Assembly (NCBI GenBank): GCA_930367215.1
Contig: OV884057.1
Coordinates: forward strand, 109,021,284 to 109,085,283
Source: Pollenia angustigena
Taxonomy: Eukaryota > Arthropoda > Insecta > Diptera > Polleniidae
Direction: 5' to 3'
DNA length: 64,000 nt
Position 1 is the first letter of the stretch, and the number at the start of each line of letters is the position of its first letter. The position numbers and the translations under genes were made by a program. Shown one piece after another: positions 1 to 64,000 of this stretch. The notes beneath the pieces were generated by a model. The model made no database searches, had not been told where the DNA came from, and saw nothing but the letters and a program-made list of their open reading frames with translations.

Positions 1-1070
1 CTCATCCACTCACATCTATGGTACTAGAGGTCTGCTTTGAATAATTCACTTGTTTGCCTTTATTTAAAGTGCACAACATTTACTCAAATATTAAACATTC
101 AAAAATATAAGAAAATATTAAACCATATACAAAAATAAGAGAGAATGAATTGAATAAAATACTTGTTTACTGTAAATGAATTTGAGAGTCATTCATAAAT
201 AACAAAACAGTGGAATGACCCGTTAGAGAGAGCAAGTTTACAAAAAATATTCGAATAATTTTGGAATTATTGAATGTCCATACATTTATTTGAATACATA
301 GACATAATATGTGTGTAAGCTTGTGGCTTCCCAGTGGTATAAAAAGTACCAATCGCCACAAATGACAGGCGAAATAGTTAGCACTTTCACTCAATTTGTA
401 CCAGGGTCTAGTGATGTGGCATTCAAATCATACCTAAATCTTTCCCTAGACATGAATATCTAGTGTTAACATTTGAAAATAGGTACCCACTTTTCGCTAG
501 CTAATTCTATAGCTCCAAATAATGCAGAAAACAATTTTTTTTTCAACGACAACAAAAAAAATGTGTATCCGAAATAGATCCCGTTATTAGAACAACAACA
601 AAATCGCTTGCTTTTTGCTAGCACGCTTTGAAGATATAAGTAGCTAACCCTTATGGTAGGTAGAGATTATGCAGAGAGTGATCCGTCGCCACCTCGTAGG
701 ACATCCCCGTGTTAAATTCGCCACTCAAAAGCATGTGAGGTAGATTGTAGAGGGACTAGCGGTAGTTTTTAATGAGCTAGCGAATATACACGTTCAGAGC
801 TAGTACGCCATACCACTGGGAATTCTTTTACTTATAAGAGTTAAGCTTACACATACATACGTAATGTGTAGGTACAGAAATTTTACATTCAAATTATACT
901 TGAATATTTCACTCATTTGACTTTAGTTGCCTGAATTGAATGAGTTTTTATTCGTTTTGTCTTTGGTTATTCTTTCATTTGTTTCTTTATTATTGGGTGC
1001 TCGACACATTGTAGTTAAAAAACAAATGAGTGTGTTGAAATTGGTTTTTATTTATTCTTGCAGACCTCTA
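1..1070. other. Gene-free AT-rich flank
   Basis: No coding region is recognisable on either strand; open frames are under 80 codons and resemble no family. The only structure I see is a 14-base inverted match between 22-35 and 1060-1073 (GCAGACCTCTAGTA and its complement), too short to define an element by itself. Confidence 0.5.
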
Positions 1071-1570
1071 GTAGGTACTCAAGTTAAAGGTAGTTTGCTC
1101 ACGATTGTAAATATTTTGTATCTTTTAATGTTTTATGTTCGATTCAAAAAAAAAAAAAATTAATTTTTTTTTGTAACTAATAGCCTATTTCCGATGTGCT
1201 AAAGAATTATTTTCTGCGTAGCAGGCCTTCAACCGGGAGCATGTATTTTCTCCTCTATGGAATAAAAAAAAACCGGCTTCGCTAACTAAAGCTTCTCTAC
1301 ATAGCCGGCCTTCGGCCGGGCGCAAGGATTTTCTGCCCTATGGTATAACAAAGACCGGCTTCGCTAACTAAAGGTTCTCAGCATAGCCGGCCTTCGGCCG
1401 GGCGAAAGGATTTTCTCCTCTATGGTATAAAAAACACCGACTTCGCTAACTAAAGCTTTTCTACACCTAAAAGATACTTAAATTAACTTAGAGAGGAAAA
1501 TAGTATGCCAACACAAAAACAAAATACATATTTGCAATCGTGAGCAAATTACCTTTAATTTGAGTACCCA
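1071..1570. repeat. Inverted-repeat element with internal tandem repeats
   Basis: The stretch 1071-1120 is matched in inverted orientation by 1521-1570; both arms share GGTACTCAA followed by TTAAAGGTA and TTTGCTCACGATTG. Between the arms lie three GC-richer tandem units. This layout suggests a non-autonomous DNA element of about 500 bp. No target duplication was identified and no protein is encoded. Confidence 0.5.
1220..1465 (+). repeat. Three tandem units of about 82 bp
   Basis: Copies begin near 1220, 1303 and 1385 (spacing 83 and 82). Each has GCCGGCCTTCGGCCGGGCG (diverged in the first), then GGATTTTCT, CTATGGTATAA and CCGGCTTCGCTAACTAAAG. Each unit contains a GC-rich hairpin, GCCGG-CCTTCGG-CCGGGC, that stands out from the AT-rich surroundings. 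Confidence 0.8.
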
Positions 1571-1689
1571 CACATATCACAAAGTGGGCGGGGCAGGTTT
1601 TTGGGTCCAGAGGGCACCACGGGCCTCAGCCCCCTTAAATTTTAATTATGGTTTTTTTCTTTTTTTATTCTGAATCGGAGCCTTAACTA

Positions 1690-2765
1690 GCGAAACCGGT
1701 GTTTGTTATTTTATTTCATTTTATTTACTTAATCGAGCCCATAGGACCATATCGTCCCCTTAATAAAACAATAGTGTATAATTTTTTTCAAATAGGATGT
1801 CTATTAAAACCTCAATATCGCGGTTAATAAAAATTCTTCATATTGGATTTTTCGACGAGTACATAATACCGTTTCTTGTCTTTAAATTTAACAATTTTTT
1901 TTAATTCTACGCATCCTTTAAGACCATAATTATGTCAATCAAAGTGCAAGTCCTCCATATAGGCTATTTTATTTTTTATATGTATATTTTTTGTTTGTTT
2001 ATTTTGTATGGTATACGCTGTTTTATTCAATAATTTAACGGCATTTTTATTAAAATATTTGATCTCAAAAATATCAATTTGTAACATTATAAAAGAGTGA
2101 TTAATTCATAGATTCAATGGCACATATTCATTACATTCCAATTTGGGTTAATTTAAACAAAAAATTATGACCAATTAAGGTATACATTGCGTAAATCAAA
2201 AATAGCTAGAAGTTCATTCGTCTTCTTATTCTTCCTCTACTACATCTGGCTCATCTTAACAATTTCGCTTCTTTCCACCTTGTAAGTTAAAGAAAAATGA
2301 CTGCACAAATTTTGGAGCTCATGCAGCTTTCGATGGTCGGAATGAAACTTGTTCTTAAACAATAGTGTATATAATTATAAGCTATTTTATGAGTTAAAGT
2401 TTTTATAAATTGTATTTTTTTCTACAGGCTAAAATGGATTATAATGCGTATACACTATTATTCTTTTAACAACTTTATAGTGGCAATTTCAAGTAAAATA
2501 GCGCATATGAGCTTACACACTTATTGAAGGAAAATTTTGAACAAAAAATTATACACTATTTTTTCCAACGACATTTTGACCCACTTTTTGGAAGTAGAAT
2601 TTGGCCAAATTTTGACCAGACATAAAATCAATGATGGAGATTCTAAATATGCAATAAAAAAATAATGGTGTACATGCGTATACACTATTGTTTTATTGAG
2701 GGGACGATATATGATCAATACAGTAATATATAATGATCACTTATTTTAATTTGTAAAACTTTTCT
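1690..2765 (-). mobile_element. Non-LTR retrotransposon 3' UTR fragment, split by a TIR element
   Basis: Read on the minus strand, 2765-2707 joined to 1752-1690 matches the 3' end of the non-LTR element at 62060-62160 on the plus strand. Shared parts include ACAAATTAAAATAAGT, ATTATATATTACTGTATT and CCTATGGGCTCGATTAAG, then an AT-rich AAATAAAATGAAA tail. The two parts are separated by the 954-bp TIR element 1753-2706. No coding sequence is left in this copy. Confidence 0.7.
1753..2706. mobile_element. Non-autonomous TIR element with ATAT target duplication
   Basis: The ends are inverted repeats: 1753 onward reads CGTCCCCTTAATAAAACAAT and the complement of the right end reads CGTCCCCTCAATAAAACAAT, continuing as AGTGTATA. 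ATAT occurs directly outside both ends (1749-1752 and 2707-2710). The related non-LTR 3' UTR at 62.1 kb has the empty site. Internal copies of the AATAGTGTATA motif recur near 2360, 2450 and 2680. A minus-strand open frame of 65 codons inside it resembles nothing known to me. Confidence 0.7.
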
Positions 2766-2777
2766 CCATAGTAATTA

Positions 2778-2917
2778 CATAATCACCCCTATCGTGAATA
2801 ACAATTCCTTGGGAGTTTTTTCCCTTTTCCCATTTTTACAATTGAATTAACATAGGAAAAATAGTAAAAGGAAAAAAAACTCCCAAGGAAATTTTATTCA
2901 CGATAGGGAGGATTATG
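2778..2917. mobile_element. Palindromic MITE, 140 bp
   Basis: Two arms of about 45 bases pair almost perfectly: CATAATCACCCCTATCGTGA at the left, and at the right the complement of CATAATCCTCCCTATCGTGA. Both continue into TTCCTTGGGAGTTTTTT. The loop is about 45 bases. No coding capacity. Confidence 0.8.
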
Positions 2918-3510
2918 TTTACTTAAAACTCTTGTAGTTTCGCAAACTTATCCCCGCTTATTAATGGGTAAAGGATTTTTAAATTAACTTTGTATATAAA
3001 GAAATATCTATTCAAAAGCTTTCAAATGATACCAATATCAGCCGTATTCGTACGTTGAGACATGTAGTTGTGATATCGTTGGCTGAAAAGCAAAACCAAG
3101 TAACAATCAAAAATGCGAAATCGGCTTTTTGATTGATAATGATGAATATAAAAATCACCCATGTCCTCTATAATTTTTATTCTCAGATAATGAAAATTAG
3201 GATTTTATAAGCGAAACTTTAAAGTACGTAACTACAAGTGCAAATACTACTTTAAACAAACGCACGTTACCACATACTTAGTGCTTGAAAATAGTCACTT
3301 ACACATATTTATTTCCATTCATTTAATAAAAACAGGCAGTAAATCTTTATATTTCAAAGTATGTTTTGAATTTTTGTAATACATTTTTTTTTTAAATTGA
3401 GCTTTGAATTTTCTATCATTCCCCTTTTAAAGTTGTGTAACAGATGATATATTATTTATATTGTCCTTAGTAAAGACTCGTTAAAACATTATTTTCCCTA
3501 TGTCCTCATC

Positions 3511-3707
3511 CATATTATGAAACATTTGCTGCAAAAACTTTCGTCAATTCTCTTTTGAAACTTCATTCGTGTCCATAGAATAAAAATTTTGTTTTACAAC
3601 ATTGAGTCATTTTCTATGCCCTCTCTCTTTCTTTCAATAACTAACTTACAAAAACTGCTTGTTCCATTCGTCCTTTGTTGATGAAAGGGGAAATGTTTCA
3701 TAATATG
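3511..3707. repeat. Possible hairpin MITE
   Basis: CATATTATGAAACATTT at 3511-3527 is perfectly complementary to 3691-3707. The interior shows no coding capacity. The arms are short, so this could be a decayed element. Confidence 0.4.
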
Positions 3708-4510
3708 TATTAGAACTATCGGTATAAAGTTAGGAGACACACACGCTGTTAATATAATTCGTACAATAAATTATTTTAAAATATAAGGAACTTTGGCAAA
3801 GAATTGAAAAAAATTAACAGTTTTTGTTGTATTTAAAAATAATAAAAGTTGCATGTACAAGGCACTTTAATATACATATACAGGGGTGTTCTGGTAATCG
3901 ATCTGGAAGTTGTTTTTAATACACCTTTTATCTAATTTTTTTTTTAAATTATATTTAATAGAGAAACATTTGTAAATAATTTATTAATCTTTTTTTAATT
4001 TAAGTCGTTATATCAATCAGTAATTTTTTTACCTTAAAATTTTATAAAAACGGTGGTCCACAATTTGAAAAACATTTGTATTTATAATTTAATGTAGACA
4101 TAAAGCTTTAAATGATATTTTCCCGTTTATTTAAGAATTTTTTTATTTCTAATATGTAATTTCATTAAAAATCATAAATGTTCATAGGTGCATATTCATA
4201 CATACATACTTATATTTGGATGCTATGAACATAGGTTTATTATTACATTTCATTTACTATTCATTTCTTAAGAAATCTTTTTGTCCCATTGTTTGTAATT
4301 TTTAAATTTTCCACAATTTCATGTTCGTTCTTTTTTAAGGCACATATTAAACATTTTGGTATTCCATACTTTTGGGATATTACTGAAAGATTATTTTTCG
4401 ATTTGAGATCGCGGTTTCACAATGAACTAAACAAAATTACTGAAATTAGTATTGTGCTTATTTTGTTGAACTATTTATGGGTTTTAATCCAAATTTTTTA
4501 TATTTTTAAT
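3708..4510. other. Gene-free stretch with one TIR remnant
   Basis: No gene seen. At about 3885-3925 the sequence CAGGGGTGTTCTGG, followed by AATCGA and GTTGTTTTTAATAC, matches the terminal repeat of the element at 8043-8548, so a single end of that family is left here. Confidence 0.5.
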
Positions 4511-4720
4511 TAGGCTTAAGTTCATGAAATTAATTTTTCATGAAATAATTTTTATGAAGAAAGGAATTTAACAACATGAAAATTAATTAAAATTGTTATT
4601 GATAATCTTTCATTCTTGACGTGGCTGGGGCCCGAACCCCGGCCGGCAGGTTACCATGACATGTTTCGATCGCAACCACTCGATCTCCTCAGATGGATTT
4701 GCCGTCTTACACTCACTTTA
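4511..4720 (-). mobile_element. tRNA-derived SINE, copy 1
   Basis: On the minus strand there is a tRNA-like head with a B-box-like GGGGTTCGGGCCCC (about 4626-4639), preceded by GAAACATGT. A body follows containing GATTATCAATAA, then AAATTCCTT and ATGAAC..AAGCCTAATTAAA. All these blocks recur in the same order in the copy at 7035-7260, which defines a family. The 5' boundary near 4700-4720 is uncertain. Confidence 0.6.
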
Positions 4721-6220
4721 ACGAAAAAGGCAACGCATCACACGTGTTCTTTCAATACAAAGCAAAGAAGCCAAAAATGCACACAAAAATTTACGGTTCT
4801 GTAACAATTTTTTTTTTTGTTTTGCTTTGTCATTCGTTAAATCGGGATTATTTTTTTTTTTTTGCCATTCGCTATATAATGTTGTTAATGTAAAAATTTG
4901 GCCATTCGTTATATCGGATATTCGTTAAACTGCGTATTCGTTATACCGGGCTTAGACTGTAGTTTTAAATATGGTTTTGTACCAACTAGCGTTACTTCTG
5001 TTGAACTAGTTTTTTTCTGTAATGAATACAAACAAAATCAATATTTGTAACAGAATGCAATATAAGTAATTAGAATTAATAAGAATAAATACACACTTTA
5101 AAATAATGCAGCTTGCTGTGACAAATTTATTCAATCATCTCAAATGCACTTTTTAAACAAACAACATGTAAAACAAAATTGCATCAGAGGATTTGGATTC
5201 CCTAGTTTTTGAAATGATAAATATTGACGCATAATTGTTTTTCTTTTGTTACCCTTGTTACATACTATACATGTGTACATAGAAACGTAGAACTCAAAAA
5301 ATAAATAACATTAGTTTTAATAATATTACACAAATGGATTTATTTATATAAATCGATGTATGCATATTTTTCCATTAACATAATTTTATGTATTTTAGTT
5401 TTAAGAAAATGTGGGGATTTTTGGGGTTAAGAAAATAGCTATTTTGGGGATTTTTGGAAAATGAAAAATCGAAAATTGGGGATAAGACTTAAAATAAAAC
5501 TGGGAACCCTGTTCCTTTCTCCCTTCTTAAAGAAGGAAGTAGCAAATGCGTACTGAATATTTTAGAAGGTCTTTTAAAAAGAAGTTTATACCTTCTAGAA
5601 GGCATACTTCTGAAGGCAGGATATCATGCAAAGCGAATCTTTTAGAAAGGAGTAAAGAGGCCTTCAAGAAGGCCTGCCACTTGCGGTATGTTAATACACA
5701 TACATATGTATATGTTTTATAAAAATAAGGTGTAAATTTGTTTGTTTAAATATGAAATTGCTTTTTTTTCCCCAGAATTTGGAACTAAGAATGTTAAAAA
5801 AAAGGGAAAAATTAAACTGATTTTTGTTTTCGCTCGGATTCGATTTCCAGAACATGGCTGATAACTATTTGTTTAGCCTCATTCATATACATATTTTGTA
5901 TTATTATTTGCAGAGTTAAATAACTCTATTACTTTAGTTGTAAGCAAAAATGTTTGAAACATTTTGCAACTTTCATCGCAATTTCGTCTTAATAATATTG
6001 TAGCTTTCATTCGGTCATAAGAATGGTTTCTTGTGAGTAAAGATTATTAAAAATACCTTCAGTCATTTCACAAAAAATATTGCTAATTGGATGTATAACA
6101 AAACAATTTATCAATTTATATAGATTTTGTACGTTATTTTTTTCGCATTTTTTAAAACTATACCGTATCATGTTAATTGGAATGCCATTCGGCAAACTAA
6201 CATTTTTTCATTACAATTTT
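4721..6220. other. Gene-free repeat-rich stretch
   Basis: No gene is supported. At 4905-4965 there are repeated ATTCGTTA-type motifs resembling decayed pogo/Tigger ends. Near 5500-5512, AAAACTGGGAACCCTG looks like the end of a hAT-type MITE. A run of AAGGCC-type short inverted motifs lies at 5560-5690. None could be delimited. Confidence 0.4.
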
Positions 6221-6224
6221 TGCC

Positions 6225-6299
6225 TTAGGGTGTGTTTGAAATGGTAGTAAGGTACTTAATTCACCATAGAACTTTGCTACCGTTTCACACACACCCTTA
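6225..6299. mobile_element. Short hairpin MITE, about 75 bp
   Basis: AGGGTGTGTTTGAAATGGTA at the left pairs with the complement of the right end, AGGGTGTGTGTGAAACGGTA. The arms of about 27 bases flank a loop of about 20 bases. Confidence 0.6.
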
Positions 6300-7034
6300 G
6301 TATACGATTTTGTTCTGTACAAAATATTAATTTAATCAATAAAAAATATAATTAATAAAAAAGTAATTTTTGCGAATTTCCGCTAATATAGCATTTTTTT
6401 TTACCGAATTTTAGCCATTCCTTATAGTTTTAGGGACTTTTAATCAATTTTATGGCTTGTTTGAAATATTAAAAATTTTGGCGAACTTTCCCATTTTTGC
6501 AACTTTTTTTTTTTTTGTTATTTGGCGACATATTTTTTTTTTACCCATTTAGCGATTTTAAATAAGTTTTAGTGTTTATTTAAAAATTTGTAATTTTTCG
6601 CGAATTTTAGCCGAGTTCGCAATAGAAGCGATTTGTCCCTGTGATTCTTTACAGCTTTCACGATTTTTAACAAATATTAGACTTTTATATCATGCTGTGC
6701 TGTCTCTTTGCCAATTTATTCGTCGTTCGTCTGCCAAAGAAATAGAAATAAACCTATCGCTGAGTTGGTTACGCACGACCAACTCAAAAAAAAATTGTTC
6801 TTAGAAATAGCTATGGCACAAGCTCTAATGTTTACATTTGTACTTTAATTTGTACAAATAAAATGTCGGCGAAAGTGGACAAAAAAACATAATAAACAAA
6901 TGTATTCAGGTTTTCAAGACAAAGTCTTGACAGAAAGAATACGAAAAAACAGAGGAAAAAGTAGGCAACATGTAATTTGAAATTTAAGTGATAATAACAG
7001 CAAATTTCGAACCACCAGTACTACTGGTTAAAGA

Positions 7035-7260
7035 TTGATGTTTGACTGTTGGCTAACGGGCACCGCAGTGATCTTCTGACGATAGAAAGTGGTGTTTCTT
7101 GAAACATGTAAAGATCAACCCGGGTTCAAATCCCAGCTCAGCCAAGAAAAATTATCAATAAATTTTTATAAATATTCCAAGTTGTAAAATTCCTTCCCTC
7201 AGTGAAAATAATTTAATGAAAATTAAATTTGATGAACTCAAGCCTAATTAAAGAATATCA
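7035..7260 (+). mobile_element. tRNA-derived SINE, copy 2
   Basis: The segment has a tRNA-like head: a run around GGCTAACGGGCACCGCAGTG as a loose A-box region, and a near-canonical B box GGTTCAAATCC inside GGGTTCAAATCCCAGC. It then continues as AAAATTATCAATAA, AAATTCCTTCCCTC and ATGAACTCAAGCCTAATTAA. The B-box stem and the body match copy 1 at 4511-4720. The A-to-B distance is longer than in a real tRNA, so this is a derived SINE and not a functional tRNA. Confidence 0.65.
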
Positions 7261-8042
7261 AAAATTAATAATATAAATTTTTATTTATGCAATAAATAAA
7301 CTTTAAAAACTTTATTAATAAATAGGTATTATTTATTAAATGAAATTTTACAACAAATTTTTGTTAATTCTTAATACAAACCAATCAAAAATCCCTAAAA
7401 ATTAGGTCTCAGGATTCCCATAACACAATTGTTATAAACATGTTTGGTCATACAAACAGTTCTTAAAATTTTTTGTTTGGTTTTGCGATTGTAGAAAATT
7501 AAATTTGAAAAAAGTGTCTATTTCGGCAGAGCCTTTAGCCGTAGTGATTAAACTTTTCGAACATTTTAAAGTTACTAAACCTTTTTTTATAAATAAAAAA
7601 AGCGTGAAAATACTTTTTCAACAAAAAATTCAAGTTTGCAAAATACTAGACCAAGGTAGGTCAAAAAAAAAAAAAAACAAATTAAAATTTCAAATATCGA
7701 TATTTCCCAAACTATAGGAGATAAACTATGCATGTCGCTGACTTTTTTAGAACTCGACTAGAAGATTTCATTAAAAAAAAATTTTTAATCGAGCTAAATT
7801 TAAGAATTCTGGATCGTTTTTAATTTTTGAAATACCCTAGGGAACCTAAAGCGGCCCTTCTTATATGGCTCAAGCCGGCGATACACTATACTTTTCAGTC
7901 GTACAATTTGTCAAACAAATCGTGTGCTCTCATAAAGTGTGCGGCTTTAAAATGAATTCAGTCTGGCTTAAAAATACCTTGAGTCACAGATTTTTTTGAC
8001 AAGTCTCTCCGACTTGCAAATGCTTATGAAAATTTTGTTAAA
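7261..8042. other. Gene-free stretch
   Basis: No supported feature. An open frame at 7505-7717 is AT-biased and ends in a poly-lysine run produced by an A tract; it resembles no family. Confidence 0.4.
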
Positions 8043-8548
8043 CAGGGGTTTTTCTGGAAATCGAAAACGGAAAACGCCAGAATTTGAAACGTCGTTTTTT
8101 AATAAAATTTCTGTAATAAAAGAATTTTATGACGAATTTTATACAAATACATACTAGCTTTTTGGTCCCGGCGCTGCTCGGGATTTTCTAAATAAAAAAT
8201 TAAATACTGGAGAATTTTGTTAATAGCTTGACCCCAGCGCTATCCACCACCAATAAAAAAAATTTTATATCACGACAACAGCGCCACCACCTATCGGGAG
8301 TTTTTTTTATTAACCATCAGTCAAAGTAGACCTTTCCAACGCATGTACTCGTTTAAAAATTGGTTGAGTGGTTCTCGATTTATAAAATCAGGAACATAGG
8401 ACAACTTATTTTTTTATATGTATATAGACATAGATTTCTCTATTAAACAGAATTTTTTAAAAAAAATTAAAAAAGTTTGAATAAAAATGTATTAAAAACA
8501 ACTTCAAAATTCTTGCGTTTTGCGTTTTCGATTTCCAGAACACCCCTG
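8043..8548. mobile_element. TIR element hosting a Helitron fragment
   Basis: The left end CAGGGGTTTTTCTGG..AATCGAAAACGGAAAACGCC is matched by the complement of the right end CAGGGGTGTTCTGG..AATCGAAAACGCAAAACGC, with arms of about 70 bases. The 275-bp segment 8154-8428, with Helitron-type ends, sits inside. One further end of the family is at about 3885. No clear target duplication. Confidence 0.6.
8154..8428 (-). mobile_element. Short Helitron-like fragment
   Basis: On the minus strand it begins TCTATATACATATAAAAA and ends with a GC-rich hairpin-like CCCGAGCAGCGCCGGGA followed by CTAG and a flanking T. These are the same terminal features as the Helitron-like elements at 19743-21021 and 41932-43494. 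The base before the 5' TC is G, not the expected A. Confidence 0.5.
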
Positions 8549-8674
8549 AAAATGATAGATTCTATGCGATCAAAGTTGCATTTTCTTGAAAAGTATCTGA
8601 ATAATTTTAGTTTGCATCATTTTTGTCGGATAGTGGTATTGGCAGCAGATTTTGCAAAAAAATTTATGTCAGAT

Positions 8675-8679
8675 AGAAT
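8675..8679. repeat. copia target-site duplication, left (AGAAT)
   Basis: AGAAT directly precedes the 5' LTR and is repeated exactly at 13157-13161 directly after the 3' LTR. Five-base duplications are typical of copia-group integrases. Confidence 0.9.
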
Positions 8680-8832
8680 TGTTGGAGTATTTCCCTAAAA
8701 TACAACTCTGCACATTTTTCGCATTACTCTTTAACTTTATATTCGTTTAGCATAGTAGGCTTTGTATTTTTAAAATGAGCGTTGCTCGCATTGTATTTAA
8801 TTATTCTTTTTCTAATAAACATTGAAACAACA
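8680..8832 (+). repeat. copia 5' LTR
   Basis: Begins TGTTGGAG and ends GAAACAACA. It contains AATAAA at about 8814-8819, a candidate polyadenylation signal. The 3' LTR is identical except for one base. The promoter should lie here, but no strong TATA box is evident. Confidence 0.92.
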
Positions 8833-8849
8833 GGTTATGGGACCAGCGG
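8833..8849 (+). other. copia primer binding site
   Basis: GGTTATGGGACCAGCGG directly follows the 5' LTR. Drosophila copia has a nearly identical GGTTATGGG..CAG site that pairs with an internal half-molecule of initiator methionine tRNA, so the same priming mode is inferred. Confidence 0.75.
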
Positions 8850-8937
8850 AAAATAAATAGAATAATCTAGAGAAGTTTTTTAAATGTAAAGTAAATTTAA
8901 GCGTGTGTCGCGAATAGTGAAATATAAATCAAATAAG

Positions 8938-11900
8938 ATGATGAGTTCGTCAATGTACCAAATAGACAAATTAGATGCCGACAATTACGACACATGGTCT
9001 GTGCAGATGAGATGCATTTTGGTGCACTCCGAATTGTGGTCTATTGTAAGTGGAGCGAAGGTTCAACCAGCAGAAGCGGCAGAAGCAGCTAAATGGGTGC
9101 AAAAGGATGAAAAAGCCCTTGCGGCAATTACGTTATCAGTGAAGCCATCGCAATTAAATTATGTGAAAAGCTGTAAGAAATCCTTAGAGGCATGGGAAAA
9201 ACTTGCCAGTATTTATAAACCAAGTGGTCCTCTACGTAAAGTAAGTCTTTATAAGAAACTACTTAGTCTTCGAATGTCTGATACCACAACTATGACGGAA
9301 TACCTTAATTCCTTCACTGAAACGTCGGACAAACTGGCTGAAGTTGAAATTGTGCTGGGTGATGAGTTATTGGTAATAATTTTGTTGTCGAGTCTTCCTA
9401 AGGAGTTCGAAAATTTTGTCATAGCGATGGAAACTCGAGACAATTTACCCACCCTCAACGTACTCAAGTTAAAGCTGATTGAGGAAGATAATCGTAGAAC
9501 ACAACAAAATGAAAATGGTGAAGAAGCTGTCGTACATCAACAGGCTTTTGTGGCACGGGCATATAAATGCAACAACAACAAAGGTTACAACAATCATACA
9601 ACCAACAGTAGAAATAAAAAAGTCAACGACAACAACAACAACAACAATGGTAACGGCCATAAATTCAAATGCTACAACTGCGGTAAGCGTGGCCATTTCG
9701 CAAAAAATTGTAAGAGTGCGACAAAAAATGAAGGGGAAAAGAAAGAGCAGCATCGTTCGTTCGCTATGCTTGCAGCCTGCAACAAAAATAGTTTTGATCG
9801 CAATTCTTGGTGCGTTGACAGCGGCGCTACAGCACATATGTGTTGCAAACGTGAATTATTTTCAACATTCGTAGAAAGGAAAGAGAAAATCATGTTAGCG
9901 TGCGACAAATTCATTGAAGCTGAAGGTAAAGGAGACGTAAAAATCAAGACAGAACATGATGAAATTATTTTGCGCGACGTTCTCTATGTACCTGCAATGG
10001 TTGGAAACTTTATGTCAGTGGTCAAGGCAATAGAAAATGGTTTTATCGTAAAATTTAAAGATGACACGGCGAATATTGAAGATGAAAAGGGTGAAGTTAT
10101 TTTAACAGCAAGGAAAAAATTAAATTTGTTTATATTTTCAGAACAACCCCACTTGAATTTTTGTTTATCAAATGTTGATGCTGTACGTTGGCACAACCGG
10201 TACGGGCATCTCAATTTTAGAGGGTTAAGCGATTTAGTATGCAAAAATGCTGTGAACGGTCTTGAAATGAAAACAGTGCCAAATGACATTGCTTGTAAGA
10301 CATGTATGAAATCTAAAATCACTTCGCAACCCTTTTCGCCTGCTAGTCAAAAAAGAGCTGATAATATGTTGGATTTAATCCATACGGACGTCTGTGGACC
10401 AATGAACACACCATCAATTGGAGGTTCACGTTACTTCGTTACATTTATTGATGACCATTCACGAAAAATATTTGTATATTTTGTGAAAAACAAAAGTGAG
10501 GTTTTTGAAAAATTCAAACTATTTAAGGCAATGGTAGAAAATCAGCATGAACGTAAAATCAAGGCCATTAGAAGTGACAACGGCGGAGAGTATGTTAATA
10601 CTCAATTTAACAAATTTTTAGAAGATAATGGCATACAAAGGCAGTTGACTGTTCCATACACTCCACAGCAGAATGGTATCGCTGAGCGAGCCAATAGAAC
10701 AATAGTAGAGATGGCACGTAGTATGATGGTTTATGCAGGTGTTGATGATGCATTGTGGTCTGAAGCTGTTCATACAGCCGTTTATATTAGAAATCGGTCC
10801 ATTACAAAAGTTTTGAAGGACAAGACTCCATATGAGATCTGGTGCGGTAGGAAACCAAATGTTGGTCATTTTCGTATTTTTGGTTCACCTGCAGTGGCAC
10901 TCGATAAGACCCAATCAAGAAAATTCTCAGCAAAGGGCAAGGAATATATATTTGTTGGTTATTCCCTAACTGCAAAAGCGTATAGATTGTATGATGATGA
11001 GCTAAAGCGAGTTGTTGAAAAAAGAGATGTCATATTCTGTGAGAACATTTTTCAGAATACAGATGTAACAGGTGCTGTAGATTTTTACGGTTTTACAAAC
11101 GACGATTCCAACTCTGATGATAATGTATTAAACTCCAATAAGGAAACTGCAATCGAACTTCAGAGTGATGATGATGCACAGTATGAGTCTAGCTCTGAAT
11201 ATGGTTTTAATGGTTTTGAATCCGAAGGTGATGTTACACAAAGTACTCAACGTGAAGATGATGATCCACAGCCCAGTGGTAGTAAAGCCAGAAGTCGTGG
11301 TAGACCAAAACTGATTCGTTCAGGTAAAGTTGGCCGCCCTAAGAAGATTTACAACACACTCCACTTTGCAGATGGTAATGATGATGTTCCTATACCACAA
11401 TCATTCAAGGATGCAATTAGTGGCGATCAGTCTGGTAAGTGGAAAAATGCAATGAAAATTGAATATTCTGCCCTGAAACAAAACGAAACGTGGTCATTAG
11501 TTGATCTACCCAATGGTAAAAAGGCAATTGGTAGTAAATGGGTATTCAACCTTAAGAAGGATGAAATGGGCAATATTGAACGTTTTAAGGCTCGCCTAGT
11601 TGCTAAGGGGTGTAGTCAGGAGTTTGGTGTTAACTACAGTGAGACGTTTTCACCAGTCGTTCGTTATTCGACCATACGTATGATGTTTGCATTAGCCGCG
11701 GGAAAAGAACTTTATTTACATCATGTTGATGTTTCAACTGCATATTTGAATAGTGAGTTGAATGAGGAGGTGTATATGAGACAACCCGACGGATTTGTGG
11801 ATGAAAATAACCCAAATCAAGTTTTACGTTTGAAAAAGGCTATCTATGGACTTAAACAGTCTGGTCGAGCCTGGAATACGACATTAGATCGTGCAATCCG

Positions 11901-12933
11901 TGATATTGGTTTTAAGCCTTGCGAAAGTGAACCCTGCTTATACAGCATGCACCAAGATGGTAAATTCAACCTAATTGCGGTATATGTCGATGACATACTG
12001 ATTGCCTGTTCGGATATTAAAGACGTAAATGCAATAAAAGAATTGATTTCTAGAAGATTCAAGTTGGTAGATAACGGACCAGTGAAGCATTTCCTTGGTA
12101 TGGAAATTGATCGTAATGGAGGAACTGGTAAGATTAGTGTAGGTCACAAACAGTATATTACTAATCTCCTACGGCAATATCAAATGGAGAACTGTAGACC
12201 AGCCTCTACTCCACTTGGCCCAGGTTTTCAAATTTCCTGTAGGAATGATAAATATGAACGTGTAGACCAAAATTGGTACCAATCCATAGTTGGAACATTA
12301 ATGTATTTGGCAATAAGTACTAGACCGGATATTCTGCATTCCGTTTGTAAACTTGCTCAGAGGAATCAGGATCCGCATAGTGAACATGAACAAGCTGTGA
12401 AACATGTACTACGTTACTTGTCTGCTACAAAAGATTTGAAGTTACAATATTCCAAAACTGGTAAGCTTCCAGAAGGTTTTGTCGATGCAGATTGGGCCAG
12501 TTGCTCAGAGGATAGAAAATCGTATACTGGTTTTTCTTTCTTCCTAGCGGGTTGCGCATTCAGCTGGGAAAGTAAGAAACAGTCGAACATAGCACTCAGT
12601 AGCACAGAAGCTGAGTTTGTGGCTTTGTCAACAGCTGCGAAAGAAGCAGTATATTTAAAGCGACTATTAACTGAAATAAAATGTTATCCCGGTGACAGTC
12701 CAATGATAATTTATGGCGACAATCTTGGAGCTCAACATTTAGCAAAGAATCCTGTTCTACATGGAAGGTGTAAACACATAGATGTTAAGTATCAACATGT
12801 ACGGGAAGTCGTAAGATCCAACCAGATTGAAATACGTTATATCTCAACAAATAGTATGACATCAGATATATTTACTAAGAATTTATCTAAAGCAAAACAT
12901 GTAAAATTTGTAGAATGTTTAGGATTGGAATGA
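8938..12933 (+). CDS. copia-type gag-pol polyprotein, intact
   Basis: Encodes capsid, protease, integrase, reverse transcriptase and RNase H for cytoplasmic particle assembly, cDNA synthesis and integration. The first in-frame ATG is 8938; the frame is open from 8905 but starts there with GTG. Visible parts of the 1331-residue product: copia-type gag (about 1-230), CCHC knuckle CYNCGKRGHFAKNC (245-258), protease DSGA (294-297), integrase zinc-binding HH-CC (H419 to C456), catalytic Asp484, Asp547 and Glu583, RT active site YVDD (1016-1019), and RNase H acidic residues Asp1183, Glu1224 and Asp1261. The order integrase before RT is diagnostic of Ty1/copia. All catalytic residues are present and nothing is broken. 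Gag is followed by an Asn-rich linker. Gag and pol share one frame, so gag excess would need splicing, as in Drosophila copia; this is inference. Confidence 0.97.
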   Translation: MMSSSMYQIDKLDADNYDTWSVQMRCILVHSELWSIVSGAKVQPAEAAEAAKWVQKDEKALAAITLSVKPSQLNYVKSCKKSLEAWEKLASIYKPSGPLRKVSLYKKLLSLRMSDTTTMTEYLNSFTETSDKLAEVEIVLGDELLVIILLSSLPKEFENFVIAMETRDNLPTLNVLKLKLIEEDNRRTQQNENGEEAVVHQQAFVARAYKCNNNKGYNNHTTNSRNKKVNDNNNNNNGNGHKFKCYNCGKRGHFAKNCKSATKNEGEKKEQHRSFAMLAACNKNSFDRNSWCVDSGATAHMCCKRELFSTFVERKEKIMLACDKFIEAEGKGDVKIKTEHDEIILRDVLYVPAMVGNFMSVVKAIENGFIVKFKDDTANIEDEKGEVILTARKKLNLFIFSEQPHLNFCLSNVDAVRWHNRYGHLNFRGLSDLVCKNAVNGLEMKTVPNDIACKTCMKSKITSQPFSPASQKRADNMLDLIHTDVCGPMNTPSIGGSRYFVTFIDDHSRKIFVYFVKNKSEVFEKFKLFKAMVENQHERKIKAIRSDNGGEYVNTQFNKFLEDNGIQRQLTVPYTPQQNGIAERANRTIVEMARSMMVYAGVDDALWSEAVHTAVYIRNRSITKVLKDKTPYEIWCGRKPNVGHFRIFGSPAVALDKTQSRKFSAKGKEYIFVGYSLTAKAYRLYDDELKRVVEKRDVIFCENIFQNTDVTGAVDFYGFTNDDSNSDDNVLNSNKETAIELQSDDDAQYESSSEYGFNGFESEGDVTQSTQREDDDPQPSGSKARSRGRPKLIRSGKVGRPKKIYNTLHFADGNDDVPIPQSFKDAISGDQSGKWKNAMKIEYSALKQNETWSLVDLPNGKKAIGSKWVFNLKKDEMGNIERFKARLVAKGCSQEFGVNYSETFSPVVRYSTIRMMFALAAGKELYLHHVDVSTAYLNSELNEEVYMRQPDGFVDENNPNQVLRLKKAIYGLKQSGRAWNTTLDRAIRDIGFKPCESEPCLYSMHQDGKFNLIAVYVDDILIACSDIKDVNAIKELISRRFKLVDNGPVKHFLGMEIDRNGGTGKISVGHKQYITNLLRQYQMENCRPASTPLGPGFQISCRNDKYERVDQNWYQSIVGTLMYLAISTRPDILHSVCKLAQRNQDPHSEHEQAVKHVLRYLSATKDLKLQYSKTGKLPEGFVDADWASCSEDRKSYTGFSFFLAGCAFSWESKKQSNIALSSTEAEFVALSTAAKEAVYLKRLLTEIKCYPGDSPMIIYGDNLGAQHLAKNPVLHGRCKHIDVKYQHVREVVRSNQIEIRYISTNSMTSDIFTKNLSKAKHVKFVECLGLE

Positions 12934-12991
12934 ATTGTTTGTCAGTATATATATAATTTTATATATAATTTTATATCGAAAGATATGCAGA

Positions 12992-13003
12992 TTTGAGGGG
13001 GCG
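12992..13003 (+). other. copia polypurine tract
   Basis: TTTGAGGGGGCG lies directly before the 3' LTR at the position where plus-strand cDNA synthesis is primed. The purine run is GAGGGGG. Confidence 0.7.
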
Positions 13004-13156
13004 TGTTGGAGTTTTTCCCTAAAATACAACTCTGCACATTTTTCGCATTACTCTTTAACTTTATATTCGTTTAGCATAGTAGGCTTTGTATTTTTAAAAT
13101 GAGCGTTGCTCGCATTGTATTTAATTATTCTTTTTCTAATAAACATTGAAACAACA
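13004..13156 (+). repeat. copia 3' LTR
   Basis: 152 of 153 bases match the 5' LTR. It is followed by the AGAAT target duplication at 13157-13161. Confidence 0.92.
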
Positions 13157-13379
13157 AGAATTCCGTCAGATTTTGGTGCGAATGAATCGTACGATTGTGT
13201 AGAATAGTGAATCCCTGCACTAAACTCCCCAAATCCAAAACTTAAACTCGAATTCAAGTCCTGAGATTTTATTTCAATCAGACTAACTTTTACAAAATAC
13301 AAAATTATTTAGCACGTCATAAAAAAATCTCAATAATAATAAATTTTGGATTCCCAAAAATAACTTTGATAATATATTT

Positions 13380-13590
13380 GCATGTGCCCGTGCAAAAAAC
13401 TGAACTGGCAAATTGTTTTTTTTTTTTTTGTTTTCTTACGAACAAAGTGAATAAAATTAAGCAATTTATTTTTTCTTTTTACCCACTTACAACAACAATT
13501 CGAGTCGAAAAAAATCCAACCAATTGTAGGGGAATGTAAGAATAGCTAATTGTAATTCTTATTCGCTTTAAAGTTTTATTTGTATAATAT
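13380..13590 (+). repeat. Dispersed direct repeat, copy A
   Basis: Shares GTGCCCGTGCA, AACTGAA.TGGCAAATTG, TTTTCTTACGAA, ACCCACTTACAAC and AACCAATTGTAGGGG with 14318-14520 in the same order and orientation. The part TTCTTATTCGCTT recurs near 15230. Family unknown; non-coding. Confidence 0.6.
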
Positions 13591-13596
13591 TTAAAG

Positions 13597-13984
13597 CGAA
13601 CACCATTCACGGCAACTGTTTGGCCGACTTCTTTTCGTCGAAGAACGGCCCGATGACAGAACGAACTGGGCGAGCATACACAGGTGTTTTTACATTTCCT
13701 ACAGACCCGGTTTGCTGAAATTTCCGCATTATTCTCCCGATTCTGGACACATTTGGTCGATTATGCTGGCCCAAAAAATCACGAAGTGCACGAAATGAAT
13801 TTTGATTTAAACGCCCATTTTCGTAAAAAGCTGCAACAGTCTTAATGCGCTGTTCAATTGTGTACCTCTCCATGGTTGAATTTGTCAAACACTGAAACAA
13901 AGAAATGTCAAATTAATTAGGGCAAAAAACTAGACGTTAAGGTGTGACTCACAATAAACATCGTGCATTTTGTTTGGACCACCC
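13597..13984 (-). mobile_element. Truncated mariner-like element
   Basis: One end, on the minus strand, begins GGGTGGTCCAAAC (13972-13984), like the terminal repeats of insect mariner-type elements. It is followed by the N-terminal helix-turn-helix coding segment. The rest of the transposase and the other terminus are missing. Confidence 0.6.
13607..13873 (-). pseudogene. N-terminal HTH fragment of a mariner-like (DUF4817-type) transposase
   Basis: From the ATG at 13873 the product begins MERYTIEQRIKTVAAFYENG and continues for about 88 residues. It has the paired helix-turn-helix signature of the DUF4817-type DNA-binding domain found in many insect mariner-like transposases and SETMAR-like fusions (conserved ALRDFLGQHNRPN.S.I.RI..KF..TGSV). 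A stop ends it before any catalytic DDE/D domain, so it cannot catalyse transposition. Identification rests on recalled family features. Confidence 0.7.
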
Positions 13985-14317
13985 TTTATATCCCTGAGGT
14001 TGTATGTAGTGCGGAAGTTACACTACAGTATTGTCCATCAAATAAAATATCTCAAATTACACCCAAATTATCAAGCTAGAAATATTTGAAACATTGATTA
14101 AGTGAAATATAAGGATCCTGAATATATATGTATATCCAGATTACTGCCAACTGAAAACAAAACTTTCTGTCCATAATAATTGTCCATGTGGTGGTTGTTA
14201 TGTTTTTGCAATTTGGCTTTTTCGCAAGAGTTTAACGTCACTATAAGGGTATTCATTTCAAAATTTTTTTGGTTGGAAAAATGGAAAAAAGGAAAATTAC
14301 ACCTTATTGACGTGAAC

Positions 14318-14520
14318 GGTATTGTGCCCGTGCATAAAACTGAATTGGCAAATTGGTTTAGTTCGTTGTTTTCTTACGAAGACAATAGAATGAAGCGGTT
14401 TGTTTTTTAATTTTGTTTTTTCTTTTAACCCACTTACAACTACAATTCGAGTCGGAAAGAACCCAACCAATTGTAGGGGGATGTAAGAAAAGATAAACTC
14501 ACTGTTTATTGTTGGTGTTT
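14318..14520 (+). repeat. Dispersed direct repeat, copy B
   Basis: Second copy of the repeat at 13380-13590, with the same block order. Just before it (14240-14300), a GGTATTCATTTCA..TTTTTGGTTGGAAAAATGG block is present again in inverted orientation near 16085-16145. Confidence 0.6.
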
Positions 14521-14554
14521 TGTTTAAGCTTTGATATTGTTACAGGTAAGACTT

Positions 14555-15214
14555 ACACTCAATTCACATGAGGGCTTTAACGACGTCGTTTTATCTTGAT
14601 TCCCTTTTAAAGCAACTTCCAAAATCTCTTTGCGTTCATACGATGATTTTTGGTTGCATGTCTTTTTTTTATTTACAGTATGGCCTTGATTACCCGTCAT
14701 TCGATTAACCGGCAGCTTCAATAAAATGGAAAACAAACATTTTTTTGCACTGATTTAAATTGCCTCTATTATCCGAAATTATAAACAAATTATCTTTTTT
14801 TCGTTAAATTTTGAACAATCAAAAGAAATTTAAATAAACGAAGAAAGAGAATATCTTAACGGTGTGGAAGTTTGTTCTGCCAAATTTACTTTTTTCCTCA
14901 TGTTTACATAATAAAACGTTATATATTTACATAAAATAAGAAACACACCAAAAAAAATAAATAATCAAGAATTCTGCCGATCCCGTCTATTATCGATAAT
15001 CGAGGTCTCACTGTATTTTCAATCACACACTTCAAAGTAAGAAAAATAATAAAACGTAAACAGAAAAAGTTAAAAGAGAAATGTAAAAAACGACATGCAA
15101 AATACAAAACGAGACATTTTGTTAACCCCTCTTTCTTTTCTACACCGCTCACCAACAAACCAAAAGTGACGTCGACAAAGCGACGTCGTAAAAGCCCTCA
15201 TCTAAACTGAGTGT
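14555..15214. mobile_element. TIR element interrupted by a pogo-like MITE
   Basis: ACACTCAATTCACATGAGGG..CTTTAACGACGTCG at the left end is matched by the complement of the right end ACACTCAGTTTAGATGAGGG..CTTTTACGACGTCG. The 338-bp pogo-like MITE 14676-15013 lies between the arms. No coding sequence. Confidence 0.6.
14676..15013. mobile_element. pogo/Tigger-like MITE, TA target site
   Basis: The left end reads CAGTATGGCCTTGATTACCC and the complement of the right end CAGTGAGACCTCGATTATCG. TA lies directly outside each end (14674-14675 and 15014-15015). CAGT..CTCGATTA ends and a TA duplication are typical of pogo/Tigger elements. No transposase. Confidence 0.7.
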
Positions 15215-15354
15215 TAGAGTGTTTATAACTCTTATTCGCTTAAGGTTTTATTTGTTTAATATTTTTGGCTTTTCTAAAATCTTTGGAAAAGGTTTCCTGA
15301 TGAGCTGGTGTAAGCAACCGGCGAAATGCGCATAGAGGCTTGCTTTCCCTCAAC

Positions 15355-15475
15355 AACAAATTTCAGTGTATTTATCAAATATGAAAAACTGGGAATTTAG
15401 CACGTCATACGAAGATCGTATTAATAATAAACTTTGTATTCCCGAAAATAACTTTGATGGTATTTTTTTTAGTTA
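15355..15475 (+). repeat. Dispersed repeat, copy 1
   Basis: Nearly identical to 21606-21735: TTTCAGTGTATTTATCAAAT, GAAAAACTGGGAATTTAGCA, CGTCATACG and ACTTTGTATTCCCGAAAATA. Diverged relatives lie near 13300 and 50140. Non-coding, family unknown. Confidence 0.6.
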
Positions 15476-15687
15476 AAGGTACAAAACTGTCAAAAACAAA
15501 AATCTGTCATATAATTCTTGGAAGTAATTGATATTTTAAGATGCCAAATAAAGGAGTTAAAATTGAATTAACAGATTATTTAATTGGCACGTCATTTTTA
15601 AGTTCTTTTTTAATATTTTTTGTATAGAATTCATTTTTAATTTAGTTTTGAAAATCGACGTTTTAAAAAAGTAAAATTTGATTTACA

Positions 15688-15832
15688 GCCAGTTCATGGA
15701 TTTCGAACGTCATCGTTCGCATAGAAAATTACATTAAAAACAAAAACAAACTTCGAACAATGTCCGAATTTTGTTTTTGTTTTAAATGTAATTTTCTATG
15801 CGAACGACGACGTTCGATATCGTTAAACTGGC
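15688..15832. mobile_element. Palindromic MITE, 145 bp
   Basis: Arms of about 47 bases: GCCAGTTCATGGATTTCGAA..CGTCATCGTTCGCATAGAAA at the left, and the complement of the right arm GCCAGTTTAACGATATCGAA..CGTCGTCGTTCGCATAGAAA. No coding capacity. Confidence 0.75.
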
Positions 15833-16413
15833 AGTTAATAAAAATGGAGTTTATAGAATCATAGTTGATTATCTTAAAAAAGAGATGTAAATTTTAGTGC
15901 TTTTTGTGGAAAATAACAACATTTTTAATATGGTGGCAACCACGCTTATTTGGACGTTTGTGAATTGCCAACATTTTAAAAATTGTAAAATTGTAATTTT
16001 CCAATCTGATTTTTTTACACTTGGTTAAAGCTTTATTAAATTGCAACTTTCTGTGGAAAGTTTTTCCTTGTGTTTGTTGTAACAAAAATTACATTTTTCC
16101 ACTTTTCCATTTTTCCAACAAATAAAAAACTGAAATGAATACCCTTTATAAATGTGTGGTTTGTTCGGGATTTCAAATTTTGAAAATGTATTTTCTGCTG
16201 AAAATGTGTGTGTTTGTGAAAAAAAATTTTGCTTTGATTGTAAACATTTAGTAAAAATTTCGCTTTCATCTTCTATCTTTTAATATCATTATTAAAATTA
16301 TTAACATTTTTAGGAAATATATAAAATAACATTTGGACTTATGGAAGATGTATCAGCTTTAAGCATTTGTAAATAAAATAAACATAAAAGCTAATAAAAT
16401 TTTTTTATTTTAG

Positions 16414-16490
16414 ATATTAAATGCCATTGTATGATGGGACTTTTTCCAGAAATAGGAAGGGCTTGGTTAACCATTGACTCTGAAATATAT
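16414..16490 (+). CDS. Nup154: Nup154 exon A
   Basis: Acceptor TTTTAG and donor GTAAGT. It encodes about 26 residues including [20 protein letters not shown], one of the best conserved blocks of the Nup155 propeller. It starts with two bases of a split codon, so at least one upstream coding exon exists; I could not find it in 1-16413. Confidence 0.93.
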
Positions 16491-19400
16491 GTAAGTAATG
16501 ACATAAATAAAAAATAATTCTTAATAAAAAAAAAATATTTAAAATTATATAATTTATTAAGATTTGGACATATGAACAATCCCGCGATGTTGCATATTAC
16601 GATGGATTAAGCCATCTTATTGTCAGTGTGGGTTTGGTAAAACCGAAACCTGGAGTTTTTATTAATGATGTTAAATATCTCTTAGTGTTAACTACCCCTA
16701 TTGAAATAATTGTATTAGGTAAGTACTAATATATTGTAAAGTGATAACGTGTGAATCATGGAGAAATCAAAAACAGTTTAACTTAACTTTAAACTTTTTT
16801 CAGTCATGAACGAATTATTAATTTTTCGTTTATTTTTTTTTTAAACGAAGGACAAAGAAAATTTCGCATTTCCTCACCATGACCAGGGAAACCAGAAATA
16901 TGCTCTAAAACACGTTTTATGCTAATTAAATATGCAGTAAAAACTTGAAAATATACCCTGAAAATTGTTAAAAACATGCCCCAAAAATTCAAAAATTGCT
17001 AATTTAAAAACAACATATTCAACAATTTACTAATAACCAGCGTTCGAAAATTTTCATGTATGCATACTAAAAATCCACCATACATGATAAACTGACATGA
17101 ATAATGCTTGCAAAATTTTTTGTTTTATTCCCGCACTGTAAAATGAATAGCTAAGATTTTTTATTTTTAAACACATGCATAAAATTGTTTTTTATTTTCC
17201 AGTTTGTACATATGCGCGTATGTGGATAATGATAAGCTAATCGTTGTGTTTTGCTTAATTCGTGTTTAAAAACACAAAAATCTCTTGCTTCCTTTGTTTT
17301 TGTTTAATAGTATTTGTAGCCTTACTTTGTACATGATAAAATTGTTTTTTTTACGCGTCGTTTATTTATGTTGCTTTTATCGTTAAGAAAATAAAAATAC
17401 TTGCAACTTTATTTTAAGCAATTGAAAATATGACAACAGTGCAAATTTGATTTTGATATTTTTTTTATCTAAATTTATGTACAAATTTTAATATTTAATT
17501 TAAACTTTTTTTAATGAATTATTTATTTTAAAAGTGTTGCGATACGTTCTTTTAAAGCTTTAATAAAAAAAAATATAAAATAAATTACATATAATTTTTT
17601 TTTTTGTTTCTTTTACGTGCAGTATGCACTACGGAACCCTTTTTCGGTGCTTTGTTCGCGGTTCATCATGGTAATTATGATGAGCTGCTCGATAATTCGC
17701 GATCTCTGGAACCGACCCTACGGGTCTTCACCGATGGTTCCAGGATGGGCGACAGAGTGGGTGGAGGTTTATTTATCGAGGAATTGGACATCAGGGTCTC
17801 TTTTAGGCTGCCAGATGGCAGTAGTGTGCTGCAGGCGGAAATCTCTGCCATAAGGCGGGCGGCAAACTGGCTGAGGTACTATCGTATATCGAGGGATATA
17901 TGTATATTTACGGACAGCAAGGCTGCCATTACAGCTCTGGCTGGTGTTTTTACGACATCTATGTTAACAGTGGAATGCCGGATGTCTCTAAATGAGATCG
18001 CGAAACATTCCAGTGTAACGCTGACATGGGTACCAGGACACAGTGGGTTCCTGGGCAACCATACTGCCGACAGTCTGGCCAAACAGGGCTGTATCTTGGA
18101 CGACATGTTCGTTGACGGCCTGATTGGCACTTCAATGGCCCGCTGCAGGACTCTCATCCGACGGGAGTCGTACAGAAGGGCTCAGGGGAGATGGCATGGG
18201 GAGCATACCTGTTTGATGGCCAGGACTCAATGGAGGATGGGTCTTGCGTATAATGACTACTGTAGGAGTTGTCATGATGAGGAGGAGGGGGAGACGGTGT
18301 TTCACTTCCAGAGGTTTAGGCATTTTGGGAGACCGGAATTGCCATGTCTGGACGATTTGTCCAATGCGGGACTGAAATCGATCTCCTTGTTCTGCAGGGA
18401 ATCGGGGTGGTTCGAGACTGCAGTGACCTCTGGGGAATAGTCTGGTGGATACTGGCTGACTCTTGTCACTGGCTAGGGGTATCACAAAGGGACCGCTATA
18501 AGGACCCAAGTGAGTCTTCGTCGTGACGGCTACCCATTTAACCTAACCTTTACGTGCAGTAGTTTTACTTATGTGCTGTTTTTACAACACAAGTGACTGA
18601 ACGTGTAGTAAAATTTCTATGAAAAGCACTCAGTTTTTTTAGTGTTTTCCATATAACTTTAACTACACGTTCAATCACTTGTGTTGTGAAAACCGCACAT
18701 TAAAAAAATTGTTTTCCCCAAATTTTCCCTAAAAAAAAGAAAAAAAAACTAATTGCTTATTATTTGTTTTTTTTTCTTTTTCAATGTTATATTCAAACAT
18801 TCTTGATAAATAATCTCTCTTATTATCTCATGTTTTTAGTAGAAACAAAAAACAATACAAATACAAGAACAAATAAAGCAAGAGATTTTTTGAGTTTTTA
18901 AACACGAATAAACCCAGCTAGCATTTTCGATCGTAGAAGAATCTTTCGCGACCGTAGCGGGCGATTAAATTAATCGTCCGCGATATCGTACTATGATCGC
19001 GCAAGTTCAGTACAACTGAAGAAACTGTGTCCTTACGGCGACTCTTCCATATGAGTCGTCTACGATGCACCTAAAATAATCGTGTTAGATTCTTTCATTC
19101 CTACTTTAAACGAGCCTTAAATAAATCGCCGTAATGTGTCTTCAACGATGCGCCAAAAACAATCGTGTAATATTCTATTAGTCCTTCTTTAAAAAAATCT
19201 TGAAACAATCGCCAAAAATACCTTTAATTGGTTCGAAAATGCATAACAGTGAGATATAAAATAAAAAGCATTTTTTAAGTTTTATATTCTTTAATAATAA
19301 ATTAAAAATAAAATCAATGTTGAGATCCAACATATTTGTAAAAATTAAATTAATAATAATAGCATATTAAAGTTCGTCACCCTTTTTGGTTCGGTTACCC

Positions 19401-22400
19401 TTCCGTAGTCGGTTAGCAGCATGTACAAAGTGTTGCTGTAACACTTTATTCATCCTTGCATCGTCAGCTTTGGGGAATTTCGAATGACAGACATCTTTGA
19501 AAAGAAAGAAAAAATTTTTTTTGAATGCTGTAAGAGCATGCCATAATAAGCACTTACTTGTTATAATTTGTTTTATACAAAATTGTTGAATGCTGGGTTT
19601 ACTGTTCATTCCCCGCCAGCTTAATTTTGCAGCCACATCATCGCTCAGGATTTTTTTATGGCATTCCTGATAAATGAGTTGGATCAGTCGCCACCAACTT
19701 TAGCAATAATGTATTTCTGTAAGGAAAGATATCTATCTTCTATCTATATATATAAAAATGAAAAATGTTTGTATGTTTGTTTGTTTGTTGGCTTATAGAC
19801 TCCTAAACTACTGAACCGATTTTTCTGAAATTTTTACAGATACATCACGTGAGCCCTAAAAATAAAATAGGCTACTTATTTTTTCGATAGGGGCAGGGGA
19901 ATTGGTATCCCCCATAGGATGCCAATATTAATTATCGCATATATTAAGATCCGCTGCACGCATTATGCAGAACTTTTGGTAGTAAGATCTTCTGAGCCCC
20001 AAAATTAAAATAAAATAGCAGCGGGGGAAGTGGAATCCCCCATAGGACGCCAATGTTTAACATCGCATATCTAAAGAACTGTAATAGTGAGAATGTTCAA
20101 ACTTTCTAGAAGTCACTCTTATGGTATACAACACTTTTGAAAATAACAATAAAGCGGGTAGGCGCAGGGGGGGAAATACCTCCCATAGGATGCATATATT
20201 AAATATCGATCAACTGAAGAATTATTAAAGGGAGAGTCTTCAAAAGTGGTTAAAGCTATTATTATAGTAAACTATAAATTTCAATATACAAATGGGCGGG
20301 GTAGACGGGGGAGGAGCAGTACCCCTCATATATAGAAATATTAATAAGATCCACTGCACGCATTTTGTTGAACTTTTGGTAGTAGGATCTTCTGAGCCCC
20401 AAAATTAAAACAAAATAGCGGCGGGGGTAGTGGTACCTACCATAGGACGCCAATGTTTAATATCGCATATCTTAAGAACTGTTATGGTGAGAATGTTCAA
20501 ACTTTGTGGAAGTCACTCTTATGGTATACTTCACTTTTGAAAATAAAAATAAAGCGAGTAGGTGCACAGGGGAAACACCTCCCATAGGATGCATATATTA
20601 AATATCGCTCAACTTAAGAACTATTAAAGGGAGAGTCTTCAAACGTGGTTAAAGCTACTATTATGGCAAACTTTAAATTTCAATATAGAAATGGGCGGCG
20701 TAGACAGAGGAGGAGCAGTACCCCTCATAGATAGAAATATAATTTAGAGCCGCTGCACTCATTTTATTAAACTTTTTGTAGTATGATCTTCTGAACCCCA
20801 AAATTGAAATAAAATAGCAGCGGGGAAATGTTACCCCCCATAGGACGCCAATGTTTAATATCACATATCTTAAGAACTGTTATAGTAAGAATATTCAAAC
20901 TTAGTAGAAGTCACTCCTATAGTATACTACACTCTTGAAAATAAAAATAAAGCATATATTAAATATCTCTCAACTGAAGAAGTGGTTTAAGCAGTGTACC
21001 GGGCGCACCGGGTTAAGCTAGTAGATAAATAAATAAAGATAGAATTGTATAGATAGACAGTTAGATAGATAAATATATGGATATAGTTATTAAAATAGAT
21101 AGATACATGTATATGTATAAACAAATAGACATACCAACTGGACAACAAGATCCTGGTTCTGTTGTAATTGTTCATTTAATTCTTCTAACTTTCGGAACTT
21201 TTATTTAAGTTTCTCTGAGAATTACCAATAATTTGTTCACTGCAGTTGTAGTTAACCCATGTTTTACCGCCCAAAGTCTAACTTTTTCTTTCACACTACT
21301 ATTATTCGGCCAATTCACTCCTTCCATATATTCCACTGGAAAATTGTCACTGTTGGGATCTTCAAAAATTTCTTCGGGATCTATTAAATTTTCTTCCACA
21401 TATTCAAATGGGACAGCATCACAATTAGATAACGTTTCACTGACTTTCTGCATTCTATTTCATTGTAAGCAGATTCCACCATTTTTTTTTTTTTTTGGAT
21501 CTCGCTTGCTTCTCAATGGTATGGCTTTAGTCGATTGCATTATAAATATATTTGAATTATTAAGTTATTATTATGTTATTGTATATTAATATTAAATTCA
21601 GAAGCTAGCTTTCCCTCAACAATAAATTTCAGTGTATTTATCAAATATGAAAAACTGGGAATTTAGCACGTCATACGGAAATCGTATTAATAATAAACTT
21701 TGTATTCCCGAAAATAATTTTGATAAATTCACTTTAGTTTACACTTTTATTTACAAGAAAACACTTTAATTAAAAAACACTTTTTTCTCACTCTTCACGT
21801 CTGCTTTTATCAAAAACTTATTTTAAATGAGTAAATAACTTATTTTTGCCAAAATTTTGAAAAATATAACGGTTAAATTCGCCTAAATATCGTCAGAATG
21901 CGTATAAGACGATTTTAAAGAAACATAAACAACAAAAAGATTTGCAAAAAAAAGAGTAATATGTGATTACGGTAAAATAAAAATCGTTCAATGATCGTCA
22001 GAATAATAAACCAACGATTGTGGAATAGCATAAAAAAACAGCAATCCAACAATCATCATAATGATCGCAAAAACATAATTTACAAGAGTTATAAACGATA
22101 ACGGAGAAATAACAATCGTTCAAAGGTCGCCAAAATTTGTAAACGACAATTAACAATCTTCAAAATGAATCGCAAAAGCATCATTTGGACGAGTAAAATG
22201 TATTTTAGCACCAACAATCGTATGCACGATTTAAATAAGAGTCGCGAATGATCGCGCTCGTCAAATAATCTTCCGAATGCTAGCTGGAAAGCAAAACACA
22301 ACAGAGATTATGATGTAAATACCAAGCGAATATTTGGAAGTATGTGTGAATGCAAGGCGAAAAAAAAGAAGTTAAAAAAACAAATCTCACATGTACAAAT

Positions 22401-25400
22401 ATAAAAAAAGAAAAATCTCTCTCATTATCTCATGTGTTTTGTAAAAACAAAAAACAATTAAAATACTTTTATACAAGAACTAATATAGCAAAAGTTTTTT
22501 TTTATGTTTTTAAACACGAATAAAAAAGAACACAACAGTGTATGAAATTTTTTATTCGTGATCATGAGTGAATAGTGAATGAATATTCGGAACTCTGCCA
22601 ATAACTCCACTTAATAAAAACAATCCTAAAAGAATAATCGGTAAAGCCCAAACACCATAGAATTTACACCCGAATTTTCGAGATTTTACCCTATTTGGAA
22701 ACGATGGGCAATCATCGTTATGTGAAGAGGTTTAAATTCATATAAGAGTTATTATTATCTGGATATTAACATTCATATGAATTGTTTTTTCTTAAAGGGA
22801 TTTTAGGGACGCACAGTGACTGAAAATAGTTTTTCACTGGCCAAAATTCTGTAACTTTTGAACCGAAAGAGATATTTTAGTGAAATTTTTTTTAATCGAC
22901 AGATAGATTCTTAAACTTTTCACCACTTTAAATATCATTTCATGAGTAGTTATTAGGGAATTTAAGGGCAAAGTGGAACTTTAGAATTTTTTAACTTAAG
23001 CGTGAAATATTGTTGACCAGTTAAGATGCCTTGGCGTATTTATTGATAATCGACTTACTTTTTCTGATCGTATCGACCATATATATTTCAGAGTATCAGG
23101 GATTTTGCGAGGGATATATTCAAATAACATTTACCTACCGTATTGTATTAAAAGAAAAATTGCTTATGCTTTACTGAGGCCGCATATTTTGTATGGTCTA
23201 AAGATTGTGTCTGGTACTTCAGCTCTCCAAACTATTAGATTAAACCGAATGTTGAACACTGTTGTTAGATATGTTTATAATGTTAGAAGAATAATGCATA
23301 TTTCTGGCTATGTGAGAAAATTTCTTGGATATAGCTTTAAACACTTTGCTTTATACCGCAATATACTATTTTTCTACAGAGTTCTTAGGAATGGTTATCC
23401 TACTCAGCTTTGCTCTGAATTTCTACAAGAAGTCCACAAATTGTTATTCCCAAGATAAGATGTAGGTGTTTCGAGAGGTCTTTTCTTGTAAGGGTAGCTC
23501 GATGTTTGAATTGTTTGCCTAGAGATCTTCGCTTATTTTCCCACTCAAATAATGCATTTCGTTTTAAACTGTTGACATACTTTTCTTTTCGTTGAGCTAA
23601 CTTAATTTAAGTATCTCATAAAATTTTTTTTTATCTTTCGTGTTTGTGCTTTTAAATGTCAGTTTAAAATATTATATGTTCAAATTAAATTTATTTATTT
23701 TATTTATTTATTGCTTGTAATACAAAAAGCCTACAAGGCCAAAGCGCATTACTGGAATATTTTGTACATTTTGTATTGAAAATATTATAACATATAAAAT
23801 ATTATAATTAAAAATATTATAAACTAAAACAAAAACAAAATTTAAAGAATAATTATTCATGAGGTATTTAAGGTTTGCAAATTGTGTAATATTAATACTA
23901 GTATGCCTATAGTAATCCCTTAACAAAACAGAAACACTCCTAATGAATAAAGGGCAAAAGGAATTCTTTATAAAATTACAATTTCGGTTATGGGTATACG
24001 ATGCAATCCTTTAAAATTACAGTTTATTAAAGTAATATCCAAAAAGCTTATTAGTGAAGGCAAAAAACAAGAATCAGGTTTGTAAAAGAAAACTATATAA
24101 AAAGTTAAACTCTCCAGACCGACAATAACGTCCCAGCATCCTTCAACATAGGTATTTTCTACATTTCCCTTCATATGTACATAAACAAAAAAGTTAACAA
24201 TTACAAAAAATAACAATTACACAGAATTATAATTGCCAGATTCCTGTAGGTGTAGTAAAAGCCGTTTTTTAAAAAGTTCATATGATTAGAGAAAGTGCGT
24301 AGATCATATGGTAAAGTGTTCCAATATTTAGCTATCCTAATAATAAATGAGCGTTCAAAAAGGGAGCATGATACAAGAGGAATAATAAGTTGAGGATTTC
24401 TTGTAGATCTGGAAAATATAAATTTTGTATATAGTTCATTTGGTATATTATACCTCATTACTTTGTAAAAGAACAACAAAAAAGTTACAGCATGTGATAT
24501 ACTGTCTCTATACGCGATACCATAAACAAATCTTACAATTCTTTTAACAATTTGCTCAATTTTACGAAGATTATAGTAGGTTAGGTATGAGCAAGTATGA
24601 TATAGACAGAAAATTAGAAAGTAGGACCAATACCCCCCTTACAGTCCCCTCAACAGAAACAGCCCCGTTATTTCCCTGACAAACCCCAGTAGATTGGCCG
24701 GATTACATCCAGCTATGCACCCCAGTTCGTCGTGAAACCTATCTCCTAGCCACTTCAGTCTGAGACCCTGCATCCTAGGACAATGGCACAGTACATGCTC
24801 GATCGTCTCTAGCTCCTCCGAATCCTCGCATAGCCTGCAGAAGTCCGGTATGGCGTTGTCCCATCTGCCCGCAAAAGCCCTGACAGGACAATGCCCCGTC
24901 AAGAACCCTAAAAGTGTTCTGAGACTACCCCTATCCAATCCCAGTAGAACCCTGGTTGCCCCCGCGTCCAAATTGGGCCATAGTGCCCTAGACACCCTGC
25001 AATCCATTCTGCCCCTCCAGGATCGGTCAACGTCATCACGGAATTTCTCCCGTATCACCCCATAGTAGTAGCATACCCCCTGTCCCCCACCACTAAGTCG
25101 AGACCCGAACCTCCTCTCTTGAGTTCGTCCGCCACCTCATTCCCATCAACCATGCAGTGTCCTGGTACCCAACACAGCCTCACGTTGAATGCCCCCATGA
25201 GTTCCCTAAGAGCGTTCCTACACCGCGCAACCAGGCATGATCGCACCGTATGGCTCTTCAATGCCCGAAGCGCCGCCTGACTATCGACGTAAATTGTCAC
25301 CTCAGATCCACCCACGATGTGATCCAGTATCAACTCCGTCGCCCTCCAGATCGCTAGGATCTCAGCCTGGAAGACACTGCACTCATCAGGGAGTCTGAAT

Positions 25401-28400
25401 GACCTTTTTACCTCGGTGTCCGCGATATAAACACCGGCACCAGTGCCGGTTTCCATCTTGGATCCATCCGCAAATACTGCCCACCCCTCAAACAGTCCAT
25501 TGGATCCACTCCAAATTTCCCTATCCGGGAACTCCACTGGTGGTGTTGCACCGAAGTCCAGGGTCATAGTCTTATGATCCGAAATTCCCTCGAGAATAAT
25601 ACCCTGATCAAGCAGACCCATCTCGTACAAAATTCTCGTGTGATCATCCCGCCTAGGTCTAACTAAAGAAGACTCGTAAAGTCTAAGTAAGTTCCTAGCT
25701 GCCACACTCCTCACATAATGCTCGATAGGGGATAGATATAGTAGGATGTCCAGTGCTGCCTGCGGAGTGCTTCTCCTTGCGCCTGTGATGCCAAGAGATG
25801 CACTTTTTTGAACCTTGCTGAGCATCTTCCTATAGCTATCCACTCCCAATGCACCCCACCAAACAGTGCATCCATAGGTAAGTATAGGCCTAACAACCGA
25901 TGTGAAAATCCAGTTTACCATATCAGGCCTAAGACCCCAGTTCTTACCAATGGAGTTCCTGCATGTGTAGTATGCATTGAGTCCCCTTCTCATCCTCTCC
26001 TGAGTATTTCTCTTCCCAGACAGTTTGCAGTCCAGAAAGTTACCCAAGTACTTTGCTCCTTCCGATAGAGGCAAATCGACGCCATCTAGCACTGGCCCCC
26101 TAAGTCCCTCTATCCTATACCTTCTGGTCAATAGCACCAGCTCAGTCTTCGCAGGGTTAACACCCAGTCCCCTATCCTTTGCCCATGCCGAGAGTTCGCC
26201 TAGCATCACCTGCATAATTTCTCCGATCGTGGACAGAAATTTTCCCCTGACCAGCAGAACTATATCGTCCGCATAGGCAACAACTTTCCTGTCCATGGAA
26301 TCAAATGACCTAAGAATCCCGTTAACCGCAAGCAACCACAGTAGAGGCGATAATACCCCCCTTGTGGTGCCCCCTTGGTAACCCTCCTCCTTATCACATG
26401 ATCCCCCAGGCTCGAGTTTATAATCCTACTGCCAAGCATGCAGATTATCCATTCCACCAGAAAGTCCTCAACTCCCAACTCCAACAAAGAATCCCTAATC
26501 GCCTCAATCCTAATGTTATTAAAGGCTCCCTCTATATCCAGAAACGCGGCGAGAGTATACTCCTTATGCCTCAGACCGTGCTCAATACAACCTACCACCT
26601 CATGTAACGCGCTCTCAACAGATTTACCCTTCAGGTAAGCATGTTTAGCGTTGCTAATAAGGCGGGTCTCAATATTACTCCTGAGATAGAAATCTACTAG
26701 CCTCTCAAGAGTCTTCAACAAAAATGAAGACAAACTAATAGGTCTAAAATCCCCCGGTTTCGAGTGGCCTGCTTTACCGGCCTTGGGTATGAATATCACC
26801 CTGACCTCTCTCCACCCCCTAGGCAGATACCTCCTACTAAAGCATTTCCTAAATATATCCACCAGCAGAAATGATGCATCGTCCGGGATGTTGCAAACCA
26901 TAGCCGGAAAAATACCATCCGGACCCGGTGATTTATATGGGTCGAAAGTATTGACCGCCCACGCCAGCTTATCCCTTGTGACCATTTCATCGACGCAAGC
27001 GGAAGTATGAACCGATGTCACGGACATGGCGTCCCACTGACCGTCCTCCATACTACCGGTTTCCCTGCACCCGGGAAAGTGCGTCTCCATAAGTAAGGTT
27101 AGGGTCTCAGATTTAGACTCAGTCCATGAGCCGTCATTTCTTTGGATATAACCCAGGGCCTTAGGGTCCTTAGATAAAATCCGTCGGAATCTTGACAGCT
27201 CGTTGACATTATCGATGAACGCACAAAATTGCATAAACGATAGTCGCTTTGCTCTCTTCAGATACGCCTTATACCTGTTGAACTGCACCCTGTGATTGTT
27301 CCAATCATCTGGTGCTCTCGTAAGCTTGGCCCTATTAAACAGTCTCCTCACCGTAGACCTTTGAACATGAAGTTCCCTGGTCCACCATTTAGGCTGTTTA
27401 CGCCTACCCGGAAACGTAACCGGGCAGGACTGCTCATAGCTTTCCTTTAGAAGATGAGTGAACCTATTCACCAACCCCTCCAGATCCGTCGGCAGCAAGT
27501 CGCCCAAGGCCTGATGCGCCAACCCAGTTCGGACCCCTTCATTGAAGGAGTCCGATTTTGTCCCCCTCGGGTTCCTGAATGGAGCAGCGTAGATAGGTCA
27601 AAATTCAGTGTGAAGGTAATACGACTATGCACACTGTAAGGTTTTAACATTTTAGCTTATCAAAATCCAATTTTTTGTTTGTTTTTTTTTTTTTTTTAAT
27701 AATTTTTACTAGAATTGATTAATAACAATCCCAACTACATTTAATTGCATTTGGAATTAAAAAAATTAACAGCGTTATGCAGTAACAGCACCTTAAACTT
27801 CACTGTAATTGCAGACTATTGCTAGACATAAGCAAGTTAAGGCGCGTAGCCCAACTTTGAATGGTTGTAACTTTTTTATAAAATGCAATATCTTTATGAT
27901 TTTTTTTTTATTTTGTAGTTTTGTATATTTTTTATTAATTAATTAATCAATTGTAAATCACGTGATCAGAATAAAAGTTTGAAGGTTTTTAAATATATCT
28001 CTTTTTAGAAGTTATTTTGAAAAATATTTTTTTTCATTGGACATAAAAATATATACACAAGCAAGCACAAGTAGTCGCATTATTTGCATCAGATTACCTA
28101 TTTTGTCTTCTTTCTGAATCAACCAAAAAAATCTGCCCCAACTTGCCCCCCCCCACTATTCCCGATCCAAAAACTGATCATGAATTCTTGTATTTCGCGC
28201 CAACAAATTTTTGATGTTTGGCTGCTTGCAGAAAAAAAATTAAAAATGTCTGCGTGTATTTGAATTTATTTTAGGAAATATTAGTACTGGTTCAAAACAA
28301 ACTCTTAATTTGCAAGAAATAAAACTTTTTTCTCAAAAAATTTGCGCACAAATAAACTCAAAATGACAAATATCGAAAAGAACAAAACTTCGATTTTTGA

Positions 28401-31400
28401 AAACAAATACTGGTTGGTTGACTCTAGAGATTGATTTATCACAATTTATTTGTGATAAAACCATTGCTTCCATGAGGGCTCAGAAGTAACAAGAAAAAGG
28501 AAATCAAGAGAACTTTTGAATACGGTTGATCATAATCAGTTATTTATGGCAGCCGAAATGAAAATGCACTTAGATGGCAAACGAACTTCGGCCTCAATTG
28601 TTCGTGAGCTTACAACTGCTGCTCCAAAAAGGGGAACACTTTTACAAAAAAGTAGAATTGTTTCAGATAAGCCCATGAGCCTTTCTGCTGATAATAGATA
28701 TCGGTTTATCTACACATGGCTACCAATTCTTGAGACAACATACATCGTCTATTAACTCTGAAATGTTTCCCTGTTATGATTCTATAAAAATTTCCTAGCG
28801 TGCATGTTATCCAAATGGAATAACTGTAACAGTATCATTCGCGAATGTCAGCCTCCAATCACTTATTGACCATACAGTCTTAAGACTTTGTTTGGCCTTG
28901 AAGGATACATTTCTTTTGATAGAAGATGATTTTAATGAGGTGACTTTTAAGATCAAATGGGGTTGTGACGGTGCTGACCATAATCGTTACAAGCAATCAT
29001 TTTCTCAAGAAAATATTTCTGACGAGAGTTTGTTAAGCATATCTATGGTCCCACTTGAAATGTCTTTAGAAAAAATTGGTTACAACCATAAAACAATAAT
29101 TTGGAAAAATGCTGCACCATCGTCAACTAGATAGATATTGTCGGCCTATAAATTTTTTTTGTTAATTGGTGCGTTTGCATTTAAGGTAACGAGATATGCA
29201 TGGGTAATGTATTGTTTGATTTTCCCCAATTGTCCTACTCAAGATAAGGCAATCTTACTATTAATTATAAACCAATTTAAAAAAATTATATGTTATCTCT
29301 TATGGGAAGTGGACGTGACAATTATCCAATTCCGCCTATTTTTCTACAGAAGTTGTGTTGTTAGTCATATATTACTTGTACCAAATTGCGTGACTGTACC
29401 TTTATTTGTTAAAGAAATATGCAATTTTGATCAGCTAGAATGTTAAAACCTCACACTGTGCTATGGTCTGAAAAAGTACAGTCCGTTGCTACCCTCCAAT
29501 CAACAACAATTTGCTCGTCACGGTTTACTTATGTCAGATCTATCACTGCCTGCCTATCTTTATTTCTGAACGTCGGCGTGTTACCCATATAACAGATAAT
29601 AAGATTGTTAGTAGTTATAAAATCAAACATTAACTCACCTCTTTTATTAATATCGGCACTCCCCCATTGGCTGTGATGAGCATTGGCATCCAATGAATTC
29701 TTGTTACCACAGTTGACAACCTTGACTCCCTTAACCCAGTCCGCACCATTGAAGGATACGTCCTCCTCCTTGCCTTTGAAAACTGCCAGCTCGTCGATAC
29801 GCCTAGCCTCTACTAGCTGCCATAGCTCGGCACTGGTCCTCCCATCCGGATCATTCCGATCTATGACAGCCACCTGCAGATGACCCTCCAGACTCGTCGA
29901 CTTCTTCATTCTTTTATTCGATGAAGAAGGCTGCTCATCCCCAGATCTGACCCTCTTAATGGTCTCCTTATTGGAGCCATTAGGAGCTTCAGCCGGAGAT
30001 GTACCAGCCCTCTTCACTGTGCTAGGTGACTCCGGTACGACTGGTTTCGAAGGCCCGTTCCTGCCCGCGCCTTTTCCCCTAATGACCCCCTTACGAGAGC
30101 CACCAGAGGAATCGGACGGAGGATTACCAGCCTTTTTCCCCGTGTTCGCTGCCTTAGCCACTTTGCCTCCTTTCTTGGGTATCGCCCCCTTATCCTCCGC
30201 AGCTCGTTCCGAAGACATGAGCGCTTTGGTCACCGGGGCAACCCCTCCTTCCTCTATCTCTCCACGGCAGGTTGACGGCGCCACCGGCCCTGTACTCTTT
30301 TGAGTAGTTTCCGGGTCGGCGACCTCATCCACCAGCTTTCTCCAAGGATAGGGCCAACCGAGCACGGTACTGACAGGGCCGTAAATTCTTTCGAATTTAG
30401 CGACGCTTTGTCGGTGCCTTCTCAGAAGGTGCCTGTCCCTCGCGGAGAACGTTGAAGGATCCCTCTTCGCCATCTTATCCAGATATGCAAGAGAGCTCCT
30501 TGTTTCGTTCTGCGCCTTCTCCTCCTTCGTTCGGCTGGAGTTCTTAATATCTCGTGGAGGGGCGCTTGGCCCGTCCTCCACGGCATCCTGCCGAACAAGT
30601 TGTGGACAGTCTTCTCCCGAGTGGCCCCTCTGATGTCCCCTGGCCTCACAGATGAGAGTGGCAGGCTCTGCAGTCTGACTGTGAGCTGATATATCAATAT
30701 CAAGCTCCGTGTCGGAGAGCAGAGTCAACCTCTCTAACCCCTGAGTAGCCCCGGTTTCACCACTGGAGTCACCCGATAGTACCAGAAGACTATCCACATA
30801 CAGGTCGGTCAGTACCTGTCTCTCCTGCTCAATTATGCTTTCATTAACAGTCAAGAGGGTACTCTCCGACTCAGAGACCATGACGTCCGACTGACCCTGG
30901 TCGGTCTCGTCCGTCGTGTCTTCATTTTCCGTTTCATTTTTATTTTTATGTATCCTGTTATGGTTTTCTTTTGTTTTTTGTAAAAAGGGTTTCATTTTTG
31001 TTCCCACGAGTAGGCTCGTTCAGACGGACCGTACCACGCAGTGACGGCGTGCGTGGACTAGGCAACTAACATACAACAGCGCTTTTCCCTGACGCTGAGG
31101 GGAGCTGTTAACGACTAGTTTCTTTACGCACTAACTAGCCACACAGGACCTCGGCACTGCTACCAACCACGTTGTCCTTAAAAGTGCATATTTCGCGCCC
31201 CAACCACTGGTAAAGCCCCCACCTTACAAGGAGCGAACCCACGGGTTGCCACGTCATGTTATATGTACTGATAATGGTCCGAAAGTATACCATTCACCGC
31301 CGCCTCATTATCTTGACAAGATGAGTAACCTTTATTTGCACACCCCTTCAGTGTTCTCGACCTCCCGCGAAGACGTATTCATCACATACATCATCCCAAG

Positions 31401-34400
31401 AGATCAGAACCGTAGAGTGCACTTAAGCCCTCGCATCTCGACAAGATTGTTACCCAGCACAGAAAAAAATAAAAATTGATTTCAATTAAAAAATTTGTGA
31501 TATTAATTAAAAAATTAATTAAATTTGCACCAGTAAACAAATTAATAGTATCAATTTAACCAGTTAATAGTATTAATTAAACGTTTAATTTACTTGATTA
31601 AACGTTTAATTCAGTTGATAAAATTTTTAATTAAAACTGATTTATTTTTTGATTAATGCTTTAATTGGTGAAAAATTTTGGAGAATTTTTTCTGTGTGGC
31701 GAGGGTAAGATTATAGTAAAAAGTTCCAGTAACTACCTCAATGCAATAATTTACAAGAGACATTAATAGTGAATGTGTAAGAATATACTTAACTCTAACT
31801 GGAAGATATAGACCACAATGATAAAGTCTCCTGAGTCCAAAAGTCACTCGAGATGCTATGGTATCAATATGCTCGTCAAAATTAAGATATTGATCAAGTA
31901 TAACACCAAGGCACTTAATAGAATTAGTGTATGTTATGATTACATTACCAATTTCAATCCTAGGATGAACAACATTACGGTGCCTAGTACGGAACATTAT
32001 GGCTTTAGTCTTGGATATATTAATCAAGAAAGAATTCGACACCATCCAGTCATGCAGTTTAAGGAGATTTAAATTAATAACTGCCTCCAATACGTCAGGA
32101 AATTCTCTACAATTTCCAAAAAACAGTTGTATATCATCAGCAAAGATGAAAGGTTTAACTAGGTTCATGTCCAAACAATCAACACAATCGTTTAAATATA
32201 AAAGAAACAAGATGGGGCCGATAATTTAACCCTGTGGCACACCACAACAATTCGGAATAACCATTAAAATCCACAAATTGAGATCTGCCGTGTAAATAAG
32301 AATGGATAAGCCTACACGCCATAATAGAAAACTTAAATTTATCTCTCAACTTGTAAATTAAAGTGGAATGATTCAAACGATCAAACGCTTTGGACAGGTC
32401 TAGAGAAACCATAACACAATCTCTATTATTATTCAAATGTTCTCTGATGCCATCCGTAATTCCTAGAAGCATACCCGTAGTGTTGTGTTTATCCCTGAAA
32501 GCAAACTGTGAATTCGAAATTAAGTTTTCCCTCGAAATATAGTCAATAATCTGAAACTTTAGCAAATGTTCCATAATCTTGGATATGACCGGTAAAATAC
32601 TAATTGGGCGAAAAGTCCTACTCGAGTCCCTCTTAGGTATAGGGACAGTCCTACTTAATTTCCATTGATCAGGATATGTAGAATTCATTATAATTATAAT
32701 ATATTTGTCATATTTAAATATAAATAATTACTTCGCATATTCATACACTTTGGGGCCTGGTTATTATTGTTATTTTATTACTAATATTGTTTTAGGCTGG
32801 GGAGCCAACTCGTAAATAATTTTAAGTTATAGTTATATTGTATGTATAAATTTATTTTTTTTATTAATTGTGCTTTAATTCAGAATATGAATTTACAATT
32901 GCAATATATAATTTTTGGCCTCCTAGGCTTTTTATATTACTTGGACTGAAATAAATAAATTTTATTTTTTTAACTATTTATAAATGTCATTTTTGGATTT
33001 AAATAATAATCATTCCCATTTTTTGTAATAATGGGACACTCAAAAAAATTAAATGTTTACACTATAAAAAAATTTTAACATTAAAAACAAATAGTAAAAT
33101 CAACTGGATATTTTGCTATTATTACTGAAAAATTAACAATTTTTTGCTTTTAAATTTGTTTACACTTAAAAAACTTTAGAAATATCTAAAATCTTGCTAT
33201 TACTACAGTAGAATCTTTTATTTTTTGCTGTCAAATTTGTTAATATTAGCAAAATAAATCCGCTGAATTCTGATTTTTTTTTTTTAAATTTTGATACGAA
33301 AATATAGGTGTTTATTTTTTGAATATTTCTTATTTATTAAAACATTTCATACATATGTAGATAAAAAACCTTTTAAAAATAAAAGCAGCAATAGATAGCT
33401 TTTGTAACAATGTCAGTTTCTGTTTATTATTATTTTTTACTTATACAATGTCTGTCTTAGATCTAATGAATTATAATTATTGTTCATTTAATTGAAAGAT
33501 TGATTGCAAATATTCCATATTCTGTTCTGTGTTATTTCTGTTCTTTAGTAGTTTTTTGACTTCTTCATCTAAATCCCGATGTTCTACTTTCCATTGATTT
33601 CGAATACTGGAGATGAACGGATCTGACGTTGCCAATAATATATTAAATATATCTTCATTAGTGGAATTTCGTGAAATTTTGCTAACACTAGCTCTATAAA
33701 ATCTGTAATCCTTATTCCCTTTTTCCTGAGCTTCCAAGTGGCACCAACTGATATTTAATGCCATCTTCTCCATGATAAAGGATTTTGTGAACTGTAGCAG
33801 ACATATTTCTCCATGGTTACTTGGTTGTATATATTTTTGCAGTCTCCTTAGCAAAATCTCCAAATTTTCTAGAGTCAATTTCTTCATTGCATGCAAGTAC
33901 TTCTAGGATTATTTTAAATCTAAAAATGAGGTTAAAATCAACACCTGTTATTTCAGAATCTTCTTGCGGTATTGCCATCATTTGTATTGCCTGACCCTTG
34001 TTTCGACTGATCTATAATCAACCCAAATTTGCGATATTCATCTTGAACATGTTTCCTTTTTGAACTTCTTAACTCCTTGTTGGTTTCGTTGTTTCTTATT
34101 GATCCTGAAGATCCGAAATCCAAATCATAACTGATTTTAAGTATGTGTTTCATAAGTCGTATTCTTGCATGTAGTGGTGATAATCCAAATTCATATGCAT
34201 CAGTATTATCAAATGATTCAATGATAACTTCAATTTGCTGCCCATCTAAATCTAACTGTAATGGCTGTAGTATTGCAATTTGGGCCTTGATATCACTAAC
34301 TTCTTTGTTAATGGCATCATGAGTTTCATTTTTAAATTCAAATTTAATAGGTCTGCAATATTTCGTAGAAGATGGTGTCTCATTTTTCCAAATATCCTTT

Positions 34401-37400
34401 GTTTGCGTTGTACTAGTCTAAGTGTCCGAATCTTCCAAAATCTTTTTTAATCGCAATGGTACAAATGATACCATGAACATATCTGAGTCCGAAATATTTT
34501 CACATACTACTTGTTTGTATTGTTTTTGTCCGGATGAACCATCACATCCCCATTTAGAAAAAAACGAATTAACTTTGTGTTTCCATATTTCTTTAACTCA
34601 TTTCCTTTTATTGATTGTAGCAAGCGTTCGGCTGTGTTATCAAGTAGATATTGTAGTTGTACCTCTGCCGAAATGGATGTGATTGTAATAGTGTCCTTTA
34701 ATGGCAAACAGCCCATTTCAGCAGCTGTTATGTGATGATATGCTGGATACAGATTTGAGCCTTTTTTCAATCGCACGCAATCTGAGCTGAATATATTGCA
34801 GTTTTGTTAATTTCAAATCCAGAAATAATGCTATTCCTCCTCATTTGTGAATTGTTTTGCATCGCTCGGAGTTGGTATACTTTAAAGAATCCGTTTTGTT
34901 CTCAATGGACTAGCTTTAACGACCTTATAATGATATCCACTTTTGTCAATTGTTTCTGTGGTCGTAATTGATGTAGGAAAGTATCGTGAATATTTTCATA
35001 TCCGATTTCGTCATTGATATACTTAAGCTTCCGCCTCTTATATCTATCGCTACAGTTGTCCAGCGATTTTTGTGGTCTCCCACGTGTGTTTTGATTTGAA
35101 GTTTCTGAAGCGATCTGGACAGAAAGTTCGTTCTCTAACCAGTTTGCAAAGTTCTTATTAAATCTATCTTTGCTGTAAACAACTTTCCTGTATCGCTGTT
35201 TTAAATGTTTGATGAAACAGATAATTTATTTTCTAAGTCCAATTATATTTCAGTGCTATAGGAATTTAAGTTTCCTTTTTTTTCGAATGTAATTTTTAAC
35301 ATCTTCCTCGTTTTGTTTTTAAAATACTCTCCGGCCAATTCTTTATAGCAAAAGCTCTCCATGCTTTTATGAAAAACGTTGTTATTGCTCAGATATATTA
35401 TATCCACTAAATTTGCATCCGAATGTCATTTGCTTTTACCAAATACAGGTAGAATAAAAAGGATTAAAAAACTTAAAATCCTTTTATTTATATGCTATAA
35501 AATACCTGACACAAATTTAACAACGCATTGCATAGTTATAGGGACAAAGGATATGAAACATAAAAACAGATAAAATAAAAAGACCAAACAAAATTTAAAA
35601 ATCCCTTCTAAGGTGGGATTCACAATATATATACCTGTTTAGCGTAAACGCTATAATATGCTATAAAATACGCTAGTGTGAACGTAGTGTAACGGATAAG
35701 GATGAATAAGGGTAGCTATACGTTTTTCTGATTGTGTAACATTAGTTGTGTTCGAGAACACAAAAGTTTACTATTTTTTACTAAACTTTACTGCATTTTA
35801 CGAAATTGCGTTCGAGTACACAAAATGCAGTAAATAAGAACATAAATTGAGAGCGAAAAGTGACAGTTCTTGTCTGAGTATTTACAAATTTTTACTGCAG
35901 AAATTTTTGCAGTAAAATTAAGTAAATCAAAAAAACATGTTTCAAAAGGTAAACAAACAAAAGTTACAAATAAAAAGCATACAAACTGTGAAAAAATTGT
36001 TAAATAAAGAAAAGTTGAAATAAAAATTAAACCAAAACAAAAAGTGAATAAATATTAAGTAATTAAACCTGTTTGTGAAGCATTTATTTGGCTAAATACA
36101 AACTTTTGAAATTTTTTTTTTATGTTAATTTTTTAGAGTTGTAAAAGTGTGAAGTATTTGGGTACTTAAGTAATCAATAGCAAAAAAATTATTCATGTTC
36201 TTTTAAATAATTTAACCGGCTGCAAATTAGTAAAATCGAATAGAATAAAAAACAAACAAATATGAAAGATTACATAAAATAATTTGTTTGTATTTTCCCA
36301 AAATGTTCGTGTTATTAAAAGTATTTAATCGAGTACCGATAAGAAAACGAGTTAATTAATTTCCATCAGCTGTTAATTATTTTCCATCAGCTGTTGCCTT
36401 TATTTTACGAATTTTTACAAATTTTGCGTTCGCGTTTAAGTTTACTCATTTACTGCATTTTACTTTAAAAGTACTCAAACGCACCTATTAATAAAAATTT
36501 TTATATGTACTACCTGTATTATGTTCGATCACGATCAATTTTCCCTATATTATAAAATTTTTTTTGAAGACAATAGCACATGATTTATGTTAGTTCTGCA
36601 AACATTTTTGCGGAATAAAAAACAATTTAAAAAAAAAAATTTTTTTAGTAACTTCATTAAAACTACCTTTCTATCAGTGGTTTTAACTTCTTAATCCCTT
36701 TTGATCCGCAAAAGTTCTATTCTACTAAAGTTGAAATTTGACAAAAATATAGTAGTTTAGAATATATATCTTAACATCTCAAATATAAATAACACAATAG
36801 TTGCACATATTACTTTTTTAAAGATAACAAGACTACCAACCTAGCAAAAACGCTAGCAGGTCATTATCGCGGATAGTTTTTGTGCAATGATAATTTCTTT
36901 CGGATTAAATATTAAAACAATTTCTGAATTAAAAAAAAGTTGTGTTTAACAACATGGCACAACCACAATTACCAATATTTTGACCTAATTTTTTGGCTAC
37001 CTTATGTGTTTATTATTAAAATTTTTGAAATCGGTGACAAACAAAAATTGGACTTTTGGCCAATGAAATAAAATTTTCAGCCACTGTGCGCCGCAGTGTT
37101 AGCATATAAGCTTTGGGAGCTTGCCGTTTTAGCTTGGAAAAATAAAGCCGAAAATGCTAAAAACTTTTGTAAGAGTATGATAAAAAGGATTAAGGTAGCT
37201 AAAAAGAGCAAAGGAACGACACACCAAAAGCTAGGACCCAAATACAACAATAATCTCCAACTGCGGTCATAATTGTTCACACTCAGAACTTAATATTAAT
37301 ACCGTGTAAAATATTGTGAACACATATTTTTGGAAAAGTTTGTATTTTTAGGTTCTTTAAATGTTCTTTTTTTTTTGACTATTGCTGGCTTAAACGGCCA

Positions 37401-40400
37401 GTTGTATGTGGCTTGCTCCCGAGTTGGCACGCCAAAAAATTTATACGTTTTTACACCAAATAAAAAAACAAAAAACATTGTCCATCGGCTGGCCTTAAGA
37501 TGAAGTAATAAATAAATATAATTTCCAAGCAGATTGAGCCCATATCTACACCATATGTAAGTTAGTCTGTAAAAAAACTTTATGATAGGTATTCCAAGGA
37601 TTTTTATTTAAAGGCCGTAAATTTAAAAGCTAAATTTAAATCGTGTGGTAATACAGCACTACCCAGAAAAAAAAGACATGCAAAAGAAGTAGTAAATTCA
37701 TGGGTTCCGCGGATAATGCACTGGTTCTTTTTAGGTGAAACATGCCTGATTTAAACGTGTAATTGGCGAGCATGGGTTCACATTTAGGTAAACGGCTCGT
37801 CATTAAAAATATTGCTTGGAACCAATGTTAGTTCAGTGATAAGATCGGGGTTTTCATTGATCTGGAATATTAACTGAATTGAGTGTGAATGAAAAGCAAT
37901 GAATCTTTAATGATTTTAATACGTATTTTCATTGGTGCTGGAGTTAAAATTTTTATATGCATTATGGGAATGTATTATAAATTTCATTTTTCCTTTTGTT
38001 TTCCCTATGTAGTAGTAAGATTTTGACAACGGCGGGTAAATTTTACACAAACAAAATGCCTGTTGTTTTTTGTATTGTTGTAGAGGTAAGCAGACCTATT
38101 GGATAGGCCTTGATATACGCAATATAACAAATTTAAATACATATTAAAATTAAATGTATTTACATATGTATATATGTATTAAAAAAAATTAACTCTTTCA
38201 ATCCTAAAGGAATACCTAATTATAGAGCAATTCCATATGAAAGCGATCACCTTTTGGACGACCCCTCTCCGATTTTAAAATAAATAGTCTCAATCTATTG
38301 CCCAGCAAAAAAAAAATATGTACCTACATATTTTTTTTTTTTTTTTATAGTGACTGGTTTAGTGGTGGTGTACACCACTGTCATGTGAAAAATTGAAGAA
38401 TTCTTCATAAGGGACCTCATACTAAAGCGATCGCAACGAGTGATAGCTCGTTGGAAAGGTATTGAATCAGGCTTTAATTGAAAAATGAAATTTTCCTAAT
38501 TTTTCTTAGAAATTTACCTTTAAATTTTCCCATGAAAATTAAATTTTCCGATTTTCCACAGAAGCTCCTAAATGTTCCGGCTAATTTTTTTTTTTTTTTT
38601 TTATTCCTCATAATTTTTGCTTGAAGAATCAGCAATAAAAAAATGGGTCCCGACTCCTTGTTTGGACAGGAGAAGAGCATTTAAGAGACCACCTTGTTAA
38701 AAATACATTTTAAAAATTATTTTACAGTTAAAAATACATTTATGAAGAAAAAATAAATTTTTTTTTTAAGAGCCCCAAGTTTAGTGTGTAGTGAATATGG
38801 TCTGCCTGCCTTCACAAGATCGGCCATAAATCCATGGATAATAGCAGCATTGGCATGTAATGGCACACCAAACCCGACTGAGGCTACAGGTCATAAAATG
38901 TTTTGTAAATTTTTTAAATTACCAGGTAATAAATATTTCGCCTAAAATGACACGTGCAGAAACAAGTCATAAAACACGGATTTTCCATAAATATGGCGAA
39001 ATATTTATTACCTGGTAATTTAAAAAATTTGCAAAACATTTTATGACCTGTGGTCGGCTTATTGGCAGTAACCAATTAAGTCCCTCTTTAAAAAACATTT
39101 TATGACCAGTAGTTCACGCAAATTTTCCTATTAAAGAAAAGCAAATATCGCTTATTTTTTTTTACCTATTTTTTACCAAAAAATAAATATAAATACTTCA
39201 CACACTCTGATTCAAATTTCAGTTGAATACTAAACGTGAAAGTGTTAAAGTGTTTTTTTTTTGTAAAGTAAAGAGTGAAGCTGTAAAGACAATTTAAAGT
39301 AAAATGAATAAATTTTGCTGCAATCCGTTTAACAAGAGTGGACATCGTTCGAAAAAGATAAAAGTATTAAAATTAACTGGTGTTTCGAAGCGATACATGA
39401 ATGAATTAAATATACAATACGGTGAAGAAGCAGAATTCATTTGCCCCAAGTGTAAAATCGATTTGTCTCAACAAGCAAATGCATTGAAACAAATGCAGCC
39501 ACAATCCGAGAGTCAAATGACAAGTGAACAAAATGTTTCATCTGATAGTGAGGCAGACATTCCGATGGTCAATATGTCTTTGAGTCCTTTGAATGAGGCT
39601 ATTACCACTTTAGGTGAAACGCCTATTAGAAAAAGAAAGTTGCGAAGTGAAACATACAGGAAAGAGAAAAAAGGCAAGGTTATGAGTGCAATCGCGACAA
39701 TATTTGATGAAGGCTCTGATAACGAATACAGTCAAGCAGATGACGTTGATGACGGCAAACAAATGATTGAGCAGTTGAAAAGAAAATTCAATTTAGCGAC
39801 CACTTTTCCGGAGAAATATCTCATTTTATCTGTGCTGCCTCAATCATGGTCTATACGCAAGATTTCTGAACAGTTTCAAACATCTTTTTACATCGCGAGA
39901 AGAAGCAAAGAATTAGTTCGACAGAAGGGCATATTGGTGACTCCCACCAAGAAATTTGGCTCAAGGACCCTCACGAAGCAACGGTGAAATTGATTCAAGA
40001 TTTTTACTGCAATGATGACAACAGCCGCGCCTGCCCAGGTACACGTGACTATGTTATCACACGTGAAGATGGAGAAAAAGTACACAAGCAGCGCAGATTA
40101 TTATTATGTAATCTATCCGAAGCATACCATCAGTTCAATGAGAAATACCCAGCAGAAAAAGTGGGATTTTCTAAGTTTGCCATCCTACGACCAAAAGAAT
40201 GCGTGCTGGCATTAGACAGGCACGGAACGCATTCAGTCTGCGTTTGCATGTTTCATCAAAACATCAAATTAATCTTCTTTCCATGCAAGAAATTGAAAGT
40301 ATTTCACGGTGAAATTGAAACATATAGGGACCTCCTGTCGAAGTCGTTGTGCGCATACCCCACGGAAAATTGTCATCTGTCCAAATGCGACAATTGTCCG

Positions 40401-43400
40401 AAAGCAGATTCCGGAATTCATCGAGGAATTCGGATTCAAGTTGAATGAACTGAAGGCGCACCATTTCATATCCGAGATGCAATCGAAATTTCTAAAGGAA
40501 AGTAAGGAGAAATTAGCCCAAAATGAAGATAACGAACTACAGACCGTAAGCCTTGTTGTTGTCGCGGAGAGTTTAGCTCATAATTATGTGTCCGTTTATT
40601 TATTTCAAATGAAACTGTTTGAATTTTTAAGATCAAAATTCGATGCAATCGACAAAGTAACGTTTTTCTCAGACGGCGCGGCTTCTCAGTACAAGAATAA
40701 AAAAAATTTTTACAATCTTTGCATAATTGAAGAAGAACAAAACTGCAAGGTCGAGTGGCACTTTTTCGCGACGTCCCACGGTAAGGGCCCATGCGATGCG
40801 TTAGGGGGAACCCTAAAACGCATGGCGACTAAGGCAAGTTTGCAAAGGCCATATACTGACCAGATCTTAAATGTACAACATTTGTTTTCGTGGATTCAAA
40901 GCAAGGAAATTGCCATTAACACAGTTTTATGCACTCAAAAAGAACACGATGCCATGGAGCGACGAATTCAAAACAGATATAATAATGTCAAAACTATAAC
41001 TGGAACGCAAAAGTTTCATTGCTTCATACCAAATATTTCTGATATGTCAATTAATGTAAAGCGGTACTCTTCGTCTGCCGACGTGCTAAATTTAAAGTTA
41101 CTTTTATTTTATAATGATGCCAAGACAATTGAAATTTTTAATAAATATTGTAATTAAGTATAAGCAGCAAAATAAGAAAGATTTTTTCTTCATAAATGTA
41201 TTTTTAACTGTAAAATAATTTTTAAAATGTATTTTTAACAAGGTGGTCTCTTAAATGCTCTTCTCTTGTCCAAACAAGGAGTCGGGGCCCATTTTTTTAT
41301 TGCTGATTCTTAAAGCCAAAATTATGAGGAATCCAAAAAAAAAAAATTAGCCGGAAAATTTAGGAGCTTCTGTGGAAAATCGGAAAATTTTATTTTCATG
41401 GGAAAATTTAAAGGTAAATTTCTAAGAAAAATTATGAAAATTTTATTTTTCAATTAAAGCCTCAATACCTTTCCAACGAGCTATCACTCGTTGCGATCGC
41501 TTTAGTAGTTTTTTTTTTTAACAACTTTCAATGAGGTCCCTTATGAAGAATTCTTCAATTTTTCACATGACAGTGGTGTACACCACCACTAAACCAGTCA
41601 CTATAAAAAAAAAAAAAAAAAATATGTAGGTACATTATTTTTTGCTGGGCAATCGATTGAGACTATTTATTTTAAAATCGGAGAGGGGTCGTCCAAAAAT
41701 TTGCCAATTTTGATCGTTTTCATATGGAATTGCTCTATAGTGAAAAATTGAATGGGTGCATTGCATGTAATTTTTCATGGGTTCACTTATTTAAAATTTA
41801 TTCGAATTTTGGAACGCGTTGTTAATTCATTCAAGTAGTTAAGTGCTAAAGAAGTCATGAAAATATTCCTTCTACTTGAGCAACTTCAAAAGTTGAAAAC
41901 GTTACCCAGCAACGCGGACCGGGTCAGCTAGTCTATATGTATATATAAAAATGAAAAACGTTTGTATGTTTGTTTGTATGTTGGTTTATATACTCCTAAA
42001 ATACTGAACCGATTTTCCTGATTTTTTTTACAGTAGCATCACGTGAGCCCTAAAAATAAAATAGGCTACTTATTTTTTCGATAGGGGCAGGGGAATTGGT
42101 ACCCCCCATTGGATGCCAATATTAAATATCGCATATCTTAAGAGCCGCTCCACGCATTTTGTTGAACTTTTGGTAGTAAAATCTTCTGAGCCCCAAAATT
42201 GAAATAAAGTAGCATAGGGGAAGTGGTTTCCCTCATAGGACGCCAATGTTTAATATCGCATATCTTAAGAACTGTTATAGTGAGAATGTTCAAACTTTGT
42301 AGAAGTCACTCTTATGGTATACTACACTATTGAAAATAAAAATAAAGCGGGTAGGCGCAGGGGGATATACCTCACATAGGCTGCATATATTAAATATCGC
42401 TCAACTGAAGAACTATTAAATGGAGAGTCTTCAAACGTGGTTAAAGCTACTTTTATGGTAAACTATAAATTTCAATATAGAAATGGGCGGGGTAGCCAGA
42501 GGAGGAGCAGTACCCCTCATAGATAGCAATATTAATAACTGTGTGAGTGAGAATGTTCAAAATTTGCAGAAGTCACTCTTATGGTATACTACACTTTTGA
42601 AAAAAGAAATAAAGCGGGTAGGCTCAAGAGGGGAAGTACCTCCCATAGGATCCATATATTAAATATCGCTCAACTGAATAACTATTTAAGGGATAGTCTT
42701 CAAACGTGGTAAAAGCTACTATTATGGTAAACTATAATTTCAGAGGAGGAGCAGTACCCCTCATAGATAGAAATATTAATAAGTGCCGCTGCAAGCAATT
42801 TGTTGAACTTTTGGTAGTAGGATCTTCTGATCCCCAAAATTGAAACAAAATAGCAGCGGGGGAAGTGTTACCCCCCCTAAGACGCCAATGTTTAATATCG
42901 GATATTTTAAAAACTGTTATAGTGAGAATGTTCAAACTTTGTAGAAGTCACACTTATCGTATACTACACTTTTGAAAATAAAAATAAAGCAGGTAGGCGC
43001 AGGGGGGAAATACCTTCCATAGGATGCATATATTAAATATCGCTCAACTGAAGAACTATTAAAAGGATAGTCTTCAAACGTGGTTAAAGCTACTATTATG
43101 GTAAACTATAAATTTTAATATAGAAATGGGCGGGGTAGCCAGAGGAGGAGCAGTACCCCTCATAGATAGAAATATTAATAAGAGCCGCTGCAAGCAATTT
43201 GTTTAACTTTTGGTAGTAGGATCTTCTGAGCCCTAAAATTGAAATAAAATAGCAGAGGGGGAAGTGGTTCCCCCCATAGGACGCCAATGTTTAATATCGC
43301 ATATCTTGAGAACTGTTATAGTGAGAATGTTCAAACTTAGTAGAAGTCACTCCTATGGTATACTACACTTTTGAAAATAAAAATAAAGCGGGAAGGCGCA

Positions 43401-46400
43401 GGGGGGAAAAACCTTCCATAGGATGCATATATTAAATATCTCTCAACTGCAGTGTAGTTAAAGCAGTGTAGCGAAGCGCACCGGGTTAAGCTAGTACATA
43501 ATAAAATAGAAAAAAATGATTTTATTATTTAATTAAATTAATCCTCAAACCGGTTAAGTGTTTTCGGTTCCCCAACCAATAAAAAAAGAAAAACACAGAA
43601 AACATAAGATCCCAACAGTGTAAAAGCATTAATAAAACAAAGAAAAAATAGGGAACAAGTTTTATTATACATTTGTAAATACATATTTAATACACAAACA
43701 AATGCATATATAAACAAATGATTTTTATTAAATAATTAAGTGAAATATCCATCTAATAAAACGGTCAGTAATTAACCTTGAAGTTAATTACAAAGTATTC
43801 TTTTAAGTATTAGGCGGAATGCATTGTTAGAATGAGAAAATATTCTAAGTTCCAAATTTAATTTATTTGATGTTTTTAATATTATTTTTGTTAAATTATT
43901 TCGAATTACCATATGAATATTAATATGTAGTATGACTTATATTGATCTTATTTCAGTGAATAGGGAGGGTATTATGAGTCTGTGCTGAAGTGTGCATCAC
44001 ATACAAATATTTGTTTTCGTATACCGATCGACTTAGAATCAGTATCTGAGTCGTACGTGCTGCTGGCTGGTATCCAGTTGATCTTCTGCGCTAAGTACAG
44101 GTCGCAATTCTTAGGATAATTTAGTGAAAATAATCTGCTGATAACTTTATTAAAGTATTTTTATCCATTTTTAACACATACTTTAAAGGAATATAAATTT
44201 GCTTGTTGTTTTTTTTTTAATCATCTCAAACGTAATGTGAACGGCTTTGATTAACTAAATCAACATTTTGCTTAAACGCTTTTAAAACCCCAAGTGTGAA
44301 CATAGTATTAACCTCATAACATAATTTTGTTTTAATAGGTCCATAATTGCATATGGAACCTTACAACGGAACTCTTAAAATTTTGTCTGTAAATACTGTG
44401 GTGTAGGGTATCAAATGTTCGGAATTGAATACTTTCTAATTTGTTCTTTTTTGTAAAAGTTTTTTTTTATAATTAAACGTTAATTTGATATCAGGTGTAA
44501 TTTTATTACAGTTGGGTAATTTTGCCTCATCTGATGTGTAGTTTTGAATTTAGCTGGTGGTAGCACTGTGGCTACGCTTATTTGGTCAACTATTTATTCA
44601 GTGTGATCATAGCTTAAGTAGTTCTTATTATGTTTTTGAAATTTTGCTTTTTCGCAAGAATGCAACTTTTGGCGTGAATTCCTTAATTAAAAACCAATAT
44701 TAAAAACTTTCTCACTTAACAAAAGTATTCACCCTTATCGTTTAAAATACGCCTACGACTGTTTGGTAATAGATGAAAGGAAATAAATTCACGTTCTCTT
44801 TAATCTATTACCAAACAGTCGTAGGCGTTTTTTAAATACGCCAAACATGATATGGGTGATTATTTTTACTCATTTTTATATTCAAACATTAAAAATTTCA
44901 TTAATGTGGTGATTATAGAACACGAGCGCCTTACTCGTCCGTTCAACATACATTTAAAACAACATTTCGAAATTTATTTTTGTTTTTAATGTAAGTTGAA
45001 CGGACGAGTAAGGCGCTCGTGTTCTATAAACTACACATAAATTAGAATTTATGTGCTGTCTTCACAACACAAAAAAATTAATATGATAAACACTCAAAAA
45101 ACTGAGTGCTTTTCATATTAATTTTACTACACGTTCAATCACTTGTGTTGTGAAAACAGCATATTAATTTTATTGAAATGTCAACCTACAAATGCTGTTT
45201 ACTTGTTACGAGATAATAAAAAAAATATTCTTTTACAGGTGTTACTTTTGGTGATACGACCAAAACCATTTCTTCGCCAACACGTAACATTCAGAACACT
45301 GCAACTTTCGAAGAGATGCAGTTAATGAACAAGCCCATTTTCATATTAAGCACTGATAACGTTTCTATAAATGTTGTTATGGGTAGTGAAAATGGTCGAT
45401 TTTTTTTGGGAGGTCGTGATGGCTGTCTTTACGAAATATCATATCAAGCAGAATCAAGTTGGTTCGGAAAAAGGTGCAAAAAAGTTAACCATTCGCAAGG
45501 CATAGTTTCATATATTGTTCCTAGTTTTTTGAAAGTATTCTCGGTAAATATAAACATTATAAAAGAGATTTTTTTTTTTTTTAAATGTCAATTTGTATCT
45601 TCAGGAAAATGATCCAATTGTTCGACTAGCAATAGATAGTAGTCGACAATTGTTATATGTTTTGACCGAAAAAGGTTCGATAGAAGCATGGGAAATGGGA
45701 CAGGATTGCAATTCTATGCGTCGAATAGCCAGAGTGACGCAAAATGAAATTTCACAAAGTGCCGCAAACATCATAAAGTAAAAACGAATTGACAAATATT
45801 CAAACTATTTTTATGAATAACAAACATTTTTTTAGAACCGTAGATCCTAGTGTGTTTAAAAACATTAAATCAATTTGCCCATTATCGGTGGATGATTGTC
45901 AAAATCTTCATTTATTGGCTGTAACTCAATGTGGTGTGCGGTTATTTTTTGCCACCAATCCTCTTGCTGCGTTTCCAAGTTCAAATATTAACCAAGCACC
46001 CCTTAATCAATCTCAAATGGCTATATCTCAAAATTCTCCAACAAAAACGACACAAATTGGAGCTTCAGTGAGTTCCATAACAGCCCCAACATTACCACAT
46101 GGTCCAGCAATAGAGCCAAGAAGGCAACAAGGCTTATATCTCTTACATGTTAGACTACCGCCAGGCTATACGCCTAATACAACAATTAATAAACCAAAAC
46201 AAGTACATTCTGCCCATTATAACGAAGGTACTTTGCTGATGGTTTCAACACCCCAACAGGATCAGGATATTTTATGGTCTATAAGTTCCGCCCCTTTTCC
46301 GCATCGTCCATACTTAACTGAATCAACCACTGTTATTCCTTTGGACGGCATCGTCTGGAGTTTAGCAGAGATGCCTGATCGTTGTAAAGCACAACTTCAA

Positions 46401-49400
46401 TCTATACTGCGAAAAGCTCAGAAACCCAAAAAAGTTGTTTTACTAACAAACCAAGGAGCTCACATCATTTCACTTCTAAAGCCTGTCGATATATTACAGC
46501 AGTTGCTCATTGCATGCCATGGTCCACATCACGATGCAGTTAAAGCATTCTTTCAGGTTAAATCATAGGTTTTATTAACAAACAATTCCCTAACATTTGT
46601 ATTTTTTTTGTGTAGGCTCAAGGTGATCGTGAAGCTTGTGCTACAGCTTTACTTTTAACTTGTTCCGAACAATACCGTGGAACGGACTTAGCAATGTGGG
46701 CGGCTCAGGCATTTCTATTATATGGTGGGGAGCCAACATTTTCAAGTCAAATGCAAATGATCGGAAGTCTACAAAGTCCACGTGCATATTTAAACACACA
46801 AATTGGGTTGGATCAACGCAACTCTCCCCAAATGTTTATGTCTACACCAATGCCAAATACATCTAACAGTGGTTTTATTAATCGTGCACTTCAAAATACA
46901 CCTATACAAAGCCCATTACAACACTCGCAATATCCTTTAAGCCCAAGTATGAATTGAACATTTATTTTTTTTATTAAGGGAAATCACGATAGGTAGTGCA
47001 AAGTGTGCAAACGATGCAAATGCGTGCAAAAATACACACATTTGCACAACACAACAACAAAATGTACGTATTTTCAATTTGCTCTTTTTTACTTCGTTTG
47101 CACTAAAAAACCATGACCAAAGTTTGTAGTGCATATTTGCTCAGTTGCAAACAAATGTAAACAACAACATTTGACATATTAGCCGCCATATTGTTTTTAA
47201 GGAAACTTATAAATTGAACATTTTCGCAGATTGTTAAATAAAATACAGAATTAAATTTAAATTAATTAAAAAGAAAAAATTTATTTTAATTTGCTTGTAT
47301 ATAATTGTAAACAAATGCAGATTTTTTAGTGCTGCCAGAAGTTTTTAGTGTTGCCAGAATACATTTTTAGAAAAATAGCATATTTGCACAAAAATAAAAG
47401 TGGTATGCTCACGATCAATCATAATATACATTGCAAATTTACACATTGCAAATTTGCACAATGACCATCGTGATTACCCTTATTAAAGCAATAATACACA
47501 TTTAGATTTTCTTTAAATTTTAAAAACAAATTATTCAGGCATGTTCTGAAAATCACAAAATTTCATATCACATGTGATTTTAAAATCACAATTGTGATTT
47601 AAGGGTGTTTTGGAAACCACAAAAGTTTTAACTTGTTTTAAAATGGTGGAAAAATATAAGCAAGAAATCTTTGATTGGCGACCACTTGACCGACCAGTTT
47701 AAAATCACAATTATGAAATAAGTTTTCTTTCCAGAACACGTTTCTTGTGATTTCAAATCACTTTCACAAAAAGTGATTTTCAGAACATGCCTGATTACTT
47801 ATATTTTTAGTATTAATATTAAATTATTATTTTTTCATTTTACTAGTTTATAATCAGAATCCGTTTGCTGGATCCGGCATTGCCCCTATTAACGATATGA
47901 ACACTATTATTTATTCTTCCAAACATGATGGTTTGTATATATATGTCGCTCGTCTTTTACGACCTATTTGGAAAATTCGTTGTGTGGATGAGAATTTAAA
48001 TAGTAAACTAACTCAAGCGGATTGCACATTCATTTTGGAAGATTTGTACGCTCTTAAAAATTTTTTGGATGTAAACTCAGTTAATGATTTATCATGTAAG
48101 TTTTATACACTCCCATATATGCATACATACATGCATACACAAAACCCAGTGGAAAAAAGGGAGCAGTAAGGATGTCTCTAGAAGGCCTCTGTACTCCTTT
48201 TACAATGTACAAGGCGTGCTGGCTTTATTCCATACTCATATCCGCTCTCGCTTTTTTCGTAGTTACATAAGAATGGTAACTGGATCAAAAAAAAAAAATA
48301 ATCCTTTTGCTTTTGCTTTGGCAAAAAAAAAAACAAAATTACTCCTTCTCTTCTCATAGAAGGGAATGCGGAATGTGTATATCATCTTTTATACGGAGGA
48401 GCCGAGGCATTCTTTAGCAGTAAGATAAAAGTGGTAATTTAATCAAAAAAATTTTGATTCAATAACACTGTGTTAGTTCAAAAAACTGTCAAGCGGAGCA
48501 CCCGGCGGGTTAACCTTCGAGTACGCTGAATCCAGTGGCGTTAACCGTTTTTTTTATGTTGGCTCTTGTTTTTGATATACACCGTTATTTCGAAAATGGA
48601 TGAGGTTACACAACATATTCACGTAACTCAAAAACGGTTTAGTTTATTGAATTAACTAAAAAAAATCGATTTTTTTTTATAGTAACCAATATTAAGGGAT
48701 AGTTGCTTAAGTTTTTGCCAGCTAAAAGGTACTAAATTTTTAGTACATTTTTATTCGGAAAAATAGGAATAATAAGAAAAAATAAATAATAAACAAAAAC
48801 AATTGCCAAGATTCAAGAACACAATAATAAAAATTAAAAATAAAGCTTCTTTCACAATTGCAGCAACATTTTCTCTTGGTGTTCACAATAAAATTATTAT
48901 AATTTCATTTTAAATTGTTGCTGAAGTAGAAGCAGACTCAACTTTTAAAAAAACATTAGTACACTTTTGTTCAAAAAATGAAAATAAAATATATAAAATA
49001 CTTTGCGAAGAAATAGGATAGAAGAAAAAACGAAATTGTTGCTCCCTTTAAATAAAGCTCACACGCGGTTTGTGTAAATGTGGGCGAACTGCAACAGGAA
49101 CGTCGCCATGGTTTGATTAAAATAAAAATTTGTGCATATGCATATGGGCAGTTCCAGCGAAAAGTCTACTTTTTGTAACGTAACGCCAGAAGTAATTAAA
49201 ATTGTTTCTCAAAAAATGTTATATGTATAGTAGGGTGGCACTGAAGTGTATGAAAGAAATTTTGTTGCTGTATTTTTAAGAAGCCCAAGTGGATTATTGT
49301 GCTAATCGGTCTAGACAATAAATATAAAAAATTTGAGCGAAATCGGAGAACTTGTAAGTGCTGCCCCAAAGAGGTCAAAGGTCAAATTTCAGTAAATTCC

Positions 49401-52400
49401 ATATAGAATTTTGGCTGTTTCTTCCTGGCTCGGGGTGAAATTTGTAAAATTTATTCTTTCGTGTGATAAGAATATTCTGAAAACCTTTTGAAAAAATTAA
49501 TCCTCCCATGTCCTGTGGATCAAACAAGCCACGGCTTTATATGTTTAACAAACAGTTTGTTTTAAATAAGCTGAAATATGTTAATAAACTTTTTGTGGAA
49601 AAAAGCATCAACCCTTCACTCTTGTTGAAGACAAAATGACACATATTGCATATTGATCTAAATATGAATTAAAAAATGTTTTCATAAAGCATTGTTTGCT
49701 AATGCAAATATTAAAAGCATTATTATATTATAAGCATTTAATTTGCTAAATTAATTTTATAAATTATTTTTAAGTTCCCAATTATATATTTTGCCCTTCG
49801 ATATTCGGGTAAACCATTCCATAAACTTAACTCCATTTTTAAAAAAATCTGTAGAAATGGGTTTGTTATTTGCGCTTAATTCCCAATTTTTATTCTTGAT
49901 AAAAACACTGAAATTTATTGTTGATGGGATAAGCTATTCCTATGCGCATTTCACTGGTTGCTTAGGCCAGATCGTCAGGAAACTTCATCCATAAAGATTT
50001 TAGAAAGACTAAAGATATTAATCCAAATAAAACTGTCAAACGTATAAGAATTATAAGCAAAAGTTCCACTTGTAACAATATCAAAGCTTAAACAAAAACA
50101 TCAACAATAAACAGTGAGTTTATCTCTCCTTACCTTTTAAATTAAAATTTTGTATTCCCAAAAATTATGTTGATCTGTAGAAATTTTAAAAGTTTGCTAG
50201 CTAGTATTTTTTGAGAACAATTCCTCCAGAATTAATAAGTTTTTTCGAAATTTCTTCATCTTTATTTAGATTATCTTCTGAGACATTAACTTCCAGTTTC
50301 GTAACAAACTTGGCTTTAGTTTAAAAATCTATTCTATCATCGAAAAACAAAAAAAACTACACATTCTTCATTCAAATAGTAAAGATGGTTATGAAATTTT
50401 GTTATTGCTTTATCTGCTATATTTTGGTTAATTTTTTGTAATTTTCGAAATTTCTCAAGAATTCAATGTCGTTTAAAGGAACTTGGTCTGCTTTATCAGC
50501 TTTAACCAGAATTGCGATTAGCACTTAACAACAAATCCTGCAGCTTCGATTTAATCTTAAACTTCAATTTCGGTTAACGCAGGAAATTGATTCGAAAAAT
50601 AAATATTTACAAATAATAAATGGCCTTTGCCATCCATCTGGCTAAATGCGTAGCTCCAGGTTCGTAAATTAAATGCCTTTTGGCGGACTTCCTCCTAAGA
50701 ATATTATTATTATGTTATTATCAGTTCTAAAAATTCTATATAGTCATTGCGTGGAAAGTCTTCTAATAGTTTCTCTTTTGCAAACCTTAAAATGTTATCT
50801 CCGTTACCATCTAAAATTTCTTTGAATTTTGAATATGATGATCCTGTCAAAAATCCATCTTGTGACTTTTTGCTAGTTTTAAATAATTTGTATCAATATT
50901 TGCAGAGCATTGCACTTAATTATGTAATTTACCCATTATTAAAAATAAAAAAACTAGCATTAATTTTAACCCAATATAAAATGGGCTAATATTCTTAAAT
51001 TTGTTTAAAGAACTTATATTTCAAAAAAAAACTTGCTGAATATAAAGTTTTGTATGCGTTTAAGAAATCGTGTAATTTTGCCCCTTATAAGCTCAGAAGG
51101 GTTAATTTTTCCAAAAAATATTCACAAAATATTCTTAACACCCTTCATAAAATTAATGAAAAATGTTCGTTCCAATCCAAGAACAACCAAGAAAATTCCT
51201 AATAAAAATATAGAATTCACTTAAATTTGACCTTTGACCTCTTTGGGGCAGCACTTAAAGTGGTCCGATATTGCTGAAACTTTTACCAGTTATATTTTAG
51301 ACCAATCGGCACAATATTCCGCCTGGGCATTTGCGAAAATCGAAATTTGAAATTTCGGTGCCACCCTAATTTATAGTTTACTTTTTTATATTTTGGTGTA
51401 AAGTGCAACTAGCTCTACATTTGGTAACAAAAGGGATAACGGTTGAACAACATGGTCCTAAAATACAACCTTATTTGCATTCTGGCGTTACATTAAAAAA
51501 AGTAGAACGAGCAAAGATTTTTAAATATGATAGCTTGAAAAATAAATATGTATATATAAGTCCAAAGCTTACTAAAAAAGGTTTTATGCAAAACGTCTTG
51601 CTCAACCAATTTCTGTTTTTTTTAACGTCACGCCAGCGCATAGTTTTGCTTATATCTTCAAATCCTTAGCGTCGATTGTTGTAATTTTTTTTCTGAATAT
51701 AGTGCTACCATTACTTTGCATATATAAAAACCCTTTTTACATAATTGGCATCTCCATTTAATTTATTACATTTTGTCGTACAAATATTACGTTACGTCAA
51801 AATGGTAATGCCTATATTTTATCGGATTAATAAAGATTAAAATTAAAAATTACCACCATTTTGATAAGATGAAAAAAATCGATTTTAAAAGCCCAAAACT
51901 CAATTTTAATATTAAATTGCATACGTAAATTCGATTGCAAAAAATCGATTTTTGATTGAAATCGAACGAAACTGATTAACCATTCCCTAATAATATATAA
52001 AATAAAATATAAAAACATATGATATAAATATCTGTATGTAACTAGAAGGGCCATTATTATAACTTGCCCTTAGCTGTTTTCCGTCAGACAACAGACGCAT
52101 TTTGACAGATAACACGGTACTATCTGTCAACTTAATTTTAACTTAAGCTAACTTCAAGTAGTAATAATGGCCCTAAGTTAAAATAGTTATTAACACTTAA
52201 CATTTTTTAAGGTACAATGAGAGCTTTTAATTGTCAAAGTACACTCTCAAATGGATACGGACTTTTGATGCAAAATACAACACATATGCACAATAACGAC
52301 CCTCAAATGAATGCCGCAGAACAAGCCCAAACCGAAGAAAAGAGATCGTTGACTGCTTTGAATTATTTTATAAGTAAGCAAAAAAAAATATACTCAATAT

Positions 52401-53051
52401 AACAAATTAGCTTTCTATATATTTTTATTAAAACACAGAACATACGTGTGAAGTAATAGCATTGTGGAAGATTTTATGTGAACATCAATTTCAAATTTTG
52501 GCTAGTCAATTATTAAAGGAGCAGCAATCTGTTTTATTGTCATCCACCTTTCGTGACTTAATTCTTTCTCGTTCTGAATCATGTGCACTTTTGATCGTAG
52601 CTTTAATTAATTCTTATTTAAAGGATAATGCGTCTGTAAGCTCAATATCCTCAAAATTGCGCGATGAATGTCCCAATTTATATCGTCACGAGGATGCCGT
52701 TTCATTTAAAGCTACAGAAATTTTAATGAACTCTAAAAATTGTACTGTGATAGAAGAAAAACAAGAAAAGTTAAGAACAGCGTTACAACTTTGCAAAGAT
52801 GCTGCTCCTAATTTACCCTTGCAAAGTATTTGTCAACAGGTAAATTCCGAAGTGCTTTATGTAATAAGAAGATACATACAAATAAATGTTTTAAAAACTT
52901 TCCAGTTTACACTGAGTGGTTTCTTTGAGGGTGTTATTGAGTTGACAGCCACGTGTGCTTCAAAAATTGATCCCGAAGAAGTTGGCATACATTTCTACCA
53001 GAGTGACGAACCAGAAGAAGACCGCGAAGGTTATGCTGCTTATGCTGCTCG
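16414..53051 (+). CDS. Nup154: Nup154/Nup155 nucleoporin gene, nine internal exons (partial)
   Basis: Large non-FG scaffold nucleoporin of the inner ring of the nuclear pore complex, where Nup155 family members link the membrane-anchored and central parts of the pore. Exons are 16414-16490, 16562-16718, 45239-45543, 45605-45777, 45836-46556, 46616-46946, 47847-48095, 52212-52373 and 52439-53051. All have AG/GT boundaries and compatible phases, giving about 929 residues. The first seven exons carry the N-terminal beta-propeller (Nup133/Nup155 N-type, with signatures [20 protein letters not shown] and [20 protein letters not shown]). The last two enter the alpha-helical solenoid ([26 protein letters not shown]). 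Family proteins are about 1370-1390 residues, so about 80 N-terminal and 400 C-terminal residues are not in view. One intron is 28.5 kb and full of transposons. No exon contains a stop or frameshift. Confidence 0.95.
16562..16718 (+). CDS. Nup154: Nup154 exon B
   Basis: Follows a 71-bp intron and ends at donor GTAAGT. It encodes [20 protein letters not shown] and continues through [12 protein letters not shown] to [13 protein letters not shown], closely matching Nup155 family blades. The next coding base is 28.5 kb downstream. Confidence 0.95.
16719..17611. other. Start of the 28.5 kb Nup154 intron
   Basis: Non-coding and AT-rich. Near 17255-17335 is an inverted copy of a block (TTCGTGTTTAAAAACACAAA, TCTCTTGCTT, TTGTTTTTGTTT) that also occurs directly at 18815-18912 and 22405-22535. 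Nothing else seen. Confidence 0.5.
17625..18440 (+). pseudogene. RNase H and C-terminal zinc region of a non-LTR ORF2
   Basis: Open for about 270 codons into the 3' end. RNase H signatures appear in order: [14 protein letters not shown], a Glu in [21 protein letters not shown] and [19 protein letters not shown], giving the D-E-D-D acidic set and the catalytic-loop His. [17 protein letters not shown] segment resembles the C-terminal Cys/His motif of I/LOA-type elements. Reverse transcriptase and endonuclease are lost by 5' truncation, so it is not functional as a retrotransposon. GC content is much higher than in the surrounding intron. Confidence 0.85.
17625..18548 (+). mobile_element. 5'-truncated non-LTR retrotransposon with 13-bp target duplications
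   Basis: The body is bounded by exact copies of TTTACGTGCAGTA at 17612-17624 and 18549-18561. Only the 3' part of ORF2 is present and the element ends GGCTACCCATTTAACCTAACC without poly(A). 5' truncation plus a long target duplication is the usual outcome of target-primed reverse transcription. The RNase H domain points to the I/LOA-type groups. Confidence 0.85.
18571..18700. mobile_element. Palindromic MITE, family 1, copy 1
   Basis: ATGTGCTGTTTTTACAACAC at the left and the complement of the right end ATGTGCGGTTTTCACAACAC form arms of about 50 bases, including AAGTGA.TGAACGTGTAGT. A related copy lies at 45051-45162 in the same intron. Confidence 0.75.
18815..18912 (+). repeat. Dispersed repeat flanking the TIR element, copy 1
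   Basis: TCTCTCTTATTATCTCATGT, AACAAAAAACAAT, ACAAGAAC and TTTTTAAACACGAATAAA recur in the same order at 22405-22535, on the other side of the element 18914-22287. An inverted copy is at about 17255-17335. Confidence 0.5.
19367..19703 (-). pseudogene. DUF4806-like C-terminal exons, decayed
   Basis: On the minus strand the upper part reads [20 protein letters not shown] followed by [16 protein letters not shown]. An intron-like gap of about 50 bases (GTAAGT donor, AG acceptor near 19500) follows, then [32 protein letters not shown] and a stop at 19367. The block SWRG..SK.SI followed by a helix ending in R-L-R-K resembles the DUF4806 domain found in insect proteins of unknown function. An in-frame stop lies upstream of the first part. 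Function unknown. Confidence 0.45.
19743..21021 (+). mobile_element. Non-autonomous Helitron-like element with about 400-bp internal monomers
   Basis: Starts with TC (TCTATATATATAAAAATGAA) after an A and ends GCGCACCGGGTTAAGCTAG before a T, fitting the Helitron rule of insertion between A and T without target duplication. It carries about 2.5 tandem monomers; the landmark GATCCGCTGCACGCATT recurs at about 19951, 20349 and 20746. It encodes no Rep/helicase, so it would depend on an autonomous partner. Confidence 0.7.
21022..21120 (+). repeat. Degenerate GATA-type microsatellite
   Basis: Repeated TAGATAAATA/TAGATAGA motifs directly follow the CTAG end of the Helitron-like element. Confidence 0.6.
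21205..21459 (-). pseudogene. Upstream exon of the DUF4806-associated ORF
   Basis: The minus-strand frame reads from about 21459: acidic N-terminal part with [20 protein letters not shown], then [20 protein letters not shown] and KLLVILRET before a stop. The segment LR.WA..H.IT..A.N.LL.ILR is, as I recall, common in insect transposon-derived proteins that also carry a DUF4806 domain. Whether this is a captured host gene or the transposon's own gene cannot be decided here. Confidence 0.45.
21606..21735 (+). repeat. Dispersed repeat, copy 2
   Basis: Nearly identical to 15355-15475 (TTTCAGTGTATTTATCAAAT and CTTTGTATTCCCGAAAATAA). Lies inside the TIR element 18914-22287. Confidence 0.6.
22405..22535 (+). 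repeat. Dispersed repeat flanking the TIR element, copy 2
   Basis: Repeats the block order of 18815-18912 (TCTCTCTCATTATCTCATGT, AAACAAAAAACAAT, TTTTTAAACACGAATAAA). Confidence 0.5.
23018..23696 (+). pseudogene. C-terminal reverse transcriptase fragment of a CR1/jockey-like element
   Basis: The conceptual product runs through [20 protein letters not shown], then [18 protein letters not shown], and has an open stretch at 23105-23458 ending in [16 protein letters not shown]. Several frames are needed. This is the thumb and post-RT region after the catalytic FADD, which is missing. It begins exactly where copy 1 of the Transib is interrupted. Its 3' UTR may be the sequence at 32700-32965 on the other side of younger insertions; this is inference. 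Confidence 0.65.
23697..24620 (-). pseudogene. 3' fragment of a CR1/jockey-like non-LTR element
   Basis: The minus-strand coding remnant 24600-24201 includes [20 protein letters not shown], then [20 protein letters not shown] and [20 protein letters not shown], typical of the C-terminal region of insect non-LTR ORF2. The 3' UTR ends with GGCCTTGTAGGCTTTTTGTA and an AATAAATAAATAAA tail at 23697, like the tail at about 32920-32965. Frameshifts are present. Confidence 0.65.
24639..27624 (-). pseudogene. ORF2 of the LOA/I-type element: RT, RNase H, Cys/His motif
   Basis: Reading leftward: endonuclease end ([16 protein letters not shown]), linker, RT fingers with [15 protein letters not shown] and [19 protein letters not shown], palm with [10 protein letters not shown], and YADD at 26264-26275. 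Then RNase H ([45 protein letters not shown]) and [20 protein letters not shown]. Breaks: a frame change near 27530, an extra base in a G run near 26356 just after GAPQGG, and a one-base loss near 25058. All RT and RNase H catalytic residues remain, but the frame is broken, so it is a pseudogene. RNase H plus the terminal Cys/His motif places it in the I/LOA groups. Confidence 0.88.
27625..27629. repeat. Target duplication CTATG, left
   Basis: CTATG directly left of the Transib-type element, repeated at 29461-29465 directly right of it. Confidence 0.85.
27630..29460 (+). mobile_element. Second Transib-type element, 1831 bp, internally deleted
   Basis: The left end CACACTGTAAGGTTTTAACA and the complement of the right end CACAGTGTGAGGTTTTAACA form terminal inverted repeats of about 38 bases with few differences. 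The 5-bp duplication CTATG flanks both ends. Five-base duplications and CACAGTG-like termini are Transib features. It is inserted in the endonuclease region of the LOA/I-type element. The ends differ from those of the copies at 22812 and 55358 after the first bases, so it is a different subfamily. Confidence 0.85.
28480..29134 (+). pseudogene. N-terminal and first catalytic region of a Transib-type transposase
   Basis: Two in-frame stretches. 28480-28754 has [20 protein letters not shown] and [10 protein letters not shown]. 28892-29134 has [18 protein letters not shown], then [14 protein letters not shown] and [10 protein letters not shown]. The GCDG block carries the presumed first catalytic Asp and aligns with GCDG of the minus-strand Transib copies. 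The distance and stops between the stretches, and the absence of the second Asp and the Glu, show a decayed, internally deleted gene. Confidence 0.7.
29529..31007 (-). pseudogene. ORF1 fused by deletion to an endonuclease remnant
   Basis: A 492-codon frame begins at 31007. It has an acidic, Ser/Thr-rich N-terminus, a basic middle ([20 protein letters not shown]) and a C-terminal ORF1 motif [16 protein letters not shown]. At about 29690 the sequence jumps to an apurinic-type endonuclease segment, [38 protein letters not shown], then a stop. In complete LOA/I elements the ORF1 end and most of the endonuclease would lie between these parts, so I infer an internal deletion. ORF1 would be an RNA-binding chaperone; no clear zinc knuckle is left. 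Confidence 0.75.
31008..31450 (-). other. 5' UTR of the LOA/I-type element
   Basis: GC-rich, non-coding, continuing the base composition of ORF1 up to the MITE at 31458. It contains GACGGCGTGCGTGGACTAGG-like and ACCCGTGGGTTCGC segments. An internal promoter is expected for this class but none was recognised. Confidence 0.45.
31458..31696. mobile_element. AT-rich MITE with CACAGAAAAAA ends
   Basis: Left CACAGAAAAAAAT and the complement of the right end CACAGAAAAAATT. The interior is dominated by TTAATTAAA and AAACGTTTAATT palindromes. It lies at the boundary between the LOA/I-type element and the next retroelement. Confidence 0.6.
31697..32690 (-). pseudogene. Reverse transcriptase fragment of a CR1/jockey-like element
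   Basis: Two overlapping frames. 32688-32179 has [38 protein letters not shown] and [20 protein letters not shown]. 32210-31697 has [12 protein letters not shown] (FADD at 32133-32144), [11 protein letters not shown] and [20 protein letters not shown] frame change near 32225 falls at the usual GIPQG block, which is degraded. Endonuclease and C-terminus are missing. It is cut off by the MITE at 31696. Confidence 0.82.
32700..32965 (+). mobile_element. 3' UTR and tail of a CR1/jockey-like element
   Basis: Ends GGCCTCCTAGGCTTTTTATA..TTACTTGG and AATAAATAAATTTTA. This matches in style the tail on the minus strand at 23697-23760. It stops exactly where the Transib copy 1 sequence resumes, so it may be the 3' end of the fragment starting at 23018. 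Confidence 0.55.
33477..35370 (-). pseudogene. Transib/RAG1-like transposase, copy 1, decayed
   Basis: Minus-strand remnants parallel copy 2: an N-terminal part near 35360-35030, [20 protein letters not shown] near 34690, the WGCDGSSG block near 34530-34550, [12 protein letters not shown] near 34110, [18 protein letters not shown] near 33960, and a C-terminal part with [20 protein letters not shown] and [20 protein letters not shown]. Relative to copy 2 it lacks about 130 bp near 34220 that carry the second catalytic Asp, about 25 bp near 33955, and the region around the GDLSEEAQ motif is altered. It cannot encode an active enzyme. Confidence 0.82.
35745..36486. mobile_element. 742-bp insertion in Transib copy 1, ATTA target duplication
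   Basis: Transib copy 2 reads GTGTAACATTAATAAAA at 58361-58380. Copy 1 has the same sequence split by 742 bp with ATTA on both sides (35741-35744 and 36487-36490). The ends are imperfect inverted repeats (GTTGTGTTCGAGAAC versus complement AGGTGCGTTTGAGTAC), followed by TTTACT.CATTTTAC-type subterminal repeats. Non-coding. Confidence 0.8.
37089..38222. other. Gene-free intron stretch
   Basis: No supported coding sequence. AT-rich with scattered short repeats. It may contain the 5' part of the Helitron-like element whose 3' end is at 41931, but I could not find the terminus. Confidence 0.35.
38886..39051. repeat. Palindromic hairpin inside the long-TIR transposon
   Basis: ACAGGTCATAAAATGTTTTG..TAAATTACCAGGTAATAAAT at the left pairs with 38994-39051. 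The arms are about 57 bases with few mismatches and the spacer about 50. A third TTTTATGACC motif sits at 39098-39107. Either a nested MITE or a transposase-binding/regulatory structure of the element. Confidence 0.7.
39188..39225 (+). promoter_or_regulatory. Core promoter of the long-TIR transposase gene
   Basis: TATAAATA at 39188-39195 is followed by the arthropod initiator TCAGTTG, with the A at 39221. The A lies 33 bases from the first T of the TATA box, the spacing of RNA polymerase II TATA-Inr promoters. The ATG is at 39304, giving a leader of about 83 bases. Confidence 0.65.
39304..41157 (+). pseudogene. Transposase-like gene of the long-TIR element, two frame breaks
   Basis: Start ATG 39304, stop at 41155-41157. 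The N-terminus [20 protein letters not shown] and ICPKCKIDL form a Cys2-Cys2 module. An acidic Ser-rich linker and a helical segment ([20 protein letters not shown]) follow. The middle frame (39984-40448) has a [20 protein letters not shown] block and [14 protein letters not shown]. The last frame (from about 40410) has CHLSKCDNC just before it, then [39 protein letters not shown] and a Lys/Arg-rich end. Frame changes near 39950 and 40410 break it. The FSDGA.SQ.KN..N and [11 protein letters not shown] motifs match, as far as I recall, cnidarian and aphid proteins labelled cc8L18.2-like. An RNase H-fold role for the Asp in FSDGA is inference. Confidence 0.7.
41753..41931 (+). mobile_element. 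Helitron-like 3' end
   Basis: Ends with ACCCAGCAACGCGGACCGGG followed by TCAGCTAG, comparable to the GCGCACCGGGTTAAGCTAG ends of the other copies. The next element starts at the very next base. The 5' part was not identified and is presumably on the far side of the 38223-41737 transposon. Confidence 0.5.
41932..43494 (+). mobile_element. Helitron-like element with about 400-bp monomers, copy 2
   Basis: Begins TCTATATGTATATATAAAAA and ends GCGAAGCGCACCGGGTTAAG plus CTAG before a T, like 19743-21021. Monomer landmarks (GCCGCT.CA.GCA.TTTGTT) at about 42142, 42783 and 43182 give spacings of about 641 and 399, so one unit is rearranged. It has no coding capacity; short frames in the monomers have no codon structure. 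Confidence 0.7.
43495..44727. other. Gene-free intron stretch
   Basis: AT-rich; no feature I can support. Around 44590-44690, TTCTTATTATGTTTTTGAAA and TTTTTCGCAAGA recall the block before repeat copy B near 14190-14230. Confidence 0.4.
44728..44861. mobile_element. Palindromic MITE, 134 bp
   Basis: An inner perfect stem: CGCCTACGACTGTTTGGTAA..TAGAT pairs with its complement ending GTAGGCG at 44827. The outer arms are imperfect (ATTCACCCTTATCG versus complement ATCACCCATATCATG). Confidence 0.7.
44914..45028. mobile_element. Palindromic MITE with 34-bp perfect arms
   Basis: TATAGAACACGAGCGCCTTA..CTCGTCCGTTCAAC at the left is perfectly complementary to the right end 44995-45028. The loop is about 47 bases. 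TATA sits at both outer ends, so a TA duplication is likely. Perfect arms suggest recent activity. Confidence 0.85.
45051..45162. mobile_element. Palindromic MITE, family 1, copy 2
   Basis: ATGTGCTGTCTTCACAACAC and complement ATGCTGTTTTCACAACACAA, with internal CACTCA.AAAACTGAGTG and TACACGTTCAATCACTTGTG blocks shared with 18571-18700. Confidence 0.75.
45239..45543 (+). CDS. Nup154: Nup154 exon C
   Basis: Acceptor TTTTACAG, donor GTAAAT. The first two bases complete the Gly codon of exon B across the 28.5 kb intron. It encodes [28 protein letters not shown] and [20 protein letters not shown], then [20 protein letters not shown]. Strong match to insect Nup154. The codon before the Glu-Glu-Met-Gln segment lies in a longer, less conserved loop. 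Confidence 0.95.
45605..45777 (+). CDS. Nup154: Nup154 exon D
   Basis: Acceptor TCTTCAG, donor GTAAAA. Encodes [20 protein letters not shown] and [15 protein letters not shown], a propeller blade (D-R-LYVL-EKGSI-W pattern). Intron of 61 bases before and 58 after. Confidence 0.94.
45836..46556 (+). CDS. Nup154: Nup154 exon E
   Basis: The largest exon seen (721 bp). It encodes [37 protein letters not shown], a Ser/Gln/Asn-rich low-complexity loop (about 60 residues), [40 protein letters not shown] and [20 protein letters not shown]. These follow the order of the Nup155 propeller. Confidence 0.95.
46616..46946 (+). CDS. Nup154: Nup154 exon F
   Basis: Acceptor TGTGTAG, donor GTATGA. It encodes [35 protein letters not shown] and a Pro/Ser/Asn-rich tail. 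ACATALLL and the W-A--AF-YGGE pattern are conserved in Nup155. Confidence 0.93.
46977..47480. mobile_element. MITE in a Nup154 intron, 504 bp
   Basis: AGGGAAATCACGATAGG and the complement of the right end AGGGTAATCACGATGG are terminal inverted repeats. TATTA directly flanks both ends (46972-46976 and 47481-47485). Subterminal TTTGCACA/TGTGCAAA motifs are repeated. Confidence 0.75.
47536..47793. mobile_element. MITE in a Nup154 intron, 258 bp
   Basis: CAGGCATGTTCTGAAAATCA at the left and an identical complement at the right. The interior carries repeated AAAATCACA/TGTGATTT motifs in both orientations. Confidence 0.8.
47847..48095 (+). CDS. Nup154: Nup154 exon G
   Basis: Acceptor TACTAG, donor GTAAGT. 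Encodes [20 protein letters not shown], then [20 protein letters not shown] and [20 protein letters not shown]. It matches the YS-KH-G-YIY-AR-L-P-W segment at the end of the Nup155 propeller. Confidence 0.94.
48096..49230. other. Intron stretch without a gene
   Basis: No coding sequence. Low-complexity CATACA repeats near 48115 and A/T tracts. At 49157-49190 a TACTTTTTGTAACGTAACGC block recurs inverted near 51478-51510, on the other side of the transposon 49233-51366. Confidence 0.4.
49233..51366. mobile_element. TA-flanked DNA transposon remnant, 2134 bp
   Basis: The left end GGGTGGCACTGAAG and the complement of the right end GGGTGGCACCGAAA, with TA directly outside each end (49231-49232, 51367-51368). 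Arms of about 140 bases share AATCGGTCTA.A, AAGTGCTGCCCCAAAGAGGT and CAAAGGTCAAATTT. Two AT-rich frames inside (49791-49994, 50747-50989) may be transposase relics but show no motif I recognise. TA duplication suggests the Tc1/mariner/pogo supergroup. Confidence 0.7.
51369..52046. other. Intron stretch without a supported gene
   Basis: The open frame 51403-51669 looks protein-like in part but is not a Nup154 exon, because exons G and H join directly in phase. It contains CTGGCGTTACATTAAAAAAA and AACGTCACGCCAGCG motifs that repeat, partly inverted, at 49160 and 51615, so I read it as repeat sequence. Confidence 0.4.
52047..52174. mobile_element. Palindromic MITE, 128 bp
   Basis: AGGGCCATTATTATAACTTG at the left and complement AGGGCCATTATTACTACTTG at the right. 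It has an inner stem TTGACAGATA..TATCTGTCAA. It sits 37 bases before exon H. Confidence 0.75.
52212..52373 (+). CDS. Nup154: Nup154 exon H
   Basis: Acceptor TTTTTTAAG, donor GTAAGC. Exon G's last base plus GT gives Cys, then [20 protein letters not shown] and a polar stretch ending LTALNYFI. This region is poorly conserved in the family (linker between propeller and solenoid); it is supported by phase on both sides and by the position. Confidence 0.85.
52439..53051 (+). CDS. Nup154: Nup154 exon I
   Basis: Acceptor AACACAG, donor GTAAAT. Encodes [60 protein letters not shown], a helical stretch, and [20 protein letters not shown]. This is the start of the Nup155 alpha-solenoid. It ends in the middle of an Arg codon; the next exon must lie beyond the window, since none is visible to 64000. 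Confidence 0.95.
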
Positions 53052-53680
53052 GTAAATATAGCATTATTTTTTTTTTGTTCTATCATAGAAAAAAATATTT
53101 GGCACACACTCATTCACATCTACTATAAAGGAATTTCGGAAAATTTTTTTTTTTTTTTTTTTTTTTGGATATCCGCTTATCGCAGAAACTGTGTGTCATA
53201 GTACATACTATATCGTTTGCGTAATCTAGGTCGCTTAAGCTTCCATTCAGATTTGCTGGTTATGTTAAATTCTTAACATAATTGCACCAATGTCGACGCT
53301 TCCTGTATCGTTCTGATGATCCAAGTTCCAAATCCTTGGTTTTCATTCTAAAAATCGTCATCGGTGAATCGGATTAGTTTTCATTATTTGTAGAGGTTTC
53401 GGTTGTAGAAGGCCAGCTCATCGGGCTTACGCAGCCGATTCTGGTTAAATATCGCCTTGGATCGGTCCACAAAACTGTAATATGTTGACTTTATAAGATT
53501 TGTAAATAATTAGACAACTGACTTCTGTTCAGTTCAATGGTTCTTTATTGAGTGTTCTTGATTTCTAAAACGTTACAAGTAATTGCTTTATAATAATATT
53601 AACAGGGTTTATCTTATAATATATATTCAATTATACACTCAGCATAATAATTATACAACAAAAACCTTCTTAGCTAAAAG
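53052..53680. other. Intron stretch without a gene
   Basis: A long T run at 53140-53166. The stretch 53290-53480 is less AT-rich than its surroundings and, on the minus strand, could be a decayed retroelement, but I can identify no motif. Confidence 0.35.
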
Positions 53681-54000
53681 TCCAGGGGGGTTACCGCGTA
53701 TTTCGATTCGAAAGAAATCATTTACGGATTCGCACAATTTGTACTATGTATTACGATTTTCGTAATATTTGCTTCGAATAAACGGACTTTTTTATACTTT
53801 ATTTAAAACAAAAAATCCCTTTCTTAACAGCCACTACTTTCTATTACGAACAAAAAGTTTTCATCAAATTTCCAATTTTTTAAAAAAATACAACCTCTGT
53901 CATCGTTTCGAACGATTGCGAAAATCGTAATACACAGTACAAATTGCTCGAATCCGTAAATGATTTCTTTCGATTCGAAATACACGGTAACCCCCCAGGA
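53681..54000. mobile_element. MITE with about 80-bp inverted repeats
   Basis: TCCAGGGGGGTTACCGCGTA..TTTCGATTCGAAAGAAATCA at the left pairs with the complement of the right end TCCTGGGGGGTTACCGTGTA..TTTCGAATCGAAAGAAATCA. Both continue to TACGATTTTCG. 320 bp in total, no coding sequence. Confidence 0.8.
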
Positions 54001-54290
54001 TTGCCAGGTAAGGTTATTATATGAAAAGGATATATTTATATAAGCTTCACTTGCCCATGTCCCACTGTATGTATGGTAATGAAGCATAATGGGTTTATTT
54101 CGGATTTTAAACATTGCCTAAAAAACAGAGGGTCGATTAGAAATCATACTTATTGGATTAGTCCATAATTTTCCATATGCCCTATTTAAAGCCATCAATC
54201 GGAAAACACTATAGAAGGCTCTAATCTAGAACGAATAACGCTTTTGTAGTAAAATTTGGTTTGTCGTAGTTTCAAAAGACTACAACTTTA

Positions 54291-54415
54291 TAATTGTAAC
54301 TCAGAAGGCGTCAATTATCATTCAGAAAGCGTCAATTGTAATTAAAATTAGTAAATTGTAATTAAGGATGTGTCAATTGTAAATCAAAAGTGTCAATTGT
54401 AATTCAGAAAGCAAA
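54291..54415 (+). repeat. Minisatellite of about 20-22 bp
   Basis: Five to six units of AATTGTAA.TCAGAAAGCGTC type. The same units occur in inverted orientation at 63065-63170. Confidence 0.7.
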
Positions 54416-54449
54416 CAAGTTTTATAAACTATTTATTTTTATTTTATTA

Positions 54450-54567
54450 ACGGCCATTTTCACCAAGTTCAGTTATAATTAACTATCGGTTATAGCTGTC
54501 AAAACATATTGGTAACCGGAACTTTAATTGAAAGTTAGTTTTAACCGAACTTGTTGAAAATGGCCGT
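54450..54567. mobile_element. Palindromic MITE, 118 bp
   Basis: ACGGCCATTTTCACCAAGTT..CAGTTATAATTAACT and the complement of the right end ACGGCCATTTTCAACAAGTT..CGGTTAAAACTAACT. Confidence 0.8.
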
Positions 54568-55018
54568 AAATTAATTTTATTTTTATTTATTAATTGAAAT
54601 CCTGCTCAACAAGAATATATCTTATAATAACAGAGCAAGAGTATTAATGTTAATATAAAAAAATGACTCATTTCAATACAATTTATAATATCATCTTTAT
54701 TTCATTTTGTTTTAGTATATACATATTAACAAGGATTGATATATTATTTTTAATATTACAACAAATGAGATCAATAACTTATTTATGACTTCTTTAAAGT
54801 ATGTATTTTTAATAATTTTAAAGGAAAAAATAGGAAAACCTTTGTCTGATCTAATTACTTCAAACATTGATAGAGAACATTAATGAATAAAGATTAGTTT
54901 ACTAGGTAAACAGTATTATACATTAAGTTTTCAGGATGATAATTTTCTTTATGGTTTTGTTTTATAATTCTTGATATGGCCTTATTAATGGATAAGAGGA
55001 ATGTGCGTTTAAGTTAAA

Positions 55019-55352
55019 ATGCCTCAACAATTTGATAAAGAAAAAGAAAAATTAAAATTAAAAAGTACAAAATTAAAACAAAAATTAAAAAGTACAAAAT
55101 AAAAATTAAAAAGTACAAAATTAAAACAAAAACAAGTAAGAAAGGAAAACACATGTGAGATCACCTGGAGAACCTATTGTAAATATCGTAACAGGGTTAA
55201 GAATATTTTGAGAAAGAAGAGATACTGGACTGATGTTTTTGATAGATGTAATAGTAAGAAAATGTGGCAAATAATTAATAACAAACGTGGTAATAAGATG
55301 GAAAATCCATTTCACCAATATAATCCGGAAACTTTTAATGATTATTTCACTA
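55019..55352 (+). pseudogene. 5' part of a CR1/jockey-like ORF2, upstream of the Transib insertion
   Basis: After A-rich tandem AAATTAAAAAGTACAAAATT units (55045-55130), the frame ENTCEITWRTYCKYRNRVKN, then KKMWQIINNKRGNKM and NPFHQYNPETFNDYFTT is open up to the CGTCG target site. This is the linker between endonuclease and RT of non-LTR elements. The frame continues directly after the Transib at 60563, showing the Transib landed in an existing retroelement. Confidence 0.75.
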
Positions 55353-55357
55353 CGTCG
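55353..55357. repeat. Transib target duplication CGTCG, left
   Basis: CGTCG here and again at 60563-60567. This equals the known Transib target preference CGNCG. Confidence 0.9.
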
Positions 55358-55926
55358 CACAGTGGCTGAAAATCGTTTTTCATTGGCCAAAAATCTGTAA
55401 CTTTTGAACCGAAGGAGATATTTTAATGAAATTTTTTTTAATCGACAGTTAGATTAAACTTTCTTCACTTTAAATTTCATTAAAATCGGTTGAGTAGTTA
55501 TTGAGGAACTTAAGGTCAAAGTGGAACTTTAAATTTTTTTTTAATTTAGCGTGCAATATGGTTTTTTTAATTCTTTTAATTATTTAAAAATTTAATTTTT
55601 TGATTTAAATAATAATCATTAACATTTTTTGTAATAATGGGACACTCAAAAAATTAAAAGTTTACACTATAAAAAAAATTTTAACATAAAAAAAAATAGT
55701 AAAATCCACTGGAAATTTTGCTATTATTGCTGAAAAATAAACAATTTTTTGCTTTCAAATTTGTTTACACTTATTTATTCTTATTTATTAAAACATTTCA
55801 TACATATGTGGATAATGTATGATTAATAGCAGCAATAGATTTTAATAGCTTTTGTAACAACGTGAGCTTCTATTTATTATTATTTTTTACTAATACAATG
55901 TCTGTCTTTGATCTAATGAATTATAA

Positions 55927-57951
55927 TTATTGTTCATTTAATTGAAAGATTGATTGCAAATATTCCATATTTTGTTCTGTGTTATTTCCGTTCTTAAGTA
56001 GTTTTTTGACTTCTTCATCTAAATCCCGATGTTCCACTTTCCATTGATTTCGAATACTGGAGATAAACGGATCTGACGTTGCCAATAATATATTAAATAG
56101 ATCTTCATTAGTGGAATTTCGTGAAATTTTTCTAGTATTGTGCTCTCTATAAAATCTGTAATCCTTATTCCTTTTTTCCTGAGCTTCCTCTGATAAATCT
56201 CCAAGTGGCACCAACTGATATTTAATGACATCTTCTCCATGATAAAGGATTTTGTGAACTGTAGCAGACATATTTCTCCATGGGTATTTGGTTGTATATA
56301 TTTTTGCAGTTTCCTTAGCGAAATCTCCAAATTTTCTAGAGTCAATTTCTTCATTGCACGCAAGTACTTCTAGGATTATTTTAAATCTAAAAATTAGGTT
56401 AAAATCAACACCTGTTATTTCAGATGCTGTTTCTGGATCTGAAAAGAATCTTCTTGCGGTATTGCCATCATTTGTATTGCCTGACCATTGTTTCGGCTGA
56501 TCTATAATCAACCCAAATTTGCGATATTCATCTTGAACATGTTTCCTTTTTGAAATTCTTAACTGCTTGTTGGTTTGTTTCTTATTGATCCTGAAGATCC
56601 GAAATCCAAATCATAACTGATTTTAAGTATGTGTTCCATAAGTCGTATTCTTGCATGTAGTGGTGATAATCCAAATTCATATGCATCAGTATTATCTAAT
56701 GATTTTGTCGGAACTTGGTTTAATTTGCTTGATGTTGCATGGCATATGATGCAGCTGGATGCAGCCTTCGTGTTAGTCAAAGCCTGGCCTACTTTTCCAT
56801 CTATCATTGTTAGCACTAATTGGTAGCTAACTTCAATTTGCTGCCAATCTAAATCTAACTGTAATGGCTGTAGCATTGCAATTTGGGCCTTGATATCACT
56901 AACTTCTTTATGAGTTTCTTTTTTGAATTCAAATTTTATAGGTCTGCAATATTTCGTAGAAGATGGTGTCTCATTTTTCCAAATATCCTTTGTTTGCGTT
57001 GTACTTGTCGAAGGCTCTGAATCTTCCAAAATCTTTTTTAATCGCAATGGTACAAATGATACCATGAACATATCTGAGTCCGAAATATTTTAACATACTT
57101 CTTGTTTGTATTGTTTTTGTCCGGAAGAACCATCACATCCCCATTTACAAAAAAGGATTAACTTTGTGCTTCCATATTCTTTAACTCATTTCCTTTTATT
57201 GATTGAGCAAGCGTTCGGATGTGTGATCAAGTAGAGATTGTAGTTGTACCTCTGCCGAAATTGATGTGATTGTAATAGTGTCCTTTAATGGCAAACAGTC
57301 CATTTTAGCAGATGTTATGTGATGATATGCTGGATACAAATTTGAGCCTTTTTCAATCGCACGCAATCTGAGCTGTATATATTGCTGTTTTGTTAATTTC
57401 AAATCCAGAAATAATGCTAATGCCTCGTCATTTGTGAATTGTTTTGCATCGCTCGGAGTTGGTATACTTTTAAGAATCCGTTTTGTTCTCAATGGACTAG
57501 CTTTAACAACTTTTTCAATGATATCCACTTTTGTCAATTGTTTCTGTGATCGCAATTGATGTAGGAAAGTATCTTGAATATTTTCATATCCGATTTCTTC
57601 ATTTATATCCTTAAGCTTCCGCCTCTTGGATCTATCGCTACAGTTGTCCAGCTATTTTTGTGGTCTCCCACGTGTGTTTTGATTTGAAGTTTCTGAAGCG
57701 ATCTGGACAGAAAGTTCGTTCTCTAACCAGTTTGCAAAGCTCTTATAAAATCTATCTTTGCTGTAATCAACTTTCCTGTATCGCTGTTTTAAATGTTTGA
57801 TGAAAACATATAATTTATTTTCTAAGTCCGTTTGTATTTCAGTGCTATAGGAATTTAAGTTTCCTTTTTTTCGAATGTAATTTTTAACATCTTCCTCGTT
57901 TTTATTTCTAAAATACTCTCCGGCCAATTCTTTATAGCTGAAGCTCTCCAT
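55927..57951 (-). pseudogene. Transib/RAG1-like transposase, copy 2
   Basis: A DDE-type transposase homologous to the RAG1 core, broken into at least four frames. 57951-57652: N-terminal DNA-binding part. 57555-57196: [20 protein letters not shown]. Around 57110-57150: [15 protein letters not shown], presumed first catalytic Asp at 57132-57134. 57071-56559: [32 protein letters not shown] with the second Asp at 56799-56801, CIICHATSSKLNQ as a CxxC motif. 56511-55927: [40 protein letters not shown], and [20 protein letters not shown] with the presumed catalytic Glu near 56176-56190, then a charged C-terminus. All three acidic positions remain, but stops and frameshifts separate them. No RAG2-like gene is nearby. 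Confidence 0.88.
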
Positions 57952-58536
57952 GTTTATGAAAAACGTTGTTATTGCTCAGATATATTATATCCACTGAGTT
58001 TGCATCCGAATGTCACTTGCTTCTAAACCTTTTCATACTTTTTTTCATACCAAGTACAGGTAGAATAAAAAGGATTAAAAAACTTAAAATCCTTTTATTT
58101 ATATGCTATAAAATACCTGACACAAATTTAACAACGCATTGCATAGCTATAGGGTCATGGACTTTTAGAGTCATAAAAACAGATAAAATAAAAAGACCAA
58201 ACAAAATTTAAAAAGCCCTTCTAAGGTGGGAGTCACAATATACCTGTTTAGCGTAAACGCGTGTATAAGCTCTTTATTCTACTATAGAATACGCTAGTGT
58301 GAACGTAGTGTAACGGATAAGGATGAATCAGGGTAGCTATACGTTTTTCTGATTGTGTAACATTAATAAAATTTTTTATATGTACTACCTGTATTATGTA
58401 TGATCACGATCAATTTTCCCTATATCATAAAATTTTTTTGAAGACAATAGCATATGATTTCTGTTACTTCTGCAAACATTTTTGCGGAATAAAAAAAATT
58501 GTAAAAAATAATTTAAAAAAAAGAAAACACTTTCAC

Positions 58537-60210
58537 CTTTCTATCAGTGGTTTCAGCTTCTTGGTCCCTTTTGGGCCGCAAAAGTTCTATTGTACTAAAG
58601 TTGAAATTTGACAAAAATATAGTAGTTTAGAAATTTTTTTTTGAGTAATTTCATTAAAATTAAAAAAGTGTTAAACAGACGGGTCCAAACGGGTACAAGA
58701 GTATATACAGGGTAAAAGAAAACACTTTCGCCTTTCTATCAGTGGTTTCACCTACTTGGTCCCTTTTGGGCCGCAAAAGTTCTATTGTACTAAAGTTGAA
58801 ATTTGACAAAAATATAGTAGTTTAGAATTTTTTTTTTTTTTTGAGTAATTTCATTAAAATTAAAAAAAGTGTTAAACAGACGGGTCCAAACGGGTACAAG
58901 AGTATATACAGGGTAAAAGAAAACACTTTCACCTTTCTATCAGTGGTTTCACCTTCTTGGTCCCTTTTGGGCCGCAAAAGTTCTATTGTACTAAAGTTGA
59001 AATTTGACAAAAATATAGTAGTTTAGAAATTTTTTTTTGAGTAATTTCATTAAAATTAAAAAAGTGTTAAACAGACGGGTCCAAACGGGTACAAGAGTAT
59101 ATACAGGGTAAAAGAAAACACTTTCACCTTTCTATCAGTGGTTTCACCTTCTTGGTCCCTTTTGGGCCGCAAAAGTTCTATTGTACTAAAGTTGAAATTT
59201 GACAAAAATATAGTAGTTTAGAAATTTTTTTTTTGAGTAATTTCATTAAAATTAAAAAAGTGTTAAACAGACGGGTCCAAACGGGTACAAGAGTATATAC
59301 AGGGTAAAAGAAAACACTTTCACCTTTCTATCAGTGGTTTCACCTTCTTGGTCCCTTTTGGGCCGCAAAAGTTCTATTGTACTAAAGTTGAAATTTGACA
59401 AAAATATAGTAGTTTAGAATTTTTTTTTTTTTTTGAGTAATTTCATTAAAATTAAAAAAGTGTTAAACAGACGGGTCCAAACGGGTACAAGAGTATATAC
59501 AGGGTAAAAGAAAACACTTTCGCCTTTCTATCAGTGGTTTCACCTTCTTGGTCCCTTTTGGGCCGCAAAAGTTCTATTGTACTAAAGTTGAAATTTGACA
59601 AAAATATAGTAGTTTAGAATTTTTTTTTTTTTTTGAGTAATTTCATTAAAATTAAAAAAAGTGTTAAACAGACGGGTCCAAACGGGTACAAGAGTATATA
59701 CAGGGTAAAAGAAAACACTTTCACCTTTCTATCAGTGGTTTCACCTTCTTGGTCCCTTTTGGTCCGCAAAAGTTCTATTGTACTAAAGTTGAAATTTGAC
59801 AAAAATATAGTAGTTTAGAAATTTTTTTTTGAGTAATTTCATTAAAATTAAAAAAGTGTTAAACAGACGGGTCCAAACGGGTACAAGAGTATATACAGGG
59901 TAAAAGAAAACACTTTTACCTTTCTATCAGTGGTTTCACCTTCTTGGTCCCTTTTGGGCCGCAAAAGTTCTATTGTACTAAAGTTGAAATTTGACAAAAA
60001 TATAGTAGTTTAGAAATTTTTTTTTGAGTAATTTCATTAAAATTAAAAAAGTGTTAAACAGACGGGTCCAAACGGGTACAAGAGTATATACAGGGTAAAA
60101 GAAAACACTTTCACCTTTCTATCAGTGGTTTCACCTTCTTGGTCCCTTTTGGGCCGCAAAAGTTCTATTCTACTAAAGTTGAAATTTGACAAAAATATAG
60201 TAGTTTAGAA
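58537..60210. repeat. Tandem array of about 196-bp units inside Transib copy 2
   Basis: Nine unit starts (CCTTTCTATCAGTGGTTT) at 58537, 58731, 58932, 59127, 59323, 59523, 59724, 59919 and 60114, spacing 194-201 bp; differences are mostly in T-run length. Transib copy 1 has one diverged unit at about 36665-36770. Open frames inside (MSNF..., 61-62 codons on both strands) are by-products of the repeat. Confidence 0.95.
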
Positions 60211-60567
60211 AATATGTCCTAGCATCTCAAATATAAATAACACAACAGTCGCAAATATTACCTTTTTAAAGATAACAAGACTACCAACCTAGCAGAAAAG
60301 CAAGCAGGTCATTATCGCCTATAGTTTTTGTGCAATGATAATTTCTTTCGGATTAAATATTAAAAAAATACTTTTTTCTGAATTAAAAAAAAAAAGTTGT
60401 GTTTAACAACATGTCACACCCACAATTACCAATATTTTGACCAAATTTTTTGGCTACCTTAGTTTTAATATGTTTACTATTAAATCAAATTAAAATGTTT
60501 GAAATCGGTGACAAACAAAAATTGGACTTTTGGTCAATGAAATAAAATTTTCAGCCACTGTGCGTCG

Positions 60568-61771
60568 CAGACGGTTAGCAATGATGTTCCTATGGATTTT
60601 TAAAATTTTTTTAATTCTGGGTTTACCTTCAGGTGTATACTCAGAGAAGAGCTTTCAAGTTCTATGTTTCAAATAAAATCTAATGCCATTGGTCCTGACG
60701 AGCTTAATAAAGGCACAAATTTTATATAGTTTAGATACTAGAAATTTGTTAAGTGGCTCAGATTTCTGGTTTCGGGCTGGCTCTAGCACATCTTCATTGT
60801 TGCTTAGTATTACTGAAAAAATTCGTGACAACATGAATAGAAAATGTATATCCACCCTCGTTTCACTTGATTTAAGTAAAGCGTTTGATACGGTTAATTA
60901 CACCGTGTTAATAAACAGATTGTATTCAGGGTTCGGTTTTTCATGGACTTCTTGCAAACTTATATACGCGCTTATATTTAATAGATTACAATTTGTTGGC
61001 TTAAATGGAAATAACTCATCGTTTAAAATATGTTCAAGCGGCATTCCTCAAGGCTCTATACTTGGTCCGTTACTTTTCTTATATATATGAACGATTTCAT
61101 TGAATATGTTAGTATGCTACAATGCCAAGTTTTTCTCTTTGCTGACGATATAAATTTGCTATTTACAAGAAATAAGGAGTTTCTAGATTGTCATGTTGAG
61201 ACCATAAATTATGTTCCTTTAAGAGCTGCAGACTGGGCAAAACTAAATAAACTCAAATTTAATCCCAATAAAACAAAAGCCATAGTCTTTGGCTCTATTG
61301 AAAACCCGGAAGACTCTATTAGTGTGGTTTTTGACAATACTCGTGTGCAATTTGTTGAAACTGTTAATTGTTTGGGGACAATACTAGACAGGGATCTAAA
61401 TTTTAGGAAACATACATATATCGTCAGTTGCTGCAAAAGTTGGTTTTTCTCTACGTATTCTTTATAATTTGTACTGCTACATACCTACTACTAGTAGGAT
61501 AAAATGATCACATGCTTTACTTATGACACATATCCTTTACTGTTTTGAAGTATATTGCAGCACTAATAGAACTAACATAAATCATTTGCGGATAATGTAC
61601 AATCGTATATTACGATATACATATATATATCGTGTTAAAATTTTTGATCCTGTATCATCATATTCATTTTACTTCATAGGTTGTACATTTCTACAGTTTA
61701 TTGATTTGAGGCTTTTACTTACATTATATCGAATTGTAAAAACACGTAAACCTACATCTGTGTTAGGATAG
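60568..61771 (+). pseudogene. Reverse transcriptase of the CR1/jockey-like element, broken
   Basis: Fragments in order: EELSSSMFQIKSNAIGPDEL near 60640; then 60683-61090 with [40 protein letters not shown] and SSGIPQGSILGPLLF; a frame change near 61085; 61087-61467 with FLFADDINLLF (FADD at 61138-61149), NPNKTKAIVFGS and VNCLGTILDRDLNF; then 61523-61771 with a RIMYNRILRYTYI post-RT segment. The RT block containing the first motifs is shortened. Catalytic FADD remains. The family is near the one at 31697-32690. Confidence 0.85.
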
Positions 61772-62160
61772 ATAGATCCATATCTAGTAACCCTGAAATA
61801 ATCATACCTAGAATAAATAATAGTATTTTCGAAAAATCTTTCTTGGTGGAGTCAGCTAGAATATGGAATTGACTTCCACGACAACTTAAAACTTTTAGTT
61901 ATGCAATATCAACCATATATATGTTCCCGTCGTTCCTATAAGGAGCATAGGGCCTCAATCATCAATCATCAACCATACGACCTAAGTTTTTGGAATACAT
62001 AAATAATTCATAGATAAGAAAAAAAAATTTAATTTTATTATTCTTATTCTTAAAAAATACGAATTTTTTTTACAAATTAAAATAAGTAATCATTATATAT
62101 TACTGTATTAATCATATATGGCCCTATGGGCTCGATTAAGAAAATAAAATGAAAAATGAA
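60568..62160 (+). mobile_element. CR1/jockey-like non-LTR element, part downstream of the Transib
   Basis: Continues the ORF2 frame interrupted at 55352, carries RT fragments to about 61771, and ends with a 3' UTR containing GGCCCTATGGGCTCGATTAA and an AAATAAAATGAAAAATGAAA tail near 62160. The same 3' end, minus strand, occurs at 1690-2765. Confidence 0.8.
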
Positions 62161-64000
62161 ATGAAATTAAAGTATAGTCGGTCAAGCCCGACCATATGAT
62201 ACCCGACACCACAGTATTTTAAAACACATTAACGAGAGTACACGGTATTCATATAAATATGGATCTATCTATGTTTTAAATTTCATTAAAATCGGTTTGG
62301 TAGTTTCTGAGAGGCAGAAATTGCCCCATATCTCCCCTCGTGGTCCTACGATTCGGCCCATTTTTAATAGGCTTGGTCCTTGTGCCAATAAGAACCTATA
62401 AGCCAAATTATCAAATTATCTCGAAAATTGCGACCTGTACTTTGCGCACCGCCATCCAGCCGGATGGTCATCGCTAGATCGACTTCATCAGCATTGATAT
62501 AAAATTGCCATTCCGATACAAGGCATCAATGCACATTATAGCAAAAATGTGCACTGAAAAGCTAAATGCATTCGTTTGTATTGAAAACTAGTTTATGCTG
62601 CCATCTGCATGTCAGTCAGTAAATGCATCCCAACTTGTTATATTTTCTTACTATGTATTTATCTTATGACATTTATTATTACATTTTTCTTATTTTCCTT
62701 TTCAACATCTTTCTTCTTCCGGTTTTAAACTTGTAAAAGATAAGTTGTGTTTTCTCAAATAAAAAACTTGATTAATTAAAATAAAAAACATCAGAGTTTT
62801 TTTCTACAGTTAGTATGTTGTTGCAGTGTTGCACATCACAAGCACAAACACCCCCAATTATGGTGGTGTTTGCATGATCTATATACTATCCCCTAAGTAG
62901 ATCAATCTTTGTTGTATTACGCCAGGACCAGCAACGTTTGGAATACTATTTTGTTTTTGGCATAGGCTTTAAGTTTTGACCAAATATTTTTGATAGGAGC
63001 ATCGGAGAATGACTGCAAAATAGAGGCTGGCGTATTTTTAGCGATTTTTCTGTTTTACATTTATTGTTTTCTGAATTACAATTGGTGCTTTTTGAATTAC
63101 AATTGACGCTCTCTGAATTACAATTGATGCTTTCCGAATTTCAATTCATTAATCTGAATACCAATTACAAAAATTACAAAGCACCGTAACAAATTATGAT
63201 ACTGTAAGGCATTGGTGTCCAGCCCATACCACAATTGTGGAAATTAATTCACACACATTCTTCACAAGCATTCTTACGCTCTTTCATTTAGTCCACGAGA
63301 GTACACAATTCAGTCGTCGATTACTAAGCGACGAGTGCACTTGCGGCGGATGCTTACGTTTTTTGTATTTTTATTAAAAATTTTTGTCTCTTTATTCACT
63401 AATACTTATAAAAAACAATACAACCACAATTTAAATTTTGGTCGTCACTGCTGTAAGCAGTGTTACCGTCGGATATTTTAAAAAAGTACCAAAAAAAGGG
63501 GATATCTACAAAAAAAGTGGCACCAAAAAGAGGATTTAAAAAAAAAATTAGCACATCTTTTAAAATTAATATAAGTACACCATATTATGTATTTTTCTAT
63601 TTATTCTAATTTTAAATGGTATAAAAACATAACAAAAAACATTGTATAGTAATTATATGCACTAAAAAATAATTGATCGTATTACAATAGACATGTAATT
63701 TCACGCCAAAAATCTTCAGCATTCGAAATTTTAAATATGTGTTCATAATTCGTGTTATTTACTTTACTCTATTGAAGTTTAAATTTATGTATAAATGCAT
63801 CTGGATTGGTTATAATATCTTTAAGCTCTGAAGCTCATTCGAAATAGTTTATATCTTCATTAGACACTATAAATAATGGGTCTAAATACTTCAATATATT
63901 GAGCTTTTTGTTTTTATATCAATTCTTGTAATTCTATACACAATTTTTGATTTTTAATGTCAATTATACAAATTTTAGAAAAGTTTTCGGTACACAACAG
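62161..64000. other. Gene-free stretch, probably still the Nup154 intron
   Basis: No exon of the Nup154 C-terminal part was found. 62165-62290 begins GTATAGTCGGTCAAGCCCGA and contains AAATTTCATTAAAATCGGTT, a phrase typical of dispersed fly repeats. The minisatellite at 63065-63170 lies here. The rest is AT-rich. Confidence 0.4.
63065..63170 (-). repeat. Minisatellite of about 22 bp, inverted relative to 54291-54415
   Basis: Four to five units of CTGAATTACAATTGACGCTC type, the complement of the units at 54291-54415. Confidence 0.65.

Follow-up and report, generated by a model that had tools for sequence, protein, structure and literature searches.

The inverted-repeat element and its surroundings

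The window, by which we mean the whole 64,000-nucleotide stretch of Pollenia angustigena DNA analysed here, carries at 38225..41735 (+) an element of 3511 bp that lies between two copies of a 4-bp target duplication, TATA (38221..38224 and 41736..41739). The left terminal inverted repeat (TIR) comprises 530 bp (38225..38754, +) and starts with GAGCAATTCC, and the right one comprises 555 bp (41181..41735, -); in a single alignment, element positions 1-530 pair with 41735-41181 at 89% identity. The arms form five long pairs of 46-178 nt with 91-100% complementarity, plus a terminal 29-nt pair at 97%. A preliminary description made from the sequence had placed a DNA transposon with inverted repeats of about 540 bp and an unusual transposase at 38223..41737. 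It was right about the type of element, the long repeats and the enzyme, for which an RNase H core is predicted, whereas the exact ends, 38225 and 41735, lie 2 bp inside each of the proposed ones. Very probably, the element is a broken copy of a young DNA transposon of the cut-and-paste type, non-autonomous and with internal deletions.

The non-coding features inside the element were followed through a set of 41 copies, consisting of the window copy and 40 copies fetched from the genome. An internal hairpin at 38886..39051 has 57-nt arms (38886-38942 and 38995-39051) with 98% complementarity, and both arms are present in 38 of the 41 copies. A TATA box (39188-39195) and a TCAGT initiator (39219-39223) form a candidate core promoter (39188..39223, +) upstream of the start codon; 33 nt separate the T of TATA from the A of the initiator in the window copy, and the motif pair, with 22-26 nt between its members, recurs in 36 of 41 copies. 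The hairpin and the promoter motifs of the preliminary description were thus both recovered, the promoter as a function suggested by its motifs. Within the TIR, two perfect 14-bp palindromes (38365..38378 and 38394..38407) are candidate binding sites; two palindromes of half-length 7 were observed, compared with 0.076 expected from base shuffles. In one other copy, L027, the sequence CTACTGGTCATAAA adjoins the insertion on its left and resembles, by eye, the arms of the element's own hairpin, whose origin may lie in a separate short repeat.

Several other repeats and a host gene share the window. A 1347-aa open frame at 8890-12930 (+) with Copia gag, integrase and RVT_2 matches represents the near-complete coding region of a Copia-type LTR retrotransposon. 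Pieces of non-LTR retrotransposons with RNase H, RVT_1 and endonuclease/reverse-transcriptase matches lie at 17595-18437 (+), 25058-27597 (-) and 29532-31019 (-), and a further one at 31656-32727 (-) was recognised by eye among the open frames. At a distance of about 22 kb from each other lie two similar sets of open frames (33480-34417 and 55930-57651, both on the minus strand), which share the word KYIQP, a 10-residue word before it and another word of 28 residues; the two pieces scanned gave no Pfam match, and the sets are possibly another repeated element. Just to the right of the transposon, the region 42089-43000 contains imperfect direct repeats, 45-142 nt long, that fall into several families. 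Further downstream, exons at 45220-46565 and 52432-53052 (+) match Nucleoporin_N and Nucleoporin_C and belong to a host gene which we take to be Nup155-like.

Copies in the genome and the target duplication

The 1.37-Gb genome contains at least 237 matching stretches (40 of 750 candidates scored). The exact 18-base terminus occurs 467 times in forward and 459 times in reverse orientation, compared with 0 and 0 for a reversed control. The first 100 of these places listed, all on contig 1, include 38 neighbouring convergent pairs within 8 kb, of which 5 span less than 1.5 kb, 3 span 1.5-3.3 kb, 19 span 3.3-3.96 kb and 11 are longer. The three shortest pairs were fetched and are internal-deletion derivatives, each with both ends and its own duplications. 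A comparison of copies, which the preliminary description had suggested genome-wide for verifying the ends and the target duplication, confirmed shared termini: both ends are recognisable in 32 of the 41 copies, and one end is missing in 9. In the internal region, the copies diverge from their majority sequence by a median of 0.62% and the window copy by 0.34%; the family is young and has recently multiplied.

Identical 4-bp flanks were found by script in 29 of the 32 two-ended copies, and L017, which the script had mis-picked, has CATA on both sides on direct reading. The two copies without an exact duplication are L026, whose flanks differ by one base (TATA/TATT), and L027, which has no clean right end. 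Most flanks read TATA, others AATA, CATA, GATA or TATT. Since TATA is palindromic, it could belong to the repeat itself; the matter is settled by seven copies with non-palindromic words as direct repeats (AATA in L010, L023 and L040, CATA in L017 and L029, TATT in L064, GATA in L065). Moreover, L009 and L038 each interrupt a copy of the same host repeat, at different positions, so that each holds the empty site of the other. When the flanks of L038 are joined after removal of 4 bp, they match the uninterrupted sequence in L009 without a gap, and this length scores best (122.0, compared with at most 118.0 for 0, 2, 3, 5 or 6 bp). In the opposite direction, 4 bp is again the best length, only half a point ahead of 0, and the alignment has indels elsewhere. 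The target duplication is therefore 4 bp, as established by the non-palindromic copies and the empty sites, and the "TA-flanked" insertion of the preliminary description has to be given up.

The transposase and the spread of its deletions

In the window copy, the transposase gene is broken into three pieces. The first (39304..39987, +) encodes a Cys module and a probable helix-turn-helix in a frame that stops early, the second (39870..40448, +) a Cys/His cluster in another frame, and the third (40297..41157, +) what remains of the predicted RNase H core, with an 11-residue D2 motif (40666-40698) and a 12-residue D3 motif (40762-40797) and with the first catalytic aspartate deleted. The N-terminal CC...CxxC module and the two motifs noticed at the outset are thus present, distributed over three frames. 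A retroelement was set aside: the terminal repeats are inverted instead of direct, and none of the three pieces has a reverse transcriptase match. A full-length open frame of 682 codons from stop to stop is kept in three of the 41 copies (L012, L014 and L025), and two copies read out encode a transposase of 680 aa from the start codon. In L036, the aligned span is free of frameshifts and stops, but the right end is missing.

Compared with intact copies, the window copy lacks 116 and 123 nt at sites within 40401..40525 and 1 nt at about 39973. The 123-nt loss is in frame, takes out the segment that carries the first catalytic aspartate and is shared by 13 of the 38 copies in which it could be measured. 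For the 116-nt loss, this count is 3 of 38; the 1-nt loss is confined to the window copy, among 40 measurable copies. By eye, the flanks of the deletion-bearing copies look unrelated. From nested losses in separately inserted copies we infer that damaged copies kept moving and that the enzyme came from elsewhere. On the same contig, about 250 kb from the window copy, there is a further copy, L048, that has both ends and both large losses; its proximity could reflect a local hop or chance.

The intact transposase would bind the inverted repeats of about 550 bp, possibly at the two 14-bp palindromes, excise the element by means of its predicted DDD core and insert it at AT-rich sites, where the 4-bp duplication would result. 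Copies without the first aspartate, including the one in the window, would have been moved in trans by the enzyme of intact copies. The spread of one identical catalytic-residue deletion would then offer a clean case of non-autonomous copies that outlive their own enzyme. By analogy with KP in P elements, which acts as a repressor, the 123-nt-deleted copies might once have made a catalytically dead transposase that repressed the intact copies, a role that we consider improbable. It would suit an in-frame loss of a catalytic residue that has reached so many copies, and one deleted copy, L019, retains an open frame of 641 aa. However, deleted and other copies carry the same degree of damage (mean frameshifts 1.31 vs 1.43, mean stops 0.85 vs 0.93, free of both 1/13 vs 4/28), the shortened protein bears no sign of selection and the gene of the window copy is broken further. 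Repression was therefore not adopted as the main reading.

The 680-aa protein has a Cys module at its N-terminus, and it also contains a probable helix-turn-helix, a zinc-like Cys/His cluster and a predicted RNase H catalytic domain. Its DDD triad (D453, D537 and D578) is conserved in 78, 79 and 79 of 79 sequences, respectively, and sits in the predicted RNase H core; such a fold around FSDGA, for which the preliminary description had advised a structure prediction, was indeed predicted. The structural matches include Mos1, and Mos1 and retroviral integrases have 7-15% sequence identity to the protein. With Foldseek alone, no PDB entry matched at E <= 0.001, and Argonautes headed the ranking. 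One viral match reached 2.4e-4 (TM-scores 0.11/0.23), closely followed by models of phage RNase H; these were used for the fold only. Searches of Pfam, NCBIfam and PDB sequences with the gene pieces, the intact protein and alignments returned only below-cut-off or chance-level matches.

Relatives of the transposase number 682 at E <= 0.001, with named members from sponge, rotifer, insects, starfish and hagfish, and many of them have an extra C-terminal beta-rich domain that is missing from the protein of the window element. The name cc8L18.2-like, mentioned in the preliminary description, is a real one and is given in UniRef as "Cc8L18.2-like" to relatives in Patiria, Brassicogethes, Bemisia and Rotaria. 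Among viral contigs and prokaryote genomes, 13 and 18 matches to the pattern of alignment A1 were found, none of which encodes a relative. The enzyme's family is widespread in animals and absent from the protein-family libraries searched. An uninformative name found across animals now stands for a transposase open to testing, in a young family whose ends, target duplication and open gene copies provide the prerequisites of a transposition assay.

Possible relationship to Sola and to DUF7869 transposases

Membership in Tc1/mariner, Kolobok or piggyBac, well-known superfamilies with target preferences of another kind, is highly improbable. Mos1, a mariner element, is among the structural matches, and TATA contains a flanking TA. 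However, Tc1/mariner makes TA duplications (PMC5199201), whereas those of our element are 4 bp long and NATA-like or TATT. Kolobok likewise has 4-bp duplications and 5'-RR termini (GA in our element) but is TTAA-specific (PMC9587614). No TTAA duplication was seen in the 32 two-ended copies or the three short derivatives, which argues against both Kolobok and piggyBac.

The element is Sola-like and, somewhat more likely than not, belongs to the Sola superfamily or forms a division of it, a placement made by comparing described features. Bao et al. (2009) is said to be the founding paper of Sola, with the groups Sola1, Sola2 and Sola3. In the account given by PMC10741241, Sola has a DDD transposase, 4-bp duplications, TIRs of 11-1124 bp and animals among its hosts. 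The conserved DDD triad in a predicted RNase H core and the 4-bp AT-rich duplication of our element agree with this account, as do TIRs of 530 and 555 bp, although a range so wide makes the last point weak evidence. The AT-rich duplications described for Sola2 in PMC3627910 read AWWT and thus differ from the mostly TATA duplications found here. The statement of the preliminary description that no standard superfamily has this combination is doubtful, since three features of Sola, as described in these sources, all fit the element.

DUF7869 (PF25273) is the domain of a second group of transposases in the same genome, with at least 149 matches (150 of 656 candidates scored). These proteins (e.g. 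L049, L055 and L058) have the same motif order as our element, with D-x-A-x-N, DNCxxQNKN and GHTKFxPD. PF25273 itself gave no match for P0121 and five relatives (E <= 5), and the families listed for 62 relatives (E <= 0.1) do not include it. In a single BLASTP comparison, a protein of the window family matched L049 at E 9e-5, and hhalign aligned the core profiles with a probability of 74%, E 2.7e-5 and a score of 40.1; 200 column shuffles reached at most 29.4, and the reversed profile scored 14.0. This alignment spans D2, D3 and a C-terminal motif, with D1 outside; probabilities were lower for whole alignments (29%) and for the L055 type (5%, with 3 sequences). Judged by these profiles, the catalytic core appears homologous to DUF7869, weakly so on whole alignments. 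The DUF7869 elements may themselves belong to Sola.

Alternatively, the "Cc8L18.2-like" clade could be a separate DDD lineage at superfamily level, with DUF7869 elements (and perhaps Sola) as distant homologues, the same cut-and-paste chemistry and its own traits: NATA-preferring 4-bp duplications, the N-terminal Cys module and a Cys/His cluster that precedes the RNase H core. We consider this rather unlikely, albeit the most probable of the alternatives. It would agree with the number of relatives, the lack of Pfam or NCBIfam matches above cut-off and of PDB sequence matches, and a similarity to DUF7869 that is remote only. Furthermore, no paper in the literature searched treats a protein of this name or its motif in a transposon. 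DUF7869 was likewise absent from that literature, and nothing relevant turned up there on new superfamilies found with AlphaFold. Were the clade separate from Sola, a superfamily reaching from sponges to vertebrates would be missing from the protein-family libraries searched. Against this stand the DDD triad, the 4-bp AT-rich duplication and the TIR length, which lie within the range published for Sola as far as PMC10741241 and PMC3627910 describe it. Moreover, Sola's own three groups are already presented as distinct subgroups in PMC4455052, where convergence at E < 0.005 is the criterion given. A place within the Sola superfamily remains our preferred reading.

Ends of the DUF7869 copies L049, L050, L054 and L060 and of L061 and L062 were sought and could not be fixed. 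Two other DUF7869 families (L055-L059) are TIR transposons with ATAT on both sides in 5/5 copies, a palindromic word that leaves the length of their duplication unfixed. Their ends comprise 37-44 bp, in contrast to about 550 bp in the window element. Three of these copies (L055, L056 and L057) represent a 3.08-kb transposon with the same open frame of 613 codons and are 99.9% identical over about 3.08 kb, so that this element has apparently been active very recently.
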